In this document: piece by piece, positions 1 to 64,000 of the stretch
How positions within the stretch are numbered: position 1 is the stretch's first letter
Layout of the letters: every line of letters begins with the position of its first letter
From: Tieghemostelium lacteum
Taxonomy: Eukaryota > Evosea > Eumycetozoa > Dictyosteliales > Raperosteliaceae
Reading direction: 5' to 3'
Length of the DNA: 64,000 nt
NCBI GenBank assembly: GCA_001606155.1
Contig: LODT01000031.1
Span: 186,001 to 250,000 of the forward strand
Notes under the pieces: model-generated
What the model was told of the DNA's origin: nothing
What the model saw: only the letters and a program-made list of their open reading frames with translations
Databases searched by the model: none
Made by a program: the position numbers and the translations under genes

Positions 1-2
1 CA

Positions 3-137
3 TTAACAAATTCCATTAATACCAAAAATGGTGCTAACAATTCAAATCTCAGGGTGATTGTAAAAAACATAAATCAACATCATTTCCAAATAACAATTTT
101 AAAAATTATTGGACTTTGTGCATATAAGACAGAATAA
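3..137 (+). CDS. 3' end of an unidentified protein-coding gene (partial)
   Basis: A reading frame is open from the window edge (base 3) to a TAA at 135-137 and encodes about 44 residues ending in GLCAYKTE. Codon use and composition (INTKNGANNSNLRVIVKN) look like coding sequence, not the AT-rich spacer that follows. The alternating hydrophobic pattern near the end (RVIVKN, FQITILKIIG) suggests beta strands of a small domain. Only the last exon is present, so no function can be given. It could also be chance, since 44 open codons are not rare. Confidence 0.4.
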   Translation, partial: LTNSINTKNGANNSNLRVIVKNINQHHFQITILKIIGLCAYKTE

Positions 138-274
138 TTTCTCACTCCGGAGTCGACTTTTGCTAATAGTAAAATTATTAAAAATGTTAAGTTTATTGTT
201 CATAATTGAAATTTTTGTGATAAAATATAATAATTAATAAAAAATAAATTATATTCTACAATGTGTGTGGTTAA

Positions 275-842
275 ACATAAAATAAAATAACACTAGAACC
301 ACTTTTTTTGAATCAGTGATTTTCATAATTTTTTATTCAACTGTATCAATAAATACCAAAACCTTATTAATAAATATAATAAAAATTAAATGTCAGAGAA
401 CAAAAATCAAAAGATAATTCCATCTTGTCCAATTCATCTAAGAGTTTATGAAATTTACAATGACTTTGATACAAATTACACAAATACAGGGTGTCCAATT
501 CAAATAGGTGGGGTGTATCTTGGTGATGATATAGATGAGTTTTCAATTGTGGTGCCAAAAATAATTAGTGGATTGTGTAATGAAGGGTGTAGACATATAG
601 TTCTTAAACAAATACAAATAACTCATTCATGGTTAGCAACATGCGAGGACCTTATTAAACATACTCGCCTTGGTTTACCAGGTCGATACCCTAACTCAGA
701 TGATCTTTTAATATATACATGTGACAATGAATTCAAAGACAAAGATGATATTTTACCATTCTATAATGATTTATCTTTTCTCCAAAAGTATCAATTTCCA
801 CCAAAATAAAATTTAATAACTAATTTTAATCTCTTATATAAA
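275..842 (+). repeat. Dispersed duplication unit, copy A
   Basis: The gene at 390-809 is duplicated together with flanking DNA. Upstream, the stretch beginning ACATAAAATAAAATAACACT (275) and the segment TTTTCATAATTTTTTATTCA recur in the same order upstream of the gene at 51616-52038. Downstream, CCAAAATAAAATTTAATAAC and the following AATCTCTT/ATATA also recur. The second copy lies about 51 kb away in inverted orientation. I see no terminal inverted repeats or obvious target-site duplication, so the copying mechanism is unknown. Confidence 0.8.
390..809 (+). CDS. Orphan small protein, copy A of a duplicated pair
   Basis: A single-exon gene of 139 residues with no family I recognise. It starts MSENKNQKIIPS after an A-rich leader and ends QFPPK. 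It is mostly hydrophilic with no signal peptide or membrane helix. Four cysteines are shared with its paralogue: one in GCPIQIGG, two in LCNEGC and one in LATCEDLI. The paralogue at 51616-52038 (minus strand) is about 82% identical by eye, and the longest identical block is IVLKQIQITHSWLATCED. Amino-acid differences cluster at both ends and around residues 100-125. Synonymous and replacement changes are about equally frequent in the stretch I compared, so constraint is weak or the split is recent. Expression is plausible because the promoter was copied too. Confidence 0.65.
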   Translation: MSENKNQKIIPSCPIHLRVYEIYNDFDTNYTNTGCPIQIGGVYLGDDIDEFSIVVPKIISGLCNEGCRHIVLKQIQITHSWLATCEDLIKHTRLGLPGRYPNSDDLLIYTCDNEFKDKDDILPFYNDLSFLQKYQFPPK

Positions 843-1145
843 GTGAGTGTGGTCCATATGAATTACTTGAGGGATATACCAATTGGAAGTTGATTTTGGC
901 CTGTTTATTTAGAATGCCATTTTCTCCGAAGACTTATTGATGGAGGAACTCCAGAATAATTTTGAAACTATGATTGAACACTGGATCTATGCTTAAATGA
1001 ATTCCAATGGTGCCTCTAGTAACTAGATATACCAACATGGTGTCAAGGAGTCTGAGAAAATGTATTTGATTTGAAGAATCTGTTCAGACAATTCCAAGAT
1101 GATAACTCCATGGAAGAGGACCAATACAATAGTGATGTTGAACTT
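843..1145 (-). pseudogene. Decayed coding fragment, unknown family
   Basis: This 300-base stretch is visibly less AT-rich than the flanking spacer. One minus-strand frame reads as protein-like sequence for most of its length, with segments such as YCIGPLPWSYHLGI, LLDTMLVYLVTRGTIGIHL and DPVFNHSFKIILEFLHQ. The frame is interrupted and has no start or splice signals that would make a gene. I read it as an eroded piece of a protein-coding gene lying just downstream of orphan copy A. The source family is not recognised. Confidence 0.45.
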
Positions 1146-1215
1146 TAAAATAAATTAAAATACCATTTTATTTACATTTCTATATTTATATATAATTTGT
1201 ATATACTATTATTGA

Positions 1216-3141
1216 TTAATGATTTCTTAAATCATCAAGTTTATTAGTTACTCTTGCTAAATTATAAATTGTTGATACAACACTTTTCATATTTCTTATT
1301 TCATACAAGTCTAATGAGTGAAATAAAAACCTTTTATCAACACCAACAGTTTCACAAGCTTGTAAGAAATTAACTATATTTTCTAACTGATGAAATGGAG
1401 TTGGTGTCAAATTTATCTTTTTAATTATATTTGGTCTTAGTGAATTGATTAATCTATAAATGAGGTTATGTAATTTGAATTAGTATTGGAGGTTTAGAAT
1501 GAAATAAAGATTGGGAATAATACTTACTGACATAGGATGACCCCAGATCTAAGATGGTGGGATAGTGGTGAGGAATTTGGTAAATGTGGAGGTAGATCAC
1601 AAAGTTCATTAGCAAGTTGTTTTTGTATCCAAACTTTGATATCATCTTCAGATTTCTCTTGATCAATTTCAGTGAGTTTATAGTAATAGGTGTTTTTGTT
1701 TGGTGATGAGAATATAATATTTTGACTATTTGGACTAGTGTTACCTGGTGATAGTAGAGAACTTGTGGAACTATTTGGTGACATTGGTAATGTACTATGT
1801 TGATTTTGTAATTTTTTTATAGTTCTGTTGGCTAATGGTGATTTATATGGCGATCCCATTGTGGCACTTTGACCACCACCACTATTACTTCTGGATTTAG
1901 TTACAAGAGGTAGTGAAGGTGATGATGTTGATGTTGGTAATTTTAGAGTTTCAATAATGGATGATACGGATGAAAAGGAATTTGAAGTTCCAAGTTTTGA
2001 GGTATTACTAGATGGAGGTGATTTCTGTGATTCCGAATCACTATTATCAGATGAACTGTTATCATAGGCTTGGTGTAGTAATTGTGATGAACTACGTGGT
2101 GATCGAATTTTTTCTCTTTCAGCTGAATTTGATCTTTGTGGTGGTTGTGGATCAGGTTCCATCTTACTAGCTTGAGATGAATCTCTAGCTTTTCTAGGTG
2201 AGGTTGGAGCTGATCTAGATTGAATACTTTCATTGCTATCCATTTGATCTGACACATTGGTAGCTACTTCATTTTGAATGATAATGGTAGTTGTATTACC
2301 ACTACCACTACTATTACTATTATTTACAGTACCACCACTAATTGATGATATTGAACCGTTACTATTACTTATAAGATTTTTTTATAATTGGATTATGTAT
2401 TATGGAAATTAACTCGTTTTTCAATGGTAATATATTGGTAAATGTACTATTGTGAAGTAGTAATTCTTTATGATTGGTTTTACTTCTGATTATTGGTGAA
2501 GCAGGTCTATCTACACCACCATATGGTGTTGGTATTTTCAATTTCAATTCCTTAACTAACGAATACAATTCAGAGACTTCATTATCTATAAGTGATCTCC
2601 ATTCACTATACTCAATCAGATTACTATTGTTAACCATAACTGTAGTTGAACTACCAATTTGTTTAATTGGTGACTGCATTTGTTGTTGTTGTTGTTGTAA
2701 TGTACATTTAAAACATTTATTAGACTGACTTTGTATCTGGTTATGTAGTTCTTTTTGCTCGCTATTGAATTTATGACTCAGTTGACTGATTTTTTCAATT
2801 ATTGTATCAGTAGTAGGCTGCAGTTGGTGATATTGTTGGTTATCATCAATCTTATGTAAATCCAATGACAATTCACTTTCAAATTGTTTAATTATTTCTT
2901 TTAGATTGGTAGTTTCAACTTCATCTTCTTTTGTACTTTCTGATATACTTTCTAAATGTGATGGTGTTGTTGACTCTGATGGTATACTCTGATAATGAGT
3001 AATTTCTTTTTCTAATTGACCTATATCTGATTTTAGTGATTCCATCAATTCATCTAGAAACTGATCACTATTTTCCAATTTCAAATCATTATCTAATATA
3101 TTATAATTATTCATTATTTCATTTATATCCTTTAAATTCAT
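1216..3141 (-). CDS. C-terminal calponin-homology (CH) domain protein; frame broken in this sequence
   Basis: The start is the ATG at 3141, directly after a long A run (MNLKDINEIMNNY). The N-terminal part is acidic and probably coiled-coil (LDELMESLKSDIGQLEKEI), with a Q6 run and a CxxC (KCFKC). A Ser/Pro-rich linker follows (SAPTSPRK, LPMSPNSSTSSLLSPG). The C-terminus is one CH domain: DDIKVWIQKQLANEL, then HHLRSGVILCQLINSLRPN across an intron at 1454-1527 (gtaagt/ag), then FHQLENIVNFLQACETVGV and LARVTNK. CH domains of this type bind actin or act in actin-linked signalling. The N- and C-terminal halves lie in different frames. The change falls at a seven-A run (T7 at 2377-2383 on the plus strand); reading one A fewer continues the protein without a stop into SNGSISSISGG. 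It is a sequencing error, a frameshift allele, or two genes. Confidence 0.65.
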
Positions 3142-3313
3142 TTTTTTTTTTTTTAATATGATTATTTTTATAAATATGTGTTTATCTTTCTGATTGATTA
3201 AATCAGTAACTGAAAAGTTAAGATTTTTTCTGTCACACACAACTCCCTCCAAAATAAAAAAATAAAATTTTTTTTATAATTAGATATCTCGTTGTGGGTT
3301 ACAGTGAATCTAG
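3142..3313. promoter_or_regulatory. Head-to-head promoter region
   Basis: These 172 bases separate the divergent starts of the CH-domain gene (3141, minus) and the large gene starting at 3314 (plus). They are AT-rich with long A/T runs (3141-3153 and around 3267-3275), as usual for dictyostelid promoters. No specific factor site is recognisable. Confidence 0.4.
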
Positions 3314-6300
3314 ATGAATAATAATGATCTTCACTCCTTTAAAATATTCTCAAAAACATTAAATTTACCTTGTAATCAAAATGTAGTAACCTTTTTCATT
3401 CGATTTTACATATTATAAAACAAAATATTCTAATAAAGTCATAACAAATCCTATAGGAAATAACTAAATTCATTGATTACTGTTTTAATAATATTACTAA
3501 ATGTAATAGATACTATAATTACCATGCCAATAATAAACTAGATCATAGAAAGTTAAAAAAAGAATTGGAGAAACAAAGTTTAGATTGTTTAACACAATTT
3601 ATAGCATTTATTCAACAGTTTTTCAAAGACAACAATATATCTACCATAGATTGGGTACATGTAAGAACTCTACCTATCAACACCATATCCAAATATCTAT
3701 TTATAAAAATTGAAAATTACCTTGTAAATAGATCATTGGATGAATTTATAACTCAAAAATATCCTGGTCATTCTAGTAGACAATTAGACGATCAAGAGAT
3801 TAATAATCTTAAATATTGGTTTAAGTTTCATATACTCTTATGTAAACTATTGAAATTGTTACTCCCCATAGTTAGAAATGATGATGTGATTTTGAATCAA
3901 GATAACTCAAGTCAAGGTTATTACCTGGATGATAAAGAATCTGTATCTTATTTTGAAAAGTCTTTTCAAAGGATTGGCGAATCTCTGATTAATGATTTTT
4001 TGATTCTAAACTATCATTACTCTATAGATAAATTTGTAGATTCTGAATCTAAATCACTGTTTTCCATTAATCTGACAAGATTAGAAGACTCAAATAGAAT
4101 TAGTAAGTCTAAAGGTAAAACATTTGTATTTTCTCTACTGGATCTATTTGATAATAGTCATCATGAATATAACATCAATAATAATAGAATAAGTCTCATT
4201 TCACTATTTAATCACTATATATTAAAATATCCATTATCACTTTACAGTTTTGATAACAAGTATTCAAATCCACCAATTAAATCTACTCTGTTCTATCTAA
4301 AGACTCTAGAGACTCTGACTCCATTCTATTGCTATAGTATTGATAATCTAAACCAATTCTTTATCATGAAAGAACAACTGTCAACTCCACCATCACCTAA
4401 AGATCTCTTCAATAATTACATTGAAAAGATTCCATTTGAAAACTGGAAATTAACAATTGATCAGATTAGTCATTTTATCAATAGCTCAGAACTTGATAAC
4501 TCACTAATTCACACTTTGAAATCAATAGAAAAACTACTCTTTTATCTTGACAAATTTCTAAAATATTGGAATTTTCAAGAGATTTATCTTCAACAATTAC
4601 AAACCATGTCCATTAAACTTTATGAAATTATCATAAAACAATGCCAGAATTTAAAATCAATTTTAGATATATCACTAATTGATAGAATTTCAAATTACTG
4701 GTATTCCATTGTCATTCAACTTCGTATTGATCTACATCAACTTCAACTACCACCTCATCCATTAAAATTAAAAATAATAATATCCAACTTTGATTCCATA
4801 CATATATATAATTATAATAATAATAATAATAATAACAATAACAATAATAATACTACAAATCCTCCAAAACTAAATCTTAATAGAAATCAGATTAAAAGTA
4901 TAGAGGTTCCAAAGGAAGTATATAATGAATTGACATTTAGGGTAATACTAAAATCACTGGTAGCATCTATATTGGTATTGATAAAACAAAATGTTCAATA
5001 TAATAATAATAATTATATATTTAAAAATGCAATTCAACAACTAATTAATCTACTGGAAATTGAACATCACAAAAGTCTAGTTGAACCATTTGATATGGTT
5101 TTGGGTGAGGTAGTTTTAATAATTGAATTTGTAATGGGACACTATACAGAGTATCCAGATGGTAGTATGGGACTGCTAATATTCATTCTTGGTGAACTAC
5201 AATCATTCTATAAAAAAGTTATAGATATACACCCTAACCTAAAGGAAAAAGTACTGTCTTATAGCATTTTATCATCTGGGTTAGATAGGTTATATTATAT
5301 CTTTACTATTACAAGGCCACAAGAGACAGTCACCAAATATTCACTCTATAAATGTACTATTGAACTATTGAAATGTATGGCTACATTTATGAAAATTGAA
5401 ACACCGTTATTAGATAGGTTTATGAAGGTATTAGACTACCTGGTAACTACTGTTATTGATTCTTACAATGATAGTCTAGACTCAGATACCAAAGTGAAAC
5501 TCTCACATTTCCTATCTCCAGCCTCTACATTCTATCAGAACTACTGTGATTCTAAACCAAAATGTCAAGATCAACTAAATAACCTCGTGAACATTTTAGT
5601 AACAACTTATAGAATAGTTCAAAGTCAAGCCCAACAATCAACTATCAATAATACAAGTAAACATAGTAATAATGGGTTATATCTATACGATGAAAACAAT
5701 ACATTTAACTTAAAAGACTCATTTAGAATTCAATTATCCATTAGTTTTTTTCAAAGATCAATTGAAGTAATTGAATCTTTTACCACTTTACATTTAAATG
5801 AATGTATTTATACCTTCTTATTGGCATTAGTAGATGATAAACCTGATCTTCACATTAAATTTCTAAATACAATGTTAAATCACTCGGTAGTTAGAAATCA
5901 TCCCCTATTTAGAAATTTACAGATATCTAGAGGAGATAGTTTACATGTAATTGATAGAATGATTTCTAATTTAAATTACATGATTCCAATATCAAGTAGT
6001 GAATCAATGGTAAAATTGGTAAATGAATTTAATGTTTCTAAATGGTTTGGGTTTTTGGTACTCAGGAACCCTGTACCAATTCCACCAGAATTAAACTATT
6101 TATTAGAGAATATGGTTACTCGTGTACCCCATATTACTATACACTGTCGTCTATTCCAAACCATAATGCAAAGGGGTATATTTATAAATGAAGATTCTCC
6201 ATCTAGTCTACATGTGGAATTTCTAAAGACATTTGATCAACTCATTCATCTCAATCCTCTAGTTGTTGAATATAAAATTGCATTTTTTGATTTATTTTGG

Positions 6301-7134
6301 AAATACATTAAAAATGTGATGAAAGATTTGTACAAACCATCTAATAAGTGTAGATCATTAGCAAACCATTTATTATCATTTCCAAGACTAAAAATAATGG
6401 TACTTGAAGAGATATCACTCAATGAAACCAATGGTTTCATAATTTTAAAAATCTACAAGTTTTTAAAATACCTATTTTCCAGTGACCAACAAGGAACTGA
6501 AATCATTAATGATTTCACAATTATTATTCGATGTCTTATGAATAGGTTAAATGTAAACCAACCTAAATTGCACACCAGTATATTTTCATTGGTAAAAAGT
6601 TTTATGAAACATGCTCTATCTTTACTACCCCTAAAATACCATCACAATTTAGAGGGTGATGGTATTGACCAATCATTTGAATCATCGATTTACAATGATC
6701 AAAAGCAACATGACTATTTTAAGAATCTTTTCCATTATTTGGTGTTAAGTCTGCTACATATTGTCTATAATAATCGACCTGGTGAAGCAATATTTTCACA
6801 ATTAAAGACGCAGTTACACCAAGAATCATATACTGTCAAGAGAAAACAATTTTTAAATATAAATTTTGAGATAAATCAAAATCTCAATAGAACTGATCAA
6901 GATTTACAGGCAAGGGAGTGTTCTGTAATTCGGTTTTTAAAGGTATTATATGATAGTGGTTCAAGTGCAAGACAATTGATATTCATGTACAAGTCTCAGA
7001 TATTTTCATGTCTCTCTGAGAATAATAGCCCTCAAGCCAAACAATTTCTCCTATTATTAGGATACCCGAATACCAACAATTACACTTTTACAGTCAAACA
7101 ACTACTAAAAGAAAATAAAAATAGATTTGAATAG
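3314..7134 (+). CDS. Large alpha-helical protein, possibly MMS22-like
   Basis: A two-exon gene. The long frame has no ATG near its 5' end, but a short first exon, 3314-3382 (MNNNDLHSFKIFSKTLNLPC), joins in phase to exon 2 at 3457 across a 74-nt intron (gtagta...ctatag), giving 1,248 residues. The protein is almost entirely helical, with an N12-type run near residue 460 and no enzyme motif, signal peptide or membrane segment. Length (human MMS22L is about 1,243) and a vague match of the N-terminal pattern (IDWVHVRTL then long helices) and the C-terminal tail suggest the MMS22/MMS22L replication-fork repair scaffold. That identification is from memory and weak. Other large helical-repeat scaffolds such as Integrator or URB1-type proteins remain possible. 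It ends 74 bases before the convergent MED30 candidate. Confidence 0.6.
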
Positions 7135-7208
7135 ATTAACTTCTTTATCCAATCTAAATCTAATTATATTTACAAAATGATGCTTCCTGTTGTTTTATTA
7201 TTATCTAT

Positions 7209-7751
7209 TTAATCAGTTATTGAAGTTCTATTTATAGTATTGATTGTTAATTGTAATAACCTCATATTATCAATCAATTTCTTTATGATACAATTCTTTT
7301 GATAGGCTTCTAATTTTAATTTTTCTAGTTGTTCTTTAAGTTCTGTTTCATCAGCTTCGTCATTTTCCGTTATATTTCCTTCAATTTTATTTGAAGATTG
7401 TATATCTAGTATTATTTGTTTAAGTGTGTTTAGATGTTGTATACATTCACTATTCAGTGACTTAATTCTTTCATTATCTTGTATATATGGTTTAGAATTG
7501 ATATTTAATGGCTGATTACTAGTTGATTCATCTGAAGATGATCCTAAATCATCAGTAGAATGAACAGGTGTATTTGAATTGGGATTAGCAGTTGTTGGGC
7601 TAACAACTGAATACACCAACACTGGATCTGATTGAAGTGTTCTTAACTGTTTAACAATTGAAAACACACTAATCAATAGTGAATTTAATGTTTTTTCACC
7701 TTTAAATCCTAATGAAAATATAGATTCATGTGGTTTTTCAACTAAACTCAT
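7209..7751 (-). CDS. med30: Mediator subunit 30 candidate
   Basis: An intron-less gene of 180 residues starting MSLVEKPHESIFSLG. An N-terminal helix (LNSLLISVFSIVKQLRTLQ) is followed by a Ser/Asn-rich linker at about residues 50-90. Two C-terminal helices follow: IKSLNSECIQHLNTLKQIIL and KLEAYQKNCIIKKLIDNMRLL, ending QLTINTIN. The pattern of a leading helix with 'LR.LQ', a flexible insert and a terminal 'L..KN..IK..ID.LR.L...IN' helix matches metazoan MED30, a head-associated subunit of the Mediator complex that links activators to RNA polymerase II in the nucleus. Family length (about 178 in humans) also fits. Another short coiled-coil subunit cannot be excluded. It shares a 196-bp divergent promoter with the BUD22-like gene. 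Confidence 0.5.
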   Translation of the reverse strand: MSLVEKPHESIFSLGFKGEKTLNSLLISVFSIVKQLRTLQSDPVLVYSVVSPTTANPNSNTPVHSTDDLGSSSDESTSNQPLNINSKPYIQDNERIKSLNSECIQHLNTLKQIILDIQSSNKIEGNITENDEADETELKEQLEKLKLEAYQKNCIIKKLIDNMRLLQLTINTINRTSITD

Positions 7752-7947
7752 CTAAATGGTGTACTTCAAAAATGAAAAATAAAAAATAAAAATTTAAATA
7801 TTTGAATTTGAATATTCAATATAAGATACTAAATGAACTATCAATATTTCTATTTCTGATATTATTATTGAATTTTAATTTATTTATTTAATAAAATTTT
7901 TTAATTTATTTTTAATTTTAATCAAAAAAGACGAAAAACGACAAAAA

Positions 7948-8850
7948 ATGTACAGGAAGAATACACTAAAAAATAATAGTGCCTCTATAACTGAAGAGGA
8001 ATGGGAATCATATGATGAAGAAGATCAAGTCTTAAATCTCTCAGATGATAGTAGTGATTCTGAATTTTCAGTAGGAGGATCAGAACAATCAGATGATGAA
8101 GAAGGTTGTTTTTATATAGAGAGAAAAGATTATTCTGAAGAATTATCTGATCTATTAAATGTTTATAATGAAACTAAAATGAAAGGTGGTTCAAATGAAG
8201 AAGAAGATGATGATAATGAAGAAGAAGAAGAGGATGATGATGAAGAAGATGTAAATGAAACTCCAAAAAAGAAGTCTAAAAAGAATAACAATGAAAAGAC
8301 TACTACCAAAACAAATTCAATTAAAAGTAAAGTTGATAAAAAAGAGAAATCAAATGTAGATAATAGTAATGAAAATAGTAAAGTAGAAAAGAAAAGTAGT
8401 AAAAAGAAAAATAAAAAAGGAGCAGTACCTCTGGAACAAATGAATGAAAGTCAAAAGATTGATAAATTCAAACAGATTATAAAGTCACAGTCAAACAATA
8501 AGAAAAATGTTGATGCTAAACTAAAGCAAAACGAAGAGACCAAAAAAAGGAAATTAGAATCGATATTTTTAGATAGTTTAGATAGTAGTGTAGTTGAAAA
8601 GAAAAAAAAGAAACAAAGACCTGGTCAGAGACAAAGAAGACTGTTGGCTGATAAGATATTTGGTGAGAATGCAAACTATAAAAAAGCAGAAAATAACAAC
8701 AACAATAAGAAAGGTAAACAAGTTGATTTGCATGATAAGGATTTACATCCATCTTGGAAAGCAAAAGTTGCTAATAGAGAAAAAATGCAAATCAATAGTA
8801 AAGCCTCCAAAGAGGATATTGTTGTATTTGAAAACAGTGATAGTGATTAA
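7948..8850 (+). CDS. BUD22/SRFBP1-family ribosome biogenesis protein
   Basis: A single exon of 300 residues, very acidic then very basic. Residues 15-60 are Glu/Asp/Ser-rich and about 85-105 are almost pure Glu/Asp. Lys-rich segments at about 105-160 serve as likely nuclear or nucleolar localisation signals. The C-terminal signature of the family is clear: RPGQRQRRLLADKIFGENAN (about 226-245), then LHPSWKAKVANREKM, the 'LHPSW.AK' motif seen at the ends of BUD22 proteins. Yeast BUD22 is needed for 18S rRNA maturation and small-subunit assembly in the nucleolus; I infer the same role. The start is the first ATG after an A-rich leader. Confidence 0.65.
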   Translation: MYRKNTLKNNSASITEEEWESYDEEDQVLNLSDDSSDSEFSVGGSEQSDDEEGCFYIERKDYSEELSDLLNVYNETKMKGGSNEEEDDDNEEEEEDDDEEDVNETPKKKSKKNNNEKTTTKTNSIKSKVDKKEKSNVDNSNENSKVEKKSSKKKNKKGAVPLEQMNESQKIDKFKQIIKSQSNNKKNVDAKLKQNEETKKRKLESIFLDSLDSSVVEKKKKKQRPGQRQRRLLADKIFGENANYKKAENNNNNKKGKQVDLHDKDLHPSWKAKVANREKMQINSKASKEDIVVFENSDSD

Positions 8851-9118
8851 AATACATTTTGATATTGTAATTATCAATTTTAATTATAGAAATTTTTGTT
8901 TTTTGTTACAATAAGAACTCTTAAGTTGGGTTGATTTTGTTAATGATTAAAGATGTATTTAATGAGTTGATTGATGGATTACTTAATTTTATAAAGCATT
9001 AAACCAAAGCTTTATTTAAAATAGTTGGTGTTTTAAGTTATTCTTATTTTTTTACAAATAAACAAAATATCTAAATTGTGATAAAAATAATTTTTTTTTA
9101 TTTTCACAATTTGAAAAA

Positions 9119-10306
9119 ATGTCAACTAATCCCCCAACCAATAATAATAATAATAATGATGAAAGTAAATCATCAATAGATAAAGATAATAAAAAAGAGC
9201 AGATTATATTACCAATCAATGATGATTCATGTAAAAGTGAAAAGCATAAATCTACTATTGATATGTATTGCAAGGAATGCAATAAATTTATATGTCTCAA
9301 ATGTTTTAAAAACCATTTATCACATGCAACAAATAATATAATGGTTATAACTGATTTGGTAGAGGAAAGACCTAAAATAATTGAAGATCTTCGTATATTT
9401 TCTAAAGAGACAGAACATAAAAAGATACAGAATGATGAGATATTCAAAAGTAGTGTTCAAGATCCTTATGATCAAAACTTCCTCAAGATTTCAAATTACT
9501 TTAGATCTGTACATGATGCTCTTCATTTTAAAGAGGTTGAACTCAAAAGAGAGTTATCCTCTCACTATGATGAGAATAGAGAAAACTATATTAAATTAGT
9601 CTCCAAGATGGAACATGACATTAAAAACTCCAATATACTTTTTAAAGAATTAAAAATCAATCAAAATATGAATAATAACAGTAATAATAGCAGTAGTAGT
9701 AATAATAATAATATATATTTAGATTTCTTTAAAAACTCAGTACGTTCAAAGATGTTATTGGCAACTGAGAAATCAGAATATGAATTTAAATATGATACAC
9801 ATTTATTCCAGGAAGGTTCTACCCCAGTCAGTAAATTTACAGATTTAATCGAATTGATACACATTGACAATGAATCAGAGAATCAACCTAGAAAGTCACC
9901 AGAACCACAGAGTTTGTTCCCGTTGATTATAAAAGAGTTTTCAAAGATCAAAACACCATTCTACACTTCATCATTTAAAGTTTTAAACTTTACACTGTCT
10001 GTATATATCTATCCTAAAGGAAACAAAGATCAAGGTAACAGTTTATCACTTTATCTCGATGTTGTAGGCGAGAGAAACAGTTCATTTAAAGTAAAAATCA
10101 AGTTTATAATGGAGATTGAAAATCATTTTAGTAAAATGAGAAACATTAAAAGAACTACTGAATATATTTTTAGAGAAGATAGTGCCAGATGGGGTTACAA
10201 GTCTTTTATACCATTTTCACAACTTCATGATCCGGAATTAGGATATCTCCTCGATGATACCTTATTAATTAATATTGATATCATTAATGCAACTATTGTT
10301 GAGTAA
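9119..10306 (+). CDS. B-box zinc finger plus MATH domain protein
   Basis: A single exon of 395 residues. After an N-rich leader comes a B-box-type zinc-binding module at about residues 38-78 (C..KHKSTIDMYCKECNKF, ICLKCFKNHLSHA). A helical, probably coiled-coil region follows (about 100-190) with an N/S run (SNNSSSSNNNN). The C-terminus (about 270-395) is a MATH/TRAF-homology beta sandwich, with LIIKEFSKIKTPFYTSSFKV, LSLYLDVVGE and RWGYKSFIPFSQL as its hallmark strands. B-box, coiled coil and MATH without a RING finger resembles TRIM37 lacking its E3 module. I infer a ubiquitin-pathway or cytoplasmic adaptor role. Dictyostelids have many TRAF/MATH proteins; the exact orthologue is not known to me. 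Confidence 0.7.
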   Translation: MSTNPPTNNNNNNDESKSSIDKDNKKEQIILPINDDSCKSEKHKSTIDMYCKECNKFICLKCFKNHLSHATNNIMVITDLVEERPKIIEDLRIFSKETEHKKIQNDEIFKSSVQDPYDQNFLKISNYFRSVHDALHFKEVELKRELSSHYDENRENYIKLVSKMEHDIKNSNILFKELKINQNMNNNSNNSSSSNNNNIYLDFFKNSVRSKMLLATEKSEYEFKYDTHLFQEGSTPVSKFTDLIELIHIDNESENQPRKSPEPQSLFPLIIKEFSKIKTPFYTSSFKVLNFTLSVYIYPKGNKDQGNSLSLYLDVVGERNSSFKVKIKFIMEIENHFSKMRNIKRTTEYIFREDSARWGYKSFIPFSQLHDPELGYLLDDTLLINIDIINATIVE

Positions 10307-10482
10307 CAGTAGTGTGCATTTCAATTGCAAATAAAAAAAAAATCTCATTAAATAATCCAAATTGAATTTTCATTTCTAAAGTTTGCTTCTGATATTTTTT
10401 TTACCTCGTCAAACCCCATCTTAAGAAAAATGATTAAATAAATTTTAAGTTTATTTTTTTTACTTTAAACACAACAAATTTG

Positions 10483-12176
10483 ATGGAAGAGGTACCAAAA
10501 CAACCAAAAGTTCCACCTACAGTTGATTTATCAATATATAATGGTAACAAAAGATATCTACTATTGTTTCTAGCTGAGATTCAAATGTTAATGATATCAG
10601 GTATAGTATTTGGTTGGGAACCTCTACAAGATGCAATGATTCAACAAAATGTATTTTTAGATCTTTGTTCAAAAGGTGAAACTGTAGGTATACTCTTCTC
10701 TCTTTAGACAAAACCAATTAATCTTTCAAAGTTTTACTAAAACCTTAAACACAGTCATGCAAAGCACAATCGTTGAGACTTAATTTAGTTTATACAATTG
10801 GTACATTTACAGCAACTGGATCAGCATTTGTATCAGGATATATATTTGATAAAAAAGGTCCTATATGGACAAATATTATTGCTTTCGTTTTAATGGTTTT
10901 AGGATGTATAGTTTGGTATGTGGCTCAATATATCAATGATAATTTATATATATTATCATTTGCACTTATTGGAACCGGTGGTCCTGCATGTCAAGTTAGT
11001 TTATTACATATAGCGTATGTTTAGTAATGATATATCAACTTTGAAGGAAGAAACCTATTTCTAATATTATATCTACAGAAATCTATTCCCAAAAATTCAA
11101 TCATCAATTTCTAGCTCATTCTCTGGAATGTTTGTTGGATCATCATTTATTTTTAAAGTTTTTAGTATCATTGCCGAGAGATACCATATTGATATACCAG
11201 TTATATTTATGTATTATATTGCTATAAATATTCTATTATTTGTACCTACATTCTTTATGATGGATAGTAAACCTTATTTACCAATGGAGGAAATCAATAG
11301 GTTACATGCTATCTCAAATGACAATCAATCCATAAACAATCAACATGAACATCAAAATCAAAATCATCAAAATCTCAAAGAGAAATCAGCAATTCAACAA
11401 ATGTTGTCATGGCAATTCATTCTATTATGTTTGTTTATGTCATTTAATTCATTGCACGAAATATTTTATATTGGTATTGTAAATACTTTATTCACAGGTT
11501 GCTATATGTATATTTAACTTTAAATTGTCACCATTTCCAGAAATGAGTATTAATATCCATCTTTTCAAACTCAGACCAATTTTATATAGATTTTTTTAAT
11601 TATTCATGGTATTGTGGTTTATTTATGGTTCCTATTGTTGGATATATAATGTTAAAGTCAAATATATACTTGAACTCAATTTATGTAATTTCAGCTGGAT
11701 TCTTATTTGGAATTGTGGCATTAATTCCAGTAACTAAATTACAACCAGTTGGATTCATATTAGTTTCTCTTCAAAATGTATATTTATGGGCCTTCTTCTT
11801 TGTATACCTCTCAGAAGTGTATGTATATCTCTTTTTAATTTCCATTTTCAATTACTAATCAATTCTATTTGAAATATATAGATTTGGATACAATAATTAT
11901 GGCAAATTAATGGGACTTTCATCTATAGTCACTGCCCTAATTGGTTTACTAGAGGTATGTATTATCATAAATATATAATGATAATATTAGTTTTACTTAC
12001 TCCATTTTTTAATATAGTATTTATTGGTTTATCTTACATTAAATGTATTAACTTTCTTTTGGTTAAATTTGATATTGACTCTATCAAAGATACCTTTGTA
12101 TTATTTCTCCTACAAACTGTGGAAAACATACAAAAATCCAAAAGATTATCTTCCACTTAATCAAAATGATAATTAA
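10483..12176 (+). CDS. SLC43/FMP42-type major facilitator transporter
   Basis: Six exons (10483-10683, 10755-11014, 11079-11497, 11575-11818, 11882-11954, 12018-12176) join in phase to 451 residues. The joins restore family motifs: SCKAQSLRLNLVYTIGTFTA, GYIFDKKGP (the MFS loop 2-3 motif), GTGGPACQVSLLHIANLFP and FGYNNYGKLMGLSS. About 12 hydrophobic segments are present, with a hydrophilic, Asn/Gln/His-rich central loop (about residues 215-245) ending EKSAIQQMLSW. SLC43 members move large neutral amino acids, and yeast FMP42 is related; the substrate here is unproven. Introns 3 and 4 carry in-frame stops, so the short frames seen directly are exon pieces. The ATG at 10483 is preceded by an in-frame TTG only. 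Confidence 0.7.
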
Positions 12177-12294
12177 ATCATAGTGAATAGACCTTATTGG
12201 TCTTACGGAATTCTAATTTAATGTTAAAATAGTATAATTTTATGAGTTTGAGTTTATTACAAAATGAAGAAAAAAGGGGGGAAGGGGATAAGGT

Positions 12295-13994
12295 TTAGAG
12301 ATCTTGACAAGTCCAAAGTTGAGTTACAGATTTACCATTTTGTTCACCATCACCAGATACCCAATAGGCACAACCTTGTAAGAACTCGGTTGATTGATTT
12401 CCAATACCTAAAAGTGTATCAATATTTTGAATTCCATGATCAAGATGCATGACAATTAAACCACCACCATCATTACCAAAGTATTTTGTATATGGTTCTT
12501 GGTGATCACCAGTAATTGCAGTAGCTGGATCAAATGGAATCCAACCGATGGTATCACAATAAAATTCACCTTTAACATGAACTTTCTGTTCAGTTTCTGT
12601 ACCTGATACTCCATGTCTTCCAAATAACAATCTACTTGGAATACCATGTAGTCTGAAAATAGCACTTGCTAAAATACAAAATCCACCACAATCTGTGGCT
12701 CTAGCTTGAATTGAATCTGTTGCTTTTCTTCCTTTAACTTTTAATTTTTCAAAATTAGTTAGTTTCAATTTTGTGTACAAAAGTTACATTCAGATATTTA
12801 CCATCTTTAGCATAGACGTAGGAGAAGTGAATTTTAATAAATAGAAATACTCTATAACAAAAACAAAGAAGAGATTCAACAGAGCCATCAGACATTAACA
12901 TTGGATGAAGTTGGTTACTGTCTACCCATTGACGGAAAGAGGTGCTGTTGAAGTCAATGAGAGATGTTGCTTGGAGATGGTAAGCTCGCTCGTGTGGTTG
13001 TAGTTGGTTTACAGGTGGAATGAATTCACCAGGTTGAATTTTCTTGAGAGAAAGTGAGAAAAGATCAGCCTCAATTTCATAACATGCTTGAATTTGGTGT
13101 TGAGATGGACCATTACCTTTGGCAACTGCTCTAAAGAGTGAATGGTTACCAGCTTGTATGATAGATCCTCCTGCTAGTACTTGATCAGTACCAGATTGTA
13201 AGAGTTTAAGGGATGCAGTTCTAATGTTTTGACACTGAATTACAGGTGGAGCATTTGCAACAACACACCATTTCTGAACTCTCATATTTGGCATTTTATA
13301 AGTTACTAAAAGCTTGGCTTTTACGGATTTTGAAGGTTTTCTTTCAATCATAAATCTTTGGTCCCACATTTCACGATGTAATTGAAAATTGGTTAAAAGT
13401 TTCATTGCGGGTGAATTCACACTGGAGAGTGCAGAAGCACCACCTCCACCATGACTTGTATCGATATCAGAGGCCTCTAGCATTGACCATTGACCCCATT
13501 CACCTCTACCTGCATTGGCAATCAATTCACTCTTTGGATTGATACCCAAATGTGGTCCTGGTTTACCAGTTAGATTTGGTTTACCTTTGAATTGGTGTGA
13601 CATTAGACAAACTTTACCATTCTCTTGCCAAAACAATTCAAATTTACCATTAGTCTTAGCGTCTGCATTGCAAATAGCTGTCAAAGTTTCTGAAATTCCC
13701 AAAAATGCATTAGAGGATTTCGACTTCAAAGTGTAGGTTTTATCATCTGCATTCAAACCTAAAATCCAAACTGAAGGTGCTGAAGGTCCACCATCTGCAA
13801 CCACTAAATTTCCAATTATATTTTAGTTAATTCACATACACCATCCTATTGATCAAAATCTCAAAGAACAACATACATTTACCAGACACTACAGATAAAT
13901 ACCAATCTGGTGAACCATCTCTATTTTTTAAACCTTTTTTACTTCTAAGTCTAACTTCTAGACCATCTTTTAACTCAAATGGTGGATTTGTCAT
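12295..13994 (-). CDS. Beta-trefoil (fascin-like) plus transglutaminase-like protein
   Basis: Three exons (13994-13883, 13803-12802, 12737-12295; introns 79 and 64 nt) give 518 residues. Residues 1-110 (LEVRLRSKKG, YTLKSKSSNAFLGIS, HLGINPKSE) have the short repeated strand pattern of a fascin/actin-crosslinking beta-trefoil. The middle part is beta-rich. The C-terminal part is a transglutaminase/protease-like fold with a complete candidate triad: Cys388 (TDCGGFC), His425 (HVKGEFY) and Asp441 (GWIPFDP). The intron 2 join (YAKD to VKGRKATDS) puts the catalytic Cys in the usual place. It has no signal peptide and is probably cytosolic. Activity could be crosslinking, proteolysis or deamidation; the family label does not tell. 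The ATG lies 73 nt upstream of intron-retaining noise, and the GT donors are gtaaat type. Confidence 0.7.
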
Positions 13995-14122
13995 TATGTG
14001 AAAAATTACAATTATCTAAACGCCAATCAATGACTATTGAAAATAAAAAGTGGGAAAAGAAGAAGTCTGTAGATTTTTTATTGAAAATGTAAAAAAAATT
14101 GCTTAGATATTTAGGAATTAAA

Positions 14123-14449
14123 TTAATTACTGGTTTGTTGACTAATAGTAGTTGTGGATGTAGTTGGTTGTGGTTGTAATGGTCTTGGTGGTTCATCATT
14201 TTCATCATTAGAGCTTTTTCTCTTTGAAAGATAGCATTTATTGGAGAAATGAATGAACTTTTGCAGTCTTTTGTAGAGGCTTTATTGTGATTTCAAATAG
14301 TATTAGTGGTAATGAAAATAATGAAGTCAATGATTATCAATATCTGTTCCTGATCTCATAGATTTCCGTTATGAAACTGATGCTCTTACAAAACAAGAAT
14401 CTTGTTGAATTTGATGGTGTAATTGATTCTTAACAATAATATCTCTCAT
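14123..14449 (-). CDS. Putative two-exon microprotein gene
   Basis: A small reading frame hidden by an intron. Exon 1 (14449-14390) reads MRDIIVKNQLHHQIQQDSCF and ends at a good donor (gtaaga). Exon 2 (14257-14123) follows an ag acceptor in phase 0 and reads FIHFSNKCYLSKRKSSNDEN, continuing to a Pro/Thr/Gln-rich tail ending ISQQTSN. The total is 64 residues. An alternative acceptor slightly upstream would add LYKRLQK. It shares a 334-bp divergent spacer with the TMEM87-like gene. No family recognised. Support is codon composition and splice signals only, and the 132-nt intron is longer than its neighbours. Confidence 0.4.
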
Positions 14450-14783
14450 AAAATTTTTATCATCTATTATTAATGTTTGTTATTTAATCGTTAATTGTTA
14501 TTATTAGTTTATTCAATTGTTATAAAAACAATGTTAAAAACTAATTCTTAAAACATTTACATTTCAGAAATCTAATTATCAAATGATTTTTTAGTTTTTG
14601 GAAGATTTTTAATCAAATTTATCAGATCGGTAATTAAAATAAAATATCTGATTTCGTATCTCATAATGTACATCCTTTTAAAAAAATAAATAAAATGAAT
14701 TGAAATTTTAGATCTGTTTTATTTTTTAAAATTTTTTTTATCATTATTCTTTATTTTATTTTAAAATTAATTATAATATAATA
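14450..14783. promoter_or_regulatory. Divergent intergenic promoter region
   Basis: These 334 bases lie between the small minus-strand gene and the 7-TM gene. The region is very AT-rich with T runs (14721-14745) and several TTATT/AATAA repeats. I see no coding potential and no recognisable factor site. Confidence 0.35.
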
Positions 14784-16605
14784 ATGCGTATCTATATAAA
14801 CACTCGTAATTATTTATTACTATTGGTGTTAATGGTAATAAGTAATAGTAATTATAGAGTGGAATGCAGTATATGGCCAATAACATATACATCACAGATT
14901 GCAATAGATTCGCCAGGATCAGTACAGGTACCTCCTGGAACATGGTCAAACCAGTCACCTGGAAATGGTAGATCTTTTATACAGGTTGACGCAAATTTAA
15001 CAGTACCAAATCCAGATACAGTAGATTTAGTCAATCATCAGGCTAGTGTTGATATCATTATTCTAAAGAATTCTGAATCCTCTAGTTTAGGTACACCTGT
15101 AGCTTCTTCTTCAGTTTTATGTTGTTCACAAACACTAATTCAACAAGGTAAATGTACTAATTTAGGTTCTGCCATTCTAAGAAATGCAAATTACACGATG
15201 ACTGAATATGACGACTACATAGATGTGCATGCACAAGTTGGAAATGTTCAAACACATCATATAGTTTTAACTAAAATCTCATCTATACATCCAGTTGTAA
15301 ATGTACCACTTGTAAGTTTGTTCTCCCTTCCTCTTCCTCCTTTTAAACATTTAATATTACTTAAAACTTTAGATTTTAATGCATATATTATATACAATAT
15401 AAATATAGATGTTTAATGTAACAGAGAAAGGACTTTACAATGTAATTGCAATTAGTTGTTGGAAGTATGTATCACCACAATCAAGTACTGAGATTTCAAT
15501 TAGTGGTACACTTACTTTTATGAACCCATTTGGTTATCTATCTGCTAATTTGTTCCCAACTCTATATGTATGTTTTTTTTTATGTTTTTAAGAATTTATG
15601 TTAGAATAAGGACTGTATTAACAAATTAGGGTTTATAATAGTCAAATTTAGTAATTTCACTTTTATATGTATTATTGGGTGTTTTGTGGCTAATTTATTG
15701 CTATAAATATAAGAACACACTATTATACATTCACTATTGGATTGCACTTTCTATAGTATTGGGATTCTTGGAGTCTATTGTAGACTATGGTACACTTAGC
15801 AAATGGAATAAAATTGGTGAGTTTTCAGTTACAGGTTTGGTATTTACAACACTGATTGGAACATTAAAAAGAGCATTTGGAAGATCACTAGTACTTTTAG
15901 TTGCCATGGGATATTCAATTGTAGTACCAACCATATCCAAAGCAAACAAAATCAAAGTTATAGGATTGACAGTTTTATATTTTGTCACTAGAGGTATTCA
16001 ATATTTTATTGAAAACTATCCTACACCCTCCAATGCCGCTGAGATTTCCTACATATTCTTAACACTACCAGTATCCATATTGGATGCCTGTTTCTATTGG
16101 TTAATTTTCCTCTCATTTATGAGTACAATGGAAACCCTTAAAAACAATAACCAATCCATCAAATTACAAATGTATAAAAACTTTTTATACATTTTAGTTT
16201 ACTATGCTGTTATTGTTGTCATTTTAGTTATCATTCAAATGTAAGTTTTAAATATATATCTATAAACCTAATTCACCAATTCTAATATATTTTTAAATGG
16301 ATAATAGGATAATGAATTGGGCTTGTACAATAGATACTATTGCAACTGCTACATGGGTATTTGAAATTGTTTGGGATTATACCTACTTTAGTATTCTTTT
16401 GGCAATTTGTAAGATTTGGAGACCATCTGAAAACAACCAAAAATATGCATACAGCGAAATTAACCTAAATGATGGTGATATGGTCATTCATTCTATTGGT
16501 GATGATGATGATAATGGTCAAATTGAATCCATTGATGATAATATCATTTCAATGACACCAAATGAAGAAAGGGAACAAAACAAAAATGGTAATGTATACA
16601 TTTGA
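14784..16605 (+). CDS. TMEM87/GPR107 (lung 7-TM) family membrane protein
   Basis: Four exons (14784-15311, 15409-15567, 15642-16240, 16308-16605) give 527 residues. An N-terminal signal peptide (LLLLVLMVISNS) leads into a lumenal domain of about 230 residues with Cys pairs (VLCCSQ, GKCTN). The conserved entry NPFGYLSANLFP follows, then seven predicted helices including LLYVLLGVLWLIYCYKYK, YWIALSIVLGFLESIVDYG and TLIGTLKRAFGRSLVLLVAM (the family's 'LK+...R.LVL' helix). The acidic cytoplasmic tail is INLNDGDMVIHSIGDDDD. Members are GOST-fold Golgi/endosome proteins implicated in trafficking. TMEM87 fits slightly better than GPR107. All three introns are gtaagt/gtatgt and in phase. Confidence 0.75.
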
Positions 16606-16901
16606 TAAAAAAAAAAAAACAATACGTATATATAATTGTTATTAACTCATTGGATTTCTTCCTTAATATCTAGAAATTCTAAATTCATTTTTCAAATTGT
16701 AAGATAAAATTTTCAAATCGAATAACTTAGATATATATACATATTTTTCAATAAAGTATGAAAACCATACTTCTTTTTAGATATTTTAGAAACTGATTTC
16801 TGCAGATTCCATTCAGATTTTTGATTTTTTTTTTTTTAAATCATTTATACAAAAGCAAGTGAAAATATCACAAATGAGTTTAGACTATACGCTCTATAAA
16901 G

Positions 16902-18391
16902 ATGTCAAAGAGTAATAATAGTAATAATAACAGTAATAGTATTATATTATTCAACTCAAAAATTGTAACTGGTCCTGATAAAGGTTTACTCATTTTTACA
17001 TATATATTAATATTGGTTCCTTCAATATTATTTTCTACTGAAATGTATGAACTCTTCAATATATTGATTTATAAATTGGATTGTATTAACTTTAATTCCT
17101 TAACTATAGAGTACCAATACAAATTTCAATATCAATAGCACCAGTAATCATATTTTATTATATTTTAGGAATTATATTAGTAACATTAACGTTATGTTCA
17201 TTTACAGATCCTGGTATTATTCCAAGATCACCTCCATTGAATTCCACAAGTAAATTTATAAATTCACAAGGAAATTATGGTGATGAATTTCGTCACCAAT
17301 CGAAAAATCAAATGAAAGTTTCACCTTCATCTATAGCGTTATTGTCAAGTAGTCAATCTACAGATCAATTAGATTTAATATCAACAACTGCTTCGAGAAA
17401 TAATAGTAGTATAAATAATAACGGTATTACTGCTATTGATATTGAAGATAGTTGTGATGAGGATAACAGTAATACAAGTACATCAGATGACACAACCAAT
17501 CTCTCTATATCACCAAGTTCATCTATGCAATTTAACGAACAACAAAAACCAAACAAAACCGTAATTGTAAATAATATACCAGTAATTATAAAATATTGTC
17601 GTAAATATCTTTAACCCCACACACCACACTTTCACACCCCACTTTTAAAAAAAACCCATCATGTATTAACTTATTACTTTGACTCCCCAGGAACATGTAA
17701 ATTCTATAGATCACCTAGAGTATCTCATTGTGCAACATGTAATAATTGTGTAGCTAGATTTGATCATCATTGTGGGTGGTTAGGGAATTGTATAGGTGAA
17801 AGAAACTATAGATATTTTATAGTATTTCTATACTCAGCATCATTGAATACAATGTTTTTATTTTCAATGTCGATTTATCATTTGGTTTTAATAGTAAATA
17901 ACTCCAAACCTTCAGATTCCACTTCATTTTCATCTTCATCTTCATCTTCATCTACATCTATATCTTCATCTTCCAATTCAATGGAAGGACCTAATGCATT
18001 AGATTTTATATTTAAAAGTACAAGAGGAATAGTACTATCGGCACTAGCATGTCTATGCGTTTTAATCTCCATTGGGTTACTTCTTCTAACTGTTTACCAC
18101 ACTAAATTAATTCTAAAGAATATGACAACACATGAAGATATCTATTATTCCAATTTCATAGACTCCACTTCTTCGGAACAACACAAAAGTAGTGATAATA
18201 GTGGTGAAAATAACAATAACAATAATAATAATAATAATAATGATAATACCACAGCACAACCACACACACCACTACATCCATACAATAGGGGTAAAATGAA
18301 AAATGTGGTTGAGATATTTTTCAAACCAACTTTTTCTTTTCTCAACTTTTTGCCATCAACCCTCATTCATCACAACCTAATTAAGAATTGA
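16902..18391 (+). CDS. DHHC-type protein S-palmitoyltransferase
   Basis: Three exons (16902-17044, 17110-17600, 17691-18391) give 444 residues. TM1 and TM2 flank exon 1-2, followed by the conserved [10 protein letters not shown] long Ser/Asn-rich cytosolic insert precedes the cysteine-rich domain: [17 protein letters not shown], then [20 protein letters not shown]. The catalytic Cys is in DHHC; the usual Pro after it (DHHCPW) is Gly here. TM3 and TM4 follow, with a Ser-rich lumenal loop between them, then the cytoplasmic TT.E-type motif ([11 protein letters not shown]) and an N11 run. The enzyme transfers palmitate to cysteines of membrane proteins; substrate and compartment are unknown. Intron 2 (17601-17690) is unusually CA-rich for this genome. 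Confidence 0.85.
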
Positions 18392-18394
18392 TTA

Positions 18395-19343
18395 TTAGAC
18401 AGGTAAAAACATTCATCTGCCCCAGCCAATTGGGTTTGCTTTTGTACATAAATTTAAAAAAAATTTTTGTGAAATAAAAAAAATTTGAAAGAGAGTTAGA
18501 TTATCGTTGTTGGTTCAATCTATCATTTACAGATGAAGCATTTTTATGATTTGATTTATTTATTGGGCTTTTTAGTTTGCCAAACTCTTCATCATCTCTA
18601 CTAAAAAAAAAACTTATATTTATAAAATATTCATAAGAATCTAAATATAACTGTGGGATTTTTGTGATATAGTGGAGATAAAATCTCATTGGTAGTCATT
18701 GTGTGAAATAATTTTAAATTTCTAATTATTTTTTTTTTTTTTACAAACACTGATACAAGGTATAGATTTATCACCATCTCATTACCTCCAATTCCCTCTT
18801 TTTTATGTCACGTACACCTTTATACAATCTAAAAACACTTATCCAAAAAAGATAAGAAAAAAAAAAAAAAAAAAAAAAATCAAAACTCAATTTCATTTCT
18901 AAAAATATTTATATAAATTAAATTTAATTAATTTAATTTAATAGTTTTTCACATTTTTCCACTACACTAAAGACAACTTTTAAAAAAAAAAAAAAACAAG
19001 ATATCAAGCTCTCAATATACAATTATAAATTATATACATGTATAGATATTTCACAATTAAAATTTTACTATAAAAATAGTTGTTGAAATTTCCTCAAATT
19101 CATTGCCATTGAGAGAGTGTGTGGAAATTCAAACACAACAATAGTATTATTAAAAATTTTTTATATACCACACACCACTGTTCACCTACCCCCCAATCGA
19201 CAGAATTATTATTATAAAAACTTTATATTCACATAAAAACCTAAACACTCAAGTAATTTCAAATAAAACCAAACATATATAGGAGATAGAGATATAGAGA
19301 TAGAGAGAGTAAACAAACAGGACAGAGGACAAATAGAAGACGA
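18395..19343. other. Long intergenic region upstream of the histidine kinase
   Basis: About 950 bases between the DHHC gene and the kinase start. It contains a small possible minus-strand gene (18501-18689). The rest is very AT-rich with A runs of 20 or more bases (around 18859-18881) and 14 bases (18980-18995). A CA/C-rich block lies at 19167-19200 (CCACACACCACTG, CTACCCCCCAAT), and a purine-rich GAGATA repeat at 19281-19335 is probably in the 5' UTR. The CA-rich block resembles dictyostelid G-box/CAE-type sites in composition only. Confidence 0.4.
18501..18689 (-). CDS. Possible microprotein gene
   Basis: An open frame of 62 residues. Its second half is hydrophilic and coding-like (RDDEEFGKLKSPINKSNHKN, then ASSVNDRLNQQR). 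The first half has a plausible 51-nt intron (gttata...ttttttag) whose removal stays in phase and shortens the product to about 45 residues (MRFYLHYITKIPHRDDEEF). The family is unknown. The spacing, beyond the end of the DHHC gene and in the opposite direction, allows an independent gene, but support is only composition. Confidence 0.3.
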   Translation of the reverse strand: MRFYLHYITKIPQLYLDSYEYFINISFFFSRDDEEFGKLKSPINKSNHKNASSVNDRLNQQR

Positions 19344-22300
19344 ATGCTCTATTTGGAAATTTTAAAGAAGCTAAGTACGGCTGTTTGGCTATTTGATATA
19401 GAGAATAAACAATTAGTTTGGGGTAACCCAGCAGCAGCACAATTATGGGATGCATCATCGATAGAACAACTATTGATGAGAGATTTCTCATCTGACATGT
19501 CACTAGCAACAGAGATTCGACTTAAAGGCTACCTGGAGGAGTTCAAATTGGGTCTTTCAAAGATCCAAAATTGGACATTTTACCCAAATGGAAAGGGACC
19601 TTTACCTGTAATAATTAAATCCAGTGGAATTATGGTCAGCCTTCAAGAGACTATTGAATTGGGTCTGAAGGAAGTCAGTTCGAGATTCTATACACTGGGT
19701 ATCGAACCACCACAGGAGAGAATGCTCATGATGGTTGAAGCATTTTCTGATCAGAAAGGTTTTGAGTCAGAGAAAAACAAAGATTTACTACGTTCCATTG
19801 AGGCACTTAGACACACACCTGTAATGATATCCTATTTTGATGCATCGGATAGCAGTGGAAATATTCTCATTCAAAATCCTTCAAGTCTTGAAGTTTTTGG
19901 AAACAGTATACATTTTAAGGATATGTTTGTGTATCCGCAGGAATCGGAATTTGTCTATAATAGATTGGTTCACGAAGAGAATGGCGGTGTCTACCGAGGT
20001 GATCTCTTAATGAAGACACTCAATGGTAACCAATGGCATCGTATTGATGCAAGACTCTCGAGAGACCCTGTAACAGGAAACAAAGGTATAGTTATAAGTC
20101 ATTCTAATATTCATGAACTTCGAATTTATCAAGAGATTTTGGAAGAGAATGAAAAACGTCTTCAAGAAGCACAAGAGATTGCAAATTTGGGAAGTTGGGA
20201 ATGGGATCTTATTGAAAAGAGCACTAAGGTCTCTAAACAGCTTTTTAGAATCTTTGGTATAGATCCACATGAAATTGATGTTGGTATGAATTTTCCAGAG
20301 TTAGTTAAAGATTTAGAGGCTGTTGATATATTACCTTTGATATTTAAAGCCATTGAATCAAAATCAAGTTTTGAATTCTCTCATAGAATTAAAAGAAAGA
20401 ACGATGACAGTTTTAGAATTTTACATGTAAAGTCAGTATAGCTACTAGATTTGGAAATTTATTTGAATTTTATATTAATATAAAATTAAATTTGCAACAG
20501 GGGAGAGGTATTATTGAATAATGAATCATTACCAATTCGAGTTTTGGGTATTTCACATGATATCACAGATATTCAAATGGCAAGAGAAAAGATTGAAGAG
20601 GAGAGTAAATTTGTAGAGGCTCTGATTGGTTGTTTAAAAGCTGGTATTGTAGCTTGTAATAGTAAAGGTGATTTAACACATTTTAATAAGGCAGCTCAAT
20701 CACTTCACGGATTAGAACTGTCTGAGAAAACCAATAGAGTTGATTTATTTAGTAAAATATTGACTTGTTATAAGAAGGATCCAGTGATGTCTGCTGAAGA
20801 TTTAGAAATTACAAAACTGAATCTCGAAGAGGGTAAAGAAGAGGAAGATAACGAAGTGAAATCTAATATACCTATACTAAGAGCTCTAAGAGGTGAAACT
20901 ATAATAGATGATGAGATTAGCATTACTCCATATGGCTCACCTGAGAATCAAGAGCATGTGGTGTTGGCAAGTGGACAGGAAATTGTAACTAAAGATGGTA
21001 AAAGTGTTGGAGCTGTTATAGTACTACATGATATAACTGAGAGAAAACATGTTGAAGAAGAACTTAGAAAAGCTACTGAAACAGCTCAACATGCCAATCA
21101 GATAAAATCAGAGTTTCTTGCAAACATTTCACATGAGATTCTGTCACCTATGAACAGTATCTTAGGTCTAGTTGCATTGTGTCTTGATAACCATCTACCA
21201 AAGAATATTAAAGATAATCTAGAAGATGTATTTGACTCTTCACAGAATCTATTGATTCTACTTCAACAGATACTGGATTTCAATAACTTGGAATCCCATC
21301 GTCTCATATTTAAACCCAACCAATTCAAACTACGAACTACATTATATTCAATTCTTCAGTTATTCTATCGTAGAATAATTGAAAAGAAAGTGAATGTCAC
21401 TTGTAATATAGATCCACAAGTACCCGATGACCTCTTTGGTGAAGAATCTCGACTCAAACAGATACTGCTAAATCTCATTGATAACAGTATTAAATTTTCG
21501 TCACCCCTCAACCCCTCGAATTTTGTAAATATAACTGTAAAACTATTGAGCAAATCAGAGAATCAGAAGCTTATTGCTTCACTCCCATCTCCAAGTTTGC
21601 ATCAAACCCACTCGAGATCGAATAGTTTTGATCAACATTACCAAAAACTTCCAGATTTGACTTATGACTCGGACCAGAGTGATAGTGGTAGTGTATCAAG
21701 TCATGATGAGGGCTCTCAGATTACCATTCAGTTCTCTATTCAGGATAACGGTATTGGTGTACCATCTGACAAACATAAATACATTTTTGATAATTTCTTC
21801 CAAGTTGATGGTAGTTACACTAGAACTCGTGGTGGTATTGGACTGGGTTTATCTATATCTTATATGCTAGCTCAAAGATTTGGAGGTAATATGTGGTTTG
21901 AATCTGAGAATAACAAAGGTTCTACATTTCATTTTACCATTAATATCAAGAAATTACCTCCCATGGATTCTGATCCAACTAATGGTATACAAACATTTTC
22001 AATTAACCCTCATAGTCCAAGTCATACTATACATACAAGTAGTCCATTTACACCAAGACCCTCAAGTGCAACTGCAGCTTTACACAGCTCAAACAGTACT
22101 AATGAGTTAATTCTCATTAAACAGAAACTTCAAGGTATAGCCTATCCAACTGAACTTGTAAATAGAATATCATCCATATGTAATCCAAAGTCGATTACAA
22201 GTTCAACACCACCAACACCTACAACTGGTACCACACCTACTCTACCTTCTTTTACATGTTTCCCAATACCACCCATTAGCAGTGTAAAATACCAGAGTAA

Positions 22301-23543
22301 TAGTAAACTAAATAGTTCCTCATTACCTGTACCACAATCTCAAAGTGCACCAGCATCAAATTTAAGTTCACCTAAGGCTGATAAATTCTTGAATCCAAAT
22401 CAATCCAAGAGTGTTTTATCATCACCAAAATCATTTATAAATTCACCTATTTTATTCTCATTGAATCCAAATTTCCCATATCCCAATACCAGTAATAACA
22501 AAGCTCAAAAAAGTAATTATAATAATAATAACAATAATAATAATAACAATAGTTCATCAAATTTATTTAATCATCATCATCATCACCATCACCACCATCA
22601 TCATCAATCACAACAACATCAAAATATATCTCAACAACAACAACAACAACATGAAGAAATATCACCTTCAATACTAGTAAGTCAGTCTATGAGCAATATG
22701 ATTATTAATAATTCAACTGGAAATAATAGTCTTATTAGTAGTAGTTATGGTGGAGGTGGTGGAATTCAAAATAGAAAATCACCTAATATCACTATAAATG
22801 TAAATAATATAAAGAATAACAATTCACTTCCTTACCTGAATTTGCAATCATTGCAACAGGAACCACAACAGATATCAAAAGAGATTTTATCTCCAAAGAA
22901 TTCACCAACTAGTGATATTACACAACATCAACATCACCAACAACAACAACAACTTTTACATTTACAATCACCAATTTCAACATCGAGATCTATTACTACA
23001 CAACAATCGATATCACCATTGCTATCTAATTATAAGACTTCAAGTACTAGTGGGAAGTTAATGGTATCACCTGATATGAGTAAATCTACAAGTCAACATA
23101 CAGCAGGAGGACACTTCCAACCATTGGCAGCTGTTTCTAATAATCAAAAAGTACTGGTTGCCGAAGATAATCTATTGAATCAAAAGTTGATTAAAACTCT
23201 TCTTTGTAAGAGAGGTTTTGAAGTTTATATTGCTAATGATGGTAAAGAGGCTTTGAAGATTTATGAAGATAATATTGATAGTCCTTCACCATTTGATTGT
23301 ATTTTAATGGATATTCAAATGCCAGTTCTCAATGGTCTCGAAGCAACATCTGCTATTAGAAATAGAGAAAAGAGAGAAGGTGGACATACTCCTATCATTG
23401 CTGTGACTGCTCATGCCATGAAGGGTGATAAAGAAAAGTTCTTGGAAGCTGGTGTGGATGATTATGTTACTAAACCAATTAATCCTAAACTTTTATATGA
23501 GGTAATTGATACACAAGTAACCTTATTAAAAGCATCTAAATAA
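19344..23543 (+). CDS. Cytosolic PAS-containing hybrid histidine kinase
   Basis: Two exons (19344-20431, 20501-23543) give 1,376 residues. The join restores a PAS-type end (RILHVKGEVLLNNESLP, then ISHDITDIQMA). Several PAS-like modules occupy residues 1-500, including GSWEWDLIEKSTKVSKQLFR. The kinase core has H-box SEFLANISHEILSPMNSI with His574, N-box ESRLKQILLNLIDNSIKFS, G1 DNGIGVP, F-box FDNFFQVDGSY and G2 RGGIGLGLS. About 400 residues of Ser/Asn/Gln/His-rich linker follow (H11 and Q6 runs), then a receiver domain (KVLVAEDNLLNQKL; Asp1300 in LMDIQMPVLNG; TAHA; TKPI). There is no membrane segment. Dictyostelids have many Dhk/DokA enzymes feeding RdeA-RegA and cAMP; which one this matches I cannot say. 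The H-box departs from the usual 'SHEIRTPM' (ILSPM). Confidence 0.9.
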
Positions 23544-24078
23544 AACAAACACACTCAACCACCAACCACACTTTATTTAATATTAAAATTATTTATATAT
23601 TTATTTTGTTTTTTTTATTATTATTATTTGTTTTAACAGAATTGGAATTATAATTGAATTTTAAGATAGAGAGGTCAGTGAGAGAGGTGTCACAAAGAAG
23701 TATCAATGAAGATGTACAATGAAATTGAATTTTTTATTAGAATATACATTAGCAAATGTTTGAATTAATATTTAAAATTGTTATTGCCGACACATACACA
23801 CCACACACATTCCAATGTATAGTCTGTGTTTTTACAAAAATTAAATAAATTCAGCACACCCACACCTAATCTTGTGACATTTTTAAGATTTATTATCCGA
23901 TTAGATGTACTCTTTTTGAACTTTTAAGGAAAAAATAAAGATCAGTGAAAGGGATAATGGAATTTTAATGTATGTTTACAAATTAAGGGAAAAACTATTT
24001 AAATTGATTTAAAATTTTGAATGGTAAGATCATTTATATAAACAACAAATTAAAAGTAATAAAGAAATTAAATTTAAA
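23544..24078. other. Intergenic region
   Basis: The 535 bases between the kinase and the small gene at 24079 are AT-rich. They hold two CA-rich patches, at 23790-23812 (ACACACCACACACATTCC) and 23855-23866. No coding frame or RNA gene is recognised. Confidence 0.35.
23855..23866. promoter_or_regulatory. Candidate CA-rich (GBF-type) element
   Basis: CACACCCACACC lies about 215 bases upstream of the small gene at 24079 and 630 upstream of the huntingtin start. Dictyostelium GBF binds G/CA-rich elements of this composition in cAMP-induced genes. The assignment rests on one match in an AT-rich spacer. Confidence 0.3.
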
Positions 24079-24303
24079 ATGTTAATTAGTATGTTTTAGT
24101 TCTATCTCTTCTCTCTCTTTGATATATTAATTTCTTTCTTATAATCAAAATTAGGTTTGTTAGTAAGTTCTCCAAAAATATCTAGAAGTAAAATATCAAT
24201 TGAAGATCTAAATAGTAGCGATAATCTATTAAGATCTACTGAAAAAGGTAATAGACGAATAGTTATACATCACCAGACTTGGTTTCAACTCGCCAGAAAA
24301 TGA
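24079..24303 (+). CDS. Two-exon microprotein of 52 residues
   Basis: Exon 1 is only 10 bases (ATG TTA ATT A, 24079-24088). It is followed by a 66-nt intron with a textbook gtatgt donor and a pyrimidine-rich tract ending in ttag (24089-24154). Exon 2 (24155-24303) reads LLVSSPKISRSKISIEDLNS, then SDNLLRSTEKGNRR and IVIHHQTWFQLARK before TGA. The exon is clearly less AT-rich than the spacer. No signal peptide or membrane helix is evident, and the C-terminus is basic. I do not recognise the family. It lies 191 bases upstream of huntingtin in the same orientation. Confidence 0.5.
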
Positions 24304-24494
24304 AATAAAATAAAATAGTTGTTATTTATTTGAAAAGATAATGGAAAATTAAATTTTTGTTTTTTTTGTTTATTTTCATAAATTTGATTAGTTTTTCTCC
24401 AAAGTAATTTTTGTTGTTCACATTTACAAACACTGGTGCAGTGTGATATTTTTTTACATTACTATAGTAATTCAGTATTTTGATAAATCAAGAG

Positions 24495-27400
24495 ATGGAT
24501 CTAATACGTGCATTAGATGTATTATTGATTTCACCAATTGATACTGAAGATCAACAGTTACGAAAAGAAAAGATTGAAGCATGTAGGACTATATCTGACC
24601 AGATATGTGCTCCTTCATTAAGAAATACAGCTGACTTTACTAGATTTCTATCATTAGCAATACCTTTACTCCTAAGAGCACATGGAGATAAAGATTTAAA
24701 TGTTTATTCAGTTGCAGAAGAATCATTAAATAGAACAATTAAAGTACTTTATTATTATTATTCATAAACAATATTGTCTAGTTATTCAACTATTAACATT
24801 CTATCTTTTTTAAAATGTACCATTTAGATATTAATATATTCATATCATGAAAGAATTCTATTTGAATTATTTAAAGTATTAAAAGGTAGACAAATACCGA
24901 CAACCACAATAGCAGGAGGACAAGGTAGCGGAAATATAGCTACAAATGATGGAATGAATCCATCAGCACCTAATACACCTCAACGTGATAATTTGATTAA
25001 TAATATAACTAATCAACCACCTATACCAACTACAACTTCTACAACATTAAGTGGATCCAATTCAATATTTACACATGCTAATTTAGTTCTCAGCAGAGCA
25101 TTTCCTTTGAAATCACAAAGAATTGCTCTAATTAAATTTGGTGAGGTTTGTAGTTTTATCAGACCTTCAAAATGCAGAAAATACATTCTCTCTCTAGTTC
25201 CACCTATCAACACTCTTCTTCAGATTACAGAAGATGAGTCACTTCAAGAATCAATATCTATATCAATGGAGATGATTAGTAAGGTTCTTATTAGATATCT
25301 TACTGAGAGTGAAGCTCATCAACTCATTGAGTTGTTTATGCGAAATCTCTCACAGAAATCAGCAGCTGTTCGTAGATCAGCTTCGTTATCTATAACCTCC
25401 ATCTGTAGATACTACCCAAAACCTCTCTATGAATACACTATTGAAACTCTATATAATTTTATTCAACCACCTTCTAATAGTACAACTATTCAAGAGTCAT
25501 CTGAACTTAGTAATTGTAAGACATTAGGTGTACTATTCTCCTACCTACAATTGATTAAACTTTCAGAAGAACAGAGAAAATCTGATCCTAAAATATTGGA
25601 TTCTTTCTCTATTCAAATTCAGTTTTTTGTACATTTTATTCTAAAGTACATTAAATTACCAAACGAAACAACAACAGCACAGGAAAAGACTTATGATCAC
25701 AATGTAGTTGGTTTGGCATTGGATCTTCTTCAACAGCTTTTAGTGGCATTTGGTAGCTATGAATACTCTTGGCCTAAATCACTACTTCAAGAGGTTCTAT
25801 CTCAACTACGTCTACTATGTTTTAATCATCAACCTAACCATAGTGTAAGAGTCTCTTTGAAAGCAGTAATAATCAATTCACTCGCTCAAATTGTTAAATA
25901 TTTTCCAAAACTTTTTTACAATGAGTTCTATCTTGTTGCTAACCCAAATATAAATATTCAACATCCTCCTATAATCCCTCAGCAATCATCATCTAGTAGT
26001 AATAATAATAATAATAATATAAATAGTATAAATTCATCAACTGGTGGATTATCAACATCATTTAATGGACTGTCAGTTGGTGATATAAACTTTAAGTTGT
26101 TTAATCACATTACTGGTGAGAATCCATTAAATAGTTCAGCATCTTCTAGTAGTGGTGGTAGTAAAGATCTTCAATCTAGTTCTGCTCATATTACTAGTGA
26201 GCCTAGAGAGGAGTTTTTAGAGTATCTAGTGGACCAAGATCCACTATTACGTGGTAACTCTGCACTGTTGATTGGGTGTCTTATTAGAGGTTTCCTAGAG
26301 AGTGATCATATAACTAGTAATCAAATATATCCATCTAATGTACCACTTTTACAAGATAATCTATCTATTCCAATGTTACTTGTATATTTATTAAGATCAC
26401 TATTGGATTCGTCATCGGTTACTGCTAAATTAGCTTGTACAGGTATAGGTGAATGCATTCAAATTCTCTCACAATCACTCTATTCAGAATGGTCACTAAT
26501 ATCTCTTAGACATCTTCTTTGTGTAAGTTCATCAACTTATTGGTTGGTGAAATTGGAAATTCTTGAAACCTTATCTAAAATCGACTACATAGTTATTGAA
26601 TACCTAGAACAAAATATACAACAAAAATCAATGGTTTTATCAATATATAAACAACAACCAACACAACAACCACAACAACAAGATAGTAATAACAATAACA
26701 GTCAAGAAGAAACTGGTGGTGCTATTGCTATATCTATTCAATCTAAAGTCTTAGATTTCCTAATTGAACAATTATCAGATAATGATCATCGTGTAAGAAA
26801 TAGTGCTGGTGAGGCTTTAGTTAATATTATCCCTAGACTGGTATTTGCAACACCATTGGAAAGACATTCTGTAAAAGGTCTAGCTAATAGAGTTTATCAG
26901 TCATTTGATGTGCAAGGTCAAGATAGTGTAATTCTAAGAAAAAAGAGAGTATTTGCAAATTTGTCACATTGTGTTGGAATGTTGGTTAATCAACTTAGTA
27001 ACCCTCACCCAGATGACAAGATTCGTGGTTGTTATCATGCACTGAATCTATTAGTAAAGGTTTATTCATTTCCTATAGATACACCAGAGCATACCAGACT
27101 ACTTTCATCATCATTAGCTAATCCAATGCTTGCATTCCTCGGTGATATCTTACCATTAGCTTTAGATAGAGTTGGTCTGTCTTGGGTTGCCAATGACTTT
27201 GATTTGCATATTGATATCATTGAGATATTAGGTTACCTATCAAGAGGTGCTGAAAATGTACTCGGAAACTATTGCCATAATGTACTTAGACACATTGTAA
27301 GAATTATCAATATTTCTACAAATATCATTCAATTCCGACCTACACCTCCATTAAAAGAGGTTAAAACATCGTCTTCTACCTCCTTGGTAGGATCACCAAT

Positions 27401-30400
27401 AAGTAAAAGTGGTGGTATTTCATCAGTAAATGGAATATCAGTTAGTGGAGGTATTGGATCATCGTCAAGTTCCAGTACGAATATCACCAGTAGCAGTAGT
27501 GGTTCATCTCATTTAGGTGCATTTACTCACTCTATTCACTATATAAAACTGTATGCAAAATTGTTGGCAACACGTACCAATAGCATAACCACATTTGGTC
27601 CAGATAAGTTTAGTCAATTACGTAAAGTTTGTTTTGAAACTCTAGCTGTAATGTTAAAATGTGCATCCAAATCAGTTATTCCACATTGCGATGAATTGAT
27701 TAGTTATATGACCTTACATTTTGAACAGGAACCAAATAGTGTTATTAAATGTCTACAAGAACTCTTTTTAATCTCCATGAAACCTACACCCGTGGTATCT
27801 CTCAGTGGACTATCAAGTAGTAACGCAATGAAATCTGGTATTAACACCAGCAGTGGTAATCTTAAATCCCAACTTGTAAATTTAGAACCACGATCTATAG
27901 AGCAACAAACTTCAAATTCCAACCCACACGATGACCAATTCCTCAACCAGAAATCAGTGTACTCTGGTTTCTTGACTATATCAAATCCACAACTGAAGCA
28001 GTGGTATCAGTACCTTGGTAGACCAAGTAGTTTAGATATCACCAATTCCTTCTCATGTCAGGAAATCAATAGAGTTGTACAAAATAGTGAAGATAAGAGA
28101 TCACTTTTCAAGCAATTTGAACCTCTAATGGTTAGTTCAATGCTAGAGTACCAAACTACACATTCACTAGAACTGAAACAATCTGTTTTGTTGATGCTCT
28201 CCAAATTTACAAAATTTGGTCTAGATTTGACATTATTTGATAAAGATCAGACATTCCCTAGCTATCTATTTGAAGAGTTAAAAGAAACACAGTCACTCCT
28301 AAACCAACCATCTCAACTGCTATCTTATAGTTACGACTTTTTTGGATCACTATTCATCTACAGAAGATTGTTTTCTGATAACATTCATCTGGATGATTTA
28401 GTTAATATATTCCCATTAAAAGACTCTGGAAATAGTTTTTCACCATCTTATTCCAATGTGGTAATCATTGAAAACAGTCATTCCTTTATACGATATCTTT
28501 TTGAGGCCAATGACAAGTATCCAGAGACCGAGTTCAGAGATAGTTTCCTCAGTTTTCTATTAAATAATCTACAGTTTAGTCAGACTGTAGATGCACTTAT
28601 TCTTCTATTGGATTGGATAAAGACTAATAATGCATTGTATAGTAAATACAGTCAACAAATTGCCAACAAATTCTATCAATGCTTGTCAATGGGTGACTCA
28701 CCATTCTTTATCATTAATACCATTGAAGATCTAGAGAAACTCTATACTCTAACTGATCGTCTACATCCCCAATCTATTTTAGCTACAAGATGGGCTGATG
28801 CATTACTCTCAGCATCACCAGAATTTATTCGTAATCCACCATTAACTAAACAAGACCCTCTACAGAGAAAAACTAGAGTACTCCAACTGAGAGAATCTCT
28901 ATTGGAGGCATATGATCTTAGATGGTTACCAACACTTTTGGTACTCATTAGAAGTGGTTGTAAAATACCAGAAGAAGCTAGAATATCAGCAGCTAGACAA
29001 TCACTATTTCTATCCTATCACGACAATAAGAGTAACCCATCTCCATCTGCCAATATTATATCTCAACTTTTAATTAAAATGATTAGAAATGCCATTCAGA
29101 TATTCACTACCTATAAACCTAGAGATCCACTATTTGTCAGTCTAATCAACCATCTACTGTACTATAGCTGTCTATTTTTTAATAAGACATTGTCAACTCA
29201 GTACCACAGTATCAATAATAGCATGAATAGTAGTCTATCACATCCACTTACTATTTCACCAAGTAACAATAGTAATAGTAGTGGTTATAAAATACCATTG
29301 TTTTTAGATTCGTTACACAAGGTAGTGGATTCAGCTAACTTTATTGAAATTAGTAAATTACTCTTCCAATTTGGTGGAATATCTAGTAGTATACATGCAG
29401 GTAGATTCCTCTTACTTTTAACTCCACCTACAGTTGCTATTGGTGCTGGATCATTAAGTAAAAAGCCTGTACTAGATAACGAAATTTGGAGAAGTTACGC
29501 AATGTCCACTCACTGGAATCAAACTGGATGTGAACATTTCCTCACTCATCATTGTATATTTCTATTGTATTGTCAAGCATTAATCTGCTGGAAAATACCA
29601 ATTACAGAGAGTCTATTATCTGAATCTTTTCTGGATAAAGTTGTACTATTAATCAATGAGCCAACTATTAGAAAACTTGTTGACCATATCATTGGTAATT
29701 TCCAATCTCTATCTGCTCTGTTAATGTCGCATTTGAAAAAGATTTGTTCTAAAACCTCTTCTAGCTCCTATAATTTGGATCAGAGAAAGAAACAAAAACT
29801 GCTTAGACTCTTATCCTACTTGCCTTCGAATCAGGAAACAATGGAATTACTCATTACTAATTTCCTACAAAGTGATGATATATCATTGCAAGTAAGTGGT
29901 GAAAGAATTCTAAATCTATCACTGAACCAATTAATTGATAAAAATAGTCAAGAAAAGTCATTTGAAATCATTCAATCACTCTACAAGATATTCATGCAGA
30001 ATTTCCATAAGTCTACTACCAATCTACAGATTGAATCGTTGTTCCTAAAGTTGATTAAAAATCTATCAAAAGACAATCAACAGATTGATAATATCAAAAT
30101 CAATGAAATCAAAACGGAAGAGATTACCATTGAAAATCTCATTCAGAGTAGTTCAACCCCTGATGAAGGACCATTAAATATAATACCAATCAAGTATTTC
30201 ACTGAAATCATTAAAGGACAATATGAGGTTGATTCTGAAAATGCATTTACCAATATTTCTAATCTCTCTCAAATCAGTAGAGAAGCAACTATAGAACTTC
30301 TTTCTAGTCCAAAATTAGATGTATCATTACTACCTAGTTTTATCAGTTCCAATCTCTCTGTTGACTATCAGGAATATCTCTCAGAGTATCTTCTAAAGAA

Positions 30401-33346
30401 AATTGATACTCTTTTGGATCAACAGTCTAGTACATCTACACTACAACACCAATACTCACCTATTAGTGACCAAATTTGGGATGAGCTTAGAGAGGTTTCT
30501 AGATCATTGGCTAATTATATTAATAGATTTGGTTCTGCTGAATTCCAAGAGAGTAAATTACTAAGGATTACAACATTAACTTTTATTGAATCCTTTAGAA
30601 GATGGAAGCTCGAAGTTATCAATCCCTATGACTTTAAACTGGTTTTAGAACTATCAAGATCTATAATTCTCAAGAGTTCATCAAGTATTTTAATTATCAC
30701 TGATGATTCAGCTTGGTGTTCGCTGTTATTGTGTCTCTATAAGTTATATTGTCTGTTGATTAGACCACATTTTGGTTATATCCCAGGCCAGAGAGAATTG
30801 GAGGAGAATTTCAGTCAGGATCCAACACAGGTATCTTTGACACAATCTAATGAAATGATTAAATTCCTTGTATGTCTGTTGACTAATGCCAATAGTCTTA
30901 AACCTACTAAAGGATCTCATATAGGTCAATTACTATTTGATTCGTTTATAAGATCAATTATTCCATTGGCTAACAAGGCATTTGATTTTATATATCCTAC
31001 TGCTTCGAATAGTGCTGATATGGATGATGAATATGGCGGAGGTATTATTCCAAATCTACCAATATTCTCTGGAATAGTTGCACCTGAACAGAATATGAAA
31101 GCATTGGTTAAATTTATCCACTATGTAGATATTAATGATTCTGTTGCATTTGACCAGATTTGGGGAATACTAGAACCTATATTTGTATGTCCTTTGGGTG
31201 ACGCTGAAATTGGTAGCGATGAGATATCAGAGGAGTCAAAATGTATATCTTTGCAAGGAATGGTTTCCATGATTATAAAAGTGTGTTTTGAATTGACTGG
31301 TGTCAATAGTAATGTAAATCTATTAGAGACTTCAACCATTCCAAAGTCAACACATAACCATATTCCCAGAGAAAAAGATCTCCTATTCTTGCATACCAAC
31401 AGTGGAAAGAAACTAAATGGTCTCCTTTCTATCATCTATGATAGTTTACCACAAAGTGAAGTACCATTGAATAGAAACGACCAACAAAATCCATTTAGTT
31501 TTTATACAAACTCTGCTGGTAGTAGTGACTCAATGCCATCAAGTAATGACACTGTTGGTGGTGGATTCTCTTCGTATCACTTTAACATTGAAAGATCCTT
31601 TAATAATACCAGTAAATCGTCTTTTGGGTGCTACCAGATTAGTCTTTCCGATTTGAGATTATTTAAACCACCAATGTTTATTGGTATTAACTTTACACCA
31701 ATTCTAGAGAAACTATTGGATAGTTTTGAAAGTTTCCTCTCCAGTTCAATGTGTCCACCACTACTAAAGAGAGAAATTCTGCGTTCAACTCTTATTCTCT
31801 CTGATTTGTTTAATCGTGAACAAACACAATGGATGCTAAGATTATTCAATAGTATTCTACAAGCAGAGGATATTGATGATTTCTTACTGAAGCAGTCATT
31901 AATTGTTGGTATTTGTAAGGCATTGGCTGTATTACAACCACCAATACCTATTGCAACAGAGGACCCTAATCATCCAACTATGATTTTTGAAATGCTCAAA
32001 CAGGCACTAGAACATCCAAATATATCTTTACAATGTTCAGCACTAGACAGTGTCTTGTATCTATTAGAAGCAAAAATCAACAAGTATATTCAAGGACCTC
32101 TCCTTCAATACCTATTCAAATGGATACCAATTAAATTAACAATTCAACAGCCAACAACTGCACCTGTAAATTTAACATTAAGAGTTTTGTCAACAATGTT
32201 CCTACTGGTTGAACAATACTCTAGAGAAGCTGAAGAAATATCTTTTACCAAAAGGGCTGTTATTACATGCATTCATCTAGGTCAGCAACTATCAACACCT
32301 ATACCTATTGTCTATGGTGTCTTTAGAGGTCTTGATAGATTACTTGTTTCCTTCTCATTAAGTCACACTCAAAGAGAGCTAATTTCACATTTCTCTGTTA
32401 GATCTCTACCTCTAGAGAATCCAATTCGATCAATGTTAGCTTTGGGTCTAATGATTACATGTATTTACACTGGAGATGAAACTGGTATTACCTCACCTCA
32501 AGTACAGAAATCAAGCACACCATCCATGTCTAATAGTGGTAATTCTCTTACTGCATTCTCTGGTAGCTCTCCAAATGGTGAATCATCACTCTCCTTTAGT
32601 TCTGATTTGGTTTTGGAACAAGAATTAAATGATTCATTTGAAACCCTGGTATATGGAGCAAATCCAAATACTCCAGGACTGAATCCACCAAAACAACGTT
32701 ATCAACGTATTAATAATATGGAAAAGGTAAAGATGTTATTTGATAAAATCAAGCAAGTCTCTCACTACTCCTATGAAAATATTATCCTATCTGATGTCAT
32801 ACCAGTTATCATTCTAGATTTATTCCCCTCAGTTGATCAAATACTTTCATTTATGTTGGGTGAATTCCTAAAACAATCTAAATCCAATCCAAAATTGATT
32901 TGCCAGATTCTAAGCAATGTATTCAATTTACTTTTAGACGTACCAGATGAACAAGTAAAAAAATCCAATCAAAATCTCATCTACTTTTGGATTATAATTT
33001 GTTTACAAAACTTTTTCCAAATTCAAAACCAATCTCACTGTCTATGGTGTCTTACATTTTTATTCTTAACCTCATCTCCAAACAAACTATTTAAATATTT
33101 GTAAGTTAAACTTTTTGTATAACAGGTAAACATTAGTCATATTAACATTTTATTTATCCCTTTAGAATTCCAGAGTTTTCATCAAAGATTCAATCAAATG
33201 AAAAACTATTTTTAATTGTTGCAACTGAATTCTTTTACAACAAAAACCTATCAAATGAAAACAAAAAGATATTTTTGGATTCATTCTCAAAACAAACAGA
33301 AGAACCATATTTATCTCTAATGAGAATTTGTCAATTAAATAAATAA
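24495..33346 (+). CDS. htt: Huntingtin homologue, full length
   Basis: Three exons (24495-24743, 24828-33100, 33166-33346) give 2,900 residues, close to the roughly 3,100 of animal huntingtin. The N-terminus MDLIRALDVLL, then ACRTISDQICAPSLRNTADF and VAEESLNRTIK, follows human huntingtin's first HEAT repeats. Other matching blocks are DHNVVGLALDLLQQLL, VDQDPLLRGNSALLIGCLIR, SVTAKLACTGIGECI, SSTYWLVKLEILETLSKIDY and DNDHRVRNSAGEALVNIIPR. The last exon, KKIFLDSFSKQTEEPYLSLM, fits the human C-terminal tail. Huntingtin is a cytosolic HEAT-repeat scaffold for vesicle transport, autophagy and cytoskeleton. No polyglutamine follows the first 17 residues; the only Gln-rich tract is near residue 690 (QQPTQQPQQQ). 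Low-complexity inserts occur at the human-type loop positions. Introns 1 (84 nt) and 2 (65 nt) carry GT-AG signals. Confidence 0.9.
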
Positions 33347-33447
33347 TTCAAAAATATATATTATTTTTACCTACCTTTCAAGTAAGAAGTAAATACACAC
33401 AGCTATATATAGGATGAACATCAGTTCTTAATATAAGAATAATTAAT

Positions 33448-35433
33448 TTATTTTTTTAAAGCATTTACAATGGCATCAGTGGTGATACCTAAAGTTTTGG
33501 CAACTTGAGCACCTGGAGCACTTAAACCAAATCTATTAATACCAATAACTTTACCGTCGAGACCAACATATTTTGACCAGAAATCTGGTTGAGAAGCTTC
33601 AATTGCAAGTCTATTTCTGCAAGATGATGGTAAAACTTGTTCTCTGTATTCAGCGGATTGTCTATCAAATCTTTCAGTTGATGGCATGGAAACAACACGA
33701 ACACCTGATCCTAATTGTTTGGCTGCTTCAACAGCCAATTGAACCTCACTACCAGTTGCAATGATAATAGTTTCCAAGGCGGTGGTTTCCTTGACTAAGA
33801 TGTAACCACCCAAAAGGGTACCTTCTCTCTTGGTCTTGGTGTCAACAGCTAAGTATGGGAGATTTTGTCTGGTTAATGCAAGGAGAGTTGGACCACATTT
33901 TCTGGTGAAAGCAGCAGCAAAAGCAGCAGCAGTTTCTTCTGGATCGGCTGGTCTGATAACATCGAGATTTGGAATCAAACGAAGAGCTGGAATGGATTCA
34001 ACTGGTTGATGAGTTGGACCATCTTCACCAACAAAGATGGAATCATGAGTGAAAATATAGACAACTGGTAAACCAACCAAAGCTGCAATTCTGATGGATG
34101 GACGTAAGTAATCAGCAAATACCAAAAAGGTAGCACCTGATGGACGGAAAATACCATGATAAGCAATACCATTCAACATGGCACCCATAGCATGTTCACG
34201 AATACCAAATTTAATATTTCTACCAGTTAAACAAGATGGAGTAAAATCTCTACCTTCACGAATGTAATTTAAGGTGGAACCATGTAAATCAGCACTACCA
34301 GAGACCAACAATGGTAAAGCTTGAGAAACTGGTTGCAATACATCAGAACCAGCTTTTCTGGTGGCAATGACATCCTTGTTGGTGAATTCTGGGATTTTAG
34401 CCATCAATTCTTTGGTATCAACTTCGGCGGAGGCAGACTCCAATAATTCAGCCAATTTTGGATTGGCAGTCTTCCATTCAGCATAGAGTGATTTCCATTG
34501 GTTGTATTTCTCTAAGAGTTTGGCTTGATGAGATTCAAAGTATTTTCTGGTTTCTTGGGAGACAAAGAATTTCTCTTCTGGTAAACCTAAAGCTTTACGT
34601 GCACCATCTACAAATTTAACACCAGCTTCACCATGACCTTTGTTGGTACCAGCAACTTCTGGAATACCTTTGGCAATGATGGTCTTACAGACAATTGCTT
34701 GAGCTTTTCCACTCTTACTGTTTCTGGCTTGATCATAAGCCTTTTGAATATCCAAAATATTGTTACCTTGAGCTACAACTTGTACATCAAATTCCAAAGC
34801 TTCGAGTCTTTTAACAACATCATCAGATTGGGTTTCAATGGCCATGGCATCAAGAGTTACATCATTGCTATCGTAGAAAACAATTAAGTTATCCAAACGA
34901 TGGTGACCAGCAAATGAGAGGGCTTCTTGAGAAATACCTTCTTGTAGACAACCATCACCTACCAAAACAACAACCTTTTGGTCGAGGATTTTGTGTTGTT
35001 CAGTATTGAATTTACCAGCAGCCATTTTACAACTGGTAGCATAACCAACGGCATTGGCAACACCTTGACCCAATGGACCAGTAGTGGCTTCAACACCTGG
35101 AGTCTCATGGAACTCTGGGTGACCTGGAGTTATACTGTGTAATTGTCTAAAGTTTTTAATGTCTTCTAAAGTGATTTTGTAACCACTCAAATGTAACCAA
35201 GAATAAAGTAACATTGAACCATGACCTGCAGATAAAATGAAAATATCTCTATTCAACCATTTAGTGTCTTGTGGGTTGTAGTTTAGAGAGTTACCAAATA
35301 ACACAGCGGCAATCTCTGTGGATCCTAATGGTAAACCTAAATGTCCACTGGCTGCTTTAGCAACAGCATCCATTGATAAACCTCTAGCCTCAGCACAGGC
35401 TTTAGTTAGAGCTTCTAAATTTATAGTTGACAT
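33448..35433 (-). CDS. tkt: Transketolase
   Basis: A single exon of 661 residues. Transketolase moves two-carbon ketol units between sugar phosphates in the non-oxidative pentose phosphate pathway, in the cytosol, using thiamine diphosphate and a divalent metal. The N-terminal domain has AAKAASGHLGLPLGSTEIA, SAGHGSMLLYSWLHLSGY and the ThDP motif GDGCLQEGISQEALSFAGHH ending in a metal-ligand Asn/Asp stretch (DSNDVTLDA). The second domain has FGIREHAMGAMLNGIAYHG, with the Glu that activates the cofactor, and FVGEDGPTHQPVES. Length and domain order match bacterial/animal-type enzymes. Codon use is more GC-rich and uniform than in its neighbours, as expected for an abundant enzyme. Confidence 0.97.
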   Translation of the reverse strand: MSTINLEALTKACAEARGLSMDAVAKAASGHLGLPLGSTEIAAVLFGNSLNYNPQDTKWLNRDIFILSAGHGSMLLYSWLHLSGYKITLEDIKNFRQLHSITPGHPEFHETPGVEATTGPLGQGVANAVGYATSCKMAAGKFNTEQHKILDQKVVVLVGDGCLQEGISQEALSFAGHHRLDNLIVFYDSNDVTLDAMAIETQSDDVVKRLEALEFDVQVVAQGNNILDIQKAYDQARNSKSGKAQAIVCKTIIAKGIPEVAGTNKGHGEAGVKFVDGARKALGLPEEKFFVSQETRKYFESHQAKLLEKYNQWKSLYAEWKTANPKLAELLESASAEVDTKELMAKIPEFTNKDVIATRKAGSDVLQPVSQALPLLVSGSADLHGSTLNYIREGRDFTPSCLTGRNIKFGIREHAMGAMLNGIAYHGIFRPSGATFLVFADYLRPSIRIAALVGLPVVYIFTHDSIFVGEDGPTHQPVESIPALRLIPNLDVIRPADPEETAAAFAAAFTRKCGPTLLALTRQNLPYLAVDTKTKREGTLLGGYILVKETTALETIIIATGSEVQLAVEAAKQLGSGVRVVSMPSTERFDRQSAEYREQVLPSSCRNRLAIEASQPDFWSKYVGLDGKVIGINRFGLSAPGAQVAKTLGITTDAIVNALKK

Positions 35434-35714
35434 AGTTACAAAGAGGTATTTAAATTGCTTTTGGAAAGATAAAATTTGAAGATGAAAAAAAAAATTTTAC
35501 TAACAATTTGTAGAGGGCAGAAGATATTTTTTTTTCATTCCACACAATAAATTTCATTCAGGAAGAATTCGGTCAGAATGGCAATTTATTTAGGTTTAAA
35601 ACTTAGTAAATCTAGATTTTAATACCAGAATGCAAAGACAGTTCCGAAATTAATTAAAAATCTCCTCGAATTCTAAAAACTTTAAGAAGATTCCGAATTT
35701 AATAAATCGATTTA

Positions 35715-38624
35715 TTAATTTAGTTTTGATTTTAAATTGTTGAAAGCATTAAAAAATATAGAACTCCATACTGATTTACAAAAATTGTAATTTCTAAAGT
35801 ATAATTCTGTATTTTTGTTAGATATTATCTTCAAATCTACCTCACTGAAGTAGATTTTAATTTGAGTAGTTGTTACCTCTGGTTTAAAATTCAGTGCGGC
35901 TTTTTCAATATCACTTATAAAAGCATATCCCAATTGCTGAATGTAATGTTTTTGGTTTCGATAGTCAGTTACATCAAATATACGTAACTTTAGATTAACA
36001 TTAACTTTCATTTGAGGGATTTCATCGAAATTCAACCATTTGTCATCTGTGAATGTGTATCCTTTACTCATGATATCAGTTCTTCCTAATAAAGTGTTTA
36101 GTAATTGTTTGAGGAAAATGAAGAGTATTTCCCTGTCCAATAGTGGTCTGTCAACCAGTTCTGACATTTTCAGAGCTAATAATGGATTATCTGGTTGCTT
36201 TGGTATATTATTGGTTAAAAATGGAATCAAGTTATCTTCAATCGTGATGAAGGCATGTGTTGGTAGTAATTCATCTTTTGGTGGCCGAATTAGTTTCCAC
36301 AATACAGGAAAAGTTCTTACTAACTTATTCTCTATTCCATAGAAAGAAAACTGTTTTAAATTATAAATTTCTCTATATGCCAACTCCAATAGCTCTTTAT
36401 AATATGGATCCTTTATAAATGACCACTTATCAGCTCTATGTATATTATTCAGTTGGATGGCCCTAACAACAATTTGTTTCATCTGATTAAGACCAATTTT
36501 GATACCTTTGTGTATCAGAAATTGAATACATTCTTCATTGTCTAGTTTTAATTTGGGGTTCAACAAAATATCGTTGGCTATACACTTGTTAAATAGGTTT
36601 GGATGATTGTAATAGAAATACTTTAAACTTTTAATATTATAAAGTTTTTCTACTCCCACATTTAAATATTCGATACCATCTAGAATTCCACTGTTTTCTA
36701 AAATCTCCAATTGATTATTACTAATGTTATATAGGTCTATACAGTGATATAGTTTATCAGGTCTAACTTGTTGTAAAATGAATTCGGTTATTGGTTTGAG
36801 TGTTCTAGGTAGAGTACTGAACTGGTCTGATATTTGTTTTATAACATCCCATTGTTTGGTTTTTACAAAGTGTAGGAGATAAGGGATATCCAAACATATA
36901 TCTGGGTTTAATCCACTCTTTAGAACAATATCAATGGCATGTTTAGGATCCCGATTACATGTCAAAGGTGGAAGCAATAACTTGACTTTTAGTTCACCAC
37001 CTTTATTGCACTTTAATATCAGAGTGCTCGTATCGGATTGATAGTTGATATTTGGGTTATCTGGCGTCAATTGTTTTTCTAGAAGATATTCTAAAACTTC
37101 AATTGAGCCACAAAAATTTACATTGCTGGAATACTGGCTATCTATCATTTCAACATTTTCCAAAATCAGTTCGGTTATAGTGTGGTCTGCCAGTTTCATT
37201 ACAATTCTTAACTGTCCAAATGTAATAATATCAAACAACTTAGTATTGGTTTTCAAGAGATGTTTAAGAACTGGTAATTGTAATGAACCAACTGTTATAC
37301 AGTAGTGTAGCAATGAGTGGTAATTAATTGGTATTTCATATTGTTCAAGTACTAATAGATAATCTAGAGAATCTATGGTACCAAGAGACTGTTTTGAGAA
37401 ACAAAAGAGATTACTTACACTTTCCTTTTGTATAAAGTCATAGAATCTCTTGCATAGGTATTGGAAATTCTCTAAATTTTTACACTTAAAGCAACTTACC
37501 AGGTTAAAGTAAAAATTCTCTTCTACTTCCAGTATGTTGAAGTTAAACATTTTATAACCCATAACACATTGTAGCATTTCATTACTACCATTCATGCATA
37601 ATGATTTAAAATGTGCTGTTCTCATTTCAATCACCGGAACTGAGTCGATATCGTTGTACAAAAGAATTAACTTCTCCATTAGGAATTGGAAGCTTTTCAA
37701 TTTGTAGTGGTATATTGACTTGAATATTCCAAATATCAGACTATCTTCTCTGAATAGAGAGGGCTGTTTTTTGTAGAAATAATCTAGGATCTCTATATTT
37801 TCATTTGATATTGCTATTTCTAAGCTTAGATCAATTTGAAATTCTTCAGAGCATTCTTGTACCCAAGTTTTAAAAACACTTGGATTTTTTGAAACGCATT
37901 CAGATAGAGACTCTTTAAATTGACTTGAATCACAATCAAAATGGCCGCTGTTTACAAGATACCACATAATATCAGGAAATTGTGATGCGCCTGTAAAGTT
38001 TCTTGGTAAAACATGATGTTTTTCCATTAGATATCTGAGGATATCAAAATGACCATTTCTCAAAATTTCATTGAATATCTTTTCTTGTAGAATTGGTGTA
38101 TTCAAATTGAATACAGGCAAGAACAAACAAAACTTTTTTAAATCACCAACAGTAGCACTGTTGATTAGTGATTCGTTTGTGAAGTGAAATTTTTGAGAGT
38201 AAAGGAATTCTACAATTGAGTAGTTTCCATTCCCTAAGCAAGCATTATCTAACAACACTTGAGGAGGTGTTTGGTATCGATAATGTCTTTCAGTTTGCTT
38301 AAATAGGCCAGAGTGTCTATCATAAATTCTCCTAAAGAGATTATGATCATTACACTTTTTTACAATTATCAAAATGGCCTCATAACATAATTTGAAGCCT
38401 TTTTGATTCTCTATTTTATCCACTAGTAAATGAAAATATCCATTATTACTGATCCACTTAGAAGTCATCATCTTATCAGACCATTGATAGTAAGGAGACA
38501 AGCTTTTGTCTGATACAAAATCTTGACTTACTATATTATGACGAAGAAAGGTATATATTTTCGCTCTTAAAAATACATTTCTAAACACTCTAAAAAATAG
38601 TTGATCAGTTGATGATATCTCCAT
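35715..38624 (-). CDS. Diverged ankyrin-repeat-like protein of a dictyostelid-type family
   Basis: A single exon of 969 residues starting MEISSTDQLFFRVFRNVFLR. There are repeated helical pairs of about 30 residues with ankyrin-like features (VEFLYSQKFHFTNESLINSA, FDILRYLMEKHHVLPR, IEILDYFYKKQPSLF, SIEVLEYLLEKQLT). The canonical ankyrin 'G-TPLH' signature is lost. No kinase, F-box or membrane segment is seen; the final 150 residues (TDIMSKGYTFTDDKWLNFDE onward) form a separate region. Dictyostelid genomes hold expanded families of such proteins with N-terminal 'F..V..N..L...I' motifs, so this is probably a lineage-specific member. Function is unknown. It lies in the same orientation as transketolase, 281 bases upstream of it. 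Confidence 0.65.
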   Translation of the reverse strand: MEISSTDQLFFRVFRNVFLRAKIYTFLRHNIVSQDFVSDKSLSPYYQWSDKMMTSKWISNNGYFHLLVDKIENQKGFKLCYEAILIIVKKCNDHNLFRRIYDRHSGLFKQTERHYRYQTPPQVLLDNACLGNGNYSIVEFLYSQKFHFTNESLINSATVGDLKKFCLFLPVFNLNTPILQEKIFNEILRNGHFDILRYLMEKHHVLPRNFTGASQFPDIMWYLVNSGHFDCDSSQFKESLSECVSKNPSVFKTWVQECSEEFQIDLSLEIAISNENIEILDYFYKKQPSLFREDSLIFGIFKSIYHYKLKSFQFLMEKLILLYNDIDSVPVIEMRTAHFKSLCMNGSNEMLQCVMGYKMFNFNILEVEENFYFNLVSCFKCKNLENFQYLCKRFYDFIQKESVSNLFCFSKQSLGTIDSLDYLLVLEQYEIPINYHSLLHYCITVGSLQLPVLKHLLKTNTKLFDIITFGQLRIVMKLADHTITELILENVEMIDSQYSSNVNFCGSIEVLEYLLEKQLTPDNPNINYQSDTSTLILKCNKGGELKVKLLLPPLTCNRDPKHAIDIVLKSGLNPDICLDIPYLLHFVKTKQWDVIKQISDQFSTLPRTLKPITEFILQQVRPDKLYHCIDLYNISNNQLEILENSGILDGIEYLNVGVEKLYNIKSLKYFYYNHPNLFNKCIANDILLNPKLKLDNEECIQFLIHKGIKIGLNQMKQIVVRAIQLNNIHRADKWSFIKDPYYKELLELAYREIYNLKQFSFYGIENKLVRTFPVLWKLIRPPKDELLPTHAFITIEDNLIPFLTNNIPKQPDNPLLALKMSELVDRPLLDREILFIFLKQLLNTLLGRTDIMSKGYTFTDDKWLNFDEIPQMKVNVNLKLRIFDVTDYRNQKHYIQQLGYAFISDIEKAALNFKPEVTTTQIKIYFSEVDLKIISNKNTELYFRNYNFCKSVWSSIFFNAFNNLKSKLN

Positions 38625-38859
38625 TTTGGTGTGCCAAAATAATAAAAATTTTTAGTAAAATTATATAAACTAGTAGTTTATATCATTCCTAGATATTTCT
38701 ATTATTACAAAACAATGAAACTCAATTTCTATTTATAATAAGATGTTTGGTTTAATGTGAAAAACGTAACCCCATTGGACAATTTCAATAAAAATTGATA
38801 ATTAATCGGAACAAATAATTTATAAATTAGATTAGATTACTATATTATAATATTAAATA

Positions 38860-39958
38860 CTAAGAATAATAATTCTTTGCAATTAATTGTTTAATTTCTT
38901 CGTATGCCATTAGAGTAATGGAAGAATTTGGAATTACTTTGAGAGTATTTGGAATCAAACCTCTATAGAAACCAGCAATACCCTCACTTTTGAAAATCTT
39001 TTTGGCAGTGTCTATGGTGCCATTATAGATACGTGTTTTGTTGTCTTTTGGTATATTTCTTTCATCTTGTAAACGTGTTTTAATTAATTGGAATGGATAT
39101 AAAATGGAACTAGCCAACAATTTAGAAATACTACTAGCTACAAATATCTCATATTGAGAATTCAGAGTATTTCCATTGTTTCTAAAATAAAATTTAATCT
39201 CATCGTAAACTGACATTTGTATACCACCATGTAAAGTCAACCATAATCCTGGTACCACTCCTTTATACAATCCTTTAAATCCCTCGTTTTTAACAGTCTT
39301 TGACACACCATCTACAATTTATAAATTGAATATTCATAAAGTTAGCTAAAGACATTCCTCTATTAATCAATAAAATATCATTCTTAGATAAATACCAAAA
39401 AATCCTGTATAATAGGCATTTGAACCTTTAGCTTGAAGTTGCATTCTAGTTTTAATCAAAAATATAGGATTGGTAAAGAATACCTGTGTGATACCAGCTG
39501 ACAATGCACACATGAAATTCTGTTGAAGTGATAAATGTTCATTCTCTTTCATTGATTGCTTTTGTTTTAGTATATTTTTATAAGTTTCATAACTGTACAT
39601 GTAAACACCCCATGCAACACCATTTGCTACAATAGTTGGTCCGATACCCCTCCAAAACTGAGAAACACCCTCATTTTTTAAGATACCTCTTACAGTAGGT
39701 ATCAATTTAGGTCTCTGATATTTACTGTCGGATGGTCCTGATCCTAAACCGAACCCTGAACCTTGTAATCTAATCTTTAATAAATCAAATGGTTGTAATA
39801 TTAAAATTGCAACAGTGCTTCCAAGTGCTGCTGAAATACCATCAACGTCTTAAAAAACACCTATGTTAATAGTTTATACATTTGCGTTAACATTTCAAAG
39901 TATTCTTACATGGTGGTAATTTAATTATAGAATTTTGTTGTTGTTGTTGATTGCTCAT
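38860..39958 (-). CDS. Mitochondrial carrier, SLC25A32-type (folate/FAD)
   Basis: Three exons (39958-39910, 39848-39396, 39311-38860) give 317 residues, the normal carrier length. Three repeats of about 100 residues each carry the P-x-[DE]-x-x-[KR] motif or a variant of it: LQPFDLLKIRLQ, TNPIFLIKTRMQLQ and LYPFQLIKTRLQDE. After each comes the F/Y-x-G pattern (SQFWRGIGPTIVANGVAWGV, LYKGVVPGLWLTLHGGIQM, FYRGLIPNTLKVIPNSSITL). Repeat 3 and the LHGG/YDEIKFYF segment resemble SLC25A32, which imports folate or FAD into mitochondria (yeast FLX1). The second repeat has Ile in place of the acidic residue (PIFLIK). The N-terminus starts with Q5. The substrate is inferred from resemblance only. Confidence 0.75.
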
Positions 39959-40094
39959 ATTTTTAAAATGAAATTAAAGATCTTTAACATGCACAGAAAG
40001 GGGGAAATTTCTAATGTTCACATTTTAAATTTTTTACAAAAATAATGATTACTTGTGTGAGAGGTGTTTGAAGAAACTATTATATTTATTATTT

Positions 40095-40934
40095 TTAATC
40101 TTGATCCTCATCATTAGTTCTAGATTTTTTATCTAGATTCTTTTGGTAAGATCTATCTTGTTTGTTTTTATCACGTCTTGATTGTTCTTTAGATTTCAGT
40201 TTTTCAGAGGTAACCTTTCTTCTACGTAATTTAGATTGAGCCTTTAATTTGGCTTTCTTTTCCTCTGGTGTCAAAATACGTTCTTTCTTATCATCAGAAG
40301 AAGATTGTTGTCTTCTCATGAGGAAATCGTAGGTTTCTTGGTTGGCTTCGAAATTGTATTCGTTCTTCATTCTTCTGAATTGACGAGCTCTCTCGTAACC
40401 TTGAGCTGATCTGAGAACTTTTTGATCATACTCTCTCTGTTGATTCTTTTGAATCCACAATTGTAAACGTAGTTTCTTTTGTTCCTCTGTTAGATTGTGA
40501 CGGTTATTCATTTGATCTTTTGGTGTTTTAATCTGATAGTTATCAATGAGTTTTTGTCTCTGTTCTGGTGTGCATTGTGAAAGCTTAGAGATTACAAATT
40601 TACTAGTTTGGAATTTCTCAGCCAACTGTTTTTGAGTGTGAGTTGGACGAAGTTTTTTAACTTCCTCTATTTGTTCTGGAGTAAGTGTATGTGTAAATTG
40701 TTTCTTTGTTACTGGTGTTGGTTGAAATGGTTTATCTACTGATGTATGTTTAATAGATACATTTCCATTACCTAATCTCTGAACTCCACTAAAAGTAATC
40801 TGCTGATTTAATCCCAATGTTGAAAATATTTTACTTGGGTCTGATACTGTAGTAACTTTTATCTCTGCTGTTGCAATATTACTATAACATCTAACATATT
40901 TTAATGCATTTAAAATTCTAACAGATTTTATCAT
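40095..40934 (-). CDS. Mitoribosomal protein mL58 (MRPL20)-like
   Basis: A single exon of 279 residues. The N-terminus (MIKSVRILNALKYVRCYSNI) is basic and Ser/Tyr-containing without acidic residues, a typical mitochondrial presequence. Residues 83-115 (LTPEQIEEVKKLRPTHTQKQ, then LAEKFQTSKFVISKLSQ) have the helix-turn-helix-like 'eLR...p.....lA.kF..S.f.Is' pattern of fungal MRPL20/mL58 large-subunit proteins. The rest is very basic and helical (KKAKLKAQSKLRRRKVTSEK), fit for rRNA binding. I infer a matrix ribosomal or rRNA-associated role. It could instead be another basic mitochondrial RNA-binding protein. Confidence 0.5.
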   Translation of the reverse strand: MIKSVRILNALKYVRCYSNIATAEIKVTTVSDPSKIFSTLGLNQQITFSGVQRLGNGNVSIKHTSVDKPFQPTPVTKKQFTHTLTPEQIEEVKKLRPTHTQKQLAEKFQTSKFVISKLSQCTPEQRQKLIDNYQIKTPKDQMNNRHNLTEEQKKLRLQLWIQKNQQREYDQKVLRSAQGYERARQFRRMKNEYNFEANQETYDFLMRRQQSSSDDKKERILTPEEKKAKLKAQSKLRRRKVTSEKLKSKEQSRRDKNKQDRSYQKNLDKKSRTNDEDQD

Positions 40935-41596
40935 TTTCTGTGGTGTTGGCTATAAAAAAAAAAAAAAAAAAAAATAAATAATAATATAATCGATTTGAAA
41001 TTAAATTAATAATATCTTCAAATTTATTATAAGAACAATATTATAATATAACATTTTAACCCAGAATTGAAAAGAAAATATTCTATTTCTAAAATTCCAT
41101 ATTTCAAAAATAATCTTTTTTCAATAATAAATCTTTGAAGAAATCATCCTATGATTTCAAATTATAAATGAAAACAGTATGACCACTCTCTAAACTCTAT
41201 CTGCTTATTCTTATGATAAATATCTTTAATATGCACCAACAGTCTATAAACCCATTATCCCCACCATAATAATAAGCCTGATATCTCAATTTACATTTTT
41301 TACGAATGGTGTGTACGAAAATACTATGAATATCATTGAACAGCAATTGTATTGTTATTGTCTAGAGACAATACACAATAAAAAAAGTAATTAAGATTTT
41401 ACCGTAGTACTAGCGTATTGCTAGATACACAGGTAATAAAAAATTGGTGTGTGCGAAAAAAATACAGAAAAAGACAGTTCAGAATAGGGGTAAAAGATTT
41501 TTTATGAAATTTGGTTTACAAATTTATATATATAAAAACATAATTAAATATTTATATATTTTTATTGAATTTTAAATTATAACTAATAGTACAACT
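40935..41596. promoter_or_regulatory. Long divergent spacer with repeated G/T-rich elements and palindromes
   Basis: These 662 bases lie between the mL58-like gene and the FG-GAP gene. Two near-identical G/T-rich elements occur at 41307-41321 (TGGTGTGTACGAAAA) and about 41445-41459 (TGGTGTGTGCGAAAA). Between them lie two perfect inverted repeats: TATTGTC-TAGA-GACAATA (41356-41373) and CTAGC-gtatt-GCTAG (41410-41424). An A20 run follows the mL58 gene start (40950-40971). No coding frame is supported. The layout suggests a regulated promoter for the FG-GAP gene. Confidence 0.4.
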
Positions 41597-43697
41597 ATGA
41601 AGATATATTTATTATTAATTTTAATAATATGTGTTGGTTGGAATCTTGCATTTCCAGCTTCAACAGAAATGTTAAATAAAACCAATAGTTATTCAATTGT
41701 AGGTCGTTCAGTTTCTGGTAGAGTTTCTCCATTACTTTATTCAATTGGAACTTGTGATATCAATGGTGATGGTAAAAAGGTATTTTATGAATTATTAAAA
41801 GATTATATTAGAATATTTTGGACTAATTTAAATCTTTGCAACCTAGGATATAATTTTTAATAATGGTGATGGTTATGTTGTATTATTTGGTGATGTTTCT
41901 AGATTTGGTGATTCTAGACCAATAAATGATTCATTTGCAGATGGTATTAATGGATTTAAAATTAAGATTATTGATGTTGAGAGATTCCCAGTGTGTGGTG
42001 ATGTGAATGGAGATGGAATTGATGATATAATGGTTACAAATTCTGAGCTTATGAGAGGATATGTATTTGTTATATATGGTAGTAAAAGTCCATTTAAAGC
42101 TACAATTGATTCTTTTGATGGGATTAATGGTTTGAAAATTATGGCTGAACAGGATCAAGATTTTGGTAGAAGATATAGTTCTTTGGGTGTTGGTAAGGTA
42201 ATTTGTGACGTAAATGGTGATGGAGTAAAAGATTTAGTAATGTCAACATATATGGGATTCTTTGGTGGGACTACAAATTATGAAAATAGAATCTTTGTAT
42301 TATATGGTCTTAAAAATGGATCAAAGTTCACTACAGATATTAATGGAGAATATAAAATTTATGAAATTGTAGAGGATAAGGGTTTTAAAATTACTGGTCT
42401 GTATGGAGCTACCCTGACTTGTGGTGACATTAATAATGATGGTTATGATGATTTATATTTACTCAACCCCAATAGTCAAATTGTGTTTGGTAAAGCAACT
42501 TTTCCTCTTAACTATCTACCTAAATTTGATGGTAAAGAGGCTCTTAATATCACTGGAATTACATGGGCAGATAGTCGTTCTGGTACTTCAAGCTTTGGAG
42601 ATTTCAATGGAGATGGATTGATAGATATGGCAGTCACCAATGGCAACTATTCTTCATATGAAGTCTACATCATTTTTGGAAAACAAAATGAAAATTGGCC
42701 TTCAACATTTGATGTCAAAAGTAGAAATTCTTCCAATGTAATTGCTTTTACAAAAGGTAGTGGTTCGAAAGCTTATAATTGTGATTCATTGATGATGGGA
42801 GATATCAATGGTGATAGCTTTGATGATCTTCAGTGTTACACACCAGAGTTTGTTTGGGTTGTCTATGGTAGTGATTTACCTTTTGAATCAGTAGTGGACT
42901 TGTCAGCTACTACCTCACCTTTACTTGATGAATGTAGAGGTTCAATAATCCAAGAAGTCAATGGTAGAGTACTTGCCAATGCTGATTTTAATAATGATAA
43001 AATTAAGGATTTAGTGGTTTATAAAAGTAAGGTACTTTATGGTATATATGGAGAGAAACTTCCAATGAGTGCATCTTTAGGTTTAAGTTATACAAAATTA
43101 GAATATTCAGCAAATGGTAGTTATATTATCTTGGAAGGTAAATATAGTCCAGTCTCTGGAAAATGTCCGCTAACTAGTATCAAAGTACAAGTTATAAATG
43201 CTCAGCCTAGTGATTCATTAGATATTGCTTCATCCAATGACATTACAGTCAAAAAGTTATCTCCAAGTACCATTATCATTTACAATATGAATCGTGATTC
43301 TAAATTTCTTCAAAAAATTTCAAAAATTCAATATTCAACTCAAAGAAATGATAGTTTTGCTATTATCAATTTTAACTACCCTGGATACCTTGATGAATCC
43401 ATATTAGTTAAAACCACAGCTCCACAAATCAACGTAATCCCTTGTATATGTCCAGCTAACAATATCTGTATTGATTCCCTCTGTGTTCCACCTGGTGCAA
43501 CTGATACCAACACAGGGTGTGCAAAGTACCCTTGTACTTATGGACTAGAATGTGACGCTACTGTTAATAAATGTGTAATCCCAAGTGCTTGTATGTCATG
43601 TTTTGATCTTAAATGTCGTAGTAATGAAAAATGTGAATTACGTAAATCAAGTTATTCCGAAACTTGCAAAATCTTCCCATTTTGTGTGCCTGTTTAA
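41597..43697 (+). CDS. Secreted FG-GAP (integrin alpha-like) repeat protein
   Basis: Two exons (41597-41779, 41847-43697; 67-nt intron) give 677 residues. A signal peptide (MKIYLLLILIICVGWNLAFP) precedes several FG-GAP blades with calcium-loop motifs: CDINGDGKKDIIF, CGDVNGDGIDDIMV, CDVNGDGVKDLVMS, CGDINNDGYDDLYL, FGDFNGDGLIDMAV, MGDINGDSFDDLQC and NADFNNDKIKDLVV. Together these make a seven-bladed propeller. The C-terminus is Cys-rich (CICPANNICIDSLCVPPG, KYPCTYGLECDATVNKC, CMSCFDLKC). No membrane anchor follows, so it is likely secreted or cell-surface associated. A role in adhesion or matrix binding is inferred from the fold. The propeller resembles integrin alpha and bacterial FG-GAP proteins alike. 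Confidence 0.8.
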
Positions 43698-43784
43698 AAA
43701 TATTTCACTTATAATTTTAAAAGTTTTTAAAAAAAGAAATAAAATTGTTATTTGATTATGGTTTGTTTTCAAAAATTGTAAGGA

Positions 43785-43920
43785 ATCTCAGTTGTATGCA
43801 AATTTGAATGAAGTTGTTGTACAAATGTCTCAGATTAAAGCTGATTTGGGTGGAACTGAACTTTTGACACCTATAAAGGACATCTTCAACTCCCGTCTCA
43901 TATTTGAAAATCTACATAAA
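43785..43920 (+). pseudogene. Relic of a vWA-domain gene
   Basis: A short piece reads NLNEVVVQMSQIKADLGGTE, then LLTPIKDIFNSRLIFENLHK. The 'ADLGGTEL..PI..I' block with a following 'NL.K' is the MIDAS-loop region of von Willebrand A domains as found in VIT/vWA proteins common in dictyostelids. Neither the rest of the domain nor a start codon is present, and the reading frame runs into AT-rich sequence without family likeness. It sits in the 467-base spacer between the FG-GAP and FN3 genes. An acceptor-like ATCTCAG precedes it, so it may be one exon of a lost gene. Confidence 0.55.
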
Positions 43921-43990
43921 GTATTGTTAAAAATACTACAACAGTTATATCATAAATATCGTTTTTACTATAAATACACAAAGAAACTTA

Positions 43991-44022
<32 letters not shown>

Positions 44023-44164
44023 TTGATTTTTTCTCAAATAGAGTAAACAATCAGTTGATCAATCAACAAACTCACCAATAAAAATAATCCTTTTTTTTTA
44101 AACAAAAAAATTTTTTTACAACAAAGCTATTTTAAAAAAAGTTTATAGGTAATCATTACAACCA

Positions 44165-45230
44165 ATGAAACCACATAGTAGGGGCCTAACCAGCTCATCT
44201 TTTAATAATAATCAAATAAATGGTAATGCCAAATACAAGTTTAGTAAAAATAGTTGGAGAGAGTTAAAGTACTTTCAGATATTCAATTTACATCAAGATC
44301 AAAAATTCCAACGTCTCATGACGTTGTTGTATAGATTCTACGTGAACTATGTTGATAGTCATAATAACGAGGTGGTTGTAGATAGCAATGATTTAGTAGA
44401 CGAGATACAAGATGGAACAAATATTGGAGATCAAAGTGATTTACATTTAGATGAGACACAATTAAATGATAGAATCAATTCATTTATTGATAGTAAATAT
44501 GATCTTAGAATATTTGCAAATTCTTTGGTATCTTATGAGGAGGTAAAAGAAGCTTATATCAATTTAGAAAGCAATGAAAAGAGAAAATACTATTGGTTGA
44601 ATGGATGTCCTTCTGGATACCACCAAACTAATTCAACAAGTATTCTACCACCACCTCCATCACCTACCTCTTCTTCAGTACCTATTACACTATCATCACT
44701 ATTACAACAAGATCAGTCTGCCAATGGCAGTAATGGCACTATCCCATCTAAAACACCATCAAATGCAACAGTAGGAACAGGAAGTAGCGTTCAATCACCA
44801 CTATCATTATACACATTATTGAACGGTACAAATAACAGCAGTAAATCAGTTTTATTACCTTATTTGAATAGTACTGGTAAATCACCTCAACAATGTACAC
44901 AACCAACTGTAGATCAAGTAATCAAAAACCAAAATCACCAAAAAACCCTTCAGTTACTATTGAATTGGAAATGTGATTCCAATGTTCAAGAGTATTCACT
45001 AATGATGGAATCACCCAAGTCACATCAACCTTCTGTCATTTACAGAGGACATAATAATTTTTACACCACACCCCCACTGGAAGTTGGTACCTACCATTTC
45101 AAGGTACGTGCAACCAATAGATTTGGTGTAGGTGATTACAGTGATGAATTAAAATATATTATTAAAGAATCAATATTTGATTCAAATAGTAATAATGGTT
45201 TTAAATCATCTAACCATCATAATAACAACC

Positions 45231-45262
<32 letters not shown>

Positions 45263-46864
45263 ATTAACAGTGAATCTAATAATAGTGATATTATCACTAA
45301 TCATAACAATAGGAAACTAACTAGTAATAATAGTAATAATAAGCAAAATAATAATAACAGAGAGATAATGGATGAATGTTTAGTAGTTTTGAATCAAATT
45401 GATAGTTTGTCAAATAAGTCACAAATGTCTCAAAGCCAATGCGAGGAAACTATGGGACAATTGTTAATTTTACAGAGTAAATGCACAAAATTGACATCAG
45501 AGGCTACATCATCTACAGAAGGTACAGAGCTTCTACAAAGACTTACTGATACAATGGACCTTTGTAAACAGTTACTACAAAGTTACAAACAAATTAGAGA
45601 ATGGAAAATTCTTACCAAGAATTTGATATCTGAGTTTATTCATAATTCGTCGTCAAATGACAATGAACAATTGGAGAGAATAAATAATCTACTGAATTCC
45701 TTTAGCAAGGATCTACCAGATCAGATAAAGTTAACCATTTTCCAAATTATCATTCAGTTCACTAAAAAGAAGCTCACAGAGTCACCAACTATCAAGAGTC
45801 GTACTGCTATTTTATTGACAATCATCTCTAAGAAAATTGATTTCTTTGGAGAGGCTTCTTGTTTGGAAATGGAAAATCTTTCTAAACAGTTACTAGAATC
45901 CAAAAAGAAAAAGAAACCAATTTCTAATATCAACGCACAAACAACTAATAATAATACTAAGAAACCAAAACAATCACCTAGAACCACTTCCAATACAATA
46001 ACTACAACATTACCATCGCCAAAACTCTCTATAAATACTACACCTCAACTAACTGTACAACAACTACAGCAACAAAAACAAGCTCAACAACAACAACAAT
46101 TACAACAACAACAACCACAGCCATTGTTACAACCTTCTTCATCATTAAAATCAAATGAACAAGTAATTTCAAATACAACAATCGCAAATAGTAACGCCAA
46201 TATCAACAATATGATTGTACCTGTGAATAACAATAATAATAACTTTATAAAATCTGAGAGTATACCCATTAAACAATCTATTAAGTGTTCTAATGATGAG
46301 ATAATTAATGATATTAATAATTGTATAGTTCCATCATCTCCTATCGGCTCGCCATCACCATCTATTGCCAATCATTTAATTGTTTCACCACCAAAATCAC
46401 AACATCTTAATAATAACAGTAATAATAATATGAATTTTTATTCCACCCCACCAGGTCTATTTCAATACCAAGGATATCTCACACCAGTACTTTCAAATCT
46501 AAGTAATCACAATATAAATAGTAACAATCAAATACCAAATCCATCACCACAACAACAACAAAAACAACAACAACTTTACAATAATTTTACAGATTCCAAT
46601 CAATCATTATTTTATAACTCACCATTTAAAAGTAATTCCATTGTGGAAGATATTACATTTGAGAGACTACTGAATAATAACTATAATTACAATATACACG
46701 ATGACTATTTTCAACAACGTCTCAATACAATAACAACAACAACTACAACAACAACTACAACCACAAGTAGTAGCTCAACTATTGGAAAACAAACTTCACA
46801 AGCCCCAATACCTGATAATAACACAAGTCACAGCTTTTCATTTTATCATATAGTGCCAAATTAG
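44165..46864 (+). CDS. Fibronectin type III domain protein with Q/N-rich tail
   Basis: A single exon of 899 residues. The N-terminal 155 residues are a helical region of unknown family (WRELKYFQIFNLHQDQKFQR, KYDLRIFANSLVSYEEVKEA). After a Ser/Pro linker, one FN3 domain spans about residues 240-335 (LLLNWKCDSNVQEYSLMM, then YTTPPLEVGTYHFKVRATNR, FGVGDYSD). A central helical bundle (about 400-580: MDECLVVLNQIDSLSNKSQM, LQRLTDTMDLCKQLLQSYKQ) follows, then a long Gln/Asn/Ser/Thr-rich tail ending in a T13 run and HSFSFYHIVPN. No signal peptide is present, so it is probably intracellular. I cannot name an orthologue. The 3' end has an opposite-strand open frame with little support. Confidence 0.7.
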
Positions 46865-47081
46865 TAGCACATATATATATAATGGGTATAAGAGACAATC
46901 TTTTTCCTCTTTCCAAAGCCCTCAATTTGTACAAAGTAAATTTTTTTAAATACCTCCACCTCCCCATCACTTTTTTCAAATATTGAAATAAATCTAACAC
47001 CTTATATATTTCACTGCTTTTTACACCTTTTATTAATGCAACATGTTTTTTAATCATTTGAAGTGATTTTTTAATTTTCAT
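46779..47081 (-). CDS. Weakly supported small ORF
   Basis: A minus-strand frame of 100 residues from an ATG at 47081. The first half looks coding-like and helical (MKIKKSLQMIKKHVALIKGV, KSSEIYKVLDLFQYLKK), slightly reminiscent of a TFIIS N-terminal helical bundle. The 3' end overlaps 86 bases of the FN3 gene's coding region on the other strand. An intron or an earlier stop may exist that I cannot place. This may be a remnant of a gene. Confidence 0.22.
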   Translation of the reverse strand: MKIKKSLQMIKKHVALIKGVKSSEIYKVLDLFQYLKKVMGRWRYLKKFTLYKLRALERGKRLSLIPIIYICATNLALYDKMKSCDLCYYQVLGLVKFVFQ

Positions 47082-47723
47082 TGTGATTGGTGGAGAGCTT
47101 AATCTGATCTTGCCCAATCGAAAAATATCCTTCCAAATTTTAAAAAAGATTAAATCAAAAAATCGTTAAATAGTTTTCAAAAAAACTCTTATTTTTAAAA
47201 AGTTTAGAGTTTTAGTTTAAATTATATTTTTTTGTATTATAAATTAATAATTGTATTTTTTCTATTAATCACAAAGTGTCTTGAGATACTAAAAAAAAAA
47301 AACTTAAACCAAAACCCAAATTTCCAATTTTCCCCCACCCCACTTCATTCTTATAACAGAATCATTATAGTCTGTGAGTGAAAACACATCATCAATCTTG
47401 GATTTGTGCCGAAAAATCAAAATAGATAGATAGTTTAAAATAATTTCATCATATCAAATTATAGTAATTACCAAATTTAAAATACAAATTTAAAAAAAAT
47501 AGTAATTCATCATTTAACACATTCATTTTATCTAAATTAACACAAACACACATAGACACTAACCACACCACACTTTATAGATTTATTAAAATAGATAAAA
47601 CATTGTACAAATACTCCTTAGTAAACCTAGTTACATTTTTGAAATTCACCCCAATCAACACACTCACACAGCCACTAACTTCTCCCCACACGATTGTATA
47701 AAAAAGGAAAATTTAAAGAGAAG
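46865..47723. other. Long intergenic region upstream of the RasGEF
   Basis: Apart from the doubtful minus-strand frame, this stretch is AT-rich with A/T runs. Close to the RasGEF start (47535-47690) it becomes C/A-rich (ACACACATAGACAC, CCACACCACACTTTATAG, CACACTCACACAGCC), probably promoter or 5' UTR, like the CA-rich leader before the histidine kinase. No RNA gene seen. Confidence 0.35.
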
Positions 47724-50700
47724 ATGGAGAGGATAAAGCATTTAAAGTTACCCAACAATAACAATAACAATCTATTGGGTGGTGGTAATTCATTATTGGT
47801 AAACAGAAACAGATCACAATCAATAGATATGATTGTAATGGACGAAGTATCTAAACACGGTACATTAACAACATGGAATCATTTAGTAAATGATAATAAC
47901 AACAATACGGAATTAATAAATAGTGAATCAAGATTCAATACCCCCATAAATAACAATCTTCAACTAAATAATTATAATAATAGTAGTAATAATAATAATA
48001 ATAATAATAATTTTAATAATAACAGTACACCAACACTACTGGTTAGTAACAATATAATTTTTAATCATAATAAAAATAGGAGTAATAGTGCAACAAATTT
48101 AAATTCTAGTAACATTAATAACAGTAATAATTTTGGCATCACTATTAACAATAATAGTAACAGTAGTCCTAATAGTTTAAATAACACTATTCACCAACCC
48201 AACCACAATAATATTAATAATAATAATAATAATAGTAGTCAAAAGAATTTCTCTATTATAAACCCATTAAATTTTCAGGCACTTAGAGAACAAAGTGGAT
48301 CCAATAGTGTCAATAGTTCTCCACCACTTTCACCTAGAAACTCATTAATGAATACGGCACCTAATTTATCATCATTTATTGCACAACATACACCTCCACC
48401 TTCACCAAGACTCTATGTCAGTGGAGGTGATTTACAACAACAATTAGTACAACAACAACAGCAGCAGCAAGGTAGCTCAAAATCACTTAGCAACAGTAAC
48501 AGTTCTCTACCTGGGCTACCCTCATCACCAACGCTAAATAACAGTAGAGATCAACCATTTAGAAATGACTACAGTTTTAATAGCCAGAAAATTAGTTCAA
48601 TGCAATCACTGGATATGACACTTTCAAAATCAATATCACAATCCAGTAGTCATGTAGATAGTAGTTCAATTCAAAATTCAACAAGTCAAAATTCACAAAA
48701 TGGTGCAAATAATGTAACAGGAGATAAAGATAAAAATAATAGCGCTAATCAACAACAGAAAAAGAAAAAGAGAGAAAATAAGACAGTTAGAAGACTAAAA
48801 CGATTTCTAAGTAGAATTATACTGTCACCATTTTGGGCATTTTTAATGATACTGTTTATAGTATACATTTTGTTTATTGATGATATTATTGGTATTTGTA
48901 GATCACCAAGCTCCACAATACTCAATATCATAGTGATAGCAATTAAGCTATTAGTAATGTTATTTTTCACACTGGATATGATTGGCAATTCGATATGCTA
49001 CCAATCGCAGTACATTCCTCATACTATTATATTTTGGTTAGATCTCCTGTCTACCCTATCTATAATACCGGATATATATATGTTTTTCCAAGACGTCAGT
49101 TTAGGTCACAGCTACTTGGTTCTAAGTATAGGTAAAAGTGCTAGAATCATTCGATTGTGTGGTTGTTTTCTACAGATTAGTTTTATATCATTTTTCTATA
49201 AAAAGTTTTTCAAGAGAAATAACCCAACAGTCGGTCCATTGTCTGGTGATGAATTGGAAGTTGAGGCTTCTAAACTAGGTGAAAAACTCATTAGATTGAC
49301 TACCAATAAATTGGTACTATTGGTTTTACTTGTGTATTGGGCAGGTCAATTACTCACCTATCCATCTGAACTTCCTGCACAATTACTAAAATCACAAATT
49401 GACTCTCTAGAATTCATGTCACTGCAATTTGGTATCACATCAGATACCTTTAATAACTACCTGGATAATTATATACAATCAACTCCAGAACTTTTAACTG
49501 TACAAATCAACAATACCCTCCTTTTCCAAGACCAACCGACAATCGATAAACTTCAACTTTATTCTCAATTTGATTACTCAACTGGTAATTCTAAAATATT
49601 ATTAAATAATTCAGTATGTATAATAACATTTAAAACAAAAATAGTTATATATTACAAATTATTAATCTTTTAATATTACTCTAACAAAATTAGGAAACTA
49701 TATTTTATACATCAATTTTACATTTAGTTTTTACAATATTTACAATTGTAATTATAATGATAATTAATTTATTCATTGTAATTGATGCCTACGGATTAGT
49801 CATTAATCCACTAGAGAATGTATTGGCAATTGTAAAATTCCTCAGTAGACAGAATGCAGTAATGCAAAAGAGTACTGCTTTGAAGATTCAAACTAGAGAT
49901 AGAGTGGAATCTGTTGGAAACAAATCTGAGGATACTACCAGTAGTAGTGCAGATGTTGACGATCCAGATGAAGCTGATTATCTATTGGGAATGTTGAATG
50001 ACATTGATGATAGTCTTCAAGCAGCCAAAGAAAAAGTTCAAGTCGAGTCCATCCAAAATAGTCTATTGAAGAAGGATATTGAAGATCTCTATGTTGAGAA
50101 ATATATTTTACAAGTACATTTAAGATCAGTCATCAGAAAAGCACCAGTAGAGGACGACCCAATTGGTAGTTATCTGAAAAAGAAACAATTAGCATTGCTA
50201 TCCGATACATTACCATTTGCAGACGATATACGTTTCAAAGGTGGAAATGGTGCAAATGATCAAACGAATATCGTAGTTGCAGGAACTCTCGATGCACTGG
50301 TGGATAGATTGACTCTAAGCGAAAATCATGACTTGAAATTCACCAATATCTTTTTGTTGACATTTAGAAAATTCATGTCACCTATTGAACTGATGGAAAG
50401 ACTAATCATCAGATTCTGCGTAACACCAACAATGGAACTCCCAGAAAAACAATTGGAATCACCAGACCAAGTCGAACAATGGAGAAAACTAAAACAGGAA
50501 CAAATTAGAGTTTCAGTATTCAATACACTGAAACTGTGGATTGGTAAATACAATTGGGACTTTTACGAAAACCAAGAACTTTTAGAGTTATTTAATAACC
50601 TAGTTCAGAGAATTATGCCATTCTGCAAGATGGAAAGATACGCTTCACATCTAGATTCTTTCCTCAAGAGAAAGATGACAAACTACCAAAATGACCCTGA

Positions 50701-51481
50701 ATTCACTCCATTGAAAGTTCTAACCTCTGAAGAAATTGCTCACATGATGGTAATGGAAGATAGAGTCTTGTATAATTTCGATATTCATGATGTTGCAATT
50801 CAAATTACTCTCATTGAATTTGATCTCTTTAAAGCTGTAAAACCACAAGAGTTCTTGGACTTGGCATGGACAAGTAAAACTAAGACTGTCAGAGCTCCAA
50901 ATATCTGTAAATTTATTGACCATTTTAATAACGTTTCATTCTGGCTACAAACACTTTTGGTAAAGAGTGGTAAGGTTAAGGACAGAGTATCCATTCTCAA
51001 AAAGATCATTGCACTAGGTGAATCTTTTGTACAATTGAATAACTTTTATGGTGCTATGGAGGTTCTTTCTAGTTTGGAGAGTTCTTCAATTGCAAGATTA
51101 CATAGAACTTGGGAGATGTTACCAGCAGCATCCAGTCAGAGTCTCCAGAATCTTCAAAAATTGTTGTCTCCAATGGGAAGCTTTAAGGAGTACAGAGAAC
51201 GTCTCAAGTTGGCTACATCAGCTTGTATACCTTACATTGGTGTATTTTTATCTGATTTGACATTTATCCATGAAGGTAATCCAGATATGAAGGAGGGTAC
51301 TCTAATTAACTTTTTAAAGCAAAAAGATATTGCAAGTATTATCCTTTCTATTCAACAGTACCAAAATACCTACTATTACTTTGAAGTCAACGAAAAAATA
51401 ACAAAGGAATTGAATATGCGTGGTATCGATTCTGATACCATTTGGAAGATGAGTTTAACTGCCGAACCAAGAAGAAATTAA
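47724..51481 (+). CDS. RasGEF fused to a six-helix voltage-sensor-like membrane module
   Basis: Two exons (47724-49613, 49694-51481) give 1,225 residues; the start is the ATG at 47724. Residues 1-350 are Asn/Ser-rich. Helices follow at about 368-395, 401-427, 432-455 (HTIIFWLDLLSTLSIIPDIY), an S4-like segment near 467-485 (SIGKSARIIRLCGCFLQI) with few charges, 526-550, and after the intron 634-663 (TIFTIVIIMIINLFIVIDAY). Between the last two is a probable extracytosolic loop. A coiled coil (SLQAAKEKVQVESIQNSLLK) leads to RasGEF-N (VAGTLDALVDRLTL, TFRKFMSPIELMERLIIRFC) at about 824-900. The catalytic Cdc25 domain starts near 989 (ITLIEFDLFKAVKPQEFLDL) and includes FYGAMEVLSSLESSSIARL and PYIGVFLSDLTFIHEGNPD. 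It should load GTP on Ras at a membrane. Confidence 0.85.
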
Positions 51482-51582
51482 TAAACAAATCTCCTACCCA
51501 GTATTATTTTATCTATCTAAAATTCAGTTAATTCATTTTTTTTTTTTAGATGTTTACTATTGAAATAGTTGTTTATAACTCT

Positions 51583-52145
51583 TATATACAAGAGATTATA
51601 ATTTGTTATTAAATTTTATTTTGGTGGAGGAAATTTGTACTTTTGAAGAAAAGATAAATCAGTATAAAATGGGAAAATATCTTCTTTGTCTAGATATTCA
51701 TTGTCACATGTATATCTGAAAAGATCCCTGGAGCTAGGGTATTGACCAGGTAAACCAAGGTGAGTATGTTTAATAATGTCCTCGCATGTTGCTAACCATG
51801 AATGAGTTATTTGTATTTGTTTAAGAACTATTTGCCTACATCCTTCATTACACAAACCACTAATTATTTTAGGTACAAAAATTGAAAACTCATCTATATC
51901 ATTACCAAGATACACCCCACCAATGTGAATTGGACATCCTATAGATGTGTGATTTGTGTCAAAGTCATTGTAAACTTCATAAACTCTTAGATGAATTGTA
52001 CAAGATGGTATTATATTTTGATTTTTGTTTTCTGACATTTAATTTCTAGTATGCTTTTTTCTAGTATTTTTTATACTGTTGAATAAAAAATTATGAAAAG
52101 ACAGATTCAAAACAGAGTGGTGACTAGTGTTATTTTATTTTATGT
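51583..52145 (-). repeat. Dispersed duplication unit, copy B (inverted relative to copy A)
   Basis: This is the second copy of the unit at 275-842. Homology covers the whole coding region, about 105 bases upstream (to the ACATAAAATAAAATAACACT block ending at 52145) and about 35 bases downstream (AAAATAAAATTTAATAAC, then AATCTCTT). Beyond these points the flanks differ. Copy A is followed by gene debris and copy B is preceded by it. Confidence 0.8.
51616..52038 (-). CDS. Orphan small protein, copy B of a duplicated pair
   Basis: A single exon of 140 residues (MSENKNQNIIPSCTIHLRVY to KYKFPPPK). It is about 82% identical to the gene at 390-809, with one extra Pro near the end. The same cysteines are conserved (GCPIHIGG, LCNEGC, LATCEDII). 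Replacements include several charge changes in the C-terminal third (SSRDLFRYTCDNEYLDKED). Both copies keep an intact frame, so both may be functional. Function unknown; no domain recognised. It lies convergent to the RasGEF, 134 bases beyond that gene's stop. Confidence 0.65.
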   Translation of the reverse strand: MSENKNQNIIPSCTIHLRVYEVYNDFDTNHTSIGCPIHIGGVYLGNDIDEFSIFVPKIISGLCNEGCRQIVLKQIQITHSWLATCEDIIKHTHLGLPGQYPSSRDLFRYTCDNEYLDKEDIFPFYTDLSFLQKYKFPPPK

Positions 52146-52288
52146 TGGTTTGTAACTTAAGTATTGAAGATCTTCCTCTAAGAAATTATATTGTTGATAT
52201 CAAATCCGATAGAATGCAAGAAACCTTTGATATGGTAAATTATGTCTATAGCAAGTTATTAAGGGATACAAAAACCCATTCCAATTGA
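52142..52288 (+). pseudogene. Short coding-like fragment (48 codons)
   Basis: An open frame from an ATG at the very edge of duplication copy B reads LSIEDLPLRNYIVDIKSDRM, then QETFDMVNYVYSKLLRDTKT, and stops at TGA. It is richer in G/C and more protein-like than the spacer. No family is recognised, and there is no room for a normal promoter because it abuts copy B. I read it as a fragment of a former gene, though a real microprotein is possible. Confidence 0.35.
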
Positions 52289-52316
52289 CATGATGTGGTT
52301 ACAATATCTATCCATT

Positions 52317-52357
52317 TATAATCACCAATCGTAATGCCTTACTTGGTGGTGATTATA
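52317..52357. repeat. Inverted repeat / hairpin
   Basis: Two perfect 11-base arms, TATAATCACCA (52317-52327) and TGGTGATTATA (52347-52357), are separated by 19 bases. Transcribed, this would fold into a stem-loop. It lies in debris between copy B and the CH-domain gene; no function assigned. Confidence 0.5.
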
Positions 52358-52439
52358 TTTTTAAAATTAGCAGAGGCTTTCATTGTTTAATAAATTGGCC
52401 AATGCATAATATTATTTTTCTTTAAATTGAGAATCGTCT

Positions 52440-52560
52440 CTTTACTTTGGTTAAATTCTTGAATTTATTACCCAGCGTTCTGATTTGACAACCTCCTTAA
52501 AATAGATTTTATATAATAACTTAGCTTTATTTGGATGTAGGTAGTAATGTGATTATTTAA
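52440..52560 (-). pseudogene. Second coding-like fragment in the same spacer
   Basis: On the minus strand, about 33 codons read HYYLHPNKAKLLYKIYFKEV, then VKSERWVINSRI before a stop. There is no start or splice site, and the 5' side runs into a stop. Together with 52142-52288 it shows that this spacer holds gene remains on both strands. Confidence 0.35.
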
Positions 52561-52697
52561 AAAAAAAATTTTACAAATACAAGACGAACACTACACCTGC
52601 CTATAAAGATATAGATCAACAGAAGAAATACCAGTACATCCATAATTCTCTATGATACAAAAAAAACAAATTTTAAAATTAGGAATATAATAAATAC

Positions 52698-55493
52698 TTA
52701 TTTCTTTTTATCTTTATCTTTTTTTGATTTGTTTGAAGTTGATTTTGTAGATAAATCAGGTTTCAATTGTTGAGTTTGTTGTTGTTGTTGTTGTTGATAA
52801 AGATTAATTTTTTGTTGAGATACTCTTTCTTGAATTTCAATTTGTGTCTTTATCATTGACAGAGTTTGTTGGACATCAGATTCTGAGAGTTGATTAAGTG
52901 ATGACAATTCACTGACAAATCTTGAAACTTGATCCATGGGTAAATTGAATTGAATCATATTTACACCAAAATAGGTTAATAGATTTCTGACAATGTCTTT
53001 ATCAATAGTCTCCATATTGTTATTGAGTAACTTTCTATGACGTTTACTGAGAATTCTCCAAAACATATCTTCCCAGAACTCCATCTTTTTCCATACTAAA
53101 CCACTCTTGATGAATGATTTCAAATACTCATTTTCATGAGTTTTACTATTGATACGGTATAAAGAATCAGAACTATTGAAGATAACCTTTGCAGTAATGA
53201 AATCTTGTTGTTCTTTACTGTAGTCCATCTCTTGTAGAATGGTATTGAGAAGATATAACATAAACTCAAAGGAACTTTCACTGAGTGCCAAAGTAGGTAC
53301 CTGTTTCAGTGTCATTTGTAGAATTTGAGAGAAACGTCTTCTACCTTGTTCAGTCTTGAAAAGAGCGTTCAACTGACTTACTTGATGGAACTCTATTGGT
53401 CTTGAGAATAGAATATCATTAATGTGACTCAATGTAGTTTCTACCAATCTATTATCCAAATTGTCAGGTTTTAGAGTAGAAAATCTCTTTTTACCCACAA
53501 CCACTTGACTATTTGCCAGAGCTTGTTTTCTAGTTGGTCTACTTTGTAGAACAGATATCTTATCTTCTAATATCTTGATAGTTGAATCTTTAACCTTACT
53601 ATTCTTAACCTCCTCATTTAATTTAACTTCCAATTGTTTAACCAAAGATTCTAAATATTCAATTCTCTCCATTTCAGCTTTTGTTGTAACTTCATTATTA
53701 TTATTACTATTTTGTATTGGAATAGAAGTTGTTGTAGTACCAGTTGGAGAAGTAGATGTAGTTGGGGTTTTGTAAGTTCCAGGACCAACAACCTTTGATC
53801 TAAAACCAGTTACACTAAAACTTATTTTATTAGGTTGATTGGAATTGGTTCCAGGTAGAGTTATTTGATTATTGATAAATGATGGTTGAGGTGGTGATGT
53901 TGATTTTATAATCATTGTTGGTTTTGTACTGTTACCAAATCTGGATAATGAAGAGTCCTGGTACTCTTTTATGTCTTTTTCTTTTTGATTCAAAAGAACC
54001 AATTGATTATCAACAATTTGTTTCTGTTCACGAAGTTTCTTTTCAAATTGTTCATTCTCACTTTTAATTTGTTTTTTAAGTTGTGAAATTTGATCTTCTT
54101 GATCTTTGATAGTCTTACACAGTTGTTCAATCTTTTCATTCAATTGATCAGTCTCTTTTCTATCGACACTTGGTGGTGTAATTGTAGTTGTTGTAGTAGT
54201 TGTGATTATAGTTGGTTGTGGAATAGGTTGGTTATTTACAAATGATGTTGATTTATGTTTATTATTATTAATACTAAGATTTGCATTGTTACCACCACTA
54301 GTGGTATTATTGGAATTTGTAAATGTTGATGACTCCTTTTTGATATCCGATCCACAAGATATACAATATTTAGAGACTTTAGAATTTTGAAAATTACATT
54401 TCCAACATGCAATTTGTTCGACTTTAACTGAAAATCTGTTCTCTTTAATTGCAGGGATACTGACTGTTGGTGTGGTAGTGGATGGTGGAGTTGAGCTAAG
54501 TGGTGGTGATCCAAATGCAGTTGTATTTCTATTAGTATTTGTACTAACAGGTGGTGACCCAAATGTAGTTGATGGAATTCTATTATTACTAGAATAAGTA
54601 GATGATCCAGAAGATGATGATGAACTAGAAGTTCCAACTGCCATTGCTGATAGTTTTTGAATTTCTTTTTCCTTCTGTTGAATGTGGTCTAGTTGAGATT
54701 CAATAGTTTGTTTCATTTGTCTCTCATTTTGTTCAAATTTAGTTCTTTGACTTTCCAAGTCCTTTGTCAGTATTGATATCTTTTGACTTTGATCCTGTAC
54801 TCTATTAGACAAATCCAATAATTTACTATCCCTTTCTTTTAGATCCTGTTGTGTTTTCACAGATTCACAAGAACCACAAGATTTCTCCTTTCCACATGTT
54901 TTACAGTTACTACTAACCACTGTTGTATGTTGTTGATTTTGTTCTAAATCAGTAACAAATACAGGGCCTTGATATTTAATCTCCTCCCATTTCTTTGCAG
55001 GTGGAGCTTGAGGTGGTTTAATTCCAAATGTAGGACCTTTATATTCTGGACATGTATGAGAAGATCTTGCTACTGATGCTATATTTTGAAGAACTGCTGG
55101 AATTGATTTCCTCTGGTATAAATCAGAAGTCACAAATAGATCAGAAGATGGAATACCAACTTTCCAACAAGCCTTTAAATAGAGACCTATATTCTCAATT
55201 TGCATTAAAGGTAAAGGTTTCTGATTAATCTTACTAATGGTACCTGGTAATAGTGCATTAATGAGATTACATAAAATGATACCAGATCTAAGTGATTCGA
55301 TGAGGTCATCAGGGAACTCAAGTTTCATGCCAGTTGCTGATTCAATCCATTTACCAAGTTCTTTTTCATAGCCTACATCCCTTTGAGCTTGTCTTTTGAG
55401 CTCCAATTCCGCATCCAAACCATAGACTCTCAATCCATCACCTCTATAGACTGCCTGTTGTCCATAGGTTGTATTTACAATTTTTGTTGCCAT
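52698..55493 (-). CDS. CH-domain protein with zinc-ribbon and KIAA0513/SBF-like C-terminus
   Basis: A single exon of 931 residues; the start is the ATG at 55493, preceded by an in-frame GTG. The N-terminal calponin-type CH domain is at about 38-145 (LGKWIESATGMKLEFPDDLI, SLRSGIILCNLINALLPGTI, IENIGLYLKACWKVGIPSSD), as in transgelin/calponin. A CxxC pair (CKTCGKEKSCGSC) and coiled coil (LTKDLESQRTKFEQNERQMK) follow. Next is a zinc-ribbon (CWKCNFQNSKVSKYCISCG) and a second coiled coil around 470-530. The helical C-terminal domain (about 660-890: FEFMLYLLNTILQEMDYSKE, then FWEDMFWRILSKRHRKL) recalls a domain of KIAA0513/SBF-type proteins. A DKDKKK tail ends it. Likely an actin- or cortex-associated scaffold; the C-terminal assignment is from memory. 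Confidence 0.75.
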   Translation of the reverse strand: MATKIVNTTYGQQAVYRGDGLRVYGLDAELELKRQAQRDVGYEKELGKWIESATGMKLEFPDDLIESLRSGIILCNLINALLPGTISKINQKPLPLMQIENIGLYLKACWKVGIPSSDLFVTSDLYQRKSIPAVLQNIASVARSSHTCPEYKGPTFGIKPPQAPPAKKWEEIKYQGPVFVTDLEQNQQHTTVVSSNCKTCGKEKSCGSCESVKTQQDLKERDSKLLDLSNRVQDQSQKISILTKDLESQRTKFEQNERQMKQTIESQLDHIQQKEKEIQKLSAMAVGTSSSSSSSGSSTYSSNNRIPSTTFGSPPVSTNTNRNTTAFGSPPLSSTPPSTTTPTVSIPAIKENRFSVKVEQIACWKCNFQNSKVSKYCISCGSDIKKESSTFTNSNNTTSGGNNANLSINNNKHKSTSFVNNQPIPQPTIITTTTTTTITPPSVDRKETDQLNEKIEQLCKTIKDQEDQISQLKKQIKSENEQFEKKLREQKQIVDNQLVLLNQKEKDIKEYQDSSLSRFGNSTKPTMIIKSTSPPQPSFINNQITLPGTNSNQPNKISFSVTGFRSKVVGPGTYKTPTTSTSPTGTTTTSIPIQNSNNNNEVTTKAEMERIEYLESLVKQLEVKLNEEVKNSKVKDSTIKILEDKISVLQSRPTRKQALANSQVVVGKKRFSTLKPDNLDNRLVETTLSHINDILFSRPIEFHQVSQLNALFKTEQGRRRFSQILQMTLKQVPTLALSESSFEFMLYLLNTILQEMDYSKEQQDFITAKVIFNSSDSLYRINSKTHENEYLKSFIKSGLVWKKMEFWEDMFWRILSKRHRKLLNNNMETIDKDIVRNLLTYFGVNMIQFNLPMDQVSRFVSELSSLNQLSESDVQQTLSMIKTQIEIQERVSQQKINLYQQQQQQQTQQLKPDLSTKSTSNKSKKDKDKKK

Positions 55494-55496
55494 CAC

Positions 55497-55827
55497 TACT
55501 ACTTGTTAATGAGTTTATAAACACAGAATTAAACACACATAATAAATGTAATTTTTTAACAAAAAATAAATAGAATAGTTCTCTCTTTTGGTTATTTGAA
55601 TGAGAATGTGTTGGTGTGGTTAGTATGATCAAAAGAGGATCACGGTGTTACAATGAAAAAAAAAATTTTTATTGTTATTATAAAAGCAGCTTTTATTAAT
55701 AAAAAATATCTAGAACTCACGGAAATATCTTTGTTTATTTTTTTTATTAATATTATTGATATTAATTAATTAATTAATCTCAAAGATGTTGAAAAGATTT
55801 GAGATCTCTGTACATGGTATTTCTATG
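55497..55827. other. Intergenic region
   Basis: 331 bases between the divergently placed CH gene start and the 3' end of aph1. It is AT-rich with T/A runs and ATTAATTAATTAAT. Nothing else is recognised; it presumably contains the CH gene promoter and the aph1 terminator. Confidence 0.3.
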
Positions 55828-56962
55828 TTAATCAATTTTTGTAATTGAATCACTTCTCAATAGATTATAGAATGTATAAATAATGGATATAATAGTTATA
55901 AATATAATTGGTACTAATGATCCAACACAGTTTCTTTCTGGTTGATTTAATAGTGTCTATTGATTTAGAATATATTAGTAATTCTTATTTCTAATTAGAA
56001 TTATGAAATATAGATTTTACATACCAAATAGGAAACAATAAAATGAGTTAATAATACAAAAGCTACAATATGATATTGTTTTGAACGGTAGCCTTGGAAA
56101 GCTAATACACTGTTACAAATGTGTAGTAAGATGATACACATTGTCAAAATTGCAGAGACCATAAAGAGGTTGGTACTTGGACATGCAGGTGAGAATAATG
56201 TACCTGGTCCAGTTGCATCCCATAAGATGGACCCAAACATTACAAACCCATATGTCAGTCCACTGCCAGTACCTATAGCTGCACTAGAGAGTGTGTGGTT
56301 AGGTCTTGCTGATAATGTCTCTAAACGTGCATTAATATCAGTCACAGATTCAGAAATGTCTTTATCTTCATCACCATCTGGTTTCTTTTTAGAAGATGAT
56401 GATGATGATTGATCTGTATTATTTACACTGCTACTTTGGTTAGAAATTGAAGATGAACTTAGACTACTATTATCTTTTTCATATTCCAAAGATTGTTCAT
56501 GTCTAAGTTCTTTGTTTTCATCTTTTGGTAATTTCTGATTATTATCTTTCTCCTGTTGATCTCTAATGAATTGTAATCTTAACTGTTCTTGATGTAGTTG
56601 TTGTATTTGACTTAAAGATGGTCTGTTATTGAATCCCCATGAATAAAGTCTATAGAATATATATCTAAATAATTCTTGAAATGCTATACTAAATGGTATA
56701 ATAAACCAATAGGAACTTCTCATTGGCGGTATAATATACCACCATATTGATGCTAATAATATTGATAATAACCAAAAGAATGATCTAGTTATAAATAATA
56801 CCTAATGAGTATACTAAAATGTGCAATAAAGATAACCACAATAACCTACCCTCCAATAGATAACAATATCAATTGACTATTTCTAGCAATTACAAAGAAA
56901 AAGAAAGCAATTGCTGGTGAAAAGGCAACAAATAAACAGCCAAAAAATAAAACCTGTGTCAT
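55828..56962 (-). CDS. aph1: Gamma-secretase subunit APH-1
   Basis: Three exons (56962-56850, 56784-56025, 55956-55828; introns 65 and 68 nt) give 333 residues. APH-1 is the polytopic scaffold of gamma-secretase, which cleaves membrane proteins in the bilayer. The N-terminus [20 protein letters not shown] and the joined [20 protein letters not shown] match animal APH-1 helices 1-2. Helix 3 contains [20 protein letters not shown] hydrophilic Ser/Lys/Asp-rich loop of about 100 residues is longer than in animals. Helix 4 holds the GxxxG pair ([11 protein letters not shown]), although the third glycine of the animal GxxxGxxxG is displaced by one. Both conserved histidines are present ([17 protein letters not shown]). 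The last exon gives the seventh helix. Confidence 0.9.
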
Positions 56963-57025
56963 GACTGATTTTGTGATTAATTAAAAAAAATAAAATAATA
57001 AAAATACAAAAAAATTTTTTTAATA
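56963..57025. promoter_or_regulatory. 63-bp head-to-head promoter
   Basis: Only 63 bases, largely A/T, separate the start codons of aph1 (minus) and the LACTB2-like gene (plus). Both 5' UTRs and core promoters must overlap here. An A-T run (AAAAAAATTTTTTT) lies 5-20 bases before the plus-strand start. Confidence 0.5.
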
Positions 57026-58528
57026 ATGTTAAGATGTTTGGTGGTAAATAGTTGTAGAGTTAATACAAATTACAGATATTTTACAAGTAATACAACTAAA
57101 AAAGTTATAACATTTGTGCCTCCGATTGATATTGAAAAAAAAATCAGTACTCCTTCTAAAATGAACTTTTATTCGAACTACATTTGTTGGAATGAGAAGA
57201 ATAATGAATGTCTTTTGATTCAAAATAATGAGAGAGAAGAGGAATCTGATTTATACAGTCGGAAAGAAATTGAGCCTGTGCCATATGGCTTCCTAGGATT
57301 TCCAATTACCAAAGAACTAAATAATGATGGACTTCAAAATATTGGTAAACAAGCTTTCTATTTAGGATCCTTAGTTACACCTTACTATTTAGGCAAACTA
57401 TCTAGAAATCAATATAATTACTATTTAGTTAATATAAAAGGAGATGAAAGTGAAAAAGTATCATTAGAGAGACATTTGGTTAAAACTAACAATTCAAGAA
57501 CTCAATGGACAACTGCAGATAAAGTATTACAATCATTTAGACAATGTCTAAATATGGTGACTCCTGAGACAAAGTATATGTTACAGTTACTTGATCAACT
57601 GCATTTGGCTTTGAATAAAAAGAATATTCAACCGGAATCAGATGACACAGTTGGGTGTCAAGTTCCACTAGAATACGCACCAAATATAGAATCAGTTCCT
57701 ATACGATCCAATACCTTAATTCCATTTAATACCACTAATCTGATAGTGTCAATTGACAAAAATGAGGCACTATTCATTGATCCTGGTGCTAATACTGATG
57801 GTGCAACTCATTTTAAAAACTATATTGAAGAGAAACTAAAAAACAAAAGTCTCTCGAAAGATAGTAAAGTCTATATATTCATAACACACAATCACAAGGA
57901 TCATTGGGAAGGAATTGGAATATTATTACATTATTTTCCTCAAGCTACTTTAATTGCACATCCTAATACTATAGAAACCATCCCTTATGACATTGTTAAC
58001 AAACAAGCTGTTAAAGGTAGTAAACTTGAAATCAATTGTTTGGATACAACATCATCAGATAACATAATAACAGTTGGTGATAGACAATTTCTAATAATTT
58101 CTACACCCGGACACACATCAGATTCATTATCTCTTTTCGAACCAAAATCAAAAACATTGATAGCAGGTGACCATCTAGTTGGATGGGGATCATCTATATT
58201 GGATTTTGATAGTGGTGATATGAAGGATTACATGGACTCTACTAGAGACATTATTAAATATCTCCAACCAAAAATTGCACTTCCAGCTCATGGACCAAGT
58301 AACTATTCACCTGTTGTACTATTAAATAACTATCTAAAACATAGACAATCAAGAGAAAATGAAATATTAGATGCCTATAATGCTGGTAATACCTCTTTAA
58401 ATGATATTCTAAAAGTTGTTTATCAAAATATTGATCCAAAATTAGAAAGATTAGCCAGAGGAAATATTCATTTACATCTAACAAAACTTCAGAAAGATTC
58501 CAAAATTCCTCCAAATTCAACACAATAA
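57026..58528 (+). CDS. Mitochondrial metallo-beta-lactamase-fold hydrolase, LACTB2-like
   Basis: A single exon of 500 residues. The N-terminus (MLRCLVVNSCRVNTNYRYFT) is Arg/Ser-rich and free of acidic residues, a likely mitochondrial presequence. Residues 40-200 form an extra N-terminal domain seen in plant and protist homologues. The MBL core has TNLIVSIDKNEALFIDPGAN, the metal motif ITHNHKDHWEG (HxHxDH), ISTPGHTSDSLSLF, LIAGDHLVG and LPAHGPS. The tail (HRQSRENEILDAYNAG, then helical) is the LACTB2-type winged-helix region. Human LACTB2 is a mitochondrial single-strand endoribonuclease; RNA cleavage here is inferred. All zinc ligands are intact. Confidence 0.8.
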   Translation: MLRCLVVNSCRVNTNYRYFTSNTTKKVITFVPPIDIEKKISTPSKMNFYSNYICWNEKNNECLLIQNNEREEESDLYSRKEIEPVPYGFLGFPITKELNNDGLQNIGKQAFYLGSLVTPYYLGKLSRNQYNYYLVNIKGDESEKVSLERHLVKTNNSRTQWTTADKVLQSFRQCLNMVTPETKYMLQLLDQLHLALNKKNIQPESDDTVGCQVPLEYAPNIESVPIRSNTLIPFNTTNLIVSIDKNEALFIDPGANTDGATHFKNYIEEKLKNKSLSKDSKVYIFITHNHKDHWEGIGILLHYFPQATLIAHPNTIETIPYDIVNKQAVKGSKLEINCLDTTSSDNIITVGDRQFLIISTPGHTSDSLSLFEPKSKTLIAGDHLVGWGSSILDFDSGDMKDYMDSTRDIIKYLQPKIALPAHGPSNYSPVVLLNNYLKHRQSRENEILDAYNAGNTSLNDILKVVYQNIDPKLERLARGNIHLHLTKLQKDSKIPPNSTQ

Positions 58529-58623
58529 TAATATTTATATATATTTAATAATAAAGTTGAAGTTCGTTTCTTCAATTTTTATAAAGGTTTATTTATAAAA
58601 CCATTAGTTTAGTTATTACATTT

Positions 58624-59847
58624 TTATATTGAATCTGCAGAAACCATATACCTTTTAATTGGGTCATATATCAGTTCATTTCCTTTTATAGGCAGTGGAT
58701 CAAAAAAAGATTGAACAAATTCATTGGATACTTCTGTAAAATGTTTGGGATTATATGGTTTTTGTACCTGTTGTGATTTATTGAGTACTCTATCAATTCC
58801 AATTCTCATGTCTTCTCTAATACCAATTCTCGAACCAACTCTAATTTCATCAATGATCGCTAGTTCCATAGGTAAATGTATGGCTTTATGAAGATTTTCA
58901 AAACACACCATTAATGAAGTTGGACATGATTGATCGAGAATTGTAATTAATTTTGATATCCACTGGTGTGTTGGTAGATCATTTACAGTCTCCTGTGCGT
59001 ATCTTTGTAAACTTGAGTAAATATCTACAAATGATTTATGATCCCAATTAAAACACGTTGATATCAAATCACCATGTTGTAAGATATCAGATTGGTTACT
59101 TTCAATCTCAGTTTTACTCTGACAATGAGTATTAAGAATCTGATCAATTTCATCAAATGAGTTTATAAAATCACTAGTTTGTAGTTGGTTTAATAGACTA
59201 TGTAAATTCTGTCCAGAGGGTATGAAATGAGTGCCAATATTGACTAACATTGAATCTTGGTATTTCAGTCTGGCACCAGTTAGAGCTAGATATAAACCTA
59301 TATGTTTTAGTCTACTGAGAAAATGTGTTGAACCTACATCTGGGAAATATCCAATCATGTTCTCAGGCATTGCCCAGAGTGACCTCTCAGTAACTATACG
59401 ATAGTTACAGTGAAGACTAAGTCCAACTCCACCACCCATTACAATACCGTCTACAACTGATATAATAGGTTTCTGATAGGTGTGTATTATATGATCTAAT
59501 GAGTATTCTGATCTGATGAATTGGTTTAGACCTTGTGGATTCTCTAGAGATAACTTTGAAAAGTTTTTTAAATCACCACCTGCACAAAAAGCCTTTTCAG
59601 AATTTGATGTTATCATTACTAATTTAACATCCCTATCGTCTCTGTATTCTAAAAGTAATCTCTTTAACTCTAATATCATATCATGAACTAAACTATTTAA
59701 AGCATTAGTTCTATTCAACATTATAACTCTACAACCATTTCTATATTCACTGATTACCAATGTATTGTCATTACATAAATAGTATGATTTAATCAATGGG
59801 TTTTCTTTAAATTTTAAATGTTGAGATATCATTTCAATTCTTTCCAT
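58624..59847 (-). CDS. hibch: 3-hydroxyisobutyryl-CoA hydrolase
   Basis: A single exon of 407 residues, the typical HIBCH length. It hydrolyses 3-hydroxyisobutyryl-CoA in valine catabolism, normally in mitochondria. The crotonase fold has oxyanion-hole elements FCAGGD (88-92) and VMGGGVGLS (136-144), the HIBCH signature AMPENMIGYFPDVGSTHFLS with catalytic Glu162 and Asp170, and GLYLALTGARL. The C-terminal HIBCH extension is present (LMVCFENLHKA near 310; GIDRVLN; FDPLPI). The N-terminus (MERIEMISQHLKF) lacks an obvious targeting sequence. The degenerate tandem paralogue lies 197 bases upstream in the same orientation and shares the MxRIE...HL start. Confidence 0.88.
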   Translation of the reverse strand: MERIEMISQHLKFKENPLIKSYYLCNDNTLVISEYRNGCRVIMLNRTNALNSLVHDMILELKRLLLEYRDDRDVKLVMITSNSEKAFCAGGDLKNFSKLSLENPQGLNQFIRSEYSLDHIIHTYQKPIISVVDGIVMGGGVGLSLHCNYRIVTERSLWAMPENMIGYFPDVGSTHFLSRLKHIGLYLALTGARLKYQDSMLVNIGTHFIPSGQNLHSLLNQLQTSDFINSFDEIDQILNTHCQSKTEIESNQSDILQHGDLISTCFNWDHKSFVDIYSSLQRYAQETVNDLPTHQWISKLITILDQSCPTSLMVCFENLHKAIHLPMELAIIDEIRVGSRIGIREDMRIGIDRVLNKSQQVQKPYNPKHFTEVSNEFVQSFFDPLPIKGNELIYDPIKRYMVSADSI

Positions 59848-60044
59848 TTCAACATAATTTTACAAAAATGGTTGATGTTCAACAATGTTAAAAAATATTA
59901 AAAAATACTAAATAGTTTTTATAAAAATTATTTTACATACATTTTATATTATTATTTTAAAGTTGAAGGATTCCTCTATGCAATGATAAATTAAAAAAAA
60001 AGAATTTGTTTAGAATACATATAAATTTTATTTATAGATCTTGT

Positions 60045-61001
60045 TTATTTGAAATTTAATATTTTATTGGATCTATTACAAAAATGAATGGCTTGAAAAG
60101 TATTATATAAATACTTTCTATTGAAAGCTTTTAAATTTTTTAAATTGGAATTTATCCAATTTAACTCTTCATTTGAATTTAAAAGATTATTTGATTCTTT
60201 TTCCATTTTTTCAATAATTTCATCAACAGATTCATAATTCCAACTATAATAGGTTTCTATTAAGTCTTTAACATGATGTAAACTACTTAAATCATTTAAA
60301 TTTTTTAGTATAATACTGTGGCACTTTAGAATTCTACTAATCTCTTTAATGCTATCAATATATGAATTGGTAGATAGTTCTTCAATTGCTTTTGAAAAAT
60401 TGGATGATTTCATGAAATGTGTGGCTACACCAATTTTTAGAAGATCAGCGCTATTTAACTCACAACCTGTCAATATTGTGTAAAGTCCTTGACTCTTTAG
60501 TTTTGACCATATCAACAATGAACCTGTATCAAATTGTGGTGAAGATTCTATATATTGGTGGGTTGAAAATACAGCTCTTTCAGATACTATTCTAAAAGTA
60601 CAGAGAAATGAAACTCCTAACCCGGCATCACTAACAAACCCGTCAATGAATGATATAACTGGTTTAGGAAACTGTTGAATTAACCTTTCTAATTTGTTTA
60701 TTGAGGCAATATCCCCCTTATTTACACCACAACCAAAGTAATATTGGTTTTTGGATGTCAAAAGAACCAATTTCACCGATTTCAATTTGTAAATGTATTC
60801 TAAAATCATTATCAATTCTTTAAAAATATCTTCGGTTATAATATTCTTTCTAGGATTTGTTAATTGTATTTCAATGCAACCATTTTCATAAGTGTTTACA
60901 ACAATAAGATTACTCTTATATAACTCAAATGTTATTGGTAATAGGTTACTTTTATAATTAGAGGGACCTAGGTGATTAGCTAATACCTCTATTCTATCCA
61001 T
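60045..61001 (-). CDS. Degenerate HIBCH/crotonase-fold paralogue (probable pseudoenzyme)
   Basis: A single exon of 318 residues, tandem with HIBCH and clearly derived from it: MDRIEVLANHL, NTYENGCIEIQLTNPRKNII, FPKPVISFIDGFVSDAGLGV, TFRIVSERAVF and GLYTILTGCEL align block by block. The active site is changed. FCAGGD became YFGCGVNKGD, MGGGVG became SDAGLG, and MPENMIGYFPD became THQYIESSPQFD, replacing the catalytic Glu by Gln149 and adding one residue. About 90 residues at the C-terminus are missing compared with HIBCH. The reading frame is intact over 318 codons, so selection probably keeps it. It may be a regulatory or CoA-binding pseudoenzyme, or an early-stage decaying copy. It is also more AT-rich than hibch. 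Confidence 0.7.
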   Translation of the reverse strand: MDRIEVLANHLGPSNYKSNLLPITFELYKSNLIVVNTYENGCIEIQLTNPRKNIITEDIFKELIMILEYIYKLKSVKLVLLTSKNQYYFGCGVNKGDIASINKLERLIQQFPKPVISFIDGFVSDAGLGVSFLCTFRIVSERAVFSTHQYIESSPQFDTGSLLIWSKLKSQGLYTILTGCELNSADLLKIGVATHFMKSSNFSKAIEELSTNSYIDSIKEISRILKCHSIILKNLNDLSSLHHVKDLIETYYSWNYESVDEIIEKMEKESNNLLNSNEELNWINSNLKNLKAFNRKYLYNTFQAIHFCNRSNKILNFK

Positions 61002-61375
61002 TATTATATATATTTAAAATATAATTATATTTTAAATATAACTAAACATTTTTTTATTTTACTTATATATTGTAGAAATGATAAAAAATCTATCTAATCT
61101 GTAATTATTTTTATTATATAATATTTATTAATTGAATATGTTTCACATTTTTTTGTGGTTATTTATAAATTTGTTTTAATTTTTTTAAGTGATCTAATAA
61201 CAACATTAGTTTTAATACTGTTGAATTTCTATTACACAACTCTTATTTTACTATATAACTCCATTATAACATTGCTCCACTAATGATTCAATTGGAAGAT
61301 AACCAAACAGTGTTTATAACACAATTACTACAATAAGAATTCTGATATTTTTATTAATTTTTTTTAATTTTTCAG
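61002..61375. promoter_or_regulatory. Divergent spacer
   Basis: 374 bases between the HIBCH paralogue (minus) and smu1 (plus). AT-rich with T runs. TTTTTCAG directly before the smu1 ATG looks like a splice acceptor, so smu1 may have an intron in its 5' UTR. No other structure is recognised. Confidence 0.35.
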
Positions 61376-63058
61376 ATGAGCAGTCAAGTAACAAGAATAA
61401 ATGATTTAGAGATACAAAGTCAAGAGTAAGTTTGAAAGACTATTCCAATAAGGTATTAATTATTTCTAACTATGAACTACAGTATCATAAAGATTATATT
61501 ACAATATCTAAAGGAGAATTCATTGTTTCAGTCATTTAATACATTACAAGATGAGACAGGATTATCACTAAACACAGTTACACAGTATCAGCTACTACTG
61601 GACAATGTAAAATCTGGTAAATGGGATATAGTATTATCACAATTAACTGGACTACAATTGACCTATCGAATACTACACGATATCTACGAACAAATTGTCA
61701 TTGAACTTCTAATTGATAAAGAATTTGATTTAGTTAAATATATACTCAGAAAGACTGAGGTAATGACACATCTAAAACTTAATCACCCTGAGAGATACCT
61801 TCGACTAGAACACTATCTTCAAAAAGAAAGTGTAAATCTCACTGAATTCTTTAGTCATTTGATTTCATCAGACCAACAACCCTATGATATGTCACTCGAA
61901 AAACGACGTAAAATACTATCAGACTTTCTATCAAGTGAACTATTAAATATTGATAATTCTAGATTATTATCACTATTAACTGAATCACTTTTATGGCAAC
62001 AACAAAAAGGAAATATACCTTCAAATTGTCAGGAATTTGATTTACTTTTAAACAAAGTTCCTAAAAAAGTGGTGGTTCAAGAACCTGACAGATACCCTGA
62101 CACTTTTTATAAGACTATTAAATTTAATCAGAAAAACAAACCGGAATCATGTAAATTCTCACCAGATTCAAAGTATCTTGTAACTGGATCTCTGGATGGA
62201 TTTATAGAGGTTTGGGACTATGAAACAGGTCAATTAACTCGACAACTTAGTTATCAAGAGCAAGATGAATTTATGATGCATGATGATACCATTCTATGCC
62301 TGAGTTTCTCATTGGATTCAGAGTATCTTGCAAGTGGATCTCTGGACAAAATGATAAAAGTTTGGCATATCAAAACTGGAAAATGTTTGAGAAAATTTGA
62401 AAGTGCACATGGATCTGGTGTGACATGTCTGGCATTTTCAAAGAATTCCACATCAGTGTTATCTGGATCTTTTGATACTACTTTGAAACTTCATGGACTC
62501 AAAAGCGGAAAGACATTAAAGATCTTTAGAGGTCACCAATCCTTTGTAAACGATTGTTGTTTTAGTGGTCCTCAAGAAGAAAGAATTCTATCATGTTCAT
62601 CAGATGGTAAAATTAGAATTTGGGATAGTAAATCTTCAGATTGTCTACAGATACTCTCGTCAGCTCAACAAGTGAATATTCGTGATATAGCAGTTAGACA
62701 AATTATCCCATTAATCAAGTATCCAGATCAATTGGTAGTATGTAATAGTTCATCAATAATCTCTATACTCTCAATTAAAACTCAAAATATTATGAGAAAT
62801 TTCACATCGGATAATGACAAATCATTCCTAATGTGTACATTGTCACCTCAACAAACCTACCTCTATGCCATCTCAGAAGATAATTTTTGTTATATTTTCA
62901 AACTCACTGATTCCACTTTAGTTAGTAAACTCAAAGTCCACGATAATGAAGTCATAGGTATATCTCAACATCCTCATAAAAACATACTAGCAACCTATGC
63001 AAGTGATGCAACTCTAAAAATTTGGAAATCATCCAGTAACAACAATCCCTCACAATAA
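61376..63058 (+). CDS. smu1: SMU1 WD40 splicing factor
   Basis: Two exons (61376-61425 and 61483-63058; gtaagt/ag intron of 57 nt) give 541 residues. SMU1 acts with RED in the spliceosomal B complex in the nucleus. The join reads IQSQDIIKIILQYLKENSLF, the LisH start, and matches human SMU1. The CTLH region follows (WDIVLSQLTGLQL, then DIYEQIVIELLIDKEFDLVK; HPERYLRLEHYL). The hallmark helix SRLLSLLTESLLWQQQKGNI precedes seven WD40 repeats from about residue 205 (CKFSPDSKYLVTGSLDGFIE, LASGSLDKMIKVWHIKTGKC, HGLKSGKTLKIFRGHQSFVN). It ends TYASDATLKIWKSS plus a short Ser/Asn tail. Length and order equal the family norm (human 513). Confidence 0.95.
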
Positions 63059-63202
63059 ATATATTGTGTATAATATATCTTCTAATATTTGTGTTTTCAG
63101 ATAAGTTAAGTGGGTGTTTTTGAGATCTAAAATTGAGTAGGGAGGGTGGTATGGTTGTTTTTTTTTATACTATATTTCAGCCATTTATTATAAGGGTATT
63201 AT

Positions 63203-63714
63203 TTAGTTAACATCGGCAGAGACTTCAGTTTTGGTGATTTTACCTTTGTCTGATTCTTTGGTTCTGTTTTTACGATCCAATAAAGCTTTACGATCATTGT
63301 CTAATTTTAATTTAGTAATGACTACGTTTGATGGATGAATACCGATTTGTGCAGTGTTACCATTGACTTTTGGGGTGGTGAGTTTGTCAATGTGGATAAC
63401 GTATTTCTTTCTGTAACAAGCAATGACTTTACCTTCGGCTTGTTTGTGTTCACCAACAACAACACGGACTTCGTCGTCTTTTCTAATTGGGACTGATCTG
63501 ACCTATATTTTCATAATCAATCAATAATCCAATTAATATCCTCTATTCCTGTCTTAATCCTAATCCTGTTCTTATTGAAACCTACGTTGTATTTGGTACG
63601 GAGATCCTTAGATAAAGGAGCACTCATACGGATTCTTCTTTCACCAGAAGAGGCGGAGAAGTGAGCCTTTCTTGACTTTCTTCTTGATGAGGATACGTTT
63701 GGATTTAATTTCAT
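63203..63714 (-). CDS. rpl26: 60S ribosomal protein L26 (uL24)
   Basis: Two exons (63714-63586 and 63502-63203; 83-nt intron) give 142 residues, the normal eukaryotic length. The start [20 protein letters not shown] and the phase-0 join TKYN to [20 protein letters not shown] show the KOW motif region. [20 protein letters not shown] and [15 protein letters not shown] follow. The protein sits near the polypeptide exit tunnel of the large subunit. Codon use is strongly biased and richer in G/C than neighbours, as in other highly expressed genes here (compare transketolase). The 3' end faces smu1, 144 bases away. Confidence 0.97.
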
Positions 63715-64000
63715 TGTATACTGTGTGAGGCTGTTAATCTAAATCACTACAAACGAAAAATTCAAAAAAAAAATTTTCCAAAGACAAAAAATAAAAAAAA
63801 AATTTAAAAAAAATTAAAATTTCATTTGTCTCGAGACTCTTTTATCTTCTACATTTCCCCCTCTCCAATAATATCATTATTTTATCATCAAACTAATTAC
63901 AAAAACTATAATTAACTGTTATTTGAAATATTGAATCATTAAATCCAATAATTAAATCCTCTATGGTTAATATTAGAAATGCTTTCTAATAACAAATAAC
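63715..64000. promoter_or_regulatory. rpl26 upstream region with terminal palindrome
   Basis: AT-rich promoter with A/T runs (63765-63820), a CTCGAGAC site and a C/T-rich patch (ACATTTCCCCCTCTCC). Near the window end lies a perfect inverted repeat, ATTAGAAA-tgc-TTTCTAAT (63972-63990). No gene is seen. Confidence 0.35.

Follow-up and report, generated by a model that had tools for sequence, protein, structure and literature searches.

What is encoded between positions 24495 and 33346 of the window, a 64-kb stretch of Tieghemostelium lacteum DNA, and what stands at the position that carries the disease tract in human huntingtin? We are highly confident that the region holds the huntingtin (htt/hd) gene, encoding a 2,900-residue HEAT-repeat alpha-solenoid with N-HEAT, bridge and C-HEAT in the human order, and the evidence supports a complete huntingtin orthologue without N-terminal polyglutamine or polyproline.

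The sequence-only reading had claimed a three-exon, 2,900-residue model, and this model holds. Three exons joined by GT...AG introns give an intact frame of 8,703 nt with a single terminal stop. On the forward strand, exon 1 (24495..24743) encodes residues 1-83 and is followed by intron 1 (24744..24827; 84 nt, GTACTT...TTTAG), exon 2 (24828..33100) contributes a 2,758-codon open frame covering residues 84 to 2841, intron 2 (33101..33165; 65 nt, GTAAGT...TTTAG) splits the codon of L2841, and exon 3 (33166..33346) supplies the C-terminal residues and the stop. The alignment with human huntingtin passes the first join gap-free and has no gap at the second, the closest gap lying approximately 8 residues beyond it. 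The GC content of introns 1 and 2 is 19% and 23%, and that of exons 1, 2 and 3 is 31%, 33% and 23%; the per-codon coding score of exon 3 (0.31) resembles that of exon 1 (0.38). No hidden AT-rich intron was found within exon 2 under the criteria applied (a GTA[AT]G or GTAAAT start, a [CT]AG end, 50-260 nt and GC <20%).

The identity of the product was assessed with profiles, structures and pairwise alignments. The top three of the 11 matched Pfam families are huntingtin families, namely Htt_N-HEAT (8.3e-50, residues 552-1363), Htt_C-HEAT (9.2e-33, two stretches, the best of which aligns residues 2389-2654 with profile positions 598-858 of 1007) and Htt_N-HEAT_1 (1.6e-32, best stretch 177-278); a profile search with the huntingtin HEAT families had been proposed as a check on the assignment, and they do rank first. 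A different large HEAT/ARM protein that merely resembles huntingtin, such as a TBCD-like, karyopherin-like or PIKK-type solenoid, would account for the matches to generic families that were also seen (HEAT, 25.7 bits with a cut-off of 23.5; ARM_TBCD_2nd, 26.3 bits). However, the ARM_TBCD_2nd match is under its 29.7-bit cut-off, whereas the three huntingtin families exceed theirs by 82 to 144 bits, and all 10 PDB sequence matches found by phmmer (E up to 10) are huntingtin, with a best E value of 1.7e-95. Since the huntingtin families lead and every PDB match is huntingtin, we reject another HEAT protein as extremely improbable.

The resemblance to the human protein extends from end to end in length (2,900 residues, against the family's roughly 3,000) and order. 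Six colinear phmmer stretches against PDB huntingtin span residues 21-2870, with 1401-2387 unmatched between them. In a MAFFT pair alignment, 671 of 2,595 aligned positions (25.9%) are identical, and when overlapping segments were aligned locally with human huntingtin, 8 of the 11 pairs scored above every one of 200 shuffles. Pairwise similarity is weak at residues 760-900 (13/200 shuffles reach the score), which fall within the Pfam Htt_N-HEAT match, and at residues 2060-2200 (22/200). Single-sequence hhalign, which detected both positive controls, found residues 690-900 weakly (probability 21%, E 0.001).

The protein had also been said to match human huntingtin block by block. This stands for the colinear N-HEAT and C-HEAT, but most of the bridge, residues 1401-2060 (28779..30758, forward strand), was not matched to the huntingtin bridge by phmmer, Pfam or hhalign, and residues 2060-2387 were likewise missed by single-sequence hhalign. 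In local alignment, the bridge segment pairs 1400-1700 (23/200), 1650-2060 (10/200) and 1400-2060 (35/200) do not rise above shuffles; the best local match of 1400-2060 lies off the colinear line, pairing residues 1646-1681 with human 2294-2330, and of the 31 60-residue pieces taken from 1401-2387, only 3 lie near that line, which is about chance level. A single-sequence AlphaFold2 model of residues 1400-2389 had a mean pLDDT of 37.5 and was unusable. The spacing between the phmmer anchors is 987 residues, compared with 1,041 in human chain 8vlx, and global alignment to human gives z 5.4 for 1401-2387 and 2.6 for 1401-2060, with 0/200 shuffles as good in each case, although z is 0.3 for 1401-1700 (79/200 shuffles as good). 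It is order, length and this faint global signal that weakly suggest that residues 1401-2060 may represent the bridge.

At the other end of the argument lies the N-terminus. The match to the human protein had been described as running from its N-terminal helix, and this did not hold: the PDB huntingtin match begins at residue 21, and residues 1-20 (24495..24554, forward strand), which replace human residues 1 to about 95, bear no recognisable likeness to N17. Residues 1-17 show no sequence similarity to human N17 (ungapped score -11 without the Met), and their score is equalled by 43% of 20,000 shuffles. Because N17 is unrecognisable by sequence, the missing part seems to be the human exon-1 module in its entirety rather than just the tract after residue 17. 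Judged by sequence, that module, comprising N17, polyGln and polyPro, appears to have no recognisable counterpart in T. lacteum huntingtin; instead, some 20 residues of a different N-terminus, the first 14 of them D. discoideum-like, would precede the first aligned residues.

Could residues 1-17 nevertheless be a diverged but true counterpart of N17, behind which the human polyGln and polyPro were inserted? Both are short N-terminal stretches directly before the first aligned block, and their 17-residue helical hydrophobic moments are similar (0.356 and 0.354, reached by 17% and 11% of shuffles), so that moments over this length fail to separate them. Against this, besides the shuffle-level score, the moment of the first 13 residues is unusual in human (4% of shuffles reach it) but not in T. 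lacteum (30%), and the D. discoideum N-terminus, which matches that of T. lacteum, scores -8 against N17. We therefore regard common descent of the two segments as possible but doubtful, and favour a distinct N-terminus in T. lacteum.

The D. discoideum N-terminus was decoded from primer sequences given by Myre et al., 2011 (PMC3084204). Its start, MDLIRGLDILSASP, is identical to that of T. lacteum huntingtin, MDLIRALDVLLISP, at 10 of 14 positions, a match that none of 100,000 shuffles equalled; the match speaks for the modelled start codon and against a Q-bearing exon farther upstream. The three other D. discoideum targeting primers decode to only three or four residues each, which is too little for a confident placement; one of these peptides, ILSL, matches best at residue 203.

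CAA/CAG runs in 23544-24494 do not exceed 2 on either strand, and on this ground, together with the D. discoideum start, we reject a Gln-tract exon upstream. An extension of another kind can be drawn: a mini-exon at 24079-24088 (ATGTTAATTA; its donor is GTATGT) followed by a second exon at 24155-24247 would run in frame onto 24493 and place 35 residues ahead of MDLIRALD. The two exons are frame-compatible with each other and with the AG at 24491-24492, and positions 24157-24249 score as coding sequence typically does, at the 51st percentile of coding 93-mers and above all 100 overlapping stop-free noncoding 93-mers. However, a stop-free 93-mer of equal score arose in 30 of 300 simulated upstream sequences, and the acceptor, ATCAAG, appears weak against amoeba splice preference, which counts against the extension. 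In addition, the D. discoideum GFP-fusion ORF, as described in PMC3084204, starts at the orthologous Met after 595 bp of expression-driving 5' sequence. The putative extension contains no Gln, and we consider it improbable; the start at 24495 is preferred.

The claimed lack of a polyglutamine/polyproline insert was borne out, as the longest Gln run in the whole protein is 3 and the longest Pro run is 2. The N17-polyGln-polyPro N-terminus, looked for as a vertebrate/mammalian feature and not as a family requirement, was not found. A Gln-rich stretch, placed near residue 690 in a putatively disordered loop by the sequence-only reading, is indeed present at residues 678-710 (26610..26708, forward strand), with Gln densest at residues 672-710 (up to 10 in 30), and it overlaps residues 678-698, which form a 21-residue insertion with respect to the human protein. 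The longest Asn run, of 6, lies at residues 475-480 (26001..26018, forward strand), in a part that aligns with human 386-716, where several gaps occur, and a low-complexity insertion relative to human occupies residues 108-177 (24900..25109, forward strand) in the pair alignment. At the rate seen in 31 other ORFs of the window, a protein of 2,900 aa should hold about 1.5 Gln runs of length 5 or more. The Poisson chance of finding none is about 1 in 4; thus the missing Gln runs are not statistically striking. The further claim, that absence at the disease position is informative about the origin of the tract, carries little weight, as a 2011 paper (PMC3084204) had already described the D. discoideum protein as having no N-terminal tract.

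By analogy with other huntingtins, T. lacteum huntingtin would act as a large scaffold and probably pairs with a HAP40 orthologue; HAP40 and huntingtin co-occur in D. discoideum, according to PMC7725122. Roles in cytoskeletal, osmotic and cAMP-dependent developmental processes may likewise be proposed from the phenotypes of the D. discoideum huntingtin knockout (PMC3084204). We tentatively suggest, at slightly less than even confidence, that dictyostelid huntingtins have their own conserved N-terminus (MDLIR-LD-L--SP) where animal huntingtins carry N17-polyGln-polyPro, and that D. discoideum acquired its internal 19-Gln tract recently, in its own lineage. In that case, the exon-1 module as a whole would be an animal-side addition, and a Gln tract would never have been needed for dictyostelid huntingtin function.

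The gene and its missing N-terminal tract are already known from D. discoideum, and the T. lacteum protein is an ordinary additional member of the family. A limited literature search found no paper on the huntingtin of dictyostelids besides D. discoideum. The T. lacteum protein provides a second for comparison, in which the first 14 residues are similar to those of D. discoideum and dissimilar by sequence to human N17. According to PMC3084204, D. discoideum huntingtin (hd, DDB_G0272344) likewise has neither N-terminal polyGln nor a polyproline domain, but comprises 3,095 aa in four exons, compared with 2,900 aa in three, and carries 19 Gln at residue 533, whereas the longest Gln run in T. lacteum is 3. 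The small new point is a huntingtin without any such internal tract, which is thus not constant. PMC8004120 describes the huntingtin of a chordate, Ciona intestinalis, as 2,945 aa long, sharing 34% identity with the human protein and likewise having neither N-terminal polyGln nor the proline-rich region, and it places the first CAG triplets at the disease-tract position in sea urchin and amphioxus. Our findings lend modest support to the published view of an origin of the disease tract within animals, and they alter no mechanism. Compared with human huntingtin (PDB 8yae, 8vlx, 6ez8, 6x9o), T. lacteum huntingtin is without recognisable N17, polyGln and polyPro, has a bridge that is not detectably similar, and differs by insertions at 108-177, 678-698 and 2660-2713 and by several gaps over human 386-716, but the two proteins have in common the order of N-HEAT and C-HEAT and the C-terminal block.

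The predicted huntingtin gene lies on the plus strand in three exons (24495-24743, 24828-33100 and 33166-33346), which join into 8,703 nt encoding 2,900 residues with a single terminal stop. The stop-to-stop frame 24828-33104 holds 2,758 codons without a stop, and scanning exon 2 for AT-rich intron-like stretches returned none by the criteria used. The two AT-rich introns, of 84 nt (GTACTT...TTTAG) and 65 nt (GTAAGT...TTTAG), have 19% and 23% GC, compared with 31%, 33% and 23% in exons 1-3; exon 3 has a coding-like in-frame codon score (0.31 per codon). In a MAFFT pair alignment with human huntingtin, the first join (24743/24828) is gap-free, LNRTIK and ILIYS meeting there opposite LNKVIKALMDS, while the second (33100/33166) splits the codon of L2841 between gap-free flanks (FKYL/IPEFSS opposite AAILPHVIS), with the closest gap about 8 residues beyond it, and falls within a phmmer stretch, 2710-2870. 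Since the human alignment and the phmmer stretch continue through the joins, both introns are supported, and the three-exon model of the sequence-only reading stands, with an intact spliced frame and joins consistent with the human alignment.

That the product is a huntingtin homologue is borne out by profile and structure databases alike. Eleven Pfam families matched at E <=10, led by Htt_N-HEAT (170.5 bits; cut-off 26.2), Htt_C-HEAT (113.5 bits; cut-off 25.3) and Htt_N-HEAT_1 (113.4 bits; cut-off 31.2). Beyond these three, only generic HEAT passes its cut-off (25.7 bits against 23.5); ARM_TBCD_2nd falls under its own (26.3 against 29.7). All 10 distinct sequences matched in the PDB at E <=10 were huntingtin, the best as six colinear stretches (residues 21-107, 178-388, 544-681, 900-1400, 2388-2640 and 2710-2870). 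Therefore another large HEAT protein ranking above huntingtin, the outcome named earlier as counting against the assignment, was not seen, and the Pfam ranking and the PDB matches make it very unlikely.

The extent of the match was judged against human huntingtin 84-3144, which agrees end to end with PDB 8yae. Identity is 25.9% in the MAFFT alignment (671 of 2,595 aligned positions), a rough figure since weakly aligned parts are counted in. When 11 overlapping model/human segment pairs were each compared with 200 shuffles, eight outscored every shuffle. Segments 690-900 (z 8.9) and 2060-2390 (z 10.2), both missed by phmmer, each beat all 200. The signal of the former traces to 718-756 alone, 760-900 being equalled by 13 of 200 shuffles, although the Pfam Htt_N-HEAT match nonetheless covers 760-900; that of the latter spans 2071-2384, strong at 2200-2360 (z 6.6, 0/200 shuffles) and weak at 2060-2200 (22/200 as good). 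In the bridge between N-HEAT and C-HEAT, most of which is residues 1401-2060, the pairs 1400-1700, 1650-2060 and 1400-2060 did not beat shuffles (23, 10 and 35 of 200 reached the score). Global alignment to human gave z 5.4 for 1401-2387. Within it, 1401-2060 reached z 2.6 and 1690-2060 z 3.8, neither equalled by any of 200 shuffles, while 1401-1700 had z 0.3 (79/200 as good). Of 31 60-residue pieces of 1401-2387, only 3 lay close to the colinear line, where chance would put about 8%. Residues 1346-2367 alone gave zero phmmer matches in the PDB at E <=10, and Pfam found no huntingtin family in two pieces covering them; hhalign detected neither the bridge nor 2060-2387, although both of its positive controls were recovered (E 3e-15 and 1e-18). 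Single-sequence AlphaFold2 of 1400-2389 was mostly helical, with a mean pLDDT of 37.5, too low for use. From the segment, Pfam, phmmer and hhalign results, the "block by block" match to human thus holds for much of N-HEAT and C-HEAT; for the bridge, we infer correspondence from order and length only.

A match beginning at the N-terminal helix, also proposed, is unsupported by sequence: residues 1-17 score no better than shuffles (43% reach the score) against human N17, the 17 residues ahead of polyGln/polyPro. Helical hydrophobic moments over 17 residues are alike (0.356 and 0.354, reached by 17% and 11% of shuffles). When only the first 13 residues are taken, the human value is unusual (4% of shuffles) whereas the window's is not (30%). 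Decoding the primers of Myre et al. 2011 (PMC3084204) gives MDLIRGLDILSASP as the N-terminal 14 residues of huntingtin in D. discoideum, and the window protein starts MDLIRALDVLLISP; because 10 of 14 are identical (0/100,000 shuffles as good), the start codon at 24495 is very likely right. An in-frame stop lies upstream at 24468-24470, and CAA/CAG runs in the 951 bp upstream reach at most 2 on either strand. In D. discoideum, 595 bp 5' of the huntingtin ORF plus its first 42 bp drove a GFP fusion (PMC3084204), which makes a coding exon upstream of it unlikely in that species. Two pieces lie between the window's histidine kinase and huntingtin genes: a mini-exon at 24079-24088 (ATGTTAATTA), followed by a 66-nt intron that runs from donor GTATGT to acceptor TTAG, and, at 24155-24247, a coding-like piece of 93 nt (LLVSSPKISRSKISIEDLNSSDNLLRSTEK). 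Their frames agree and also fit an AG at 24491-24492, and the coding score of the 93-nt piece was equalled in 30 of 300 simulated sequences. Candidate readings of the pair are a small gene, a uORF and a 5' extension of huntingtin.

The reported lack of N-terminal polyGln/polyPro was confirmed, the longest runs anywhere in the protein being 3 Gln and 2 Pro. Gln is densest at residues 672-710, where 21 residues (678-698) are inserted with respect to the human protein; this fits the Gln-rich loop suggested near residue 690. Among 31 of the 32 other window ORFs of at least 140 residues (stop-to-stop frames, 13,802 aa; 54236-54688 was excluded as nested inside another ORF), runs of at least 5 numbered 7 for Gln and 9 for Asn. 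At that rate a protein of 2,900 aa would carry about 1.5 Gln runs, and a huntingtin without one is not remarkable. In D. discoideum huntingtin, CAA codons and a single CAG encode 19 Gln at residue 533 (PMC3084204), whereas the window protein has no such tract; this shows only that the tract is not constant within the group.

Upstream, 20490-23543 encodes part of a hybrid histidine kinase (HisKA, HATPase_c and Response_reg; Asn, His and Gln runs), preceded by an ORF (19290-20441) with a PAS match under the Pfam cut-off. A transketolase gene (33448-35496, minus strand) lies tail-to-tail with huntingtin, about 100 bp separating the stop codons. An FG-GAP repeat protein at 41847-43697 is perhaps an integrin-alpha-like beta-propeller. 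Of two neighbouring ORFs at 47679-51481, the first, with no Pfam match, has apparent membrane segments and looks ion channel-like by eye, and the second carries RasGEF_N and RasGEF; they may be one gene, and a channel-like protein fused to RasGEF would, if true, be unusual. At 52698-55505 (minus strand) is a calponin-homology domain protein with Gln-, Thr- and Ser-rich stretches and a zinc-ribbon match under the Pfam cut-off.

Orthology marks the window huntingtin as a scaffold built of HEAT repeats. D. discoideum cells lacking huntingtin survive, but their F-actin is disorganised, they are extremely sensitive to hypo-osmotic conditions, they stream poorly and their spores are defective (PMC3084204); HAP40, a huntingtin partner, co-occurs with huntingtin in that species (PMC7725122); these functions and this pairing may carry over to T. 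lacteum. A dictyostelid huntingtin and its absent N-terminal tract are already published for D. discoideum (PMC3084204; its huntingtin is also treated in PMC8004120), and PMC7725122 names another amoebozoan huntingtin, from Planoprotostelium; the window gene is a further orthologue beyond these. It differs from D. discoideum huntingtin in length, exon number and 4 of the first 14 residues. The window is dictyostelid-like: its DNA is AT-rich, its introns are short, runs of Asn and of Gln are numerous, and the N-terminus of its huntingtin resembles that of D. discoideum.
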